DNA of 64,000 nucleotides, taken from the NCBI GenBank assembly GCA_001972305.1, contig BDDD01000080.1, forward strand, positions 545,786 through 609,785, in the 5' to 3' direction. The translations under genes were made by a program, and so were the position numbers. Shown here one piece after another: positions 1 through 64,000 of the stretch (position 1 is the stretch's first letter; every line of letters begins with the position of its first letter). This DNA is from Cephalotus follicularis (lineage: Eukaryota; Streptophyta; Magnoliopsida; Oxalidales; Cephalotaceae). The notes under the pieces are model-generated. The model did not search any database. It was not told the origin of the DNA and saw only the letters and a list, made by a program, of their open reading frames with translations.

Positions 1-3000
1 ATAATTCGTTTTTGAAATAATATTATGATTAGAATAAAGCGACAATGAATTAAATAACTTATCATCATTAAATAATCTTTATTCGTCCAAAGGTGATCCT
101 AAATATTGTTCTATTAAGAATCCACCTAAAAATGTTGATGACCATATTAGTGGAGTTCCGGTCACATTTTAGAATCAAGAGAAATGTTCAAAAGTGATTT
201 CAATCTTAACTAAAAGTTTTAAGACTTTGATTTATTGATCAACTTGTGTCGAGAATAATTCTCGTTGAAGAATAGATCTTAGATACATTCAAGATATGGT
301 TAAAAATCTTTTTTAATTGTGACAATTAAAATGATTAATTATTCTTTAATCGAATCTAAAATATACATATGATGTAATGAAGATATAGAGATAAACCATT
401 ATAATTAAGTTGTTCTAACTTAGCCAATCAAGTACTATAAACCTTTGACAAAATAATTGAATTAGGGTTTTAACTAGGACCACAACATTGTTTGCATAGA
501 TATACCTAAAACTAAGAGGAGGACATCACACATGATGTCATTCAATTTATGTAATATATTGTTCGAGGTAGCAAGAGGAACATGGGTTCTATATAACCGT
601 ACCTGTTAATGTAATTCACAAGGATGAAAATTTAAATAAAGAAAGAAAACAGTTAGAGACAAACGGCAAGACAATTGCCTCGATATGATAATGAAAGAGA
701 TCTTGTTCCCTTTTTGTAATGTAGCTGATAAAGCCGTACTGGCCTTTTTCACCCTTTATCATCATATAGTAATCACTGGTAGTCACGAAGCACAACCAAC
801 ATTGTAGGGCCGGTGCCAAACAATTAGTCCTCTCGTTAGGTTATGTCTCTTATTGGATGGATATCACATGATGAAATATCAAGTATAAGGATATATAGAA
901 TGCGTGTCAACATATTGATTCAATCTGTCACTAAATATTGCGTCAAAACCATAATGAGAGATTTAATAGTAACTATTAATTAACAACTAGGCATCACGCA
1001 AAGAAATTGTCTGTCCCAATGGGTACGAAAATATAACAATATCAATAAGGTTGTTAATGGTATAATAATATTATTATTATAAGTTGATTCATTAAGACTA
1101 CCGTTGGAAAGTACGGTTTGGCAAGTTGACCACACACACACACAAAAACAAAAATAGAGAAATATAATGTGGATATGGTGTGGCTCGAGGAAGGATATGG
1201 GATTAGTTAAGTGGGATATTGATCCATTCCTTTTTGCTCTCTATCATTGTTTTTATTTTGTGTGTTAGTTGTCAAAAAAAGAGTGCAAAGGTGGGTCATC
1301 AACTTTTACAGTTTCACTTATGTTGTTTTGGCATCGAGACCTGCAAATAATTGACCGCCAAAAACAGACCCTTGTTTCCTTCTGGTTACATAATACAACA
1401 CCTTGACCTTGTAACAACCACCAATAAACCATACATCTATGGTTACAAGTTGTCACCTCACAATACTCATTATTATTTCATTTCCAAAATGTTACCATCT
1501 ATTGTCAGTATCATATGAAAGTCAAATCTCTCTGAGTATCTGACCAAGTTACAAATTTATCCGCATAATGACCAAAACACCCTTCCCATTTCATTTTATT
1601 AAATGGGTTACAGCTTAGAATGTTGGGGCTATTAGCAATGGAGGGAGACAAAAGGCAGAGAGCGGGATGTGGATGTGGATGTGGTGATATATTTGAGAGA
1701 GAGAGAGATTGTTGATGAAGGGGGACGTATTTGAGGAGCTGTCATTTCTCTCAAAATGGTTAATTTTGTTTGGTTTTGGGCATTTTGTATGCTAAGAGTC
1801 CGACATTAGGGTGCGGCCCTGGCTTCGACGTATCCCCAAGATTATGCACCATGTCGCCTCAATGAGACGTGCCAATTGCCCATCACCTATCCCATTATAT
1901 CAAATTAGTCAATAGTGTGCATAGTCATATTCACCTTCTTTTCTCTCTCTCTTTTTTTTTTTTAAGAACTGACTTCTCATGAAACTTGGAGAACATGCAT
2001 TTTGACTATTGTCAGCTTCATGACCAAATTACAACCGTCCATTTGTGTGCATATAATTATATCAAGGTGCATCAGGTCCAAGTAATATTGCCAAGTTGAT
2101 GGGACTTTACGAGCAGAAATGGGTTAGCTAGGATCAGTTTTGAGCTTTGCAAGAATCTTTTTATTAACCCACTGATTGTATTGATAGTTCAGCTTGCATG
2201 AATTTGCGCTATCATGTTTCACGTTGCATTCTTGAAACGCGACAACTTAAATAAATTTTGTTTTAACCATTTCCACCTCGATCGTTTAATAGCTTGTTTT
2301 TACTTGTGTGTGTTTGCCTATCATCTTTCAGTGATCTTCTTGTCTATATGTTTTGTGTTCACCATGTGCATTCATTAATTCACATCATATGCTAAATTTT
2401 ATAATCTTTTTAGGGTTTTCATGGACAATTAATATACACAATTTTCCTTTATCTTTGTGTTGACATGCATGCTTATTAACGAGTTTTTATACTTTATATA
2501 TTAATATGCATTCCGTTAAATAATATCTTAAACATATTTTTGATTGATTGATTAATTACTTTCATTTTTTTGATAACTATATTTTATTAATATCGTATCT
2601 TTTTTATTAACTCAATTTAATAATTGAGTGGTCAAAAATATATTCAATTGCCCTTAACGTAATCCTATTAATAATAGCATTTAAGTCAAAAAATTTGTGT
2701 TTCTTATATTTGGTTATGCATTATAATGATTAATGAACAACATGAGCAGCAGCCAGCAGAAGCTTATTTTAGTCAGCATTTTGTAAAGTGAAGAAAATAA
2801 AGGGAGATAAACAGATACCCCGTATGTGACAAAAAATAATCAGAGTGAAATAACATAGTCTAAAAATAATAAAAACATCAAAAAAAAAATTTGATTACCT
2901 TTTGAAATAATTATAATTATGAGATTAAGAGGGAATATATATCATTTAATACATTTTATAACGTGTATTAAAAATTATATTTATTTTTTTATATATTTAT

Positions 3001-5466
3001 CTCCCTCATTTTTAACAAATTTATCAAAAAAAAAACTTATTATATAACTAGTTAAACTTTGACTTAGTAGGTTTCATTATTTAAAAAGAAAGGTACAATC
3101 TTTTTAAAAGACAAAATTGTAAAAACAATATCCTTTGCTATCGCTTTCAAAGTTATCTTGAAAACCTTTTTTGCTAACTGATATCCGTACGTGAAATTGA
3201 ACCATCAAGAATTCCTATATAACTGAGTTGGTCTTTTCCCGTCGGTCCAATTCAGTAGAATATCACAGCTGTCAGCTAATATTGCAAAGGTAAAAGTAGC
3301 TCTATCATCACTGCTCTATCAATTAATAATATATATTTTGATAGTGACCCATTTATTGACTTTGTAAAATTTTGCTTGGCCAGCACTGGAAAAAAATCAT
3401 ACTCAATCCATTTCGCCACATTCTACATTAATCCTCTACCAGTGAAGTGAGTCTACCATTATATATAAATTTCTTTTTGAAGTGACAAAACTGGAAAAAA
3501 ATATAATATAATTAAATGAAGGAAATAATGAGAACACCATGGTTTTGGTGGATATTAACTGCTGATGATACAACTTCATAGTCTATGCATTCCTTTTAGC
3601 GTAGGTACAAACAGACAAAAAGTAGTGAAAACGAAAAGGAATGGGATCTCTAATCTATATTCAGGATAAGAACAAATGCAGAAACCCTGCCACGTATATA
3701 CTTTTTCTGGTCCCATCAACATATCATCACCCATTATTTATCATCATCATGTATATCCATTCTTTCATAGATTCATCCATGCCCATCCATCTTCCATCCC
3801 TTATTCATGGATGCATCATGTCCATGACAACATGCATTGAATCCCTTTATAGTGTAGTCAAATGAACTGAGCCTAAACAAAAACGCAGCTGGTTTGGTAG
3901 GAGTTAAAATAATAAAAAGATAAAAGACAAAAGACAAATTTAGATTTCTTATGTTAAATTAATCATGCACTTTATCTCTGGATACAAGGTTGTAATAATT
4001 TACTAGGGAATAAAGAGACCATGGTATCACAAAAATCGGATTATGTGTTTTTTCCTGTCGAGGCATGTCATTAGCCTTTACTTAAAAGTTAATACACCAC
4101 AAAACTGAAACACCACTGGTTGGTTAACACATGATGATAATTTCTTCCATTGGAGACATTTGGGACCACATTCATATATAATTGACAATGTAAATAATCA
4201 TTTATCTCCATTCAATTTTATAGGAGGAGGTGGCGGCTATGCTTAAGTGATAACAAAAGTTATTTTTATAACAAAAATAACCATAGATATTTTTCATCAA
4301 CCTATTTATCATAAAGGGTGTTTGTATGTTAGAATATAATATATCTAATTATTATGAGATGCAAAGTTCAACCTTTCTTATACCACGTCCACTTCTCACA
4401 TTGTGATCATTTTTGCATTGACGAACACTTAGAGCGTGGTTAAGACGAGGATAAAGAGGAGTATTAGAATTACTCATTTATGATCATTTGTGACAAGATC
4501 ACAAGGGATATTCACAAAGAGGAGGGATTAGTCTCATAGATTATATAGCAAAACATATATATAAATACTTGAACGAATAATTTTTGGATACAAAACGTAA
4601 TTAATAAAATTTATTAAAAAATTAAAAAATAAAATAAGCAATCAATTAAAATTATGTAATTATACACTGTTGATTAAATGCATAAACTACTTGATGGACT
4701 GAAGCAACTAAAATTTTTTCCAGTTAATCATGCTAGTGTGAAGTTTAGGTGGACGGTCCCGCAAAACTGGTCCCCCTTATATCGGATTATATGCCATAAC
4801 CAAAGTAGATTGTTGTTCTTATTTTGTCTCCAAATATTATCTTTGTCAACTACCCCTACTCTCGCACAGGGGTGTGTAAACATTAAGCACCATTCAATTC
4901 AAGAATCAATTCACCCATTGGTTGTATTGAGATCCACGCTCATTCGGCGCGTCGAGGTTTCAATTTGGAGAGGGAGAAAATAACCTTAAAATAGTTTGAA
5001 ATTTGATATCTAAGGATATTGGGGGCACATCCCTTAAGCTTTGTGGGCTTGTGGTAGAGTTGGAATATACCTTAAAAACCCACCAAAAAGGAGAGTTAAG
5101 GTAAGATGACAGTGAGGGAAGGCAAAATGGGTTTCTTTTGGTGTGAATTTCTAGGCAAAAAGCACAAGGACCCATAAAAGATGGCTAGATAGACACTTTG
5201 CCTCTTGACTAAACTTGGCTACAGATTATTTTTCAAGAAAGATACTATCTATAAACTTGGTGAAGGTTAGGGACCTTTGTGTCTTTTGGAGGGTCAACAC
5301 TCTTTTTAGATTTCTCTTTCTTACCAAATTGATGACTTCAAATTTTCAAAGGAAGATATAAACAAATGGTGTAACATTATCATACAAAAGGTTCGTAGTC
5401 ACAGTAAGCATAAAGAAAAACTAGTAATGTGTGAGGTCGCGATTTATTTAATTAACTTTATAATTG
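1..5466. other. AT-rich intergenic region
   Basis: No ORF here encodes a recognisable protein, and no LTR boundary or RNA gene was identified. It contains short simple repeats: a CA run near 1131-1142, GTGGAT units near 1668-1684, a GA run near 1694-1708, and CATC-rich sequence near 3720-3830. Base composition is typical of plant intergenic DNA. Confidence 0.6.
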
Positions 5467-5471
5467 GACTT

Positions 5472-6113
5472 GTTGATGCAGAAATACTTTCGTCAATAGT
5501 ACCTCACGTGTAAGAGCTTGATTTATTTAGAGGAGACGCTAGAATCTGTCCGAGAAAGGGTGTTTAGTGATGACTGAAGATCTCTGCACAAGCAAGAGAG
5601 AAAGGTAGAAGGTCCAGGAGGTGGTACTCCCGGGGACACTCCGACGCTCAAGTTAGCAGTTGTACAGAGAGTAATCAGGTTCTTTATGTGCTAGAAAAAT
5701 GGCAGACCTTTGTATTGACTGTTGAACTGGTATTTATAGGAATGTTTGTGACTGATGAACGTCTAATCGGGAGTTGATTGCCCATAAGGAAAAAATGTCA
5801 GTGATTCTGACATTTCCCTTGATCTCCTCTTTGTTTGGTGGCTATGGCTGTAAGCCCATTAATGAATCGAGGGGTTATGCCGGCATGTCAGTCTCTTTTC
5901 CTGCCCTGATGTAATGGGACGTCAGCCAGTTCAAGTGGCTGTGGGGGCGTGCAAGGTTGACCTGATGGTCTTTGTGACTTGTCAATCCGTTGGGCGGCTC
6001 TTTCCTGGTGGTAGAGATGATAAGTGCCACGTGCCCGCTCCCTGAGAGGACATCTGTCGCCTTTCCCTTGAGACGCGTGTCGCTGGGTTTATAATAGGAT
6101 TTTTTCCATATCA
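5472..6113 (-). repeat. LTR of element 1 (3' LTR in element orientation)
   Basis: 642 bp, starts TGTTGATGC and ends CATATCA on the plus strand. It matches 16756-17398 throughout. On the minus strand a TATAAATA box lies at 5738-5731, and a CACGTG G-box at 6028-6033 lies in U3. Confidence 0.95.
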
Positions 6114-6124
6114 TATACCCCCCC
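6114..6124 (-). other. polypurine tract of element 1
   Basis: Directly inside the 3' LTR. On the minus strand it reads a run of seven G followed by TATA and then the LTR, the usual priming site for plus-strand DNA synthesis. Confidence 0.8.
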
Positions 6125-6200
6125 TGGTCCTACTTCTCTGGCCTTGGCAGAGGAGGGGGAGCAGAGTTGAGAACCGGAGCCCTGACGATACTCCGGGGAT

Positions 6201-6530
6201 GGACCTCCCCTGGGCCGGCTTGAGGATCCTTCCTGGGCGGACCAGGGAAAGGAAGTGGCGAGGCTGTAGGACCCCTTCTGGGCTGGCTTGAGGATCCTTC
6301 CTGGGCGGACCAGGGAAAGGAAGAGGCGGGGCTGTAGGACCCCTCACGGGCTGGCTTGAGGATCCTTCCTGGGCAGAGCAGGGAAGGGAAGAGGCGGGGC
6401 TGTAGGACCCCTTCTGGGCTAGCTTGAGGATCCTTCCTGGGCGGACCAGGGAAAGGAAGAGGCGGGGCTGTAGGACCCCTCCTGGGCTGGCTTGAGGATC
6501 CTTCCTGGACGGACCAGGGAAAGGGAGTGG
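6201..6530. repeat. 68-bp GC-rich tandem repeat, about 4.9 copies
   Basis: Units begin with GGACC at 6201, 6269, 6337, 6405 and 6473. Each contains GGCTTGAGGATCCTTCCTGG and an AGGGAAAGGAAG purine block. The array lies between the PPT and the promoter region of the antisense gene. I see no array at this position in elements 2 and 3. Confidence 0.9.
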
Positions 6531-6825
6531 AGCTCGTCCGCCCCCAAGAGGGGCCTCAAGCTAGGTTAGGCAGGCCGGCCCTAATTATTATGCAGGCCCA
6601 TTTTCAACGCTCCTGCCATAAGTTGAAAAGACGGGGCGTGATAGGTGTCGCCTCGGGCCGTGCCCCATTAATAAATACTCATCATTACGTTGTAAATTTC
6701 AAAACTTAATAGCCTGGCGCTTGGATAGCCGCGCAGGACTCTTCGTTTACCGCTCCTGATTTGACAGGGAGGATCTCCACCGTTGAAAGTACTTGGGATC
6801 CACAGTCCAGATTCGTTCCTAGGTC

Positions 6826-6833
6826 TTTAAATA
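6826..6833 (+). promoter_or_regulatory. TATA-like box of the antisense gene, element 1
   Basis: TTTAAATA lies about 200 bp before the ARTKQT start codon. Equivalent boxes lie at 28707-28713 (TTTAAAT) and 48385-48391 (ATTAAAT) in elements 2 and 3. All three are preceded by a conserved stretch with a GATTTGAC- or ACCGTT-like core. A CAG|GTGAAA intron-donor-like site follows at 6951-6952. Confidence 0.5.
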
Positions 6834-8787
6834 CCCCTTCCCCTTTCAAGGGTACTCTTTACGCTTTCTTGAAACCCTAATAGCATTTGAATCCCTAAAC
6901 TCTTTGCATCCCAAACTAACTTCGTCTCATTCCCCTCGCTTCAGAACACAGGTGAAATATCTCTTCATCCTTCCCACTTCAAACTTTCCCCATGTCCACT
7001 TCGTCTTCCTCGTCCTCTCTTTCTGACAACCCCATGGCCAGAACGAAGCAGACCAAAAGGTTTATCAGGTGCCCCGAAACAGTGGCCCAGGCATCTGCGG
7101 GAGTTACTGTTGCAGTTTGCCCCCTCAATACGGAGGTGGAGATGGAGGCCTCCGCCGCGGGAAACCCTAATGTTGAGGCCACGGGGGCTGGAGTTCAGGT
7201 CTTCAGGACTCACTTTGAAGAGACCACCATGCGCCCGCACAAAATGGCACAGCTGGTCAAGGAATATGCCATTCCTGGTGGTCTGGACCTGGAGATCCCA
7301 GCAGACCCCCGGTCAGCCACGGTGAGCCAGCCCGGGCTTTTCGTGGTGTTCCAGGATGCTTTGGAGCATGGGCTGAGGCTCCCGCTGCCGCCGCTCGCCG
7401 TGACCATCCTCCGACACTACCGGGTCCATCCTTCAGTCCTGCAAGCCCAGTCCTGGGGGTTCATCTTTGGGTTCATCATGCGCTGCCTCTAGGGGAATGC
7501 AGTGACCACCCTTGGGCTGTTCAAAGAGTTCCATACGCTGGCGTCCTCTTCTAAGAAGCGGGGCTTCTACTTCAAATCGCGCATGGGTCGCTCTAGGCTG
7601 CTGGTGGAGAACACCAAGACGGTTAAGCGCTGGAGGGAGAAGTATTTCTTGGTCAGGAATCTGCCCGACTTCGTCCCCTGCCCATTGACCGATACACCGG
7701 ACACTGGCCTGCTGAACTAGAGGTCATTTCTGACCAGGGAAGAGACGGCGGACCTGAGGAGGCTCTCGGCCCTTGAGCCGGAGGACGTGCTGAAGGTGGT
7801 GTCTGAGGACCGCTTGCGGCGGCATGGGTTGAGCATGTCTGTGGGCCGCAGGGCCAGACTGGAGCTGGAGGCTGAGGAGGTGCCTACGGGGGTCCTTAGA
7901 GAGAGGGACCGGGATGGCCGTGGTGGAGCATCTTCGCAGGCGGCCTCGCAGGGAGAGAGCCGCATAAAGCCTTCTCTGGGGCTAGTCTTCTTTTAGTTGT
8001 GTTCAATTTTCTAACGCCCTACTAAATGCATCTTTTTTTTTTTTGTGCAGAGATGGCACGCCAGGACTCTGCCATGGACCTACTCAGGGTCGCTCGCGAA
8101 CAGGCCCACTCTGTGGACCCCGGAACGTAGAGGAGGGAAGCTGAGAAAAGGCAGAAGGCCTTGGAGAAGTCTCGAAGGGCGGCAGAGAGGAGGACGGCCA
8201 GGCAGGCCGAGGCCAGGGCCAGGCTGGATGAGCTGCCTCAGACCATATCCGAGGAGGCCAGGGCGGCCAGTGATGCTGAGGAGAGGGCAGCCCGGGAAAC
8301 AAGGGCAAAGGCGGCTAGGGAGGCTAGGGCTGTGGCAGCCATGGCCGCGAAGGAAAGGGAGGCCAGGGCTGCGAAGGCCTTGGCCGCTGAAGAAGAGCGC
8401 GCCGCTAGGGAGGGGCGTGAAGCCGAAGCCAGGGCTGCTGAGGGGGCCGAAGCTTTCAGAGAGATCCCAGTTGTCTCAGCCAGGGAGCCCATGTCCGATG
8501 TCGAGCTCGGACGTCCTTCAAAGTGGCAGCGGTGAGAGAAGTGGAAGGCCCCCGGGGGGGAGACCGTCGAGAGCCGCCTTTGTGACCCCAACCATCCCTA
8601 CCCCGCTGCGGAGCTCGCGCAGGTGAGGGATATCCTGGGGGAGCTCGGGCGGGCTGGTGTTTGCTTGAGGACGCCGGGGGTTGCCACGGAGCTTGGCCGG
8701 GCAGGAATGTTTCCCTATGAGGCAGGGCTGAGGGAGGAGTGGACGGCGGGGCAACTCTGGACGAACCTCTTCCAGTGCTGCCAGTGG

Positions 8788-8872
8788 GTAGGCACACCTG
8801 CCTCAACTTTCTTTGTTTGACTTTGAACTTTTTCTAATCCCATACTAATGTTGTTTTCCCTTTTCATCACAG
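8788..8872 (+). other. phase-0 intron of the antisense gene, element 1
   Basis: Exon TGG, then GTAGGC at the donor and CATCACAG before GCC ATG at the acceptor. The intron is T-rich. The same position and phase occur at 30500-30574 and 52723-52799, where the downstream exon encodes ALND and VLND in place of AMVN. Confidence 0.85.
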
Positions 8873-9745
8873 GCCATGGTCAATGCCCATCTTCTGATGG
8901 AGAGGACTGACCAAGAGGCCAGCTTGAACGAACAGCTCGGGGCTGAGAATGCCGAGCTGAGCAGGTCTTTGGCCATGGTCCGCGCTCAGCTGGAGGAAGT
9001 GTTGGGCGCCCAGGAGAGGCTTACGGCGGAGAAGGATGAAGCCGTGGAGGAGGCCCGAAGGGAGAGGGGGCTCAAGATTGCTGTCGTGGAGCGGGCAACC
9101 AGGCTCGAAGGTAGGGTGGAGGCCCTAAGTAGTCAGGTAACCAAGTGTCAAGAACTTGGTGATGCCAAGGCCAAAGCTGCTGCGGAAAGGGCGGTGCTGG
9201 ACTTCAAGGCCTCCGCAGAGTTTCGGGATGCGATGGACCAGGCTGTGGAGCTCTACAAAGCTTTCGAGGACTTCAACCGTGAGGTTCTGATGAAATCTTC
9301 AGCCAATTTTCGCCGGGGGTACTACGCCTGCCGGAATATGGTTGAGTGCTTTCCGGATCTTCCGCTGGGGTCTTTCGTCTATGGACCCGCCGTGGCGGGC
9401 TATGACTTCATCCCGGAGGGTATTGAAGAGGCTGAGGACGAAGCCTTTAGAGCCTTCTATGAAGACCAGAGTCGTGCTCAGGATCCCGGATGGTCTCCCA
9501 ACAGCCATGACCTGGTTCCCTTCACTGCCCCCGCCGAGGGCAGCGGCCATGAGGCCTTTGACGCCGAGCCTCTCTCTCGGGTCGTCGCTGTGGAGCCTGC
9601 CCCAGCACCGATGGCCGAGGATGTCCCGGATCCTTCACCTGGTCACCCTTTTGACGACCCTCCTCCTCCTCCTACTGAAGAAGCTCCCCTGGCTCCCCCA
9701 GCTCCCCCGGGGGTTGTGGACATCCCCTCCGGGGATAAGACTTAG
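8873..9745 (+). CDS. intact C-terminal exon of the antisense protein, element 1
   Basis: 290 codons plus a TAG stop without interruption. Residues about 1-110 are heptad-rich coiled coil (NEQLGAENAELSRSL and similar). A block follows with AEFRDAMDQAVELYKAFEDF, RGYYACRNMV and FIPEGIEEAEDEA. The tail is Pro/Ala/Asp-rich and ends DIPSGDKT. Elements 2 and 3 share the coiled coil and the RG(F/Y)Y(T/A)C-type block. Element 2 ends almost identically (IPSGDEA). This is the best preserved part of the antisense gene here. The coiled coil suggests self-association; no catalytic motif is visible. Confidence 0.75.
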   Translation, partial: AMVNAHLLMERTDQEASLNEQLGAENAELSRSLAMVRAQLEEVLGAQERLTAEKDEAVEEARRERGLKIAVVERATRLEGRVEALSSQVTKCQELGDAKAKAAAERAVLDFKASAEFRDAMDQAVELYKAFEDFNREVLMKSSANFRRGYYACRNMVECFPDLPLGSFVYGPAVAGYDFIPEGIEEAEDEAFRAFYEDQSRAQDPGWSPNSHDLVPFTAPAEGSGHEAFDAEPLSRVVAVEPAPAPMAEDVPDPSPGHPFDDPPPPPTEEAPLAPPAPPGVVDIPSGDKT

Positions 9746-9821
9746 GATAGACTTTTTACTTTCTTTGCCTTGTAATTTTTTCCTTTTTTCCTTTTTTAGC
9801 AATGTACTCTTTTCCAGTATC

Positions 9822-9827
9822 AATAAA
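9822..9827 (+). terminator. poly(A) signal of the antisense gene, element 1
   Basis: AATAAA lies 77 bp after the stop at 9745, behind a T-rich stretch. Element 3 has AATAAA at 53676-53681, 66 bp after its stop at 53610. Element 2 has a decayed AATGAA near 31376. Confidence 0.65.
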
Positions 9828-10020
9828 ATAGCATTTTGGTAATTCAATTATCCATTCCATCTATTTGCTTCAATAACTTACGAAGTACTTAGGAGGCACC
9901 GTACTATGTGACCCCGGACTTTGCCCGCACCACGCGCTGTGCTTGTGCTCTTCTCGGGCCTGCGCTGTCCCCTTAGGACAATCGAGCGTAAATAACATAA
10001 CAGTTCTCTAACTTGATAAA

Positions 10021-10256
10021 CTTGATCACCTAAGCTTGTTAGTCCCCTTAGGACAACAAAGTGTGAATTGTATAATCATCTTTAAACTTGATCGCCTAGG
10101 CTTGTTAGTCCCCTTAGGACAACAAAGTGTGAATTGTATAATCATCTTTAAACTTGATCGCCTAAGCTTGTTAGTCCCATTAGGACAACAAAGTGTGAAT
10201 TGTATAATCATCTTTAAACTTGATCGCCTAAGCTTGTTAGTCCCCTTAGGACACCT
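10021..10256. repeat. 66-bp tandem repeat, about 3.5 copies
   Basis: Units begin CTTGATC at 10021, 10087, 10153 and 10219 and contain TTAGTCCCCTTAGGACAACA. They lie in the spacer between the antisense gene and integrase. Elements 2 and 3 have a single diverged version (near 31510 and 53770). Because 66 is a multiple of 3, the array creates repetitive ORFs on both strands; these are not genes. Confidence 0.9.
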
Positions 10257-10931
10257 CATTTTGAAGGTGCTTAGGTGAAGAAGACCTAGCCTTCGCAAGT
10301 TCTGTTGTGCTTGTAGGCCAAGTTTCTGGTCTGCCCGGACAAGTTCCTATGGGTTTGCCGCGCAGGTTGTCGTCTGGCTCAACAAGTGGTGAGCTAGGTC
10401 GTCTGAGCTTGCAGTCCACGTAGGGACACTTGTATTAAAGTGCTAAGTACGACGAACTTGATCGTTGCAAGTTCCGATGGATTCGCCTTTCAAGACACTA
10501 CTTCGGGTCCGGCCGAGAAAGTTCCCGACCAGGGGACACTCCCGTGGGAGTCTCTCTTTTTTTTTGTTGGGTGCTAGGTACCCCGTTGGGGAGCTGGGGT
10601 CGAGCGACCACAAGCTGGGGTCTGGTGGAGTGCTCGGGCATTGGAGCCCGGACCAGCTCGCGGGTGTTAAGGAAGAAAAGGAAGTTTGTCTTAGTTTTAC
10701 CCGCGCTCCCGACCTCGGACCAGCCCGGCCCCTGGAGACACTTTGTCAGGTGTGCCCCGGCGGAACCCTCGGGTACGTAGCCGGGATGAAATTCTACCTC
10801 CTTAGCATTAGTTGAGCATTCGGGGGAAGCTGGGGTAGTTTTCCCCTCTTGGCGTTGTTAGGTATGCCACCTGGGAGGTCTTTGTGGTGCTCCCCTGGTG
10901 GGGAGGATTTGTCAGAGTTGGTCGACGACTG

Positions 10932-10988
10932 TTCAGAGGTTTAAGGACATGAACATTGGACCTCCGGCCCCTTGCAAACTTGGAACTA
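10932..10988. other. conserved non-coding block in the convergent spacer, element 1
   Basis: Contains GAGGTTTAAGG, GAACATTGGA and CTTGCAAACTTGGAACT. Closely matching blocks lie at 32191-32248 and 54297-54353 at the same distance from integrase, while the sequence further away from integrase is far more diverged. No ORF explains it. Confidence 0.7.
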
Positions 10989-11035
10989 TAGTCTTGAATA
11001 CAATTTTCGAATGAAGAGTTGAAGAAAAAGTCTGC

Positions 11036-11041
11036 TTTATT
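11036..11041 (-). terminator. AATAAA just after integrase, element 1
   Basis: AATAAA on the minus strand, 26 nt downstream of the integrase stop. The same hexamer is kept at 32273-32278 and 54380-54385. It may be a poly(A) signal for a gag-pol mRNA ending before the antisense gene. Confidence 0.5.
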
Positions 11042-11066
11042 TCCTGAGCTTGTGTACATTTAACAA

Positions 11067-12032
11067 CTATTGGTAGTATTTCCTCAAATGCTCGGCATTC
11101 CAAGCTCTGGCGATCTCCCTACCCCCTAGAGTTTCAAGTTTGAATGTTCCCGGTCGGAGTACTCTCTTGATCTTGTATGGCCCATCCCAAGTAGGGGCTA
11201 ACTTTCCTCTAGTACCGGTGGGGTCTGAAATTGCTGAGTTACGCAGGACCAGATCTCCCTGCCCTAGTGATCTGGGGCTCACCCTCTTGTTGTAGTAATG
11301 GTTCACCATTTGTTGGTAAGCTGTGACTCTGATAACAGCCTTGTCTCTCAGCTCTCCTACCAGATCCAGGAGGCATCTAAGCCCTTCTTCGTTTTTTTGC
11401 TCTGTGAAGTGCAAAACCCTTGGTGATTGGACACCAATCTCTACCGGTATCATGGCCTCCGCTCTGAAGCAAAGACTGAAGGGGGACTCCCCGGTCGTGG
11501 TTCGGGGAGTAGTTCTATACGCCCACAAAACACTTGGTAGCTCCTCAGTCCATCTTCCTTTGCTGTCTTCGAGGCGCTTCTTCAAGCCTGAGATTATTTC
11601 TCTGTTTATTACCTCTGCTTGGCCATTGCTCTGAGGGTATGCCACAGAGGCGAGCCTATGATCTATTCTCCACTCTTGGAAAAAGTTACGGAAAGCCTGG
11701 CAGTCAAACAGTTTCACGTTATCTGAAACTATTATCCTGGGGACTCTGAACCTGCAGATGATGGACTTCCACACGAAACTTTCGGTGTTCTTCTCTGTGA
11801 TAGTGGCCAGGGGTTCTGCCTCAACCCACTTGGTAAAATGATCCACTACTACAATGAGGAACTTCCTCTGGCCTGTGGCCATTGGAAGTGGTCCTACAAA
11901 ATCCATCCCCCATTGTGCAAAGGGCCAGGGGGCCGTTATAGATGTCAGAGGCTGAGAAGGTCTTCTACTTATGTTTGCATTCCTCTGACACTTGTCGCAT
12001 CTCCTCACCAAATCGACGGCGTCTTGGTGCAA
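11067..12032 (-). pseudogene. integrase core and C-terminus, element 1
   Basis: Integrase inserts the cDNA into host chromatin. This 321-codon frame starts after the HHCC finger's histidines, keeping CDKC as its cysteine pair. It includes MDFVGPLP and DHFTKW, then SDNVKLFD, where Gly-Arg/Lys would usually follow DN. Then come AYPQSNGQAEVINREI with the catalytic Glu, and a C-terminal part with GDLVLR and GPYKI ending AEHLRKYYQ. The N-terminal finger (HEGVCSNH) lies in a different frame at about 12080, so a frameshift separates it. No chromodomain is visible, as expected for Tat and unlike chromoviruses. Confidence 0.9.
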
Positions 12033-12055
12033 AGTTGGCCAATAATAGCCTTACC

Positions 12056-13402
12056 TTAGCAGCTTATGGGACAACGTTCTGCCCCTGTATGGTTGCTGCA
12101 CACTCCTTCATGGACCTCCCTTAGAGCATAATCGGCCTCTAGGGGAGGCAGGCATCTCAGCCAGGGGAACGAAAAGGACCTTTTGTAAAGGATCCCATCA
12201 CGGAGCTGAAACTTGTTCGCCCTATACACCAGTTTTCTTGCCTCTACGGGGTCCTCGGGTAAACTCCCATCCCTTAGCCAGTTAACAAACGGTGTCATCC
12301 AGTTTGGCTCATGGGGTAAGTCAATGTCCATCACATCTACCCCGGAGATGGTGGGCCTGTCCAGGTAATCTATCAGCACGATCTGATTCTTCTCTAACTC
12401 CCCTACAGTGGCTAGTTTTGACAGCTGGTCTGCTCGGGCGTTTTCTGCCCTGGGTATCTTCGTAACTCTGAGAACTTCGAAAGTTGGCTTCAAATTCTGA
12501 AAGTGTGATAAGTACTTTGCCATTGAATCCTCTCGGGGCTCGTACTCTCCATAGGCCAGACCAATCACTAGCTGAGAATCACTGGAGGCTTCTATCCTCT
12601 GCACCTCTAAATGCTTCGCAATAGTCAGCCCGACTATAAGAGCTTCCCATTCAGCTTCGTTATTTGTGGCTTTGAAGCCAAACCTCAGAGCATACTCCAA
12701 CGTCCACCCACTTGGACTCACCAGTAGCACCCCTGCACCACTGCCCGTGATGCAGGAAGAGCCATCCACGGATAACTTCCAGCTCTCCCTCTCGCTCTCG
12801 GAGGGGTCCTCCTCCATACACTCCGTAGGTGTATTATCTCCAACAAAGTCGGCCAGGACCTGTGACTTGATCACTGGTCTGGCTTCGAACTTCATATCAT
12901 ACTCGCTTAACTTGACTGACCACTTAATTAGTCTGCCCGAGGTGTCAGGCTTCGAGAGAACTTGCTTGAGCGGCTTGTCAGTCAGGACTTTGATTGTATG
13001 GGCTTGAAAATACGGCCTTAACTTCCGGGCTGCGATGATCAAAGCGTAGGCGAACTTCTCCACCTCCGGGTACCTCCCCTCAGCATCATTTAACGCCTTG
13101 CTCACATAGTACACCAACCTTTGAACCCTCTTTTCCTCTCTGACCAACACTGCACTCACTGCGCCCGGGGCGGCCGCAAGGTACAAATACAAGTCTTCCC
13201 CATCCTTAGGCTTTGAGATCAGGAGCGGGGAAGCGAGGTACTCCTTCAACTTGTCGAAGGCTGCTTGGCATTCATCTGACCAGGAAAATCCCTTGGGGTC
13301 CCTCAGCACCCTAAAGAACGAGAGACATTTCTCTGCTGACTTTGAAACAAACCTGCTCAGGGCCGCTATCTTTCCATTCCGCTTTTGCACATCCCTGACG
13401 GT
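12056..13402 (-). pseudogene. RNase H (Ty3 type) plus second RNase H, element 1
   Basis: A 444-codon frame from 13390. First comes the Ty3-type RNase H: SDECQAAFDKLK, LYLYLAAAPGAVSAVLVRE, YYVSKAL and EKFAYALIIAARKLRPYF. After a linker comes a second, RVT_3-like RNase H with SVDGSSCITGSGAGVLL, ATNNEAEWEALIVGL, SSDSQLVIG and NARADQLSKLA, so D, E, D and D candidates are present. It ends in the integrase finger HEGVCSNHTG. A TAA at 13402-13400 separates it from RT where the sister copy keeps a sense codon. A second RNase H is a recognised Tat feature. Confidence 0.9.
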
Positions 13403-14290
13403 TTAGGGAGGCCTTAGATCTTGGACCGCCAAGATCTTCTCCGGGTTGGCCTCTATTCCTATGCCCGAAACCATGAACCCCAGGAACTTTCCTGAGGTGA
13501 CCCCAAAAGTGCACTTAGAAGGGTTGAGTTTCATTCGATATCTTCTTAGCACCTCAAATGTTTCCTCTAGGTCTTTGATGTGGGGGCTCCTGGACGGAGT
13601 TTTGACGAGCATGTCATCAATATAGACCTCCATGTTCCTCCCAATCTGGGGCTCGAAGATCTTGTTGACCAGCCGTTGGTAGGTGGCCCCTGCGTTCTTT
13701 AAACCAAAGGGCATGACCTTGTAGCAATACATACCCCGGTCCGTGACAAAAGCTGTCTTGTTTTCATCGGGTTCATGCATAGGGATCTGGTTATACCCCG
13801 AGTAAGCGTCCAGGAAGCTCAATATTCTGTAGCCCGAGGTTGCATCCACCAACTGGTCTATCTTTAGAAGTGGGAAGTGATCCTTCGGGTAGGCTTTGTT
13901 GAAGTCGGTGAAGTCAATGCACATCCTCCACTTGCCATTGGCCTTTTTGACTTCGCCAGCCAGTCTGAGTAATGCACCTCCCTTATGAACCCCGCCCGCA
14001 TGAGATTGCTCACCTCCTCGGCTATCCCTAGTTGACACTCAGGAGAAAAGTTTCTCTTCTTCTGCCTGGTCGGAGTCCTGCCCGGATCCACGCTTAGTTT
14101 GTGAACCATGACATTTGGGCTGATGCCAGGAACTTCCTCCGCCGTCCAGGCAAACACATCTCTGTTATTCCGAAGGAATGTTATTAATTCCCCCTTCTCC
14201 GCCTCTCCGAGCTGTGAGACGACTTGGAAGACTCTCTCGGAGTTTCCCGCTTCCAGGGGCACCTGGACCACGTCTTCAGCAGGCTGTGGC
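13403..14290 (-). pseudogene. reverse transcriptase, element 1 (frameshifted)
   Basis: The N-terminal part (14271 downward) contains VFAWTAEEVPGI and REVHYSDWL, as in Ty3-type RT. The frame breaks near 13965, where about 11 bp present in element 2 are missing. The second frame holds KWRMCIDFTDFNKAYPKD, SFLDAYSGYNQI, KVMPFGLKNAGATYQRLVN and the catalytic YIDD, then NPSKCTFGV and GKFLGFMV. All main RT motifs are present, but they do not lie in one frame. Confidence 0.92.
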
Positions 14291-14292
14291 CG

Positions 14293-14875
14293 CTAGGGTT
14301 CCATGTCCCCGTGGAGCTCCACGCTTGCTACCATAAATACCTTGTCCTTTCCTCGGTCTGCGACGGATATCTTGTAGCACTGCCGGGCCGCCTGCTGGTC
14401 TCCTCTGGCTTCTCCCACACTAAACCTTGTGGGGAACTTCATGAGCAAGTGCCTTGTGGACACTATCGCTTCCATCAGGTTCAGCCCTGGTCGCCCGATT
14501 ATTGCGTTGTATGGGATTGGCGTATCAACCACCAGGAAAGTCATCTGTACCTGGGTTTGGCGTGGAGCTGTGCCTGCAACCACCAAAAGGTCGACGGATC
14601 CTAGAGGATGGACCATCTCCCCTGCAAAGCCGACCAGCGGGGTCTTCACGGGCTTCAACCGGTCGACCGGTATCCTGAGTTGATCAAAGGCATGCTTGTA
14701 CAGAATATCGGCCGAGCTGCCGCTGTCAATCAAAATCCTTTTCATGGTGAAAAGTTCCACCATGAGAGTCACCACCACTGGATCATCGTGAGGGAGACGT
14801 ACTCCCTCATAGTCTACCTCGGAGAAGGATATGACCTCCTCATCTCCGCCAGTCCTTAGCCTCTTACTGTGATGG
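14293..14875 (-). pseudogene. aspartic protease domain, element 1
   Basis: Retroviral-type protease that would cut the polyprotein. The active site ILIDSGSSADILY is intact, followed by LVGFAGEMVHPLGSVDL and YNAIIGRPGLNLMEAI. It is in the same frame as gag but bounded by in-frame stops: TAG at 14880-14878, where the sister copy has a Tyr codon, and TAG at 14295-14293 after MEP. Confidence 0.88.
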
Positions 14876-14877
14876 AC

Positions 14878-15405
14878 CTACTGTACCGCCAGGGACTGCC
14901 TCCCATAGGCTTTCCTGCCATTCTTGTGGTCGCTGTCGGAAGCGACCCCCCCAGAAATGGTATGGATAACACCCCTGGGTTTTTGCTGCAGCTCTTCCTC
15001 CTGCCGGGGAGCCTCCTCTCTCCTTTGCTCCCTCCTTCCCTGGGGAGCATCTCTATCTACATACTTACATAAATGCCCTCTTCGGATCAGATCCTCAATC
15101 TGATTCTTCAGTTGCCTGCATTCCTCGGTATCGTGTCCATGGTCACGATGGTACCGACAGTATTTCTCCACGTCCCTTCTCTCTGCTGGGGACCTCAAAT
15201 TCTCGGGCCACTGGATGGGGACCTTATCCTGCTCCACGGCCAGTATCCTGGTACGGATGTCTAGGAGGGGGGCGAAGTGGATGTAGGATGGGATCGGTGC
15301 CCCTCCCTGAGTTGGGCCCTCCCTCCTGGAGAGCTTGTGTCTGAGGTCGTCCTTGGTCAGGTCCGTTCTCTCCCTTCTCTTCTCTTTCTTTCCAAGAGCA
15401 TTTCG
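14878..15405 (-). pseudogene. CCHC-like finger and linker between gag and protease, element 1
   Basis: Continues the gag frame after a single TGA (15408-15406). Basic KKEKRRE and DLTKDDLRHKLSRRE segments precede the Tat-type finger KYCRYHRDHGHDTEECRQLK and the IEDLIRRGHLCKYV motif. It then runs into GVIHTISGG ahead of the protease. The finger (Cys, His, His, Cys) probably binds nucleic acid as a nucleocapsid. Reading through one stop would join it to gag; whether that is a programmed stop or decay cannot be decided here. Confidence 0.85.
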
Positions 15406-16710
15406 TCAATGGTCTTCTCTCTCCTCCTGATGGCCCGACCAGGGGGTTTTTTGTTTTCTGGCCGCCATCTTTTCTTTCGCATTGACGTATCTCTCTGCCC
15501 TCCTCAGCAGGTCTGCCATGTCCAAGGCGGGTCTCTTCAGAAGGGAGAAGGTGAAAGAGGAGTTGTTCCTCAGGCCGTTGCTTAATGCCGCCATGGCGAA
15601 AGATGGCTCCAGGTCCTTCACCGTGAGAGACTCCTTGTTGAACCTGGTTAGGTAGTCCCTTAATGACTCATCCCTTCCTTGCACCACGTTGATCAGATGG
15701 GTGGCATTCCTCCTCTGCGTGGTGCTGTTGAGGAATTTGGTGACGAACAGCTCCGTGAGTTTATCGAAGTCCTTTACTGACTTCTGGGCCAGGGTCGAGA
15801 ACCATGACTGGGCGGCTCCAGTCAGTGTGGACGGGAACCCTTGGCAGAGCGTGGCGTTTGAAGCCTGGTGCACCAACATAGTTTGGACGTAGGTGCGGAC
15901 ATGCTGGAGGGGGTCCGTGGACCCGTCATATTTGTCAAGGTTGGGGAGCCGGAACCTACTGGGGATGCGCTCTGCCATGATCTCTGTCGTGAACGGATGG
16001 GCGCTGAGGCTGCGCACCTCCGCCAGGTATCCCTTCGGCTTCTCGGCTCCTTGGAGCCTTTTCTCCACCTCTGCAAGCCTTCTGTTCATTACTTGCTCCA
16101 CGTCTTCGATGTTCCTAACCCTGCTAGAAACACGCGACCCCCCAGCCACAGCGGCTATGTGGTCGTGCCTGCTCCCCTGCTCTGCTCCCACTCTGCGCGA
16201 AGCGTTGGTGGGCGCCGACGCCTGCTCTACGCCTCTGGCCTCCCCTTGGGGGTCCACCTCCATTGGCTGGCGCTCAGGTCGCGCTCTCCTGGGATCGTTA
16301 GGTTGATCCCGGGTAGTCGAGGACTCTGCCCGCAGAGATGCGTTGATCTCAGGTCTCCTCCCCAGGGGAACATGGTCCCCTGACCGCCTAAGGGGAAGTT
16401 CGTCTCCCCTCAGCGGGTTTCGCCTGGCACCTTGTGGGTGCCGTGTCTCCACCTCTTGTCTGCTGGGACCAGAAACTCCTCGGACCACTTGCTGGACAGG
16501 CCCGGCTTGCTGCTGTTGGTTGGCCAAAGTAGTGACCAACAAATCGGTAATGCGCTCCACCCCTTGGAGCAGACGATTGAGCTGCTCCCACATAACCGGA
16601 ACATGCTCGACGTCCATGGAAACTTGACTGATTTGGGCTGGGTCATTCCCAGCCGTACGTTGGCTTCCACCTGCTGTGGAGTAGTTGTTAGCGTTCTTCC
16701 TCGGAGGCAT
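15406..16710 (-). CDS. Gag protein, element 1
   Basis: Structural protein of the virus-like particle, 434 codons without interruption. The start MPPRKNANNY lies 26 nt after the PBS, as expected for the first ORF. Residues 1-200 are Arg/Gln/Pro-rich and low in order. A helix with MNRRLAEVEKRLQGAEKPKG lies at about 208-227. The Retrotrans_gag core at about 248-385 has IPSRFRLPNLDKYDGSTDP, GAAQSWFSTL, FVTKFLNSTTQRR and LRDYLTRFNKESL. A basic tail follows. Gag is the only polyprotein domain of this copy that is open from start to stop. Confidence 0.93.
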   Translation of the reverse strand: MPPRKNANNYSTAGGSQRTAGNDPAQISQVSMDVEHVPVMWEQLNRLLQGVERITDLLVTTLANQQQQAGPVQQVVRGVSGPSRQEVETRHPQGARRNPLRGDELPLRRSGDHVPLGRRPEINASLRAESSTTRDQPNDPRRARPERQPMEVDPQGEARGVEQASAPTNASRRVGAEQGSRHDHIAAVAGGSRVSSRVRNIEDVEQVMNRRLAEVEKRLQGAEKPKGYLAEVRSLSAHPFTTEIMAERIPSRFRLPNLDKYDGSTDPLQHVRTYVQTMLVHQASNATLCQGFPSTLTGAAQSWFSTLAQKSVKDFDKLTELFVTKFLNSTTQRRNATHLINVVQGRDESLRDYLTRFNKESLTVKDLEPSFAMAALSNGLRNNSSFTFSLLKRPALDMADLLRRAERYVNAKEKMAARKQKTPWSGHQEEREDH

Positions 16711-16735
16711 GATTCTAGATGACTTTTTGCTGCGC

Positions 16736-16753
16736 TTCCCACAGACGGCGCCA
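16736..16753 (-). other. primer binding site of element 1
   Basis: On the minus strand, two bases after the LTR, it reads TGGCGCCGTCTGTGGGAA. TGGCGCC pairs with tRNA 3' ends such as tRNA-Asp, and this form is common in Tat elements. Element 2 has a mutated version, TGGCTCCATCTGTGGGAA, at the same place. Confidence 0.8.
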
Positions 16754-16755
16754 AC

Positions 16756-17398
16756 TGTTGATGCAAAAATCCTTCCGTCAACAGTACCCCACGTGTAAGG
16801 GCTTGATTTGTTTAGAGGAGACGCTGGAATCTGTCCGAGAAAGGGTGTTTAGTGATGGCTGAAGATCCCTGCACAAGCAAGAGAGAAAGGTAGAAGGTCC
16901 AGGAGGTGGTACTCCCGGGGACACTCCGACGCTCAAGTTAGCAGTTGTACAGAGAGTAATCAGGTTCTTTATGTGCTAGAAAAATGGCTGACCTTTGTAT
17001 TGACTGTTGAACTGGTATTTATAGGAATGTTTGTGATTGATGAACGTCTAATCGGGAGTTGAGTGCCCCTAGGGAAAAAATGTCAGTGGTTATGACATTT
17101 CCCTTGATCTCCTCTTTGTTTGGTGACTATGGCTGTAAGCCCATTAATGAATCGAGGGGCTGTGCCGGCATGTCAGTCTCTTTTCCTGCCCTGATGTAAT
17201 GGGACGTCAGCCAGTTCAAGTGGCTGTGGGGGCGTGCAAGGTTGACCTGATGGTCTTTGTGACTTGTCAATCCGTTGGGCGGCTCTTTCCTGGTGGTAGA
17301 GATGATAAGTGCCACGTGCCCGCTCCTTGAGAGGACATCTGTTGCCTTTCCCTTGAGACGCGTGTCGCTGGGCTTATAATAGGATTTTTCCCATATCA
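16756..17398 (-). repeat. LTR of element 1 (5' LTR in element orientation)
   Basis: 643 bp, TGTTGATGC to CATATCA on the plus strand, directly next to the PBS. It carries the gag-pol promoter on the minus strand, with the G-box at 17313-17318 upstream of the TATA box. By eye about 96 percent identical to 5472-6113. Confidence 0.95.
17016..17023 (-). promoter_or_regulatory. TATA box of the element 1 LTR
   Basis: TATAAATA on the minus strand. It is kept in every LTR of the family: 5731-5738, the solo LTR near 19010, 28172 and 38495 regions, and 47899-47906. Confidence 0.7.
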
Positions 17399-17403
17399 TG
17401 ACT

Positions 17404-18746
17404 AATGGAGAAGAATATGTTTTTATTGTTCGGTTTAGTAATAATCGATACTCGACTAATTTGAATATATAAATATAAACATATATTTGTATAAAAGAGA
17501 ATACTAATAAGAAATAACTTTTATTGTAAGCGTCATTTAGGCCAGGTGACAAGAAAGAAATTCAACTAGATTTTTCATGAAACCGTATGCTTACACTTAC
17601 GATTGAATAATTAAAGAAAGAAAAGTCCATACTAAGGTGCAAAGGACCCGAATCAAATTGAGTTTAGACTTATTGAAACTCAACTCGTTAAGATTTTATC
17701 GAGATGAGCCAAGTTTTTAACTAGTTTCAAAATATTATTTAAATTTTGCTCGTTAAGATTTTATCGAGATGAGCCGAGCTTTTAACAAGTTTCAAAATAT
17801 TATTTAAATTTGACTCGTTAAGATTTTATTGAGTTTAAGTTCAAACCGCATTTTTAACAAGCTTTTAATGAACTCAAAAAATTATTGTTCGAACTCAAAT
17901 CGATAAGAAATTCAAAGAGCTCGACTCGATCTCAAACCGTTATGGTTAATAAGTCGAGTTCGATCTCTATTCGTTGATGTTTTTTTTTTTCAATTTTGTC
18001 TAATAAAATAGTTCAGATAAATAAATATCACATAACTATAAGGAAATTTGAAGTATTTAATAAAATCAAAAGACAAACAATATATATTCGACTCTTAATA
18101 AGGCTCTAATCAAGTTATAAACGAGCATATAATCGAATTTCTAGCAAGTATACAAATGAGCCTTTGGTGATATCTTAATGAGAAGTTTACGAATATAACC
18201 AAGTTGAGCTCATTATTGTTCAAGTTTAACTCGTTAAGTTAACGAACATTAAAATTAAGTTTGCGTTTGTTTATTAAGCTCAATGAACAAACATAAACGA
18301 ATCTTTTATCAAGTGGAAAAATAAACTATTTATGAACGGATTAGTTTATTTACACCTTTTGCCCCAGTTTTTAGGAAACAAAATAACGTTTATTTGCCTA
18401 TTGATATCATACAATTAGAAGTTATCACGTTCAAATCCTAAAAAATATATAGATAAATATTTTTATAAAATCATAGACACTTCTTATAATATGATGACTA
18501 AAATATTATGGATGGTACTGATTTTGCCAGCATTATCACGTCCATAAATAAGAATATAGTCTCTTTCACATCTAGTGTACAAGCACAAGCCTATTATTAG
18601 GACTTTACAGTTGGTTCATGGACTTTATATAAGATTTTGTTTGGAGACAAGGTCCCATTACGATGATCGGTGATTTTAATTAATTTGGTAGATATTTAGG
18701 GTTAAACTTTATACATGTTTACGGAGATTATTTTGAACGATTTATT
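17404..18746. other. AT-rich intergenic region
   Basis: No coding capacity was recognised. From about 17640 to 18340 it is a degenerate repetitive tract rich in CTCGTTAAG, GAGTTCGA and AACGAGC variants, a type of dispersed repeat common in plant genomes. I cannot assign its class. Confidence 0.55.
17684..17840. repeat. 65-bp tandem repeat, about 2.4 copies
   Basis: CTCGTTAAGATTTTAT recurs at 17684, 17749 and 17814, each followed by GAGATGAGCC or a variant and TTTCAAAATATTATTTAAAT. Confidence 0.85.
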
Positions 18747-18751
18747 ATAGT

Positions 18752-19649
18752 TGTTGATACAGAAATCCTTCTATCGACAGTATCCTACGTGGAGGACTTT
18801 TATTTGTTAAGAGAAACGCTAGTCACAGATGCCTTGAGGAAGATCTTGATCTCGGACACCTGCACAAAATAAAAGAAATGGTGGAAAGTCCAGGAGGTTG
18901 TTCTCCCGAGGACACTCTGACGCTCAAGTTAGACAAAGTGCAGATGAAAATAGGTTCTTTGAATAGTGAAAATGGCTGACCTTTGTTCAGTCTGTTGAAC
19001 TTGTATTTATAGGGGTGTTTTGTAACTGATTGAGCGTGTAATTCGGATGTGATTGTTATCCCCTAGGGAAATGCCGAGGATCTCGGTCATTCCCCTTGAT
19101 CTCCGCCTATAATGTCGTTGTTTTCCTTTGTTTGTAGTTGATTATGACTCTGTCTCCTTATTTGGATAAGTGCAGATCCCGAGAAATCAGGTGGTGTTAA
19201 TCCCCTTATCCCATAGATAAGGTTGAGGTCCTCCGTTTCAGGGCTGTGAAGGAATTTGATTATGCTACTGTTGCAGAGGTCATGATCTTCTTTAGTCCGA
19301 GGACAAAAGTAATTTGAATATGTCCGAGGAGGAGCTTGATAGTTTCTGTATAGTGAATGTCTCCTGTTCTATGTCTGGTAGATTCTCTGGACTGAGGGAG
19401 TCCTCGGCCCTTACACCCTGGACGTGGTCTTCTGCCTCTAAGTCCGAGTAGTGTCCTCGGACTCGAGGTCTCAGTGTGTTCTCTTCGAAAAATAATAGTC
19501 CTCGGCTTCAGGTCCGAGAAGGACGTTCTTTACCATGTGTATGCTCCTCGACACAGTTTGTTGATGAGCTTCTAATTCCCCATTGATAGCTGGTCAAGTC
19601 TGCTGTGGACACGTGTCCTTCTTAATATAAACATATTTTTTCTCCATCA
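18752..19649 (-). mobile_element. solo LTR of the Tat family
   Basis: 898 bp, TGTTGATAC to CTCCATCA, flanked by perfect ATAGT duplications (18747-18751 and 19650-19654). It shares with the element 1-3 LTRs the CCAGGAGG / TCTCCCGAGGACACTC block, the TATTTATAGG (TATA, minus strand) and a G-box (19610-19615). It is longer because of extra sequence at about 19120-19560, rich in GTCCGAG and CCTCGG repeats. It is a remnant of LTR-LTR recombination. Confidence 0.92.
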
Positions 19650-19654
19650 ATAGT

Positions 19655-20074
19655 AAATCTTTATAAATATATTATGTTATAATGACTATTTATACGGATC
19701 GTACCTTAATTGTGACGCTTCTCTATTTTAGTTAATTTTTTTATTTATGTATATTGTATAAAAAATACGATTTTGATAATTCCTAAAGAATAATGACCAA
19801 AGTCCTTTATAGAAATGACACATTTAATGCTCGTTCAAAAAGATCAACTGACAAAAAGGAATCATCTATTGTTTTTGTAATTGAATAAATTTTTATGAAC
19901 AATGTATTTTTTTTTAAAAAGAAAAGCAGTGGATGACACAAAAGTAAAAATACCATTTATCAAAGGAACATCAATTCTTAAAGCTTAATAATTTTAAAGC
20001 TTTCAACCTATAACATAGCAATATCAACAATCCACAAGGTTTAATCACCAGTAACATAAAATTTGAAAACCCAA
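19655..20074. other. AT-rich intergenic stretch
   Basis: No gene or repeat boundary was seen between the two insertions. Confidence 0.5.
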
Positions 20075-20079
20075 CAAAT

Positions 20080-20526
20080 TATTGGGCTTGACTCATATTT
20101 TAATTTAAAGTTCAAGTATTTGACTGGGTCGATAAGTAAGCTTGGTAAATAATAATTATGATTGTTTTGTTGACAATGTTTATGATTATTTGATAAGCAA
20201 CTACTTTGTGACTATAAATATGAGTGTAGAAGAATGAAAACATAAGCATACAATGTGAGATTTTATTTTTTGGATTGAGAGAAGGTGTACAAAAGTTTTA
20301 TGATATTAGATTTTAGAGATAAAAACTCATTTGTCTTCTTGTCCAAGTACTCATAGTGGTGAAAGAACACGTTTATTCTTTTGGTGGACGTAAACAAGAA
20401 TTTTTCTGAACCACATACTTAAATATTGTGTGTCACTTGTTTTATTTTCTCCTTGGTTTGTTTTCTTTCATTAAATTGGTGTGTGAGTAATGTTTCCGCG
20501 GAATCTCGTCGGTTCAAATCCTACCA
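20080..20526 (+). repeat. 5' LTR of the short Copia element
   Basis: Starts TATTGGGCTTGACTC and matches 26673-27092 (TGTTAGGCTTGACTT...), including TGTGAGATTTTATT and GGTGAACGTAG-type segments. It ends TTCAAATCCTACCA just before the PBS. Confidence 0.88.
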
Positions 20527-20529
20527 AAG

Positions 20530-20541
20530 TGGTATTAAAAC
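20530..20541 (+). other. degenerate initiator-Met PBS
   Basis: TGGTATTAAAAC against the usual TGGTATCAGAGC, three bases after the LTR. The position and partial match support a Copia-type 5' end. Confidence 0.65.
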
Positions 20542-20581
20542 TAAGGGCTTCAGTTTAAGATTCGGTTCTTAACTGCGCACC

Positions 20582-20738
20582 ATGAAGGTAAAGTTTAACG
20601 TGGAGCAATTTAATGGAAGAGGTAGTTTTACTCTTTTGCAAAGAAGGGTGAAAGACATCCTTATTCAACAAGGCTCGGCTAAAACGTTGAATGGACAGAA
20701 TGTGAAACTAGAGATAATGAAAGAAAGCAAGTGGAGAG
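20582..20738 (+). pseudogene. N-terminal Gag fragment of the short Copia element
   Basis: ATG at 20582 opens a frame starting MKVKFNVEQFNG, with FTLLQRRVKDILIQQG, typical of the start of Copia Gag. It stops after KESKWR, where the solo LTR at 20739 is inserted. The sequence resuming at 23622 does not continue a recognisable Gag. Confidence 0.75.
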
Positions 20739-23616
20739 TGTGACATCCGTGTTCCACTAGTCTGTGTCTGTGAGCCTACGTTGTTTTTGTCTGTCTGTTT
20801 AGCTGTTAGTCTGTTTTTCTGACATTTGTTACATATGCATCATGGCATTAATAAATTTTTATGATTTTATTCTGATGGTTTTCTACATAAGAAATTAATT
20901 TTCTTTTCTGTAAATTAAATGTTGTTTTACTGAAATGACTGCTGAATTCTGAAAATAAGCTAAGTGGTATGTCCTAAACATCCAATTTCTGTCAGTATCG
21001 GTTACATTCTGGGCAAAACCCAGTCCGGTTTGGCTAATATAATGAGAAAATGCCAAATTTCTTTCATTTTTTCCTTTTCTCTCTCTGTCCCCGTTTCTCT
21101 CTCCTCTTTCTCGTTCTCTCTCTCTCTGCTCCTGCTACCGGCGTCATTGCCGATATGGCACCGGCGAGACCATCGACGTGACCGCCATGACCTCCTGAGG
21201 GCACCGCACCCCACCATCGCTCCGGCAACCGCGCCGTGCGCGCCCAATGAGCTCTTCTCTCTCCGCCTCTGTTTTGCGCCGATCCGCCATCTCTGGTGAC
21301 CGTCACGGCAAGGCGAGCCCAGATTCGGCATCCTGGCATTGCGGCAGTTTGAACACGACCAGCCCCGACCCGTGACGACGTCGGCAGCACAGATCGGTGG
21401 CGAAGGCAGCCGCAGTCAACGCAGCCGTTCCGGCCAGACGCGGCGGCATCGTGGCCAACGCGCCTCAGATCTGTGATCTCCGTTCTTCGACGCACCAAAT
21501 ACGACCTCTGCTGCTGACCAGCGACCGCGTGTGGTAGGCAGGCGCCAGCCTGCTACGGCGCGTGAGCCCACTCGCCGACACTCTCCGACAGAGCTTTTCA
21601 GACGCGTCTAGCTTTCTGACTTCGTTTTTCGCGTAGGCATGATTCGTTCCAGTTCCGTTATGAGATTTCGGCTCTGTGCTCCGTTCCGTCCGATTTCGGT
21701 AAACTTTGAACTCTGTTCCGTTAATTCTGTTTTTCGTTGAATTCAGTAATTCTGTATCTGTTTCTGCGATATATGAACTTGAATTCTGTAATTGACTCAA
21801 AATTGGATAACCTGGACAACCACTTGGATTTTAATGATTTTCAAAATGGTGTTTAAACTGAAGGTTTAAAAGATGTTTTAATAATCAGACTTCTGTTTCT
21901 GTCGACCGTATAGGTCGATTTTAGTTTTCTAACATCTGCATGCATTTCATTGCATAAAGCATTGTACGTCTTAGTACGTGTTTGAGTTATGCTTGATTGT
22001 CGAGTCTGGTCTGATATGTATATATATCTTTCTGTTGTCTGTTGGCAGAGGATCCTGCCTTTGAGGTAGGCCATGGAGGCGACCAGTCGTGGGACTTGCT
22101 CGTCTGTTCTGTGAGTGGAACGCCTTTCTTTAACCTTTTTATTTTGAAGTTCTTTTAAATGGTTTGAATGTATGAACGTTTTTGCTTAAGTATTTCTGTA
22201 TCTGAATGATTTTGGACTACTCTGTTTCTAAAAGATGTTTAAGTTTTAATATCTAAAACTTTCTTTTAATGTTTTCAAACGCTCGCAAGATGATAGTCAT
22301 AGTATGACGCTATTTTCAGATATATCTGTATTTGATAAGAAAATGATTTCTGGATCTGTTTGAAATCTGTTTTAAGTATGTTTTGAAACATTGATGAATT
22401 CTGTATCTGTCTGAATCTGTTTTAAATCTGTTTTGAGGTATTGGTGATTTTTGTGTTTCTGAAATCTGTTTAAGTATATTATGATGCACTGGGGATATCG
22501 GTATTGTATTATTTACATTTCTGATGCCCATGAGAGGCACTTTCTACACGTGTATGACATTCTGCTGATGCTTTGACACAACGGTATCATCGCCACTATT
22601 TCTGCTGGACGTTCGGCCCTACGGGACCCAGGCGTCAACCTTACCTAGTAGACCCAACTGCATCTTTATATATTTATTTGGTTTAAACTCTATTAATAAC
22701 TACATACATTTGAGTTTTTGATGATTAATCTGATTTTCTGCTGATTCTGTTAGTTTTGAGCTTATGAGCTATTTTATAAATCAGATTTTGGTTTTTTGTT
22801 CTGTTTTATTGATATTATGTTTAAGTTATTTTAATCTATTTTACAAATCATATTCTGTTTTTGAAATTCTGTTTCAGTTTTATAATTTTGTAATATCGTT
22901 TCTGCAAAGATATTTATATGCGAGCAAAACTCTGCGGAGTCTTTTTGTTCCATCTCACTAGTCCTGTGGACTAACCCCCTCCTCTGTTTTTGTTTTTAGT
23001 TCTGATAGGTTAATCCGCTGAGCTCTGTTAGCTGTAGTCAGTCTATCTGCTGAGGTGAGACCACAAGGGTATGCCTACCAGAGTCTCAACACATGCATAT
23101 CATCCTCGCATCATTATTTGAATTATGCATTTAATTATGTTTACAGTTAAATGTTTTCATACTTTTATTTTGAAGGGCTGAGCCTTATTTATGCATTAAG
23201 TTTTGATAATACGGTTGAGGCTGAGCCCAACACATCTGTTGACGGACTGAGTCCGATATACTATTTTCTGTTTCTGATGAGAAGGGCGGAGCCCTAGTTT
23301 TATTTTGATATATTGTGAAATTTCCTCCTTCGGAAGTGTGGTTGCTGAGGGTTGAGCCCATTTTATAAACTATGTTTTTTTTTACATGGGGCATAATCTG
23401 ATAAATGAATACTACATGCCCGATTTTTGTAAAAATTTAAGAGTTAGAATTATTTTCAAGTTTTTCAAGAAATTTTTCTGTTTTGAAGAGATTTTATATT
23501 TAAAAATGTATTTCTGAATCTCTGATCTACTGAACTTACAAGGTAAGTCTCTGATGGGAGGCTTGGCCTCGTAGTGGGCGCGACGGATTCCAACTGGGCT
23601 GGGTCCGGGCGTGTCA
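20739..23616. mobile_element. 2.9-kb solo LTR (Tekay/Del-like)
   Basis: 2878 bp, TGTGACATCC at one end and GGGCGTGTCA at the other, with perfect GAGAG duplications (20734-20738 and 23617-23621). Its length and TGTGACA / TGTCA termini fit long chromoviral (Tekay/Del) LTRs. A GC-rich stretch at 21130-21600 gives overlapping ORFs on both strands without recognisable domains. No PBS, PPT or coding region flanks it. Confidence 0.88.
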
Positions 23617-23621
23617 GAGAG

Positions 23622-23823
23622 GGTGGAGTGCCTCTCTAGAGTTAACAAGTAAAGTTAACTTGGAGCAGCTACACATGTTCATTAGTCGTAGTTGTGAAAC
23701 AAGTGGATTCACGACCGTTTGCTGTTTCGGGTTATAGTTCGTAGTCTTAAAGGTCAATGGTTTTTTGTTTATGGTATTTGCAAGCAAAATGAAGTTACAA
23801 CAGATTTTCAATGTAGCAAGAAT
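23622..23823 (+). other. internal remnant of the short Copia element
   Basis: About 200 bp between the two nested solo LTRs, belonging to the host Copia element. No protein domain was recognised. Confidence 0.6.
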
Positions 23824-23828
23824 ACTCA

Positions 23829-26655
23829 TCTAAGCCCCGGATTTCAAATGTACGAAATTGTGTGTATCTTATTTGTATTTATACAGTATTGTATGGTATT
23901 GTTTATATGAATTGCATGGATTGTATATGATATATATTATTTCTCACTTTTATGATTGTTTATGGGTAGTAGGGGTTCAATAGAATCTAAAGCCTGGTTT
24001 TGAGATTTTCACCAAAAGAAGTCTATATATAGATCGTTCAGCTCTTTCATTTTCACATTCATTTCTCATCTCCTGTTCTAGAAAGAAAGTGAGAAGTGAT
24101 AGGCCTTAGTCAAGTCTCATTTAAGGAATGTGTCAGAGATATTTATACAAGACTTCCTTTGCACACTTCATTCTCTCTACTCCACTCCCCCGTTTTGCTT
24201 TCTCTATTCTCATTTTTTATTCCTCGCCTCCTGTTCTAGAGAGAGTGTGAGTGAGTTAGAGAGAGAAAGCTCGGATTGGAGTAAAGAATGAGTCGTTGAA
24301 CTCGTGGCGGAGCATAGAACCTGAAGAAAGGATCAGATTAAGGATTCAATAGCCAGTTCTTCCAGATCTGTATCTCAACCGTTACCAAGGTAGGTTCTAT
24401 ATATATGCTCTGAACTTGCATATTGAGTGATATGCTTGATTATATGGTTATGGATGTATGTATATGTGTTAGATGGATGAGTTAGGGTGATTGACATGGT
24501 AAATAACAGATTGAAATGGAGATCTGAGAGAGAATAGAACATTTTGCTCAGATACCTTTCTCTCTTGATCTATGGGTTACGGGAATGTATTTTTGATGTT
24601 TTAAAGTTGTTTTCAACTTAAAATTGACCATTGGAGCTTGCAGCTTCCTTTGTATCAGATTTTAAACTGATTTAAATGGTTTTGGATTGAACTGCAACTT
24701 GTTAGCAACTGTTTTCAATGTTCTGCAAAAGGTCGCAAACGTTGATGCCTTTGATTAGAGCGTTGGTGCTTTGCTTAAGAGATAACAAACGACGCCAAGA
24801 GCTCAGAAGCCAAGGCAGAGCTCAGACAGCTGAACGAAGAGCTCAAAATGCTAAGGTAGAGCTCGGACAACTGAAGGAAGAGCTCAGAATGCTAAGGCAG
24901 AGCTCGGACAGCTGAAGGAAGAGCTCAGAGGTAGACGTCAGAGCTCAAAGCTTGAAGTTAGAGCTCGGTGCTTGAAGGAAAACCTCAGAGGTGGAGGTTA
25001 AAGGTAGACATCAAAGCTCAAAGCTCGAAGTCAGATCTCGGTGCTTGAAGGCAGACCTCGGAGGTAGAGGTCAGAGGTAGACGTCAGAGCTCAAAGCTTG
25101 AAGTCAGACCTCGGTGCTTTAAGGCAGACCTCAGAGGTAGAAGTCAGAGCTTAAAGCTCGAAGTCAGACCTCGGTGCTTGAAGGCAGACCTAAGAGGTAG
25201 AGGTCAAACCTTAGATTAAGGAAGTTAAGGCAGAGCTCGGGAAGCTAAAGCAAACCTCGGCGCTTAGCGCCCTGTTCTTTACAAAACACAACATTTTAAT
25301 CCTTTTCAACCCCATATGATTTTCTCTCCAAATGGGTTCCATAGGAAGCCTCTCTAAGGCCTTGTAGCTTATGTGAATCCTCTTGTAACACTATTAACCT
25401 TCAAATCAATCTTCAAAATGAATTTTAAAGAGAAATTTCAATAAAAGAGTTTTATAAACATTTAAATGAATTTCAAAGAGGTTTTCAATAAATGGTTAGG
25501 TCAGTTCAACAGAGATGTTTGGAAGCGAATATCCTAGTTGTGCATCATCTCCATTGTTTTTATAACTCAGATAGGGACCAAGAAATGGTTATTAAAAATT
25601 GTTATGGAAAATGGTTTTGAAAATGGTTTTGATGGATGGATCTATGCGATCCTTTATGGTCAGGTCCTTATCATTTAGATGGTTACATGGTCATGGGTTA
25701 TGAGTATTACATGGTTATGATTATGGTTACGGTTTGTTATTGTTTATGACTTAATAAGATAACCCACTCATAATCTTCATTTTCGTCATGAAGAGTATGG
25801 GTGTGTAACCACATCATCAAGGGAAACATCCCTTTTTGGGTGGACTTATGGGGATCACCGCATTGTGGATGAATATGATTATTCCTAAGAGGATGTTATT
25901 ATCGTATTGTATCGTATGATCGATGTGGTCAGTGTTATCTTGCCCCCACTCCTCTACAACCCCGGAAAGGTAGGTAGGCGGTGGTGGTACTATCTCGGGC
26001 TAGAGGGGCAAAGTGGTACCCATACCCTATGGATTATTTGACCCATGGATGGTTATGGATTGATATATGGAGTGTCTGCGGACCTATGGTCCTTTTGTGA
26101 TCACGACTAACTAAATATGCCACCGCTTAGGGACGGTTGGTATACCAATGCTGTCCATAATTGACATTCATGCATATTACATGTCATGCATATATCTGTA
26201 TATATCTGTTGCACATCATTGCATATAGTATTACCTACATGGCTGTGTTTGGCTGACCCATTCTCGAAATGGGCATAACATCTAGGGTTGAGTGCAGAGG
26301 ACACCTCTGAGTGATCAGACCGGATTTCAAGACAAGACTTCAGTTCCAGTTGCAATTTAGTTCCTCTTGTACCTACCTTGTATAAGATTGATATATAAGA
26401 CTGTTGGTAAATGATGTTTATAGTTCAGCTTTTGACCTGCTGGCTTGTGGCAGTGCTTCAGATTTATGTTGAGATGTATTATGTTGGTTTCATCTGTTGA
26501 AATATTTATACGATTGTTTCCGCAGGCACATTTGTATATTAAAGTTTTAAATTATAGCGTATTTTAGATGTATGCTATGATATTATACGGATGAATTGTA
26601 CAGACAGTTGCCACGTGTCAGACTGTGGGACCTTCCTATGGTTCAGGTCGTGACA
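23829..26655. mobile_element. 2.8-kb solo LTR (Tekay/Del-like)
   Basis: 2827 bp from TCTAAGCCCCGG (TG changed to TC) to CAGGTCGTGACA, with perfect ACTCA duplications (23824-23828 and 26656-26660). The termini and length fit chromoviral Tekay-type LTRs. It contains the GAGCTC array at 24796-25262. Confidence 0.87.
24796..25262. repeat. irregular array based on the GAGCTC palindrome
   Basis: More than a dozen GAGCTC or near-GAGCTC (AGACCTCGG) motifs spaced about 15-30 bp, alternating with GAAGTCAGA, GGTAGA and GCTTGAAGG units. It lies inside the solo LTR. A plus-strand ORF over its start (24718-24915) reads as low-complexity QTAERRAQNAK-type peptide and is not treated as a gene. Confidence 0.8.
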
Positions 26656-26672
26656 ACTCATAAGGTGGATAT

Positions 26673-27092
26673 TGTTAGGCTTGACTTATATTTTAGTGTA
26701 ATGTCCAAGTATTTGGCTTGATTGACAAGTAATTTTGGTAAACAAAGATTAAGATTGCTTTGTTAACAAGGGTTAGATTCCTTGGTAAGCAAGTGCTTGG
26801 TGACTGTAAATATGAGTATAAGAGTATGGAAACATACACACACAATGTGAGAGATTATTCTTTGGGTTGAGAGAGAGTGTACAAGGATTTTATGGGATTA
26901 GGTTTTGGTGATAAAAATCAATTGGTACAAGTAATTCTCATAGTGGTGAAAGTACAACTTTATTCTTTTGGTGAACGTAGGCAATGATTTTTATGGAATC
27001 ACATAAATATTGTGTGAATTTGCTTTATTTTCTTCTTGATTTATTTTTTTATATTAAATTGGTGTGTGTAGTGTTTCCTTCAAATCCTAACA
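26673..27092 (+). repeat. 3' LTR of the short Copia element
   Basis: 420 bp, TGTTAGGCTTGACTT to TCAAATCCTAACA, preceded by the PPT and followed by the CAAAT duplication. Confidence 0.9.
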
Positions 27093-27097
27093 CAAAT

Positions 27098-27910
27098 GAA
27101 TGCACATACAAAAAGGGATCAAAACATAATATTTTTTTGTTGGGTGGCCAAAGCATAAAAATATAAATTTTGGGGCCAAACCAAAAGAAAATGTTAAGAA
27201 AATGTATTATTCACTCATAAAAAAATATTAAGACAAGTCTATATTTTTTATTATCGAAGAGTATTTCATGTGAATTTCATATTTATGTGAACCTTTTTAT
27301 TTATTATAAAATGTTAAGAAATGTAACATTACACATAAAATAAGCTTGATGACAGAGAGAGTTTATTAACTAGATGTGGGAGAGGATGAGAGAAAAAAAA
27401 AGTAATATTATTACCAGTAATGATTTTTCATTGTAAATGAGCAACAAATAATGTATCATAATATCATTGATTGTTTTATAGAGATAGTGGTTATCTTTGA
27501 CATAGAAGACAGACTTATGTTCTTGTCAACTAATTTTTATACCTATGTATTGGATTTCAAGAATCTAATAGTTGGATTAGTTGTTCTACTTGTATAAAGT
27601 ATGATGTCGGTTTTTAAGTTATCTGGATATTTCTAAATCATTCATCGAATAAGATATTCTTTTATATTTTTTTATACTAGATGAGAAAATTATAAAACGG
27701 TTGAATTTTTAAGAAAATATGAAATAGTTACAAATTTTTAATTAATTTTAAATTTGACTAGATAGATCTATATTTATAAAATATTTATTTCAACAGTTTG
27801 ATTTATGAAATGTGATACATAAATCCGGTAATTAAAGTGAAAATAATATAAGTTTATATCCTATGATAAAAATATTTTCTTTTCCCATATTTTATTAGTG
27901 TAAATCAAAA
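27098..27910. other. AT-rich intergenic region
   Basis: No gene or repeat was recognised. Confidence 0.5.
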
Positions 27911-27915
27911 CATAT

Positions 27916-28415
27916 TGTTGATGTCAAAATCAACACCAAAATAGTCACCTACGTGTAGAGGTTTGATTTGTTCAAGGAAACATCGTGAATGCTCTGAGAA
28001 AGGTGTTTGAACGGTGTTTGGTAGTTCTCCCTCCACACAGAAAGCAAACTAAATGAAGATCCAGGAGGTATTACTCCCGAGGACTCTCCGATGCTTAAGT
28101 TAGTAATGACAGAGAAGACAACAATAGGGCTTTTTTAGTCCAAAATTGACCAATCTGTGTAAAATGTTGCTTTGTGGTATTTATAGGATCTTGTTGTAAC
28201 TGCCTTGGCTTGCGTTACGGAGATGATTATTGTACCCCTAGGAAACGGCCGAGTATCTCTCGATTCCCTTATTTAGTGCCAGAGCGTTATGTTGTGCGTT
28301 ATCTTTTCAGATTGCAAATGATCCGACCACGTGTCTGTAGCTCCAGAGGACACTTGTTTCTTTTTTCTAGAGGACACGTGGCGATTTTATTTTGTATAGA
28401 AATTTCCTCATATCA
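27916..28415 (-). repeat. LTR of element 2 (3' LTR in element orientation)
   Basis: 500 bp, TGTTGATGTC to CTCATATCA. CACGTG boxes lie at 28328-28333 and 28375-28380. TATTTATAGG near 28172 is the minus-strand TATA box. The adjacent PPT has decayed to GGAGCATA. Confidence 0.94.
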
Positions 28416-28706
28416 TATGCTCCAATGGTCTTTATTTTCTGGGCTTGGTAGAGGAGGCAGATCATTTGAGGAAGTATTTTTTCTTTAAGAGAGCCTGTAA
28501 TGTATAAAGTGGACTGCTTTGTCTTTTGGGCCTTACTACTTAGCCCAATTCTGGCGTTAATTATGCACGACAGAGCAAGCGTTTTTTCCGTTTGTGCCTT
28601 TTCAGTTGCCACGCATAATCTCTTCGTTCCCGCACATGATTTGACGGGCCCATCTCAACCGTTTATTCTGGCAAAGATCGCATGGTCTGGAATCAATCTT
28701 GAGCTC

Positions 28707-28713
28707 TTTAAAT
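28707..28713 (+). promoter_or_regulatory. TATA-like box of the antisense gene, element 2
   Basis: TTTAAAT, 240 bp before the ATG at 28947, in a stretch alignable with elements 1 and 3. Confidence 0.5.
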
Positions 28714-28840
28714 TGTTCTTCCTTTTTGGTGAAGTCTCTTTACACTTCTTCAGATTTCAAGCCTTTTGCTCTCCCGAATCTTTCGATTTTCTCAAACTTC
28801 AAATCAATCTCTTCTCAAATCTTCTTTGTGAAAATCTCAG

Positions 28841-28946
28841 GTGAGCTATTTTTCACTGTTTGTTTTGTAAAATCACCTTAGTGTCTTTAAGGTTTTCCTC
28901 GGCTTCTCCTCTTCTGTCCCTCTCTCTCTCCTTCGCAAAACTCCAG
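28841..28946 (+). other. 5'-UTR intron of the antisense gene, element 2
   Basis: Donor CTCAG|GTGAGC and acceptor CTCCAG directly before the start codon, with a T/C-rich interior. Element 3 has CTCAG|GTGAGT and TTTTTAG before its ATG at the same spacing (48522-48622). Confidence 0.7.
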
Positions 28947-31315
28947 ATGGCTAGGACTAAACAAACCGCCAGACAAATCAGTACCCCTACAAAGGTACGC
29001 CGTGTGGTAGAAGAAGTGAATGTCGCCATGCGTCCTCTTGGTGCCGAGGAGGCTATGGAAGCCCCCGCTGCGGGTGCTCCTGACGTTGCCTCTACCGAGG
29101 CCAGGGTCCAAGTTTTCAGGACTCACTTTGATAGGAGTGTGCTCACTTGGGACAAAGTGAAAAATCTGGCCAAGAAGTACTGTTTTCCAAGGAGCCTAGA
29201 ATACTCGCTTTCTCGAGATCCCAAGGAGGTCACAGATAGCAAACCCGGTATCTTTGTGGTGATTGAAGATGCTCTGTGGCATGGATTGAGACACCCCATA
29301 CCACCTTTCGCTATTGCGATTCTGAGGCACTTTCAAGTTCATCATTCACTGCTTCAAGCGCAATCTTGGGCCTTTATCATAGGCTTCTTGGTAAGGTACT
29401 TGGAAACGGGGGTGACCGCAACGATGGGGCTGTTCAAAGAATTTCATTCCCTCAATGCTTCTCCTGGCAAGTGCCGCTATTATTTCAAGTCTTGTGTTGG
29501 TCTGACCAAGAAACTATTGGTTGATACCACCAAGTCCGTCAAAGGCTGGAGGGGGAGGTATTTCCTTGTTAGGAATCTCCCCGACTTCACTCCCTGCCAT
29601 TGGTGCGACTCGTTGGATACTCAACGCCTCAATCAGAAGGCGATTTTGTCCGCTACAGAGAAGGCAGACCTGGCGAAACTCTCTGCGCTGGAGACTGAGG
29701 AGGTGAACCATACCATCTTCAAGTATTGTTTAAGCCGCGTCGGGCTGAGCATGTCCTCTGGTCGGTGAGATCTCTTGGATGATGAAAAGGAGATCCCAAT
29801 ATGGATAAAGAGATGGGGGGTTCAAAATAGCCGAGATGAACTGGTGACCTCCTCTGTTAACGAGGGGGAGAGCTGTATTAAGCCTTCCTTACCTCCTTCG
29901 CTAATTGTCTTGATTTTGTTCTCTGACTATTTTTTATCATTCATGCTTGTGACTAAGTTTTCTCGTGGTTCTCTGCATCAATGGTTGCTCGACGATCTTC
30001 AGCTGACATCTTGGGGGCTGCTCATGAGAAAGCAAGGATTGTTGCCAAGGAGGAAAAGCGACAAGCCCTGGAGAAAGTGGCTGCAACAACAAATAATAGG
30101 ACAGAGAAGGAAGTTGTCACTGCTACTGCTGCTGCCGAGACTGCTATTGGTGAAGCTGCCAGGGCGAGGTCCGCTAGTGGTAAACGAGTCGCAAAGGACT
30201 AACCATCTCTTCCATCCAAAAAGCATAAGAAGAGTAGAGATGGAGAAGCTTCTTCTCGGGAGCGTTACGGTGCACCCTCTAAGGTGAGACCTTGGGACCT
30301 TACCTGTCTTGGTGTGCCTGTGGACATTGGCCGAGTAGGGGAGGAGCTTGAAGCGCTTGGCAACTCGGGTGTTAGCTTGAGAACTCCAGGGGTGCCAGCT
30401 GAGCTCGGCAAATTGTGCCTCATTCCTGCAGAGGTGGATGCGAGAAAGGGTCGGTCTGTCAACCAACTTTGGACCCACTGCCTTAAGAGCAATATTAGGG
30501 TACGCAACTTCATTCTATTTTTCTTTTTAAGAGAACTTTATACTCTTTCCTTAACTTTGGTCTTCCTTTGTCAGGCTCTGAATGATGCCTATTTATTGCT
30601 AGGAAGCGCCAAGGAAGACTGTAAGCTCATCGACCAGCTTCACGCCGAGGTTGTCAAGCTCAAGAAGTTGGCTGATGCGGCTCGCGCCCATCTGAGGGAT
30701 GTTCTTGGGGCTCAGGAGACTTTCTTGGATGAAAAGAGGCAGGCTCTGGAAGCTCTCGACAAGGAGAAGGAGGAGTGAGAGAAACTCATGCAGACTAATA
30801 AGAATCTTGGTGATGCGCTGATGGTCGCGGAGGGAAGACTCTCAGAGATCCAAGAGACGAAAGTTGCTCAGACTCAAGCGGCGGTTGATCAAGCCCTTGC
30901 GGAGTTTAAAGCATCATCCGAGTTCCAGGGTGCTATAGCTAAGGCCATGGATGACTTTAAAGCTTCCAAGGAATTTGAATAGGAAGTTCTAAAGGAGTCC
31001 GCGATACTTTATCACAGGGGCTTTTACACCTGCTGCAACTAGATCTCTCGCAATCCAGAGACTCCTCTGGATTCTATCTTCTGATGTTTGTCGATGGATC
31101 AGTTTGACTTTTTCCTAGAGGAAGTTGACGCAAAAGAAGCGGAAGCTCTCCTCGCCTTCGAGAAAAATGAAAGGTCGCAAAGGGCGGAGTCATCACACGC
31201 ACTTGTTCCTTACTTTGGTCCTGGTGCCCAGGATATCTTGTCTTTTGAGCCTGTGAACTTTCGAGAGCCTGCTTCTCCTTCTGTACATAGCATCCCTTCA
31301 GGGGATGAAGCTTAG
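28947..31315 (+). pseudogene. antisense accessory gene of element 2, starting with the H3 tail ARTKQTAR
   Basis: Block A (28947 to about 29905) starts MARTKQTARQISTPTKVRR. Residues 2-9 are identical to the mature histone H3 N-terminus; the H3K9 position is Gln. The gypsy-type transposon domain follows: VQVFRTHFDRS, PGIFVVIEDALWHGLRHPIPP, HHSLLQAQSWAFIIGFLVRYLE, GLFKEFHSL and WRGRYFLVRNLPDF. It is open for 273 codons up to a TGA at 29766, then continues in frame. Block B (29981-30499) is Ala/Glu-rich with one stop, then ELEALGNSGVSLRTPGVPAE. The intron 30500-30574 leads to coiled-coil block C (30575-31315), which has several stops and ends IPSGDEA. No histone fold is present, so this is not an H3 gene. 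Its function is unknown. Confidence 0.85.
30500..30574 (+). other. phase-0 intron of the antisense gene, element 2
   Basis: AGG|GTACGC donor and TTTGTCAG|GCTCTG acceptor, at the same place as in elements 1 and 3. Confidence 0.85.
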
Positions 31316-31319
31316 GCTA

Positions 31320-32330
31320 GAATTTTTCTTTTTTGCCTTGTACCTTTTTTGTTATGTAACTTTTTGTTTTCGAGCAATGAAATATAATTTCATCAGCTTC
31401 ATTTTTTGCTTCGTTCGAGCTTTACATATGTTTCCATTAGGAAATTTTATTTAGTCTATCTTATTTGTAGACTTTTTTTTATAAAGGTTTGATATTTTTC
31501 AAACTAAGTCACCTAAGCTTTGTAGCCCTCATAGGACACTTTGTATCAAAGCGCTTAGGCAAGGAGACTTGGTCTTTGCGAGTTCTTAAGTGTTCGCAGA
31601 CCAAGTTTTAGGTATGGTCTGACAAGTTCTTACGAGTTTGTATACCAGGATCTCGTCTGGTCTGATATTTTTCGGACCAGGTAGTCTGAGCTTGTAGCCC
31701 TCGTGGGGACAGTTGTATTAAAGCGCTCAGTCCAACATACTTGATCGTTGCGAGTTCTTATGGGTTCGCCTCTCAAGATACGATATTGGTCTGTTAGGTC
31801 AGGCTCTTATGGGTTAGCAGACCAGTGTTTGCTCCCTTGGGAGTCTTTTGTTTGCCCCCCTTAGGGGCATTTTTTGGATGCTTCCTTAGAAGTCTTTTGT
31901 TGATTGCTCCCTTAGGAGTCTTTTATTGATGAGCTTGTGTTAAAGCTTTAGGCACTCCTCGGACGGGAGTTTTTTGGTGCTCCTCTGGTGGGAGCCTTCT
32001 TGGATTGTAGGCTTTTAGTCTGTTTGAGACATTACTTTGGTGCTTAGTCTATTCGAGACTTGGAGAGCTCTGGTCTTGTATTAAGGCCTACTCTTATCAT
32101 TCCCTTGGGGGTTTTCTTTGCCATCTCCCTTGGGGGTGTGGTTTGACAAACTTGTATCAAAGCTTATGTTGAGGGAACTTGTTGGAGGTTGTTCAAAGGT
32201 TTATGGAAGTGAACATTGGACCTCATGTCCCTTGCGAACTTGGAACTATTTCTTTTGAATAAAAAATTCATCTTTATTGACATTTTTGAAATTGAATATT
32301 TGTACATACTTGTAAACATCATTGATAGTA
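31320..32330. other. convergent non-coding spacer, element 2
   Basis: Lies between the antisense gene and integrase. It contains loose repeats around GGACACTTTGTATCAAAGCG, GCGAGTTCTTA and GGAGTCTTTTGTTG, and the conserved block 32191-32248. No gene was seen. Confidence 0.65.
32273..32278 (-). terminator. AATAAA just after integrase, element 2
   Basis: AATAAA on the minus strand at the same offset from the integrase end as in elements 1 and 3. Confidence 0.45.
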
Positions 32331-32332
32331 CT

Positions 32333-33399
32333 TCCTTAGATGCTCAGCAATCCAGGCCCTAGGAATCTCCTAGCCCCTCAAAGTTTCAAGTTTGAATGTT
32401 CCTGGACGGAGCACTTTCTTTACCTTGTAGAGTCCCTCCCAATTAGGAGCCAATTTTCCTCTGGTGCCGTTAGGATCAGCAATTGCCGCATTGCAGAGGA
32501 CTAAGTCTCCTTCCTTAGTGGTCTGGGGTTTACCCTTTATTGTAATAGCAGCTTGCCGTCTGTTGATAGGCTAATACTCTGATTGCAGCTTTATCTCTGA
32601 GCTCTTCTACTAAGTCGAGGAGGTTCCTCAACCATTCTTCATTATTGGTTTCATTGAAATGCACAACTCTAGGAGAGTGCACCCCAATTTCCACTGGTAT
32701 CATAGCTTCTGATCCGAAACAAAGGCTAAATGGGGACCGATCATGGTCCAAAGAGTGGTTCTGTAAGCCCATAACACACTTGGTAGTTCCTCTATCCATC
32801 TTCCTTTGCTATCTTCAAGGCGTTTTTTCAACCCTAAGATGATCTCTCTGTTAATGACCTCTGCTTGGACATTGCTCTGGGGGTATGCTACATAGGCAAG
32901 TCTATGCTCAATTCTCCATTCTTTGCAAAAGTCTCAAAAAGCTTGACAATGAAATTGTTTCCCATTATCATAGACGATTACTCTTGAGACTCCAAATCTG
33001 CAAATGATTGACTTCCAGACAAAGCTCTTCGTCTTGCTTTCCGTTATTGTGGCCATGGGTTCTGCTTCCACTCATTTGGTGAAGTAGCCCACCGCCATAA
33101 TGAGGTACTTTCTCTGCCCTGTTGCTACTGGTAATGGTCCGACAAAGTCCATTCCCCATTGTGCAAAGGGCCAAGGAGCAGTGATAGATGTCAATTGCTC
33201 TGATGGTCTTCTGCTTATGTTTGCATTCCTCTGAAACTTATCACATTTTTTACAAAGTCGATGGCATCTTGGTGCATGGTCGGCCAAAAATAGTCTTGCC
33301 TCAACAATTTATTGGACAAGGTTCTGCTCCCCGTGTGGTTTCCACACACTCCTTCATGGACCTCTCTCAGAGCGTAGTCGGCCACTGATGGGGTTAAAC
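32333..33399 (-). pseudogene. integrase, element 2
   Basis: The finger start HEGVCGNHTGS with CDKFQRNANISRRPSE (second Cys lost to Phe), WGMDFVGPLPVATGQRK, IPVEIGVHSPRVVHFNE and a decayed C-terminus. It is split over several frames. Compared with element 1, the catalytic region around 32850-32990 is interrupted by stops. Confidence 0.85.
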
Positions 33400-34654
33400 A
33401 TCTCAACAGAGGGAAAGAAAATGACATTTTGTAGAGGATCCCTTCTCTGAATTGGTATCTGTTTGATCTATAGACCAACTTTCTTGCCTCCTCTGGAAAA
33501 ATTCCATCCTTTAGCCAATTAATGAATGAGGTCATCCAGTTTGGCTCCTGTTGAATATCGATGTCAATCACATCCGTGTCCGAGATGGTGGACCTGTATA
33601 GATAGTCTACAAGTACGGTTCGATTCTTTTCTAATTCCTCTGTTGTAACTAGCTTCGACAACTGGTCTGCTCTTGCATTCTCTGCTCTGGGAACTTTCAA
33701 AACTCGGAATACTTCGAAAGCCGACCTCAAATTCTGAACATGGGCTAAGTATTTAGTAATGGAGTCTTCTCTGGCTTCATATTCTCCGCTCACCAGACCA
33801 ACCACTAGCTGAGAATCACTAGAGGCTTCTATTTTTTGAACCTCTACGTGCCTCATAATTACCAATCTGGCAATTAGAGCTTCTCATTCCGCTTCATTAT
33901 TTGTTGCTTTGAACCCAAATCTCAGAGCATACTCCAAGGTCTAACCATCCGGACTAGTTGGTACTAATCCTGCTCCACTTCTGGATATACAGGATGAGCC
34001 ATCAACTTATAGTTTCCATAACCCCTTTTCATTTTCTAAGGAGTCCTCTTCCATACACTCCGTATGTGTATTATCTCTCACAAAATCTGCCAAGACATGT
34101 GATTTTATTGTTTTTCTGGCTTCATACTTCACGTCGTACTCGCCCAATTTGACAGACCACTTGATCAGCCTGCCTGACATGTCTGACTTTGCTAGCACTT
34201 CTCTTAATGGCTTGTCCGTAAAAACTTTGATAGTGAGGGCTTGGAAGTACGGCCTTAGCTTTCTCGCCGCGATGATCAGAGCATAGGCATACTTCTCTAC
34301 CTCTGAATACCTCTCCTCAACTTCATCCAAGGCTTTGCTGACATAATACACCAGCCTTTGAACTTTGTCCTCTTCCCTGACTAGCACTGCACTCAGTGCG
34401 CCTTGTGTTGCCGCAAGGTACAAATACAAGTCTTCCTCATCTCTTGGTTTTGATATCAAAAGAGGGGAAGCTAGGTATTCCTTCAATTTCTTGAAGGCTT
34501 CTTGACATTCTTCAAACCAGGGAAACCCCTTGGGGTTCCTTAACACTTTGAAGATGGGAAGACATTTCTTCGCTGACTTGGAAACAAATCTGTTTAGGGC
34601 TGCGATTTTATTGTTTAATCTATGCACATCCCTAATAGACTGAGGAGGCTTCAT
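33400..34654 (-). pseudogene. RNase H plus second RNase H, element 2
   Basis: The first domain is open at 34654-34007 (KKLKEYLASPLLISKPRDEEDLY..., YYVSKALDEVEERYSEVEKYAYALIIAA). The second starts decayed near 34000 and is readable from 33865, with IEASSDSQLVVGLVSGEYE, AENARADQLSKLV and INWLKDGIFPEE. The break between them has a stop where element 1 has SVDGSSC. Confidence 0.88.
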
Positions 34655-34657
34655 GCT

Positions 34658-35790
34658 CTAAATAGCAGAATTCTTCGCTGGGTTGACCTTTATTTCTCTG
34701 CTCGAGATCATAAACCCGATGAACTTACCAGAATTGATCCCAAAAGTGCACTTGGAAGGGTTGATGCACATCTTGTATCTTCTTAATACCTCAAAGGTCT
34801 CTTCCAAGTCTTTAATGTGAGGACTCCTTAATGGTGTCTTGACGAGCATATCGTCAAAGTAAACCTCCATATTCCTCCCGATCTGAGGCTCAAAGATTTT
34901 GTTGACCAACCTTTTTGTTGACGTTTAAGTCTCAATCCTTGTTTTGATGATAACATATTTGCATCTAACTAAGTTGATTTATGTGCAAGGAATTACAAGT
35001 TGAATATCAAAGTCTAAATGCCTCCTTAATCAAATCGAGATAGTGGAAACTCAAGGAGCTCCCTTGAGAAAAGTGGACGTAGGCAAGAGTTAGCCGAACC
35101 ACTCTAAATTTCGGAGAAGTTTTTCTTTCCTTATCTCTTTAAATTTAAAGTTTTTAAATTTCCGTATATTCCTCAATATTCAATTCACCCCCCCTCTTGT
35201 ATATTGCAAGAGTGTTTTATTTCACTTTTGTAGGTCACCCCTGAATTTTTTAATCAGAAGGGCATGACTTTATAACAATACATACCTCTATCAGTGATGA
35301 AAGCTGTCTTGTTCTCATCTGGTCCATACATAGGGATTTGATTATAGCCAGAGTACATATCCAAGAAGCTCAACATTCTGTAACCAGAGGTTGCATCCAC
35401 CAACTGATCAATCTTCGGGAGGGAGAAATGGTCTTTTGGACAAGCTTTGTTGAGGTCTGTAAAGTCTATGCACATCCTCCATTTGCCATTTGCTTTCTTG
35501 ACTAGTACCGGGTTTGTCAGCCAGTCAGAGTATTGCACTTCCCTAATAAACCCTGCTTGTAATAGCTTACTCACCTTATCTGCTATCACCTGGTCCCTCT
35601 TGGGCACAAAGTTTCTCTTCTTTTGCCAGGTTGAAAGCCGCATTGGATCTACACTTAGTTTATGCACCATCACCTATGGGTTGATCCCTGAAACCTCATT
35701 TGCCGACAAGGCGAACACGTCTCTGTTGTTTTTTAGGAACGTTATTAGTTCCTCTTTATCCACCTCTCCAAGTTGTGAGCCAACCTGAAA
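34658..35790 (-). pseudogene. reverse transcriptase of element 2, split by a solo LTR
   Basis: The first part (35673-35254) has REVQYSDWLTNPVLVKKANG, intact where element 1 has its 11-bp deletion, then MCIDFTDLNKACPKD and SFLDMYSGYNQI. The second part (34909-34658) has VNKIFEPQIGRNMEVYFDDMLVK; the catalytic motif is YFDD instead of YIDD. The 309-bp insert at 34916-35224 separates them. Confidence 0.9.
34916..35224 (+). mobile_element. 309-bp solo LTR (Copia, Sirevirus-like) inside RT
   Basis: TGTTGACG to TTATTTCA with perfect CTTTT duplications (34911-34915 and 35225-35229). It shares GTGGACGTAGGC...GCCGAACCAC and TTCACCCCCCCTCT with the sense strand of the LTR at 58112-59260, so its sense is plus, opposite to element 2. 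It could also be a TRIM-type LTR. Confidence 0.88.
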
Positions 35791-35954
35791 TACTTTCTCA
35801 CACTGCCTTCCTCCAAAGGCACCTACACAACATCTTCCACAGGTTGTGGACACTCAGGCTCCACTCCTCCTCTGAGTTCCACATTTGCTATGGGAAGGGC
35901 TTTTCCCTTCCCCTTGTCCTTTATGATAGTCTGGTAGCACTGCCTAGCAACCTG

Positions 35955-36530
35955 CTAATCTCCTCGGATTTCTCCCACACCAAACTTGGTCGGGAATTTT
36001 ACCAATAAGTGTATAGTTGACACTATTGCCTTCATCAAGTTCAATCCTGGCCGCCCAATTATGGCATTGTACAGGCTTGGTGTATCAATCACCAGGAAGG
36101 TCATCTGTACTTGGGTCTGGCGTGGGGCTGTGCTTGCAACCACTAACAATTTGATTGATCCTAGAGGAAGGACCATCTCTCCCGCGAAGCCTACCAAAAG
36201 AGTCTTGACAGGCTTTAGCTGGTCTGGTGGGATCTTCAGCTGATCAAATGCATATTTGTAGAGGATGTCTGCCGAGCTTCCACTATCAATGAGGATTCTT
36301 TTAATAGTGAATAATTCCACTAGAAGAGTTACTACCACTGGATCGTCGTGAGTGAGACATACCCCCTCATAGTCCGCCTCTGAGAAGGATATAACCTCCT
36401 CTTCTCCACCTAACTTCAACCTTTTACTATGCATGTATTGTTGCACAGCAAATGTCTCTCTAGCATAGGCTTTTCGAGCCCTGCTATGGTCGCCACCAGA
36501 TGCAACCCCTCCAGAGATGGTGTGTATCAC
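35955..36530 (-). pseudogene. aspartic protease, element 2
   Basis: An open 191-codon frame with ILIDSGSSADILYKYAFDQL, LVGFAGEMVLPLGSIKLLV and YNAIIGRPGLNLMKAI. The active site is intact. This is the longest undamaged piece of this copy's polyprotein. Confidence 0.88.
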
Positions 36531-36943
36531 ACCTCTGGGCTGTTGCTCTTCTTCTTGCTACGGAGCTTCTTCTTTGCTCTCCCTTCTTCCTTGGGGAGCA
36601 TCTCTGTCAACATACTTTCTTAGATAACCTTTGTGGATTAGGTCCTCTATTTGGTTCTTCAAATGCCTGCACTCTTCCGTATCATGCCCATGATCATGAT
36701 GGTACCGGTAGTATTTGTCTGAATCCCTCTTCTCCGTCAGGGATCTGAATAGTGCTGGCTATTGGATATGGACCCTATCCTTCTCCACTGCCAATATCCT
36801 GGTCCGCGTCTCCAAGGGAGGGGAAAAGTTGTTGTAATTGGGGATTGGTGTTCCCCTTTTTGGTGACTCCTCTCTCCTGGAAAGTTTGTGCCTAAGGTCA
36901 TCTTTGGTTAGCTCTAACCTCTCTTTTCTCTTTTGTTTCTTCC
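36531..36943 (-). pseudogene. CCHC-like finger region, element 2
   Basis: Contains HDHGHDTEECRHLKNQIEDL near 36660-36710. The first finger Cys of element 1 is replaced by Tyr (DKYYRYH), so the finger is probably non-functional. Confidence 0.75.
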
Positions 36944-38173
36944 CTATAGAGCACTTCGTGAGTGCTCCTCTTTCTCCGCCTGATGGCCCGACCAGGAAGT
37001 CTTCTGCTTTCCAGCTGCCATCGCCTTCTCTGCATTCACGTACTTCTCTGCTCTTCTCATCAGGTCTGCCATATCCAAAGCAGGCTTCTTCATTAGGAAA
37101 AAAGTAAAGGGTGAGTTGTCTTTTAACCCACTATTCAGAACTGCCAACGCAAAAGATGGCTCCAAGTATTTAACCATCAGAGACTCCCTGTTGAATCTGG
37201 TGAGGTAGTCCCCGAGGGATTCATCATTCCCTTACACCACGTTGATTAGATAGTTTGAATTCTTCTTGCATGGTGCTGTTGAGGAATTTGGTAACGAACA
37301 GTTCCGTAAACTGCTCGAAGTTCGCCATTGTATTTTGAGGTAGCGTGGAGTACCACGCCTGGGCTGCACCTGTCAGAGTTGCGGGGAATCCTCGGCAAAG
37401 CACAGCATCCGAAGCTTGATGAACTAACATGATTTGTGTGTAGTAGCGCACATGTTGGATCGGGTCAGTGGGCCATCGTACTCCTTGAGATTCGGGAATC
37501 GAAATCCTCTTGGGATTCGCTCCCTCATTATCTCTGGTGTGAAGGGGGTACAGTTGATATTTCGTACCTCGGATAGGTACCCCTTGGAATGCTCGGCTAC
37601 TCTGAGCCTCTTCTCCATCTCGGTAAACCTTCTGTTCATAGTCTGCTCCACATCGTCAATGTTCCTGATCCTGCTAGAAACATGCGATGTACCAGTTGCA
37701 AGTCCGACAGAGTCGTCTGACCTGCTCCTCTACAAAGTTCCCATCCTACGAGATGCGTAGGAACGTGCTTGGGTCTCTTCCTCCTCCGCTGCACAACCCG
37801 CTTCCATCGGATCCTGCTCTGGAAGGTCTTGTTGGGGATTATAGCTATAATCCCTTGCACTCGAAGACTCCGCCCTTAGAGATGTATCAATCTCTGACCG
37901 CCTTGGAGGACGCGTGGCCCTCCTCAACGGGTTTCGTCTGGCCCTTTGGGGCTGTTGGACTTCCGTGGTTTGCCTGCTCAGCCCAGCCTGATTTTGGCTG
38001 ATCAAGTTATTCGCCAACAATGTTGTAAGATGTCTCATTTCTTGGAGCAACTGATTGAATTGCTTGCCAGTGATGGGAGCTTGCTCGGGAACCTGAACAG
38101 GAGCCAGTGCTTGGTTGTTAGCAGGAGCTTAGCTGTTGGTGGCTGCCGAGATGATGTTTCTCCTAGGAGGCAT
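36944..38173 (-). pseudogene. Gag, element 2 (frameshifted)
   Basis: Starts MPPRRN at 38173, 58 nt inside the LTR. Pieces in several frames cover the Arg/Gln-rich N-terminus (38050-37730), MNRRFTEMEKRLRVAEHSKG and RIPRGFRFPNLKEYDG (37651-37424), FPATLTGAAQAWYSTL and FVTKFLNST (37451-37224), and KKPALDMADLMRRAEKYVNA (37177-36944). Confidence 0.88.
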
Positions 38174-38230
38174 GGTTAACTAGTTTTTTGTTGAAAACTT
38201 TTAATTGCGCTTCCCACAGATGGAGCCAAC

Positions 38231-38731
38231 TGTTGATGTCAAAATCAACACCAAAACAGTCCCATGCGTGTAGAGATTTGATTTGTTCAAGGAAACGCCG
38301 CGAATGCTCCGAGAAAGGTGTTTGAACGGTGTTTGGTAGTTCTCCCTGTATACAGAAAGCAAACTAAACGAAGATCCAGGAGGTTTTAATTCCCGGGGAC
38401 TCTCCGATGCTTAAGTCAGTAATGGCAGAAAAGACAACAATAGGGCTTTTTTAGTCCAGAATTGACCGATCTGTGTAAAATGTTGCTTTATGATATTTAT
38501 AGGATCTTGTTGTAACTGCATTGACTTGCGTTACGGAGATGGTTATTGTACCCCTAGGAAACGACAGAGTATCTCGCCATTCCCTTGTTTAGCGTCGGAG
38601 CGTTATGTTGTGCGTTATCTTTTAAAATTGTAAATGATCCGACCACGTGTCTGTAGCTCCAGATGACACTTGTCTTGTTTTTCTAGAGGACACGTACCGA
38701 TTTTATTTTGTATAGAAAATTTTCCATATCA
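38231..38731 (-). repeat. LTR of element 2 (5' LTR in element orientation)
   Basis: 501 bp, TGTTGATGTC to CCATATCA. The mutated PBS lies directly to its left (38211-38228). Confidence 0.94.
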
Positions 38732-38736
38732 CATTT

Positions 38737-40489
38737 AATGATGTTTTAAAAAATACAAATGATGTAATTATTATTTAAAGATAGACTCTGCTTTTTTTCC
38801 TGACTACAAATCGTTCTTTTTTCTTGCATCGGTTGTGTAACGTAACTACGAAATGTATGAGAAGCCATTCCAAAAGTAACCAAAACTCAGTACAGGCCAA
38901 ATATCAAAAACCCAAGCAACAACTGTATGCAGTGGCTACAACAGAATATCTTTATGGTAGTGTGCAGGTTGGTTAACGTGAGCAATTTGGATTTAAAGAG
39001 TTTGTTTGGTACGTCCACAAGCTGATCAGTTATAAGTCGCACAATATATGGAAAACTTCAAACTGTGTGCTATGGCTGAGAGCTATATAGGTCCACGGTT
39101 TTTAAGGGAGTTGCTTTTAATTTGTTTTGGCCAGATGATGATCACATAACCGTTTGTGCTTGTGGTTTAGTTGCTTATAAAGAATTGGCTCACGTAAGAA
39201 GAATGGAAAAGCAGAGCTTCTGTTACCTTGCATTGGCCTTTTGCATTGACAAATTTCTTTGGCAACGAGCTCTCTAGGATTATGGTGTCACGTGAATATT
39301 ATTTCAATCTCAGTTCTGGCTGAGCAGAGTTCAACAATTAGAACCTTAGGCCTGAATTTATTGACAAGGGACCAAAGCCAAAAATATAGCTACTAGAATC
39401 CAGTAAATTTTTGTTTTCAAATAATATGACAAAAATAACAAATATCATCAAAGCAGTCAATTTTTTTTTTTTTACTTCTGCCAGATAACAATGTTGTTAT
39501 CATAAACATTACCATCATCATCATCAGCCCTTATTCAGAGAAGCTCAAAAAATACTTCTTCCTGACACATTTTCCTACTTCTTTGACCAAAATATACAAT
39601 CTTTAAAGAGTCTTTGAATACACAAATATCTAAACTTACTTAAAATACTGAAACCGTCTTCGACATCCAATCATAAAAATTTATGAGCTCAATGACAACC
39701 GTTTATAGTTTAGAAAAAAGATAATAATTCATTGACTGCGGACCGTAGAGTTATATGTTAAAACAAAAGGATATTAGTAAAAAGGATCAATAAAATAAAT
39801 GGATAGAGTACGCATATGGGAGATTGTTGCTAGATGTTTAACCAAGTAGGATGACCCTAATTTTGCCCATTAAGATGCAGAACTGTACTCGTTATAGCAC
39901 CTCGCAGATAATTGAAAAGGAATAAGTGGATATATTGCCCACTGTAGCAAAGAAAACATGCCTTAGCACATTAGGTAACGAAAAATGGCCCAGCTGAAAA
40001 GCTTGCCGAGAACGATGGTCATCCAGGTTCAGGCATTGCTAATACCATCGCTGACACGAAAAAGGATTGCAGTGTAGAAACTTTCACGGCCTTTATGCAG
40101 AGTTGATCATTTCAACCAAGATAATACCAAAAGAATAACAATATATTACGGGGGAACATAATGCTTTTTGGAAAGAAAAAAAAAACCACATTTGGCTGAA
40201 GACATGAATATTTTACTCAAAAGTTAGGACACAATTGTATATTAGACGAATGAATCATTTCCACGTTGGGAGCGCACTGAAATCAATGGCAACAATAGAA
40301 TATAGAAAGTTCAAAGAATCCTCCAGTGACTAAGGAAGAAAATAAATTAAAGAAGTTTTGTGACAGCAGAAATATGAAAACATTTGTAATGCAAGCTCGG
40401 TCCGCCATATAAATTCCGTCAGATTAAACAAGATGGCCCTGACCAAGCACAAAGAAACCGTATCATGGTAGAATCTGAGATCTGGCATA
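38737..40489. other. intergenic region downstream of the CK2 gene
   Basis: AT-rich. The right-hand part probably includes the kinase 3' UTR, since transcription runs leftward. No coding feature or repeat boundary was recognised. Confidence 0.55.
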
Positions 40490-46923
<6,434 letters not shown>

Positions 46924-47642
46924 CAATATCTCTTGGGGAAAACAATTATAGAGAGAGTGGCCGGAACGGCGATTCGCTTTTTTTCCTTCTATTATCTTTC
47001 CCCTTTTTCTCCCTTTCAAAACGATCCGTTTAGGGATTGGGATGTGGTGGCATTATTCATGAAAATTATAACCATGGGATCAATTAGATCCATATAGGAT
47101 GAAAATTCGGTTAAAACCAATTTTTTTTTTCAGTTATTTTTGAAAATCAAAACCGAACTGAAATAAATTCGGTTAATTAAATAATCGAAACCGAAATTTT
47201 TTTGATTAATATTGAAAAATCAAAATTTTTGTTTTTTTCCCTGAATTATTTTTAAAAAATTGCAGCCTCTTGGCTTCAAATTATAGCAACCAGGTATTGC
47301 ATTAGTGCCGCAAATTGGTGCCATCCGTTGCAAAATGGCTCAAAATATAAACACTATTTAACATTTAAAACAAAAAAAATTACATAAACCGAAATTCTTC
47401 AACGGAGTAGTGATTGCTTTGGACCTCAAAATACAAACTTTTGAATCAAACATTGTTTGGAAATAAACAAAATCAACATTCTCTTTTCAACTAAATGAAA
47501 GTGCATACTAACTACATAGATTACAACAAAACGCCCGCTGAAGCAATTCTAGACTTGTCACTCAACAGGAAGCACAAACTACTTAAAAGGAAATTTACGA
47601 ACCAACAACTTCTTCAACTTGACAACCTCCATAATGTACAAA
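46924..47642 (-). promoter_or_regulatory. CK2 5' UTR and upstream region
   Basis: Only about 720 bp separate the kinase start from element 3. The proximal 100 bp is purine-rich on the minus strand (AAAGGGAGAAAAAGG). Further up, 47100-47200 is rich in AACCGAA and TTCGGTT repeats. No clear TATA box was assigned. Confidence 0.5.
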
Positions 47643-47647
47643 GAAAC

Positions 47648-48121
47648 TGTTGATGCAGAAATCAATTTCACAACAGTCTTCCACGTGTGGATGTTTGATT
47701 TGTTGAAAAAATCGTATGATGGTCCAAAGAATGCACTGGATTTAAGTTCTCTGGTCTTCCCTGCACATAAGAAGCAAACTATCGAAAGTCCAGGAGGTTT
47801 TACTTCCGGGTACACTCCGATACTCAAGTCAGTTGCTAGCAGAGAAGGTAATGTGAGTGGGGTAAATTGTTCGACCCCCCCATTGTCTTTCTTGGGAGTA
47901 TTTATAGCCTTACCTGGCCGTAACTGTCTCTAAACTACTAACATCATAGAGGAGTTCATGGGTCCCCTGAATTTGGCCGAAATTCTCAGTCATTTCCTCA
48001 TTCTAGAATGGAGGAGTTATCTCCCCCATTATGACCACAATCTTGAACGGTTTGCCCATGTGTCTATGGCTCCAAGTGACATGTGTCAATGCCTTATTCA
48101 TATAGGAATTTTCTCATATCA
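47648..48121 (-). repeat. 3' LTR of element 3
   Basis: 474 bp, TGTTGATGC to CTCATATCA. Minus-strand TATAAATA at 47906-47899; CACGTG at 47682-47687. A PPT reading AAGGGGGCGTC on the minus strand follows directly. Confidence 0.92.
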
Positions 48122-48521
48122 GACGCCCCCTTGGTCCTTTTTCTAAGTACTTTGCAGAGAATGGGGAGCATTTATGAGGTGGTCTTCCTTAAGCAGGTCT
48201 TTGCTGCTCAATGGGGCTAGTTTTGGCTTATGCGCTTCTCCCACTTTTTGGCCTAATTCTAGTTTTACGCGGCAAGACAGCTGTGGCTCTTTCCAGAGTT
48301 CTCTTCGTTTTCCGCGTCTGATTAATGGGTTGATTTAGACCGTTTGATCCCGCAGAGATTGTATGTTTTGGATCAATTCTCCTATTAAATCGTCTCTTCT
48401 TACCTACAGTTTCCTCACTTTGGACTTTTCAAATTTCAAAACTCTTCTTCTTCTATAGAGCTTTTTGATTCCCCAAACTTTTAGCCGATTTTTCTTCAAA
48501 TCTCTACTTGCAGAATCTCAG

Positions 48522-48622
48522 GTGAGTCGTGCTCTGTTCTTCATTTTTGCAAACTGATTAGGGCGTCTCTTGTGTTTTTCTAGCTTCTCATTCCCTTTCT
48601 CTCTCTCTTCACGAATTTTTAG
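48522..48622 (+). other. 5'-UTR intron of the antisense gene, element 3
   Basis: CTCAG|GTGAGT donor and TTTTTAG acceptor directly before ATG, matching element 2. Confidence 0.7.
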
Positions 48623-49853
48623 ATGGCTAGAGTAAAGTAGACTTGCAGACTAGCTACTAATGAGGAAACACGCCACATGGCCGAGGCAGTGACTGTTGCT
48701 GAGTGTCCTCTTAGCTCAGAGGATGTCGTGGATGCCATAGCGGTGGGTGGTTCTGAAGTCACTTCCTCCAGAGTTAGGACCCAGGTTTTTAGAACCCACC
48801 ATGGGAAGAGCGTGTTTCTTCGTGAGAAAGCGGAGAAGTTGGCGAAATCATACTGCTTCCCTAGACGTTTGGCGATCTCCATTCCCCGAGATGCCAAGGA
48901 GGCCACGGAGAGCAGACCTGGCCTCTTCGTTATTTATGAGGATGCTCTCACTCATGGCCTGAGGCTTCCTCTGCATCCCTTCGCTGTTGCGGTCTTGTAG
49001 AGCTTCCAACTTCATCATTTTCTCTTCTTCAAGCGCAGTCCTGGAGCTTCATTATGGGCTTCTTAGTGAAGTGCCTGGAAGCAGAGGTGACAGCTACAGT
49101 GGGGCTCTTCGAGGAGTTTCATGCCCTTACTACGTCTCCTATCAAGCGCGGATACTATTTCAAGTCACACGCTGGTCTGACCAACAAGCTGCTGGTGGAT
49201 CCTATGAAATCCATCAAGAACTGGAGGGAGAGGTAATTCCTCATTACGAATCTCTCTAACTTTTTGCCCCATCTTGATACGATTTGTTGGATACCCAGCA
49301 TCTGAACCAGAGGTCAAATCTATTTGAGGCAGAGAAGACAGACATGACTAAGCTGTCAATGCTAGAGCCAGAGGAGGTCAACTTCTCTGTGACCAAGGAC
49401 CGTCTGTGCCATGTCGGACTAAGCATGTCTAGAGGTCACAGGAATGCCTTAGACGATGAAGAGGAGGTGCAGGAGGGGGTTGAGAGAGAAAGGGCTAGAT
49501 AGAGCAGAGAATGACCCAGAGCTGAGCCTAGAAGCGAGGGGGAAAGCTGTATTAACCGTTCATCTCCTCCTATGCTTTTAACATCTTCGTTCTGTTCATT
49601 CCTTCTTGTAATTTATGCTTTTAACTTTGTTTTCATTGTTCTTTGCATCAATGGCTCCTCAACGCTATTTCACTGATGTGTTGAAGGCCACTAGAGTAGA
49701 GGAGCAGAAGAAAATGATTGCTACCAAAGGATCCAAAATCTCCGAGAGGGGCCATGCCGAAGAGGCGAGGCAGAGAGCCTTGAAGGAAGCCGTTGTGGGG
49801 GTGAAGAAGAGAGCTGAGAAGGAGGCTGTAGGGCCGCCAAGAAGAAGTGTGTG

Positions 49854-52376
49854 TGTTGGGAATGGCTCAAACACGCAGTGAAAGAAAACTTGCAATCCAA
49901 ACTTTAGGGTTTAGGGCCGATTAATTTTAAATTTCATCCAATTGATTAATCCCCAAGCAATGAGATGCCCTAAGCTAAGTTCAGATTGTCCCAATGAGTG
50001 CCAGGGAACCCTAATTGAACAACTAATCAAACCGAAATCAAAACCAAGCATAGGGTGAAACGGGTCGAAACGCTAGGGTTGCCGTAAACCCTATAAATGG
50101 ACTCCCAAAGATGGCTCACAAGGAAACACACAAATCCTAGCCAAAAGTCCAATCAACCCAAACCCTAAACATCCCTAACCCTAAGGGATGACAAACAAAC
50201 CACCAAGAGGGCAAGGGGTTCGGCAAGGGTTCTCTAACCCGAGCTATAACCCACTGCCATGGCCACAACAACAAGAAGAGAAGAGATTCTTACCAAGGTG
50301 AAGACTCCTTCCTTCAAGTCAAGCTCCCTCTACTATTTATCCTCAAGAAATCCAAGCTCTTCCTCAAGCCACGAAAGGGAGGATCCAAGGATGAAGGCCA
50401 ATGTGTTTATCCTACACTAAATCACTCTAGATAAAGATTATCTCCACCTATAAAGACCTTTGAGTGGTGAAATGAGGGATGAAAATGGCTGCAAATCGAA
50501 CCAGACGATTTGGGCATCGACGTGTAGGTGGTAGGCGTTGACGCGTACGATAGCAGCAGAAAGAAGAGAGACTGCAGGGAAGAAGAGAGAGAGAGAGAGA
50601 GAGGAAAGAGAGAAGTGTATCTTGCAAGCTTTGACCTCTTGTCATAAGTTATTTATAGTCTGACTTTCTCTCTCCTACTTTATCCCAAAAAGTCAAACCA
50701 ATTTCTCTCAAATTTGGTGACAAGCCGTTTGTCAGCCCTCATGGCGTCAATGCCATGCGTCTCATCCTATCTTAGGCATCAACGCCAACGATAAGATGAA
50801 ACAGGTGCGAAGTCTCATTTATCTTAGCGTCAATGCCATGAACATCATAGCGTCAACGCGCAAGTCACTGGTTTTTAAATCGTCAAGGCATGCTTTCCAT
50901 GGCGTTAATGCCCAGGGAGTCTATTCAGTTATGGCATTGACGCATGCACTTCATGGCGTCAATGTTTAAGCTACTGGTTTTATCAGCGTCAATGCATGCT
51001 CTCCATGGCGTTAATGCCCAGCAACTCAACTAGACATGGCGTCGACGCGCACCCATGGCGTCGACACCCAAGACAAAGATGAAACAATCTCTTATATTTT
51101 CATAACTCTTCGCATGGAATATTTCATCGTAGCATTGCATGAACCTAAATCCATCAAATGAAATACTCACTAGCAAAGCAACATCTTCTCTGATATTGTC
51201 CTTTCACTAAATGATATGTGTCCCACCATATATCAACATGTTCAAAGTCAGGCAGAACCCGAAAGCTTGTCGTTCTCTGGTATGATGATAAATTCTCAGT
51301 AAACCCCGATATCTAGTACAACCATTCTGATAGTCACCGACTATCAAAACGACCCTGGTGTGAGTGCTAGTCACCCCCGGATCCGTGTATTATCAGGTCT
51401 ATCAATCATGGTCCAAATAGCCAGTCGCTCTATCCAGTCATCGACATATGTGTCATGTTTCCCTCGTCATACTTGGCTCCCATCACAGCCTAGAGTTTGG
51501 ATGAATGTCACCCCTAGTATTGTTGTGATAACTATGAATATATGATCGTACTGAGATTATCGGTAGACTTCCCACGGGAACCTCTCGTTCCCAGTCCACC
51601 TATGCTTGATCAGGACTTTTAAGTCTGTAACGTACATAGATAAATAGAGTCGGTCACCCTTAGCCCAGGTGTGACGATCCCCTATTGCGCATTTGCCCAT
51701 ACATCTCAATGCAGCTCTCACAAGACACAAAGACAACCCTTTTGTCAGCACCTAGCTAGTGTTGGGGAAGACAGAAATTAAATTCAAGCAGTCACCACAC
51801 AATGCATGCCAGCCGCTCAGGTCAAATGAGACAACGCAGGCTGTAGACCTACTAGTCACCATAGACTATATACTACCGAGACCATAGGAATCCTTTTGGC
51901 ATTGGGTATTGACTATCCAAATAGGTTTCCTATTGGTAGATCTATTCAGTGTCACGTTCTCTAGCATATACCTCACATTTAGCTTTAAGGATAAACCCAA
52001 ATGGCTACGAGATAACCATCCTTCACTGCTAACCCGGGAGCAAACTTAACGTGACAAATCTTCGCGGTTCATCAATGGCCCAATGAAAGTGAACCTATGA
52101 CTTGGAACATTTGTCACGGGGAGTAAGGATCTCATTCTCGTAGCCCTCTCGGCACGAGATCCAACTCATTTAATGTGACAGGGTGCTATATGACATACAG
52201 TTAATTACGAATAATTATTCTGTTCCTTTTGGTTTGTTGGGATAAGCCGTATATTCTTGCCAATAAATAAATATGCACATGAAATATGAATAAAATTCAG
52301 AATTGTATAAATCAAGAGTGTATATATGCAAACAACGAGCCATATCGTGGCATACAGGGACACCCCTAACCTAACA
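49854..52376. mobile_element. 2.5-kb solo LTR inside the antisense gene of element 3
   Basis: 2523 bp, TGTTGGGAATGG to CCTAACCTAACA, with perfect GTGTG duplications (49849-49853 and 52377-52381). Removing it rejoins the antisense gene. Its lineage is uncertain; the length and TGTTGG start resemble long Copia LTRs of the Angela type. No internal domains remain. Confidence 0.88.
50510..51075. repeat. irregular array of GCGTCAACGC / GGCGTCGACGC motifs
   Basis: About 15 variants of a palindrome-like CG-containing motif (GGCGTCAATGCC, GGCGTTAATGCC, GGCGTCGACGC), spaced 15-40 bp, inside the solo LTR. Confidence 0.8.
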
Positions 52377-52722
52377 GTGTGACCGTGGCAAACGAGCTAC
52401 CGGGGATCTGCCCCCTCATGCTCTGCCCGTCCCTCCACCAAAGAAATAGAATGGTGGAAAATGTGGAGAAGGCTATTCTCGTGCCCAAGCTGATGTTCCC
52501 TCCGTTGCGAGTTCTTGGGACCCAATCCCCCTTGGTGTGCCTAGGGACATCAACAGGGTTGAGGAAGAGCTTGAGGCATTGGGCAACTCTGGCCTGGATT
52601 TGAATGCCCCAAGGGCACCTTTCGAGCTCAACAGGTTGTGCTTTCTTCCCTCAGAGTTATGCGCAAGAGAGGGTTGGACCCATGAGTAGCTCTGGAATCA
52701 CTGTGCTCGGAGCTGTATTCGG

Positions 52723-52799
52723 GTATGTGACTTTCTCCTCTTTTTCTTTTTCGAAACCCTTCCTGTATTTCCTCTTACTTGGGTCTTTCATTTTGGCAG
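52723..52799 (+). other. phase-0 intron of the antisense gene, element 3
   Basis: CGG|GTATGT donor and TTTTGGCAG|GTCCTT acceptor, conserved with elements 1 and 2. Confidence 0.85.
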
Positions 52800-53675
52800 G
52801 TCCTTAATGACATCCACTTGATGGTAGACAACTCCAGGGTAGACCATGAGCTCCTCAACCAGCTATACCAAGAGAACGCAGAGCTCAAAGGGGAAGCTAA
52901 CTTAGCCCACGTCCGGCTAGAAGAGGTTCTTGGGGGCTCAAGAGTCTGTTTTGGAGAAGAAGAGGCAGACCCTTATAGATTTGGCAAATGAGAAGAAGGA
53001 AAGAGAGAAACTTCTTGAGAATTAGCTGAGAATCCGTACTTTGTTGCAAACTACAGAGGAGAGGTTCTCTCGGTTCTGAGATAGAGAAGTTGCTCGGGTT
53101 CAAGAGGCAGTTGACAAAGCCTTTGCAGAATTCAAAGCTTCGTTTGAGTTTCAATATGCTTTGATTGGGGCAGTGGAAGACTTCAAGGCTTCAGCAGAGT
53201 TTTAGGAAAAAATAAATGAGGCCAAAGACCAGTATAAGGCTTCTCCAACTTTTTAGGAGGAAGTCTTCATGGAGTCTGCGCGATATTTTTGTTGGGGCTT
53301 CTACACTTACCAGAACTGGGTGACTGCTCTTCATCCTGAGGTTCCTCTAACTCCTTTCATATATTGTGAGTCAGCGAGAGACTTTGACTTTCTCCCTAAA
53401 GGGATAGAGGCTGAGGAGGAGAAAGTTTGCCTTGTCTTGGTGGACAGAGAGTCACAGAGGACAGAGCTCCAAGATCTGACTGTCCCGTCCTCTGTCGGTG
53501 ATGCTGAAGAGCTTCCTTCCTCTGCTCCCGATGTCCCTTCTTTTGAGCCTGCTTCAGAGACCGTTGCTGCTCCTCAGCCCAAGGACGTTCAGGACCCTGC
53601 TTCTCTTTAGCTTATGTATTTTTATTTTATTTGCATTATACCTTTGTATTTTTGTAATTCTTACTCTGGAAATGC

Positions 53676-53681
53676 AATAAA
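53676..53681 (+). terminator. poly(A) signal of the antisense gene, element 3
   Basis: AATAAA, 66 bp after the stop at 53610. Confidence 0.6.
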
Positions 53682-54060
53682 AGATAGTTTTTTGTTTCAT
53701 TTTAGTCTATCAAATTCCTATGTAATTGTAGACATCTTTCGTACTGGCCTGCTATTTTTCAGATCGGGTCGCTTGAGCTTTTTAGGCCCCATGGGGGCAC
53801 TTGTGTCAAAGATCTCAACCAACGAGACTTGTCTTGATCTTTGCGAGTTCTTGTGTGTTCGCCTATCAAGATATGTTTTAGATATTGTCTGACAAGTTCC
53901 TATGAGTTTACAGAATAGCATTTGTTTTGTAGCTAAGACTTCGTTTTATGACTCTTTTAGGCTTTTTTGGGCTTAGAGAGTTAGGTTTCTGTATTAAGGC
54001 CCCGCTATGAGATATTTAACTGCTCTTTGTTTTGGATTTTTTGAATATGCTTGTATTAAA

Positions 54061-54262
54061 GCTTTCAGACTTGGAGAGCTATGGTCCTGTATCAAGGCCC
54101 TGCTCTGATTGCTCCATTGATTGCTCTTCGGCTGGGAGTTTTTGACTAAGCTTGAATTAAAGCTTTCATACTTGGAGAGCTATGTCCTGTATCAAGGCCA
54201 TGCTCTGACTGCTCCCTTTATTGCTCTTTGGCTGGGAGTCTTTGACTAAACTTGTATTAAAA
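54061..54262. repeat. 101-bp tandem duplication in the convergent spacer, element 3
   Basis: Two copies starting GCTTTCA-ACTTGGAGAGCT at 54061 and 54162, each with TGTATCAAGGCC and GGCTGGGAGT. A weaker third copy lies upstream near 53960. Confidence 0.85.
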
Positions 54263-54429
54263 CTTTAATCTTTTATTGTGGGAGCTGCTAAAGGCTGTTC
54301 AGAGGTTTAAGGATGTGAACATTGGATCTCTTGTCTCTTGCAAACTTGGAACTGATTCTTGTATTAAAAAAACATCATCTTTATTGAATGGATTGAACAC
54401 TTGCACATTTTTTTGCACATCATTAATAG

Positions 54430-55436
54430 TACTTCCTCAAGTACTCATAATTCCAAGCCCTATATATCTCTCTTCCTCCCAGAGTTTCAAGTTTGAATGT
54501 TCCTAATCGGATCATCTTTTTTACTTTATAGGGTCCCTCCCAGTTGGCGGGCTAGCTTTCCTCGAGTGCTAGTGGGATCAGAAATTGTTGCGTTTCTGAG
54601 GACTAAGTCTCCCTCCCTTAGTGGTCTGGGGTTTACCCTTTTGTTATAATAGTGGTTCACCCTCTGCTGGTAGGCTGCTACTCTGATTGCTGCTTTATCT
54701 ATAAGCTCTTTCACTAAATCCATGAGTGCTCTCAAACCTTCTTCATTCTCAGCTTGATTGAAATGTACGACTCTGGGAGAGTGCACCCTAATCTCTACTG
54801 GTATCATGACTTTTGATCCAAAATAAAGGCTAAAAGGCGATTCTTCAGTAATGGTCCGTGGAGTAGTTCTATAGGCTCACAATACACTGGGGAGTTCCTC
54901 TGTCCATATTCTTTACTGGTTTCGAGATGTTTTTTTAACCCTAAGATGATTTCTCTGTTGATGACCTCTGCTTGGCCATTGCTCTGAGGGTAGGCTACGG
55001 AGGCAAACCTATGTTCAATCTTCCATTCTTTGCAAAAATCTCGAAAGGCTTCACAATCAAATTACTTCTCATTATCTGAGGCAATTACTCTTGGTACCCC
55101 AAATCTACAGATGATTGATTGCCAGATGAATCTTTTCATCTTGTTTTCTGTTATTGTGGCCAGGGGATCTGCTTCCACCCATTTGGTGAAGTAATCTACT
55201 GCCACAATCAAGAACTTTCTTTGCCTTGATGCCAGGGGTAGTGGTCCCATAAAATCCACTCCCCACTGTGCAAAGGGCCAGGGTGCAATGATGGAAGTCA
55301 GAGGTTCTGAAGGTCTTCTGCTTATGTTAGCATTCCTCTGACACTTATCACATTTTCGCACAAATTTGATGGCGTCTTGATGCATGGTAGGCCATAAATA
55401 GCCTTGCCTCAACAATTTATTGGACAAGGTTTTTCC
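54430..55436 (-). pseudogene. integrase, element 3
   Basis: SNKLLRQGYLWPTMHQDAIK, CDKCQRNANISRRPSEPL, WGVDFMGPLPLA and FTKWVEADPLA are open at 55427-55062. The core then decays. The C-terminal part (54807-54526) has IPVEIRVHSPRVVHFNQ and LREGDLVLRNATISDPT. The AATAAA at 54380-54385 (minus) follows. Confidence 0.87.
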
Positions 55437-55882
55437 CCCCGTGTGATTTTTACAAATTCATTCATGGACCTCTCTTAAAGTATAATCGGCCTCTGAGGGA
55501 CTTAAACATCTTAACAAAGGAAAAGAAAATGACAGTTTGTACAAAACCCCGTCTTTGAATAGGTAGCGGTTGGATCTGTACACCAACTTTCTTGCTTCCT
55601 TTGGGTTTTTTGAAAAAAACGCCATCTCTTAGCCAACTAATGAATGGAGTCATCCAATTTGGCTCCTGTTGGATAACAATGTCCATCACCACCGCTTCAG
55701 AAATACTAGGCCTATCTAGATAATCTACCAGCACAGTTTGATTTTTGTCCAATCCTTCAGCTGTAGCTAATTTTAACAGCAGATATGCTCTAGTGTTTTC
55801 TATTCTGGGAACTTTCAAAATCTGGTAGACTTGGAAAGAAAACTTCAACCTTTGTACATGGGTTAAGTACTTAGCCATGGTA

Positions 55883-57466
55883 TGTAACACCCCGCGCCCG
55901 CTGGGCGAACACGTGGCATTACTCTCAATCCAATATACAATACAATGGTCGGGACTAGCAATATAAAAATGCAGAAAACTTTAAAACTTTGCAATACATA
56001 TCATCTGCGGAAGATACAATACACTGATCCATACATGCGATGCAATACAATACAAATCCTTTACAATACAAGTCTTTTACAATACATTATCAATCTTTCA
56101 ATACAGTATTACAATGCAATACATTTCCATTACAACGTCGAAGCAAAACCGATAGGTGGTGGTGCCTAATGGAGGGATGGGAACGTGCATCCATTTTACC
56201 GACTTAGACTCACAGCAACACCTATGACCCAAGCAAACAAGCAATCAATACAATCAGTAGCCGCTAGGCGGTGACAATCGAATCGACGGAATTGGAATGG
56301 ACATCTATTTGGTCAATGAAAGTCACTGAGTCGTCACCTATGGCTCAAGCTGTCACTCTATCAATCAATCATTTCGATCCTTGAAAACCATTGAAAACTG
56401 TGTTTTAAAACGCGTGAATACCTCAAGTGAGGTTCCGGTCAAGCGGCAATGTGAAAAAGGTTGAAAAACCAGTTTTAACAGTTAAAAACTCCACTCTGCC
56501 CGAAAGGCGTCGATGTCCTTGGCCAAAGACGTCGATGCGTATCAGGGCATGTCTTTAAAAACGGTAGAAAGACGCCGATGTCTTTCAAAGACATCGATGT
56601 CTTTCTCAATTTGGACGAAGACGTCGATGTCCTTGGACAAAGACGTCGACGTGTTTCAATGAAAAGGGCCTGGGAATGCGCATCGATGTCTCGCGTCGAC
56701 GCCTTCTCTGGGGAAAGGCATCTCAAGAAAAAGACGTCGACGCCTTTCAAAGACGTTGATGTCTTTGCCACGAAAACAAGGAGGCTGCATCCCAAAGTGA
56801 AAGACATCGATGCCCATGGACAAAGGGATCGACGTCTTCGCTGGGAATGGCCAATTTTTCTGCAGAAAACCAGCAAATTTCAAGCCAAAATCCAATCAAA
56901 TCCATTCTTTAAGAAACCAAGGGTTAAAAATCGTTCTTTAAGCCAATACATTCAATTCAATCATTCAATCAGTCATTCAATCATGCAATTCAGTCAATCA
57001 ATCAATAAAGTAGTAGGCAATTCAGTAAAGAAGTCCTACCTTTCACTGAAACTTCAAAGTTGAGCTAACGATTGATCAATCGGCTGAAATCGCCCAATAA
57101 TCCGCTACTTTCTTGTTCAATCGGTAAGCCACCACTTGTAATCACTGTCCTTGTCGATGGAGATGCAATTTCGGTTGCAAGGGATGAAGATGGAGGCTCC
57201 AGCTAGAGAGAGAGAGAGAGAGAGAATGATAGAGAGAGGGAGAAGAGTGAAGAATGAAGAGATAAGAGTGAGAAATTGACTTATATAGTCAATTCGACCA
57301 ACTCTCCGAAACTCAGCCCAGAATCCTGACTATACATGCATATGATCAATACAATATCAATAGGTATAAGAATACCTCAATTCAATATAGTTCAGTACGG
57401 TCCAATACTGTACAATACGGTACGATGTATGCATGAATAGTATAAAAAGGAATTCGGGTCATCACA
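55883..57466. mobile_element. 1.6-kb solo LTR (Tekay/Del-like) inside element 3
   Basis: 1584 bp, TGTAACACCCCGCG to GGGTCATCACA, with perfect TGGTA duplications (55878-55882 and 57467-57471). A TGTAACACCCC start is characteristic of Tekay/Del chromoviral LTRs. Confidence 0.9.
56505..56845. repeat. irregular array of GACGTCGATGTC motifs
   Basis: About 18 near-palindromic motifs (GACGTCGACG, GACATCGATGTC, GGCGTCGATG) in 340 bp inside the solo LTR. ORFs across it on both strands (for example 56578-57063) read as repetitive Asp/Val/Arg peptides and are not genes. Confidence 0.82.
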
Positions 57467-57640
57467 TGGTATCTGCCCTGGCTTCGTATTCTCCACTAAC
57501 TAGAGCAACCAATAGCTGAGAATCACTAGAGACTTCAAGTTTTTGAACCTCCAAGTGCTTTGTTATAGTCAGTTTAGCAATCAGAGCTTCCTATTCTGCT
57601 TCATTGTTCGTCGCTTTGAATCCAAATCTCAGAGTGTAGT

Positions 57641-58053
57641 CTATTTAATAAAGCAAGTTTAGCATTCTTAACTTGCTCGGTACCCTCATGGGTAAGGATG
57701 AGCAATTTCCACACTTCATGTGCGGAAGTACATCTCCTAACGAGATTGTACTCGGTTTTATCTAAGGATACAAGCAATATATTTAAAGCCTTATTATCTA
57801 TGGTCAATTTCCTAAAGTCATCCTCATCCCATTCGTCTTCCGGTTTGGAAACGAGTTCGTTTTTGTCATTTAACTTCATAGGGGTGTGAGAGCCATTTTT
57901 CACACTAAGCCAATTCCTAAAGTCTCTAGACTTAAGGTATATCTCCAGACGACTTTTCCAATATGGAAAATCGTCACCACTAAAGAATGGTACCTTAAAT
58001 TCGGAGACATCATCATTGTGTCTAGATTGGTTGTTCATGCTAGTTGAGGCCAT
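57641..58053 (-). pseudogene. N-terminal Gag of the left Sirevirus body
   Basis: Starts MASTSMNNQSRHNDD 45 bases after the PBS. It contains PFFSGDDFPYWKSRLEIYLK and EVWKLLILTHEGTEQVKNAK, typical of Copia Gag. It is truncated at 57641, where the frame runs 13 codons into element 3 in an unrelated reading frame. Confidence 0.88.
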
Positions 58054-58097
58054 GATGTTTTACTCAAGATGTTAATCTTTATAAAATGAGCACACTA

Positions 58098-58109
58098 GCT
58101 CTGATACCA
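58098..58109 (-). other. initiator-Met PBS of the Sirevirus-like element
   Basis: TGGTATCAGAGC on the minus strand, two bases from the LTR end. Confidence 0.88.
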
Positions 58110-58111
58110 AT

Positions 58112-59260
58112 TGTAGGAAGTCTAGAGGGGGGGTGAATAGACTTATAAAAATTAACTAGAAAAAATACCACAATCAATTCAAATAATTCAAACACACAAT
58201 TGCGAAAATGTAAAGAGTGTAGGGTTGAGAGAATTGCAAACGGATATATAGTGGTTCGGCAAACCGCCTACGTCCACTCCCCAAGGCCTCCCCTTGAGTA
58301 TTTCACTAGGTATGCCCCAATCCGGGCTTGAAACTCCAACCGAGCTTCAACGAACTTCGCTCCAACCAAGCGAATTACAAGGTTGCTCCAACCGAGCAAA
58401 ACAAGAGACAACCTCTCTTGTTTATGTGTGAAATAAGTGTTTAAAGGATTACAAATTCGAAATGAATTTGTTTACAATTTCGCTCAATTCTCACAAAGCT
58501 TCTAGTGTATGTGAAATATAAAGTTTAGAGCTTTGTAATGTGTGTTGTAGCTTTAATGTGATCTCTTTTGATATTTGAATGCTTTGGGATTGTACTTGAG
58601 ATAGCTTGAATGAATATGCAACTTGAATGCTTGATCAATTGTGCAAGAGCTCCAATTTGCCTTATATAGTTGTGCTTCCAAAGGATCTATTTTTAAAGGT
58701 CTGTTACAAATCCAGTTGGCTGGATTTATACGGCAGTCAGCTGGATTTGATGGCGCGTATATTTGAATATAGCCGTTGGTGGTGGACAGTCGGTTGCTTT
58801 CTCTGGGCAGTCGGCTGGTGAACATGGCAGTCGACTGGTGCTCTGTTTCAGTCGGTTGTTGGTGCTAGAAATGGAGATTTTAGAAGTTTCTGTATGAATT
58901 TGCACAAATATGGACAGTCGGTTGGATACCCTGGCAGTCGACTGGATTGGCCTGGCAGTCGACTGCTCCCCTGTGGCAGTCGGCTGGATCATGTGTTCAT
59001 GCAATTTCTGGAGTTGATTGAAGAACCAGTCGGCACAACCCATGGCAGTCGACTACTCAACCTTGGCAGTCGACTGGATTGCTTGCCAGTCGGCTGGATT
59101 GCCCTGTACCTGCAGAAATAGCCTTTTGCACATTTTGGACTTAAGATCAAGTGAGTATATGAAGTTGTAACTCATAGAATTACGCATACAAGTAATATAT
59201 GTTTATTAATCATCAAAATTACATATGTTAATACAATTAACGGGGTGGCAAAGGCCAACA
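58112..59260 (-). repeat. LTR of the Sirevirus-like element
   Basis: 1149 bp, TGTAGGAAG to GGCCAACA on the plus strand (sense TGTTGGCC...CTTCCTACA). It is placed between a PBS (left) and a PPT (right). The sense strand has TTCACCCCCCCTCTAGAC near its end and GTGGACGTAGGC...GCCGAACCAC before it. Confidence 0.92.
58716..59102. repeat. CAGTCGACTG-type palindrome array in the LTR
   Basis: About 14 copies of the 10-bp palindrome CAGTCGACTG or one- to two-base variants (CAGTCGGCTGG, CAGTCGGTTG), with irregular spacing. Three more occur at 61333-61392. Confidence 0.88.
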
Positions 59261-59275
59261 ATCTCCCCCTTTTTG
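59261..59275 (-). other. polypurine tract next to the Sirevirus LTR
   Basis: AAAAAGGGGGAGAT on the minus strand, directly before the LTR TGTTGG. Confidence 0.85.
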
Positions 59276-60094
59276 ATGATTGACAAAACATGCTCATTTT
59301 GCATAAATTCTTGACAAATTAAACATTTTTAACTTCAAAGTCCAATTTTATCAATTCTATCTTATCCAATGCATATGACATATCAAAACACACTTGCTCA
59401 ATACAAGATTACAACTCATCTTTAATATCCCAAACATATTTCCCAAAAGCAAATGTTTTATAACATTTACAATGTAATGTAACAACTATTTTATAACATT
59501 TACAATGTGCAATTTCAATTCATATTAGCATTTACAAATGCCAAACATTTTTATTATGCAACTTTCAAAAGCAAACTTTTCTCCCCCATGTCATGCAATG
59601 CAATAACTATTCCAACATCAAAAAGATATCTCCCTCTTTTTGTAAACATAATGCACCTTCAGAAATATTGACATTATGCAACTCAACATTATGCAACATA
59701 TCTCCTATCTCCCCAAATGCAAATGCTACTTTACACATATTTATGCAACTTTTCCCCCAAATGCAATGTAGAATATATTTCTCCCCCTTTTTGTCAAACA
59801 ACAAAAAGAGACATGGAAGCTCCCCCTTAACCAAAGCATGGATTGAAGAGCTCCCCCTCAACATATGCATACATATTCAAATAAGTAGAGAAGCAATGAA
59901 GTACACAATTATATAAATCACATTCATTCAACATAAAACAATAAAGATTGAAACACATTATCATTAAACACTTAAAAACATCAATTTCATTACCACACAT
60001 TGTCTTTTACAGAATTCATCAAGGATTGATGAAGGACATTACATGACCAAGTTCGAAAATACAAGGAAAAAACATGAGATGCAACACATGTAGC
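59276..60094 (-). other. 3' non-coding region with multiplied PPT-like tracts
   Basis: Minus-strand GGGGGAG tracts recur at about 59581, 59755, 59781, 59820 and 59851. The one at 59781 keeps the flank TTTGACAAAAAGGGGGAG of the functional PPT. Multiple PPTs are a recognised Sirevirus feature. The rest is AT-rich with TTTATAACATTTACAATGT duplicated near 59458 and 59493. Confidence 0.75.
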
Positions 60095-61222
60095 TCAAGA
60101 GGAATCGGGAGGAGGGTGCTGAGGAAATGCATTCTGGAACATTTGTATGAGATTGGCTTGTCCCTGAATGATAGTGGCTTGACCCTCACAAAACTGGTTC
60201 ATTTTCCCTTTGAGGTACTCGATATCGGCTTGAGTAAGGTCCATCCTAGCCTGAAGTGACTCCATGGTAGGCCTGTTGCTGCTGCTGCTCGTGCCAACAC
60301 TTAGTCGCATCTCAAACTGCTGAGCATCATCCTCATCGTCATCCTCATCATCTCCAGCTCTAACGTTAGCTTGTTCTCTCATTTGCTCTCTTCCCCCAGC
60401 ATGTAACTTAACCCATAATCCATCCTCAAATCGAATATTACAAAGTCTAAGCCCAGCCTTATTAACCAACTGCTTATGAGATGGTTTGACATACTGCTCA
60501 TCATCAGGAATGTTTAGGCTGAGAGATTCAAAAATCCAACTAAGAAGCATAGGATAAGGGGTGTGATTGGGTCTAGATAACAAGTGGTTGACTATTAGGT
60601 AGGGAAGGTTTATTAGAGTTCCATTCTTGACACAAGCTACGAATTTAAGGTCTCGCTCCGAAGGGAGAGTGTGCGAGCCTTCTCTAGGTAGGAAAGTGTT
60701 TGTGACAAGCAAGAGAATGATCCTAGTGGCAATAGGTAGATGGCTACTAGTCACATTCATGATTGGGTTAACATTGGGTTGTTCTAAGCAAATCCCTAAG
60801 GCCTCCACTTTTCCAACATCATTAAAATGTGTTATTCTGGAATTGGGAATTCCTAGGGTTTCAGCAATCAATTCAGGAGTAATTGATATGGGATTGCCTA
60901 GGACAAAAGAATTAGCAATACGAGAGGTAGAGCTATCAAGATTGGCATAAAAAAATTTAACTAGTCTAGGGTAAATGACATGTGATGAACAAAGATAGTC
61001 AAACCAACCCATTCCTTCCAACCAAGTCATAACAAAGGCTAGATTGCTAACTAAAACATCTCTAGTTAACCATTTTTCAAAATGTAATTTCACAAAGCTA
61101 AAGACGGAATTATACCTAATCTCTTTCTTTTTGGAGAGAAAGAGGGTGTTATCGTAGTCCAATTCCGCTTGTGAAGCCCTTGGTTGCCTAGAAGCCATGC
61201 TCTTTTGTCTCTTAGGTGCCAT
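60095..61222 (-). CDS. extra ORF after pol of the Sirevirus-like element
   Basis: 375 codons from MAPKRQKSMASRQ, same strand as pol. The frame is open to 61426, but the extra 68 codons run through CAGTCGACTG repeats, so 61222 is the better start. A basic start is followed by a globular region with YPRLVKFFYANLDSS (about 84-98), FVLGNPISITPELIAETLGI and HTPYPMLLSWIFESL, resembling the Pfam 'putative plant transposon protein' family. An acidic run (DDEDDDEDDAQ) and a C-terminal helix with AIIQGQANLIQ-like repeats follow. No transmembrane segment of a typical env-like ORF is obvious. Function unknown. Confidence 0.8.
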   Translation of the reverse strand: MAPKRQKSMASRQPRASQAELDYDNTLFLSKKKEIRYNSVFSFVKLHFEKWLTRDVLVSNLAFVMTWLEGMGWFDYLCSSHVIYPRLVKFFYANLDSSTSRIANSFVLGNPISITPELIAETLGIPNSRITHFNDVGKVEALGICLEQPNVNPIMNVTSSHLPIATRIILLLVTNTFLPREGSHTLPSERDLKFVACVKNGTLINLPYLIVNHLLSRPNHTPYPMLLSWIFESLSLNIPDDEQYVKPSHKQLVNKAGLRLCNIRFEDGLWVKLHAGGREQMREQANVRAGDDEDDDEDDAQQFEMRLSVGTSSSSNRPTMESLQARMDLTQADIEYLKGKMNQFCEGQATIIQGQANLIQMFQNAFPQHPPPDSS

Positions 61223-61332
61223 AAGGTTGAATGCCGGTTCGAAATTGAGAGTGTTTAGGGTTAGGGGCATTTTTGTTTTGAGAGAAAGTGAAAGAGCATA
61301 TGGGAATTCGGGTTTTAAAACCCTGATTCCCG

Positions 61333-61392
61333 CACTTCCAGTCGACTGAGCCTTTAATGCCAGTCGACTGGACAAATTGTCCAGTCGACTGC
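61333..61392. repeat. three CAGTCGACTG palindromes upstream of the extra ORF
   Basis: Perfect or near-perfect copies at about 61338, 61361 and 61381, the same motif as the LTR array, just upstream of the extra ORF's start. Confidence 0.85.
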
Positions 61393-61609
61393 TTTCTGCA
61401 GAAATTGAAAATGCAGAAAAAGCCAATCCATTTTGTTTTGCAAACCTTTAGTTAACTATTATGGACTAATAGCAACCTAGGTACATGAGCTAATTTATGT
61501 TATTGAGCTAAAAACTCAATGTTTAATGCATGATGAATTTTGAAAATCATTTTTCAAGCCAATTCAATCAAAAATTAACAAAGCATCACAATTGCACATA
61601 TATTGAGAG

Positions 61610-62203
61610 TTAGGAGGGATTTTGCATACCTAGCTCCCTTTGCAATGTGCAGAATCTTTCATTGTCCAGCGGCTTCGTGAATATATCTGCAACTTGGTTC
61701 AATGTGTCAATATATTCAAGAAAAATATCACCCTTTTCAACATGGTCTCTAAGAAAATGATGTCTAATTTCAATGTGCTTAGACTTAGAGTGTTGAACAG
61801 GATTTCTACTCAAGTTGATAGCACTATTATTATCATATTTTATGCATACATTGCCGAAGTCACAAAGTTGTTGCTTTAGCCACAAGACTTGTGCACAACA
61901 ACTTCCCGCCGCTACATATTCGGCTTCGGTGGTTGATAGAGCTACACTATTTTGTTTCTTGGAGAACCAAGACACTAGAGAATTTCCTAGGAATTGGCAA
62001 GTGCCACTAGTGCTCTTTCTATCTAGCTTGCAACCACCATAGTCGGCATCGGAATAAGCATGCAAATTAAACAATGAATCATGCGAATAAAACAAACCTA
62101 GTATAGGGGTGTATGCAAGATATCTAAAGATTCGCTTAACCGCAGTTAAGTGAGATTCTTTAGGTGATGATTGATACCTAGCACATAGACATACACTAAA
62201 CAT
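61610..62203 (-). pseudogene. RNase H of the Sirevirus-like element
   Basis: Copia RNase H with HAYSDADYGGCKLDRKSTSG, SWFSKKQNSVALSTTEAEYV, CIKYDNNSAINLSRNPVQ and HIEIRHHFLRDHVEKG, ending FTKPLDNERF. Catalytic Asp/Glu positions are intact. A deletion of roughly 80-100 codons between AKT of RT and the start of this part removes the RT thumb/connection and shifts the frame. Confidence 0.9.
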
Positions 62204-63193
62204 TATGTCTTAGCAAACTCAACGCAAAGAGAATCGTTAGTAGAACCAAATATAATGTCATCTACATATATTTGTACAATAAGAATATCATCAAGTTTAG
62301 TTTTTACAAAAAAGTGTTTTATCAACTAAACCTCTTTTGAAATCATTTTCCAAGAGAAATTTTGAAAGCCTTTCATACCAAGCTCTTGGTGCTTGCTTTA
62401 AGCCATAGAGTGCTTTAGATAGTTTAAAAACATGATCGGGAAAATGCATATTTTCAAATCCCGGAGGTTGTTTAACATAAACTTCCACATTTATAATGCC
62501 ATTTAAAAATGCACTTTTGACATCCATTTGATACAATTTAAAACCTTTAAAACAAGCAAAGGCCATTAACAATCTAATAGCTTCTAGTCTATCTACGGGA
62601 GCAAATGTTTCATCATAGTCAATGGCTTCCTCTTGACTATAACCTTGTGCGACTAATCTAGTTTTATTTCTAATAACTAACCCATTTTCATCCATTTTAT
62701 TTCTAAAAATCCATTTAGTTCCAATGATGGATTGATTTTTGGGCCTAGCAACTAATGACCAAACATTACTTTTGTCAAATTGGTTTAGTTCCTCTTGCAT
62801 AGCCATAATCCAACAATCATCATTTAAAGCATCAAAAATGTTTTTGGGTTCGATATTGGAAATAAAAGCTACATTATCACAATACTCCCTAAGAGCGGAA
62901 CGAGTTCTTACCCCCTTGGTAGGATTATCGATTACCTCGTTGTCTTTTACGTACTCTCTTTCTCTTCTTGCTATTGGCTTCTTGGTGACTTGAATTTGTT
63001 GAATTTCTTCTTCATGTCCTCCTTCTTCTTCAACTTTGTCAACTTCACCATCTTCTTTGTTGATGTTCAAGCTTTCCATTTGCCCCAATATACCTACATC
63101 ATCAACAACATCTCCCTTTCTCGGAGCACTATTAGACTCTTCAAACAATACATGAATAGACTCTTCAATAATTAACGTCCTTTTATTAAACAC
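62204..63193 (-). pseudogene. reverse transcriptase of the Sirevirus-like element
   Basis: WIMAMQEELNQFDKSNVW, GTKWIFRNKMDENG, RLVAQGYSQEEAIDYDETFAPV, YQMDVKSAFLNG and KALYGLKQAPRAWYERL are open at 63193-62297. One extra T in a T run near 62310 shifts the frame before IYVDDIIFGSTND. A TGA near 63194 (CGA in related elements) separates it from integrase. Confidence 0.92.
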
Positions 63194-64000
63194 TCAATAT
63201 GCCTTAGAATTTAAAGAGTAGCCTAGAAAGATTCCTTCATCACTCTTGGCACCAAATTTTCCAAGATTATCTTTCCCATTGTTTAAGATGAAAACCTTGC
63301 ATCCAAAAGGTCTTAAGTGACTAACACTTGGTTTTCTATCATTGAAAAGTTCATATGGGGTTTTCTTTAAAATAGATCTAATCATGACTCTATTTATTAT
63401 GTAACATGCGGTGTTCACGGCTTCTGCCCAAAAATATTTTGGCAAATTATTTTCACACAACATGGTTCTCCCCATTTCTTCTAGGGTTCTATTCCTCCTC
63501 TCAACAACACCATTTTGTTGAGGAGTTCTAGGAGCCGAGAAGTTATGGTGAATACCTAGTTCATCACAAAAATTCAAGTCTTTTGATTCTTCAATTGCCG
63601 TCACCTTGGGTTCCCATTCATCGTTGAGACACCCTAGCAATTTCCTGACAAGTTCATCCTTTCCAAAAACCTTGCAAAGACCAAGTAAACCATTAGTAAT
63701 GTCAAGCAACCGATTATACAAATTCTTGATGGATTCATTCGGTTGCATTTTGAACAATTCATAATCTCTATTTAATAAAGCAAGTTTAGCATTCTTAACT
63801 TGATCGGTACCCTCATGGGTAAGGATGAGCAATTTCCACACTTCATGTGCGGAAGTACATCTCCTAACGAGATTGTACTCGGTTTTATCTAAGGATACAA
63901 GCAATATATTTAAAGCCTTATTATCTATGGTCAATTTCCTAAAGTCATCCTCATCCCATTCGTCTTCCGGTTTGGAAACGAGTTCGTTTTTGTCATTTAA
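63194..64000 (-). pseudogene. in-frame Gag-integrase deletion fusion (runs off the window)
   Basis: Gag (EVWKLLILTHEGTDQVKNAK, ESIKNLYNRLLDITNGL, GCLNDEWEPKVTAIEES) runs straight into the integrase core at DLN|FCDELGIHHNFSAP, with PQQNGVVERRNRTLEEMGRT, AEAVNTACYIINR and PFGCKVFILN. The rest of gag, the zinc knuckle, protease and the integrase N-terminus with its first catalytic Asp are missing. The frame stays open across the joint. The Gag start lies beyond the right edge. Confidence 0.9.

What the first reader, a model, noticed from the sequence alone, without database searches (positions are those of the whole stretch)
28947..29003. Histone H3 tail at the N-terminus of a retrotransposon antisense protein
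Seen: the element 2 antisense ORF begins M-ARTKQTAR. These eight residues equal the mature H3 N-terminus, and the next residues keep an ST and a basic cluster (QISTPTKVRR), with Gln at the K9 position. No histone fold follows. Known: Met before Ala is normally removed, so the protein would expose the same free end as H3, which is read by PHD-type H3K4/R2 readers and modified by H3 enzymes. Inference: the transposon protein may mimic the H3 tail to recruit or titrate chromatin readers or writers. I do not know whether this has been described.
Basis: partly seen in the sequence, partly recalled or inferred. Interest (0 to 1): 0.88.

Follow-up and report, generated by a model that had tools for sequence, protein, structure and literature searches.

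The report
Histone-tail look-alike on a retrotransposon protein
A jumping-gene family in what is very probably the Australian pitcher plant makes an accessory protein whose first eight exposed residues match, exactly or nearly, the tip of histone H3 in hundreds of copies, which suggests (but does not prove) that the element mimics a histone tail to manipulate the host's chromatin proteins.

Summary
Confirmed and extended. The + strand ORF at 28947 begins M-ARTKQTAR, identical to H3 residues 1-8, antisense to gag-pol in a Retand/Tat-like Ty3-gypsy element. Two other window elements start the same protein MARTKQTKR and (decayed) MARVK*TCR; of 2333 ATGs in the window only these three are within three mismatches of the H3 octapeptide. 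The genome (almost certainly Cephalotus follicularis) has 548 matches to the coding pattern; of 100 listed I could classify 66, all copies of this TRP28 (PF04195) retroelement protein, none H3. In copies chosen by TRP28 similarity, not by motif, the usual starts are MARVKQTAR, MARTKLTAR and MARTKQTAR. Freeing one codon at a time shows R2 and K4 nearly fixed, T3 often V, residue 5 free. Between subfamilies, residues 1-8 stay 68% identical (silent 0.91, replacement 0.20 per site) while residues 10-26 fall to 24%. The ATG usually follows a splice-acceptor-like AG, so the peptide should be N-terminal. No relative was found outside Cephalotus, so the cross-species test is open. Best reading: an N-terminal H3-tail mimic aimed at readers or enzymes of the R2/K4 region. 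Binding is untested, and a generic basic N-terminus remains a real rival.

The parts
27916..28415 (.). el2 left LTR (the element's 3' LTR, since gag-pol is on the minus strand)
   Evidence: pairs with 38231-38731 at 90.6% identity; TG...CA ends, flanks CATAT / CATTT
28841..28946 (+). predicted 5'-UTR intron: CAG|GTGAGC donor, pyrimidine-rich tract, CTCCAG acceptor directly before the ATG
   Evidence: read from sequence; same layout in el3; AG precedes the ATG in 33 of 48 pattern-selected copies. No transcript evidence
28947..28973 (+). M-ARTKQTAR, identical to H3 residues 1-8 after Met removal
28974..29111 (+). variable linker
   Evidence: 24-59% identity in 12 between-copy comparisons; residues 10-26 at 24% between motif-blind subfamilies
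29112..29765 (+). TRP28 (Transposase_28, PF04195, residues 104-170) and following conserved region of the antisense protein; stop at 29766-29768
38231..38731 (.). el2 right LTR (5' LTR)
32190..37687 (-). el2 gag-pol region (RNase H and integrase zinc-binding matches; aligns at DNA level to the el1 gag-pol region)
7034..7849 (+). el1 antisense TRP28 protein, MARTKQTKR start, internal stops; an in-frame ATG at 6992 lies upstream
5471..6114 (.). el1 left LTR (right LTR 16756-17399, 96.3% identical)
48623..49436 (+). el3 antisense TRP28 protein, decayed start MARVK*TCR, with stops and frameshifts
48522..48622 (+). el3 predicted 5'-UTR intron CAG|GTGAGT ... TTTTTAG|ATG
   Evidence: by inspection
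6201..6524 (.). 68-bp tandem array between the el1 left LTR and the antisense ORF

Best explanation
A clade of Retand/Tat-like Ty3-gypsy elements encodes, antisense between pol and the 3' LTR, a TRP28 accessory protein. In most copies read its start codon sits directly after a splice-acceptor-like AG, so that after Met removal (inferred) it exposes an H3-like N-terminus, A-R-(T/V)-K-x-T-A-R. Shown: the sequence, its placement at the first ATG in most copies read, its spread over hundreds of genome places, and conservation that is positional and at protein level. Inferred: the tail is a short linear motif that binds host factors reading or editing H3 around R2/K4 (PHD fingers including VIM/ORTH-type, LSD1-like demethylases, H3K4 methyltransferases). 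The TRP28 part (DNA binding is a published prediction) would then deliver or sequester those factors at the element, favouring its transcription.
For: 548 genome matches to the ATG-ARTKQTAR pattern, reversed control 0; of the 100 places listed, 66 classified by their downstream sequence or a TRP28 hit, all this protein, none H3. Copies chosen by TRP28 similarity, not by motif: mismatches to H3 1-8 of 0/1/2/3/4 in 2/17/17/8/1 of 48 el2-like copies (3 without a readable start), and 0/1/2 in 7/25/7 of 40 B-type copies (1 without). Between these two sets (45 x 39 copies), residues 1-8 are 68% identical with silent 0.91 and replacement 0.20 per site; residues 10-26 are 24% identical with 0.68 and 0.53 at the better offset. 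Positional scan: freeing R2 gives 595 matches, K4 608, T3 723, Q5 1202, against 548 exact; reversed controls 0 or 1. 25 DNA spellings in 48 pattern-selected copies. AG precedes the ATG in 33 of 48, 36 of 46 and 28 of 39 copies. Precedents: VRT motifs of PAF15 and DPPA3 in the UHRF1 PHD finger (PMC11187062, passages); SNAG domain as H3-tail mimic in LSD1 (PMC5896174, passages); the TE-encoded anti-silencing protein VANC (PMC5735166, abstract).
Against: Position 5 is free: 654 of 1202 matches are not Q; in the 33 sequences shown, 16 are not Q: 10 R, 3 L, 2 C, 1 stop (these places were not read further). T3 is V in 37 of 46 el2-like copies. K9 and the rest of the H3 tail are absent. A basic pattern R-x-K-x-x-x-R alone could serve import or nucleic-acid binding. 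No relative outside Cephalotus was found, so the motif may be young. The 30 loci ranked best by the PF04195 profile show no recurrent motif. A PDB search with the first 22 residues returned only two H3 sequences, but at E 0.68 and 7.9, not significant. No expression, N-terminal processing or binding data exist. el1 has an upstream in-frame ATG. The three window copies all carry stops.
Confidence: 0.45

Rival explanations
1. A generic basic N-terminal motif (nuclear import, RNA/DNA contact, or an N-terminal stability signal) with pattern MARxKxTxR; identity to H3 is a coincidence helped by repeated lineage changes at positions 3 and 5.
For: Residue 5 is free and T3 often V; the residues kept include R2, K4 and R8; Grande gene23, another antisense protein of this kind, is reported to be nuclear (cited in PMC7264820, passages).
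Against: A1 (38 of 46, 37 of 39), T6 (41 of 46, 35 of 39) and mostly A7 (33 of 46, 31 of 39) are kept as well, although they are not basic. In the sample of 88 copies chosen without the motif, 51 match H3 1-8 at 7 or 8 of 8 positions.
Confidence: 0.32
2. Relic of capture: a piece of a host H3 gene start (leader plus first codons) was fused to the TRP28 ORF and has been kept by descent without an H3-like role.
For: Exact octapeptide identity in many copies; retroelements can transduce genes (PMC7264820, passages).
Against: Resemblance stops at residue 8. Between subfamilies the eight codons carry 0.91 silent against 0.20 replacement differences per site, so passive descent does not explain persistence. 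Host H3 gene DNA was not compared.
Confidence: 0.1
3. Constraint at DNA or RNA level (splice acceptor, start context) rather than on the peptide.
For: The ATG abuts an acceptor-like AG in most copies read and has an ATGGC context.
Against: Many synonymous spellings and high silent change between subfamilies.
Confidence: 0.05

Closest known systems
Retand-lineage antisense TRP28 proteins (Retand ORF4, RIRE2, Grande gene23)
   Same: antisense ORF between pol and the 3' LTR, with PF04195 in Retand; 97% of recently active Retand clusters carry a TRP28 antisense ORF (PMC11963269, abstract and passages; PMC7264820, passages)
   Different: no H3-like N-terminus appears in the passages read; the terms histone, N-terminal and MARTK have 0 occurrences in the main text of PMC11963269
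PAF15 / DPPA3 VRT motif, UHRF1 PHD ligands
   Same: short (V/A)RT motif occupies the H3 ART site of a PHD finger; PAF15 uses its N-terminus (PMC11187062, passages)
   Different: mammalian host proteins; the shared motif is three residues, against up to eight here
SNAG domain (GFI1, SNAI1) with LSD1
   Same: N-terminal peptide acting as an H3-tail mimic in a chromatin enzyme (PMC5896174, passages)
   Different: different sequence (recalled), host transcription factors
VANC anti-silencing proteins of VANDAL elements
   Same: TE-encoded accessory protein acting on host silencing; targets often tandem repeats in the TE (PMC5735166, abstract)
   Different: another kind of TE (recalled: DNA transposon); no H3-like tail mentioned in the abstract
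Influenza NS1 H3-like tail (recalled, no call)
   Same: parasite protein with an H3-like peptide
   Different: C-terminal, ARSK, animal virus

Membership tests
Retand/Tat Ty3-gypsy elements with antisense TRP28 ORF | LTR pair, gypsy gag-RT-RNaseH-integrase, long pol-3'LTR region with antisense PF04195 ORF | tested here: met
   LTRs of el1 and el2; gag, RT, RNase H and integrase domains in el1; PF04195 in el1 and el2 antisense ORFs
Retand/Tat Ty3-gypsy elements with antisense TRP28 ORF | reverse-transcriptase phylogeny places it in the Retand lineage | not tested
   the lineage name rests on layout and on the TRP28 ORF
Histone H3 tail mimics | linear sequence matching the H3 tail | tested here: met
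Histone H3 tail mimics | motif is N-terminal in the mature protein | tested here: inconclusive
   no in-frame upstream ATG before a stop in 46 of 48 copies and AG before the ATG in 33 of 48; no transcripts or N-terminal proteomics
Histone H3 tail mimics | binds an H3 reader, writer or eraser | not testable with these tools
   needs peptide binding assays
Histone H3 | histone fold after the tail | tested here: not met
   only PF04195 above cut-off in Pfam
VANC-like anti-silencing proteins | causes DNA hypomethylation of the TE | not testable with these tools
   compared by analogy only

The most novel reading that the evidence does not exclude
A plant retrotransposon lineage evolved an N-terminal H3-tail mimic on its antisense TRP28 protein to capture H3 R2/K4 readers or erasers (for example VIM/ORTH or LSD1-like proteins) as a retroelement anti-silencing device. 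[quoted passage not shown]
Probability: 0.4. Interest if true: 0.88.

Novelty: new variant of a known kind. Interest (0 to 1): 0.74.

Why it matters
If true, it gives a testable function to the long-unexplained antisense proteins of Retand/Tat elements. It would be a plant-retrotransposon case of histone mimicry, with hundreds of natural variants already serving as a mutational scan. It also shows how annotation can miss such motifs: none of the 21 deposited relatives read contains it.

Tried and rejected
Considered and rejected: that the genome matches are ordinary H3 genes (0 of 66 classified); that the motif is private to one copy (three window elements and several subfamilies carry it); that every TRP28 protein carries it (the 30 loci ranked best by the PF04195 profile show no recurrent motif; their true starts were not identified, and the best single match, MAITKLTKR in L044, scores no higher than chance-like matches such as the one in L043). 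Protein searches gave only Cephalotus, so the cross-species test led nowhere. AF2 model of el2: mean pLDDT 46.7, too poor to use for folds or for disorder. Rfam: nothing at gathering scores. A donor-site regex on the 48 pattern-selected copies found a CAG|GTGA donor in only one (L083), so the intron is best supported in el2 and el3. Counts for A1, T6, A7 and R8 in the positional scan were not obtained (T6 asked, tool busy; the others not asked). Biased evidence: comparisons that involve L005, L008, L071, L079, L104, L108 or el2 are conditioned on the motif and carry no weight; the unconditioned pair A_L011/el1 gives 78% identity over codons 1-9 with replacement 0.22, against 51% and 0.31 in the TRP28 part and 37% and 0.41 in the linker, a modest gap on nine codons, so I added. 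The motif-blind copies were still picked for similarity to the TRP28 part of motif-bearing copies (49 and 40 read, each from a list of the 150 best of 11121 and 11532 first-look candidates), starts were placed at the best-scoring match to the H3 9-mer, and near-duplicates (L011/L012) were not removed. One search includes L033, whose best 9-mer is not at the true start; leave it out. Counts are copies, not independent events. No claim is made that the mimicry is unpublished beyond, judged by titles and abstract starts; the last was too broad (307,119 papers) to exclude a report.

Full report
What was claimed and what is there. The ORF at 28947 (+) starts MARTKQTARQISTPTKVRR. After Met-1 the first eight residues equal histone H3 1-8. 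It is the first ATG in its frame, encodes a Transposase_28 (TRP28, PF04195) protein and runs antisense to gag-pol in an LTR element with LTRs 27916-28415 and 38231-38731 (90.6% identical, TG...CA ends, near-matching 5-bp flanks CATAT/CATTT). The copy itself is interrupted by a stop after residue 273.

Not chance within the window. Two further elements of the same kind lie in the window. el1 starts the protein MARTKQTKR at 7034, and el3, heavily decayed, MARVK*TCR at 48623. Of all 2333 ATGs on both strands, only three are within three mismatches of ARTKQTAR, with 0, 1 and 3 mismatches, the values of these three starts.

Genome-wide. The window lies in G000, 1.58 Gb in 9746 contigs. The organism is inferred to be Cephalotus follicularis: the protein relatives listed all come from it, and contig C38 has the same length, 1,230,257, as the contig listed for protein P0005. 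The pattern for ATG-ARTKQTAR matches 548 places, reversed control 0. The Arg codons in the pattern admit Ser, and one of 48 copies read ends in Ser. Of the 100 places listed I could classify 66: 48 from loci, 11 from 16 residues each and 6 by overlap with TRP28 hits, plus el2 itself. All 66 are copies of this retroelement protein, several of them frameshifted or with stops; none is an H3 gene. The remaining places were not classified.

Copies chosen by TRP28 similarity, not by motif. Among 48 el2-like copies (L010-L038 and L109-L128, less L033), mismatches to H3 1-8 are 0 in 2, 1 in 17, 2 in 17, 3 in 8 and 4 in 1, with 3 lacking a readable start. Among 40 B-type copies (L129-L168): 0 in 7, 1 in 25, 2 in 7, with 1 lacking. 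The commonest forms are MARVKQTAR (12 copies) in the first set, and MARTKLTAR (14) and MARTKQTAR (7) in the second.

Which positions matter. With one codon freed at a time, the genome count rises from 548 to 595 at R2, 608 at K4, 723 at T3 and 1202 at Q5; reversed controls are 0 or 1. So R2 and K4 are close to fixed. Among the places listed, the non-T codons at position 3 are mostly Val, and the non-K codons at position 4 mostly one AAC form. Residue 5 is free: of the 33 sequences shown, 16 are not Q (10 R, 3 L, 2 C, 1 stop). Counts for A1, T6, A7 and R8 were not obtained. In the motif-blind tally T6 is kept in 41 of 46 and 35 of 39 copies, and R8 in 39 of 46 and 39 of 39 (the 46 include the misplaced L033).

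Protein-level constraint. Between the el2-like and B-type copies chosen without the motif (45 x 39), residues 1-8 are 68% identical, with 0.91 silent and 0.20 replacement differences per site; residues 10-26 are 24% identical at the better offset, with 0.68 and 0.53. el1 compares similarly with both sets (69% and 78% over residues 1-8; 27% and at most 18% over the next). Forty-eight pattern-selected copies use 25 DNA spellings. A nucleotide tree of 78 copies, rooted on el1, places the Val-3 copies inside the el2-like part and el3 (also Val-3) beside the B part. Thr-3 in el1, in B and in part of the el2-like set makes T3 the likelier older state, but most Thr-3 copies in that tree were pattern-selected, one branch (L033) is misaligned, and the root is a choice. 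The older state at residue 5 is open.

N-terminal exposure. The ATG follows AG in 33 of 48 pattern-selected copies, 36 of 46 el2-like and 28 of 39 B-type copies, usually after a pyrimidine-rich tract. el2 and el3 also have CAG|GTGAG donors about 100 nt upstream; a regex found such a donor in only one of the 48 pattern-selected copies. In 46 of 48 copies no in-frame ATG lies upstream before a stop. el1 is an exception, with an in-frame ATG at 6992 and no AG before 7034. Removal of Met before Ala is general knowledge, not a result here. None of the 21 deposited Cephalotus relatives read contains the motif; their models begin at later residues. Whether the motif lies upstream of each was not checked.

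How it may work. The tail is followed by a variable linker and then TRP28, for which DNA binding has been predicted and a regulatory role proposed (PMC11963269, passages). Known ligands show that ART/VRT termini dock in the UHRF1 PHD finger (PMC11187062, passages), and that the SNAG peptide mimics the H3 tail in LSD1 (PMC5896174, passages). A plant TE protein, VANC, induces loss of DNA methylation in TEs, with targets often forming tandem repeats (PMC5735166, abstract). el1 has a 68-bp tandem array beside its left LTR. I therefore favour an H3-tail mimic that captures R2/K4-region readers or enzymes at the element. The binding partner and the outcome are inference.

Limits. No other species could be tested. 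The 30 loci ranked best by the Pfam profile (L039-L068) show no recurrent motif, so the motif seems to belong to one clade of TRP28 elements. The free residue 5 and V3 weaken strict H3 identity and keep a generic basic N-terminus alive as a rival (about 0.3). A PDB search with the first 22 residues returned only two H3 sequences at non-significant E-values, 0.68 and 7.9. The AF2 model was too poor to use. Host H3 genes were not compared. Literature searches, judged by their listings, showed no report of an H3-like N-terminus on a plant retroelement protein, but they cover open-licence PMC papers only.

Noticed in passing
P0001-P0021 (Cephalotus annotated proteins): None of the 21 deposited proteins of this family contains the H3-like start; several begin at a later Met (for example MVVPTAERPL...).
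   Followed up: partly
L039-L068: The loci ranked best by the PF04195 profile are a second, divergent TRP28 group in the same genome without a recurrent H3-like start.
   Followed up: partly
window 24797-25215: Overlapping tandem arrays with units of about 20, 41, 60 and 73 bp containing AGAGCTC-like words.
   Followed up: no
window 6201-6524, 10017-10253, 54021-54266: Tandem repeats with different units (68, 66, 100 bp) around the antisense gene region in el1 and near el3.
   Followed up: no
window 57601-64000: ORFs that look like copia-type gag/integrase/RT pieces (by eye), with a 234-bp direct repeat (57640-57873 / 63767-64000).
   Followed up: no
G000 genome-wide: Places with K4 changed to N (AAC codon) and residue 5 changed to R, L or C in the octapeptide.
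   Followed up: partly
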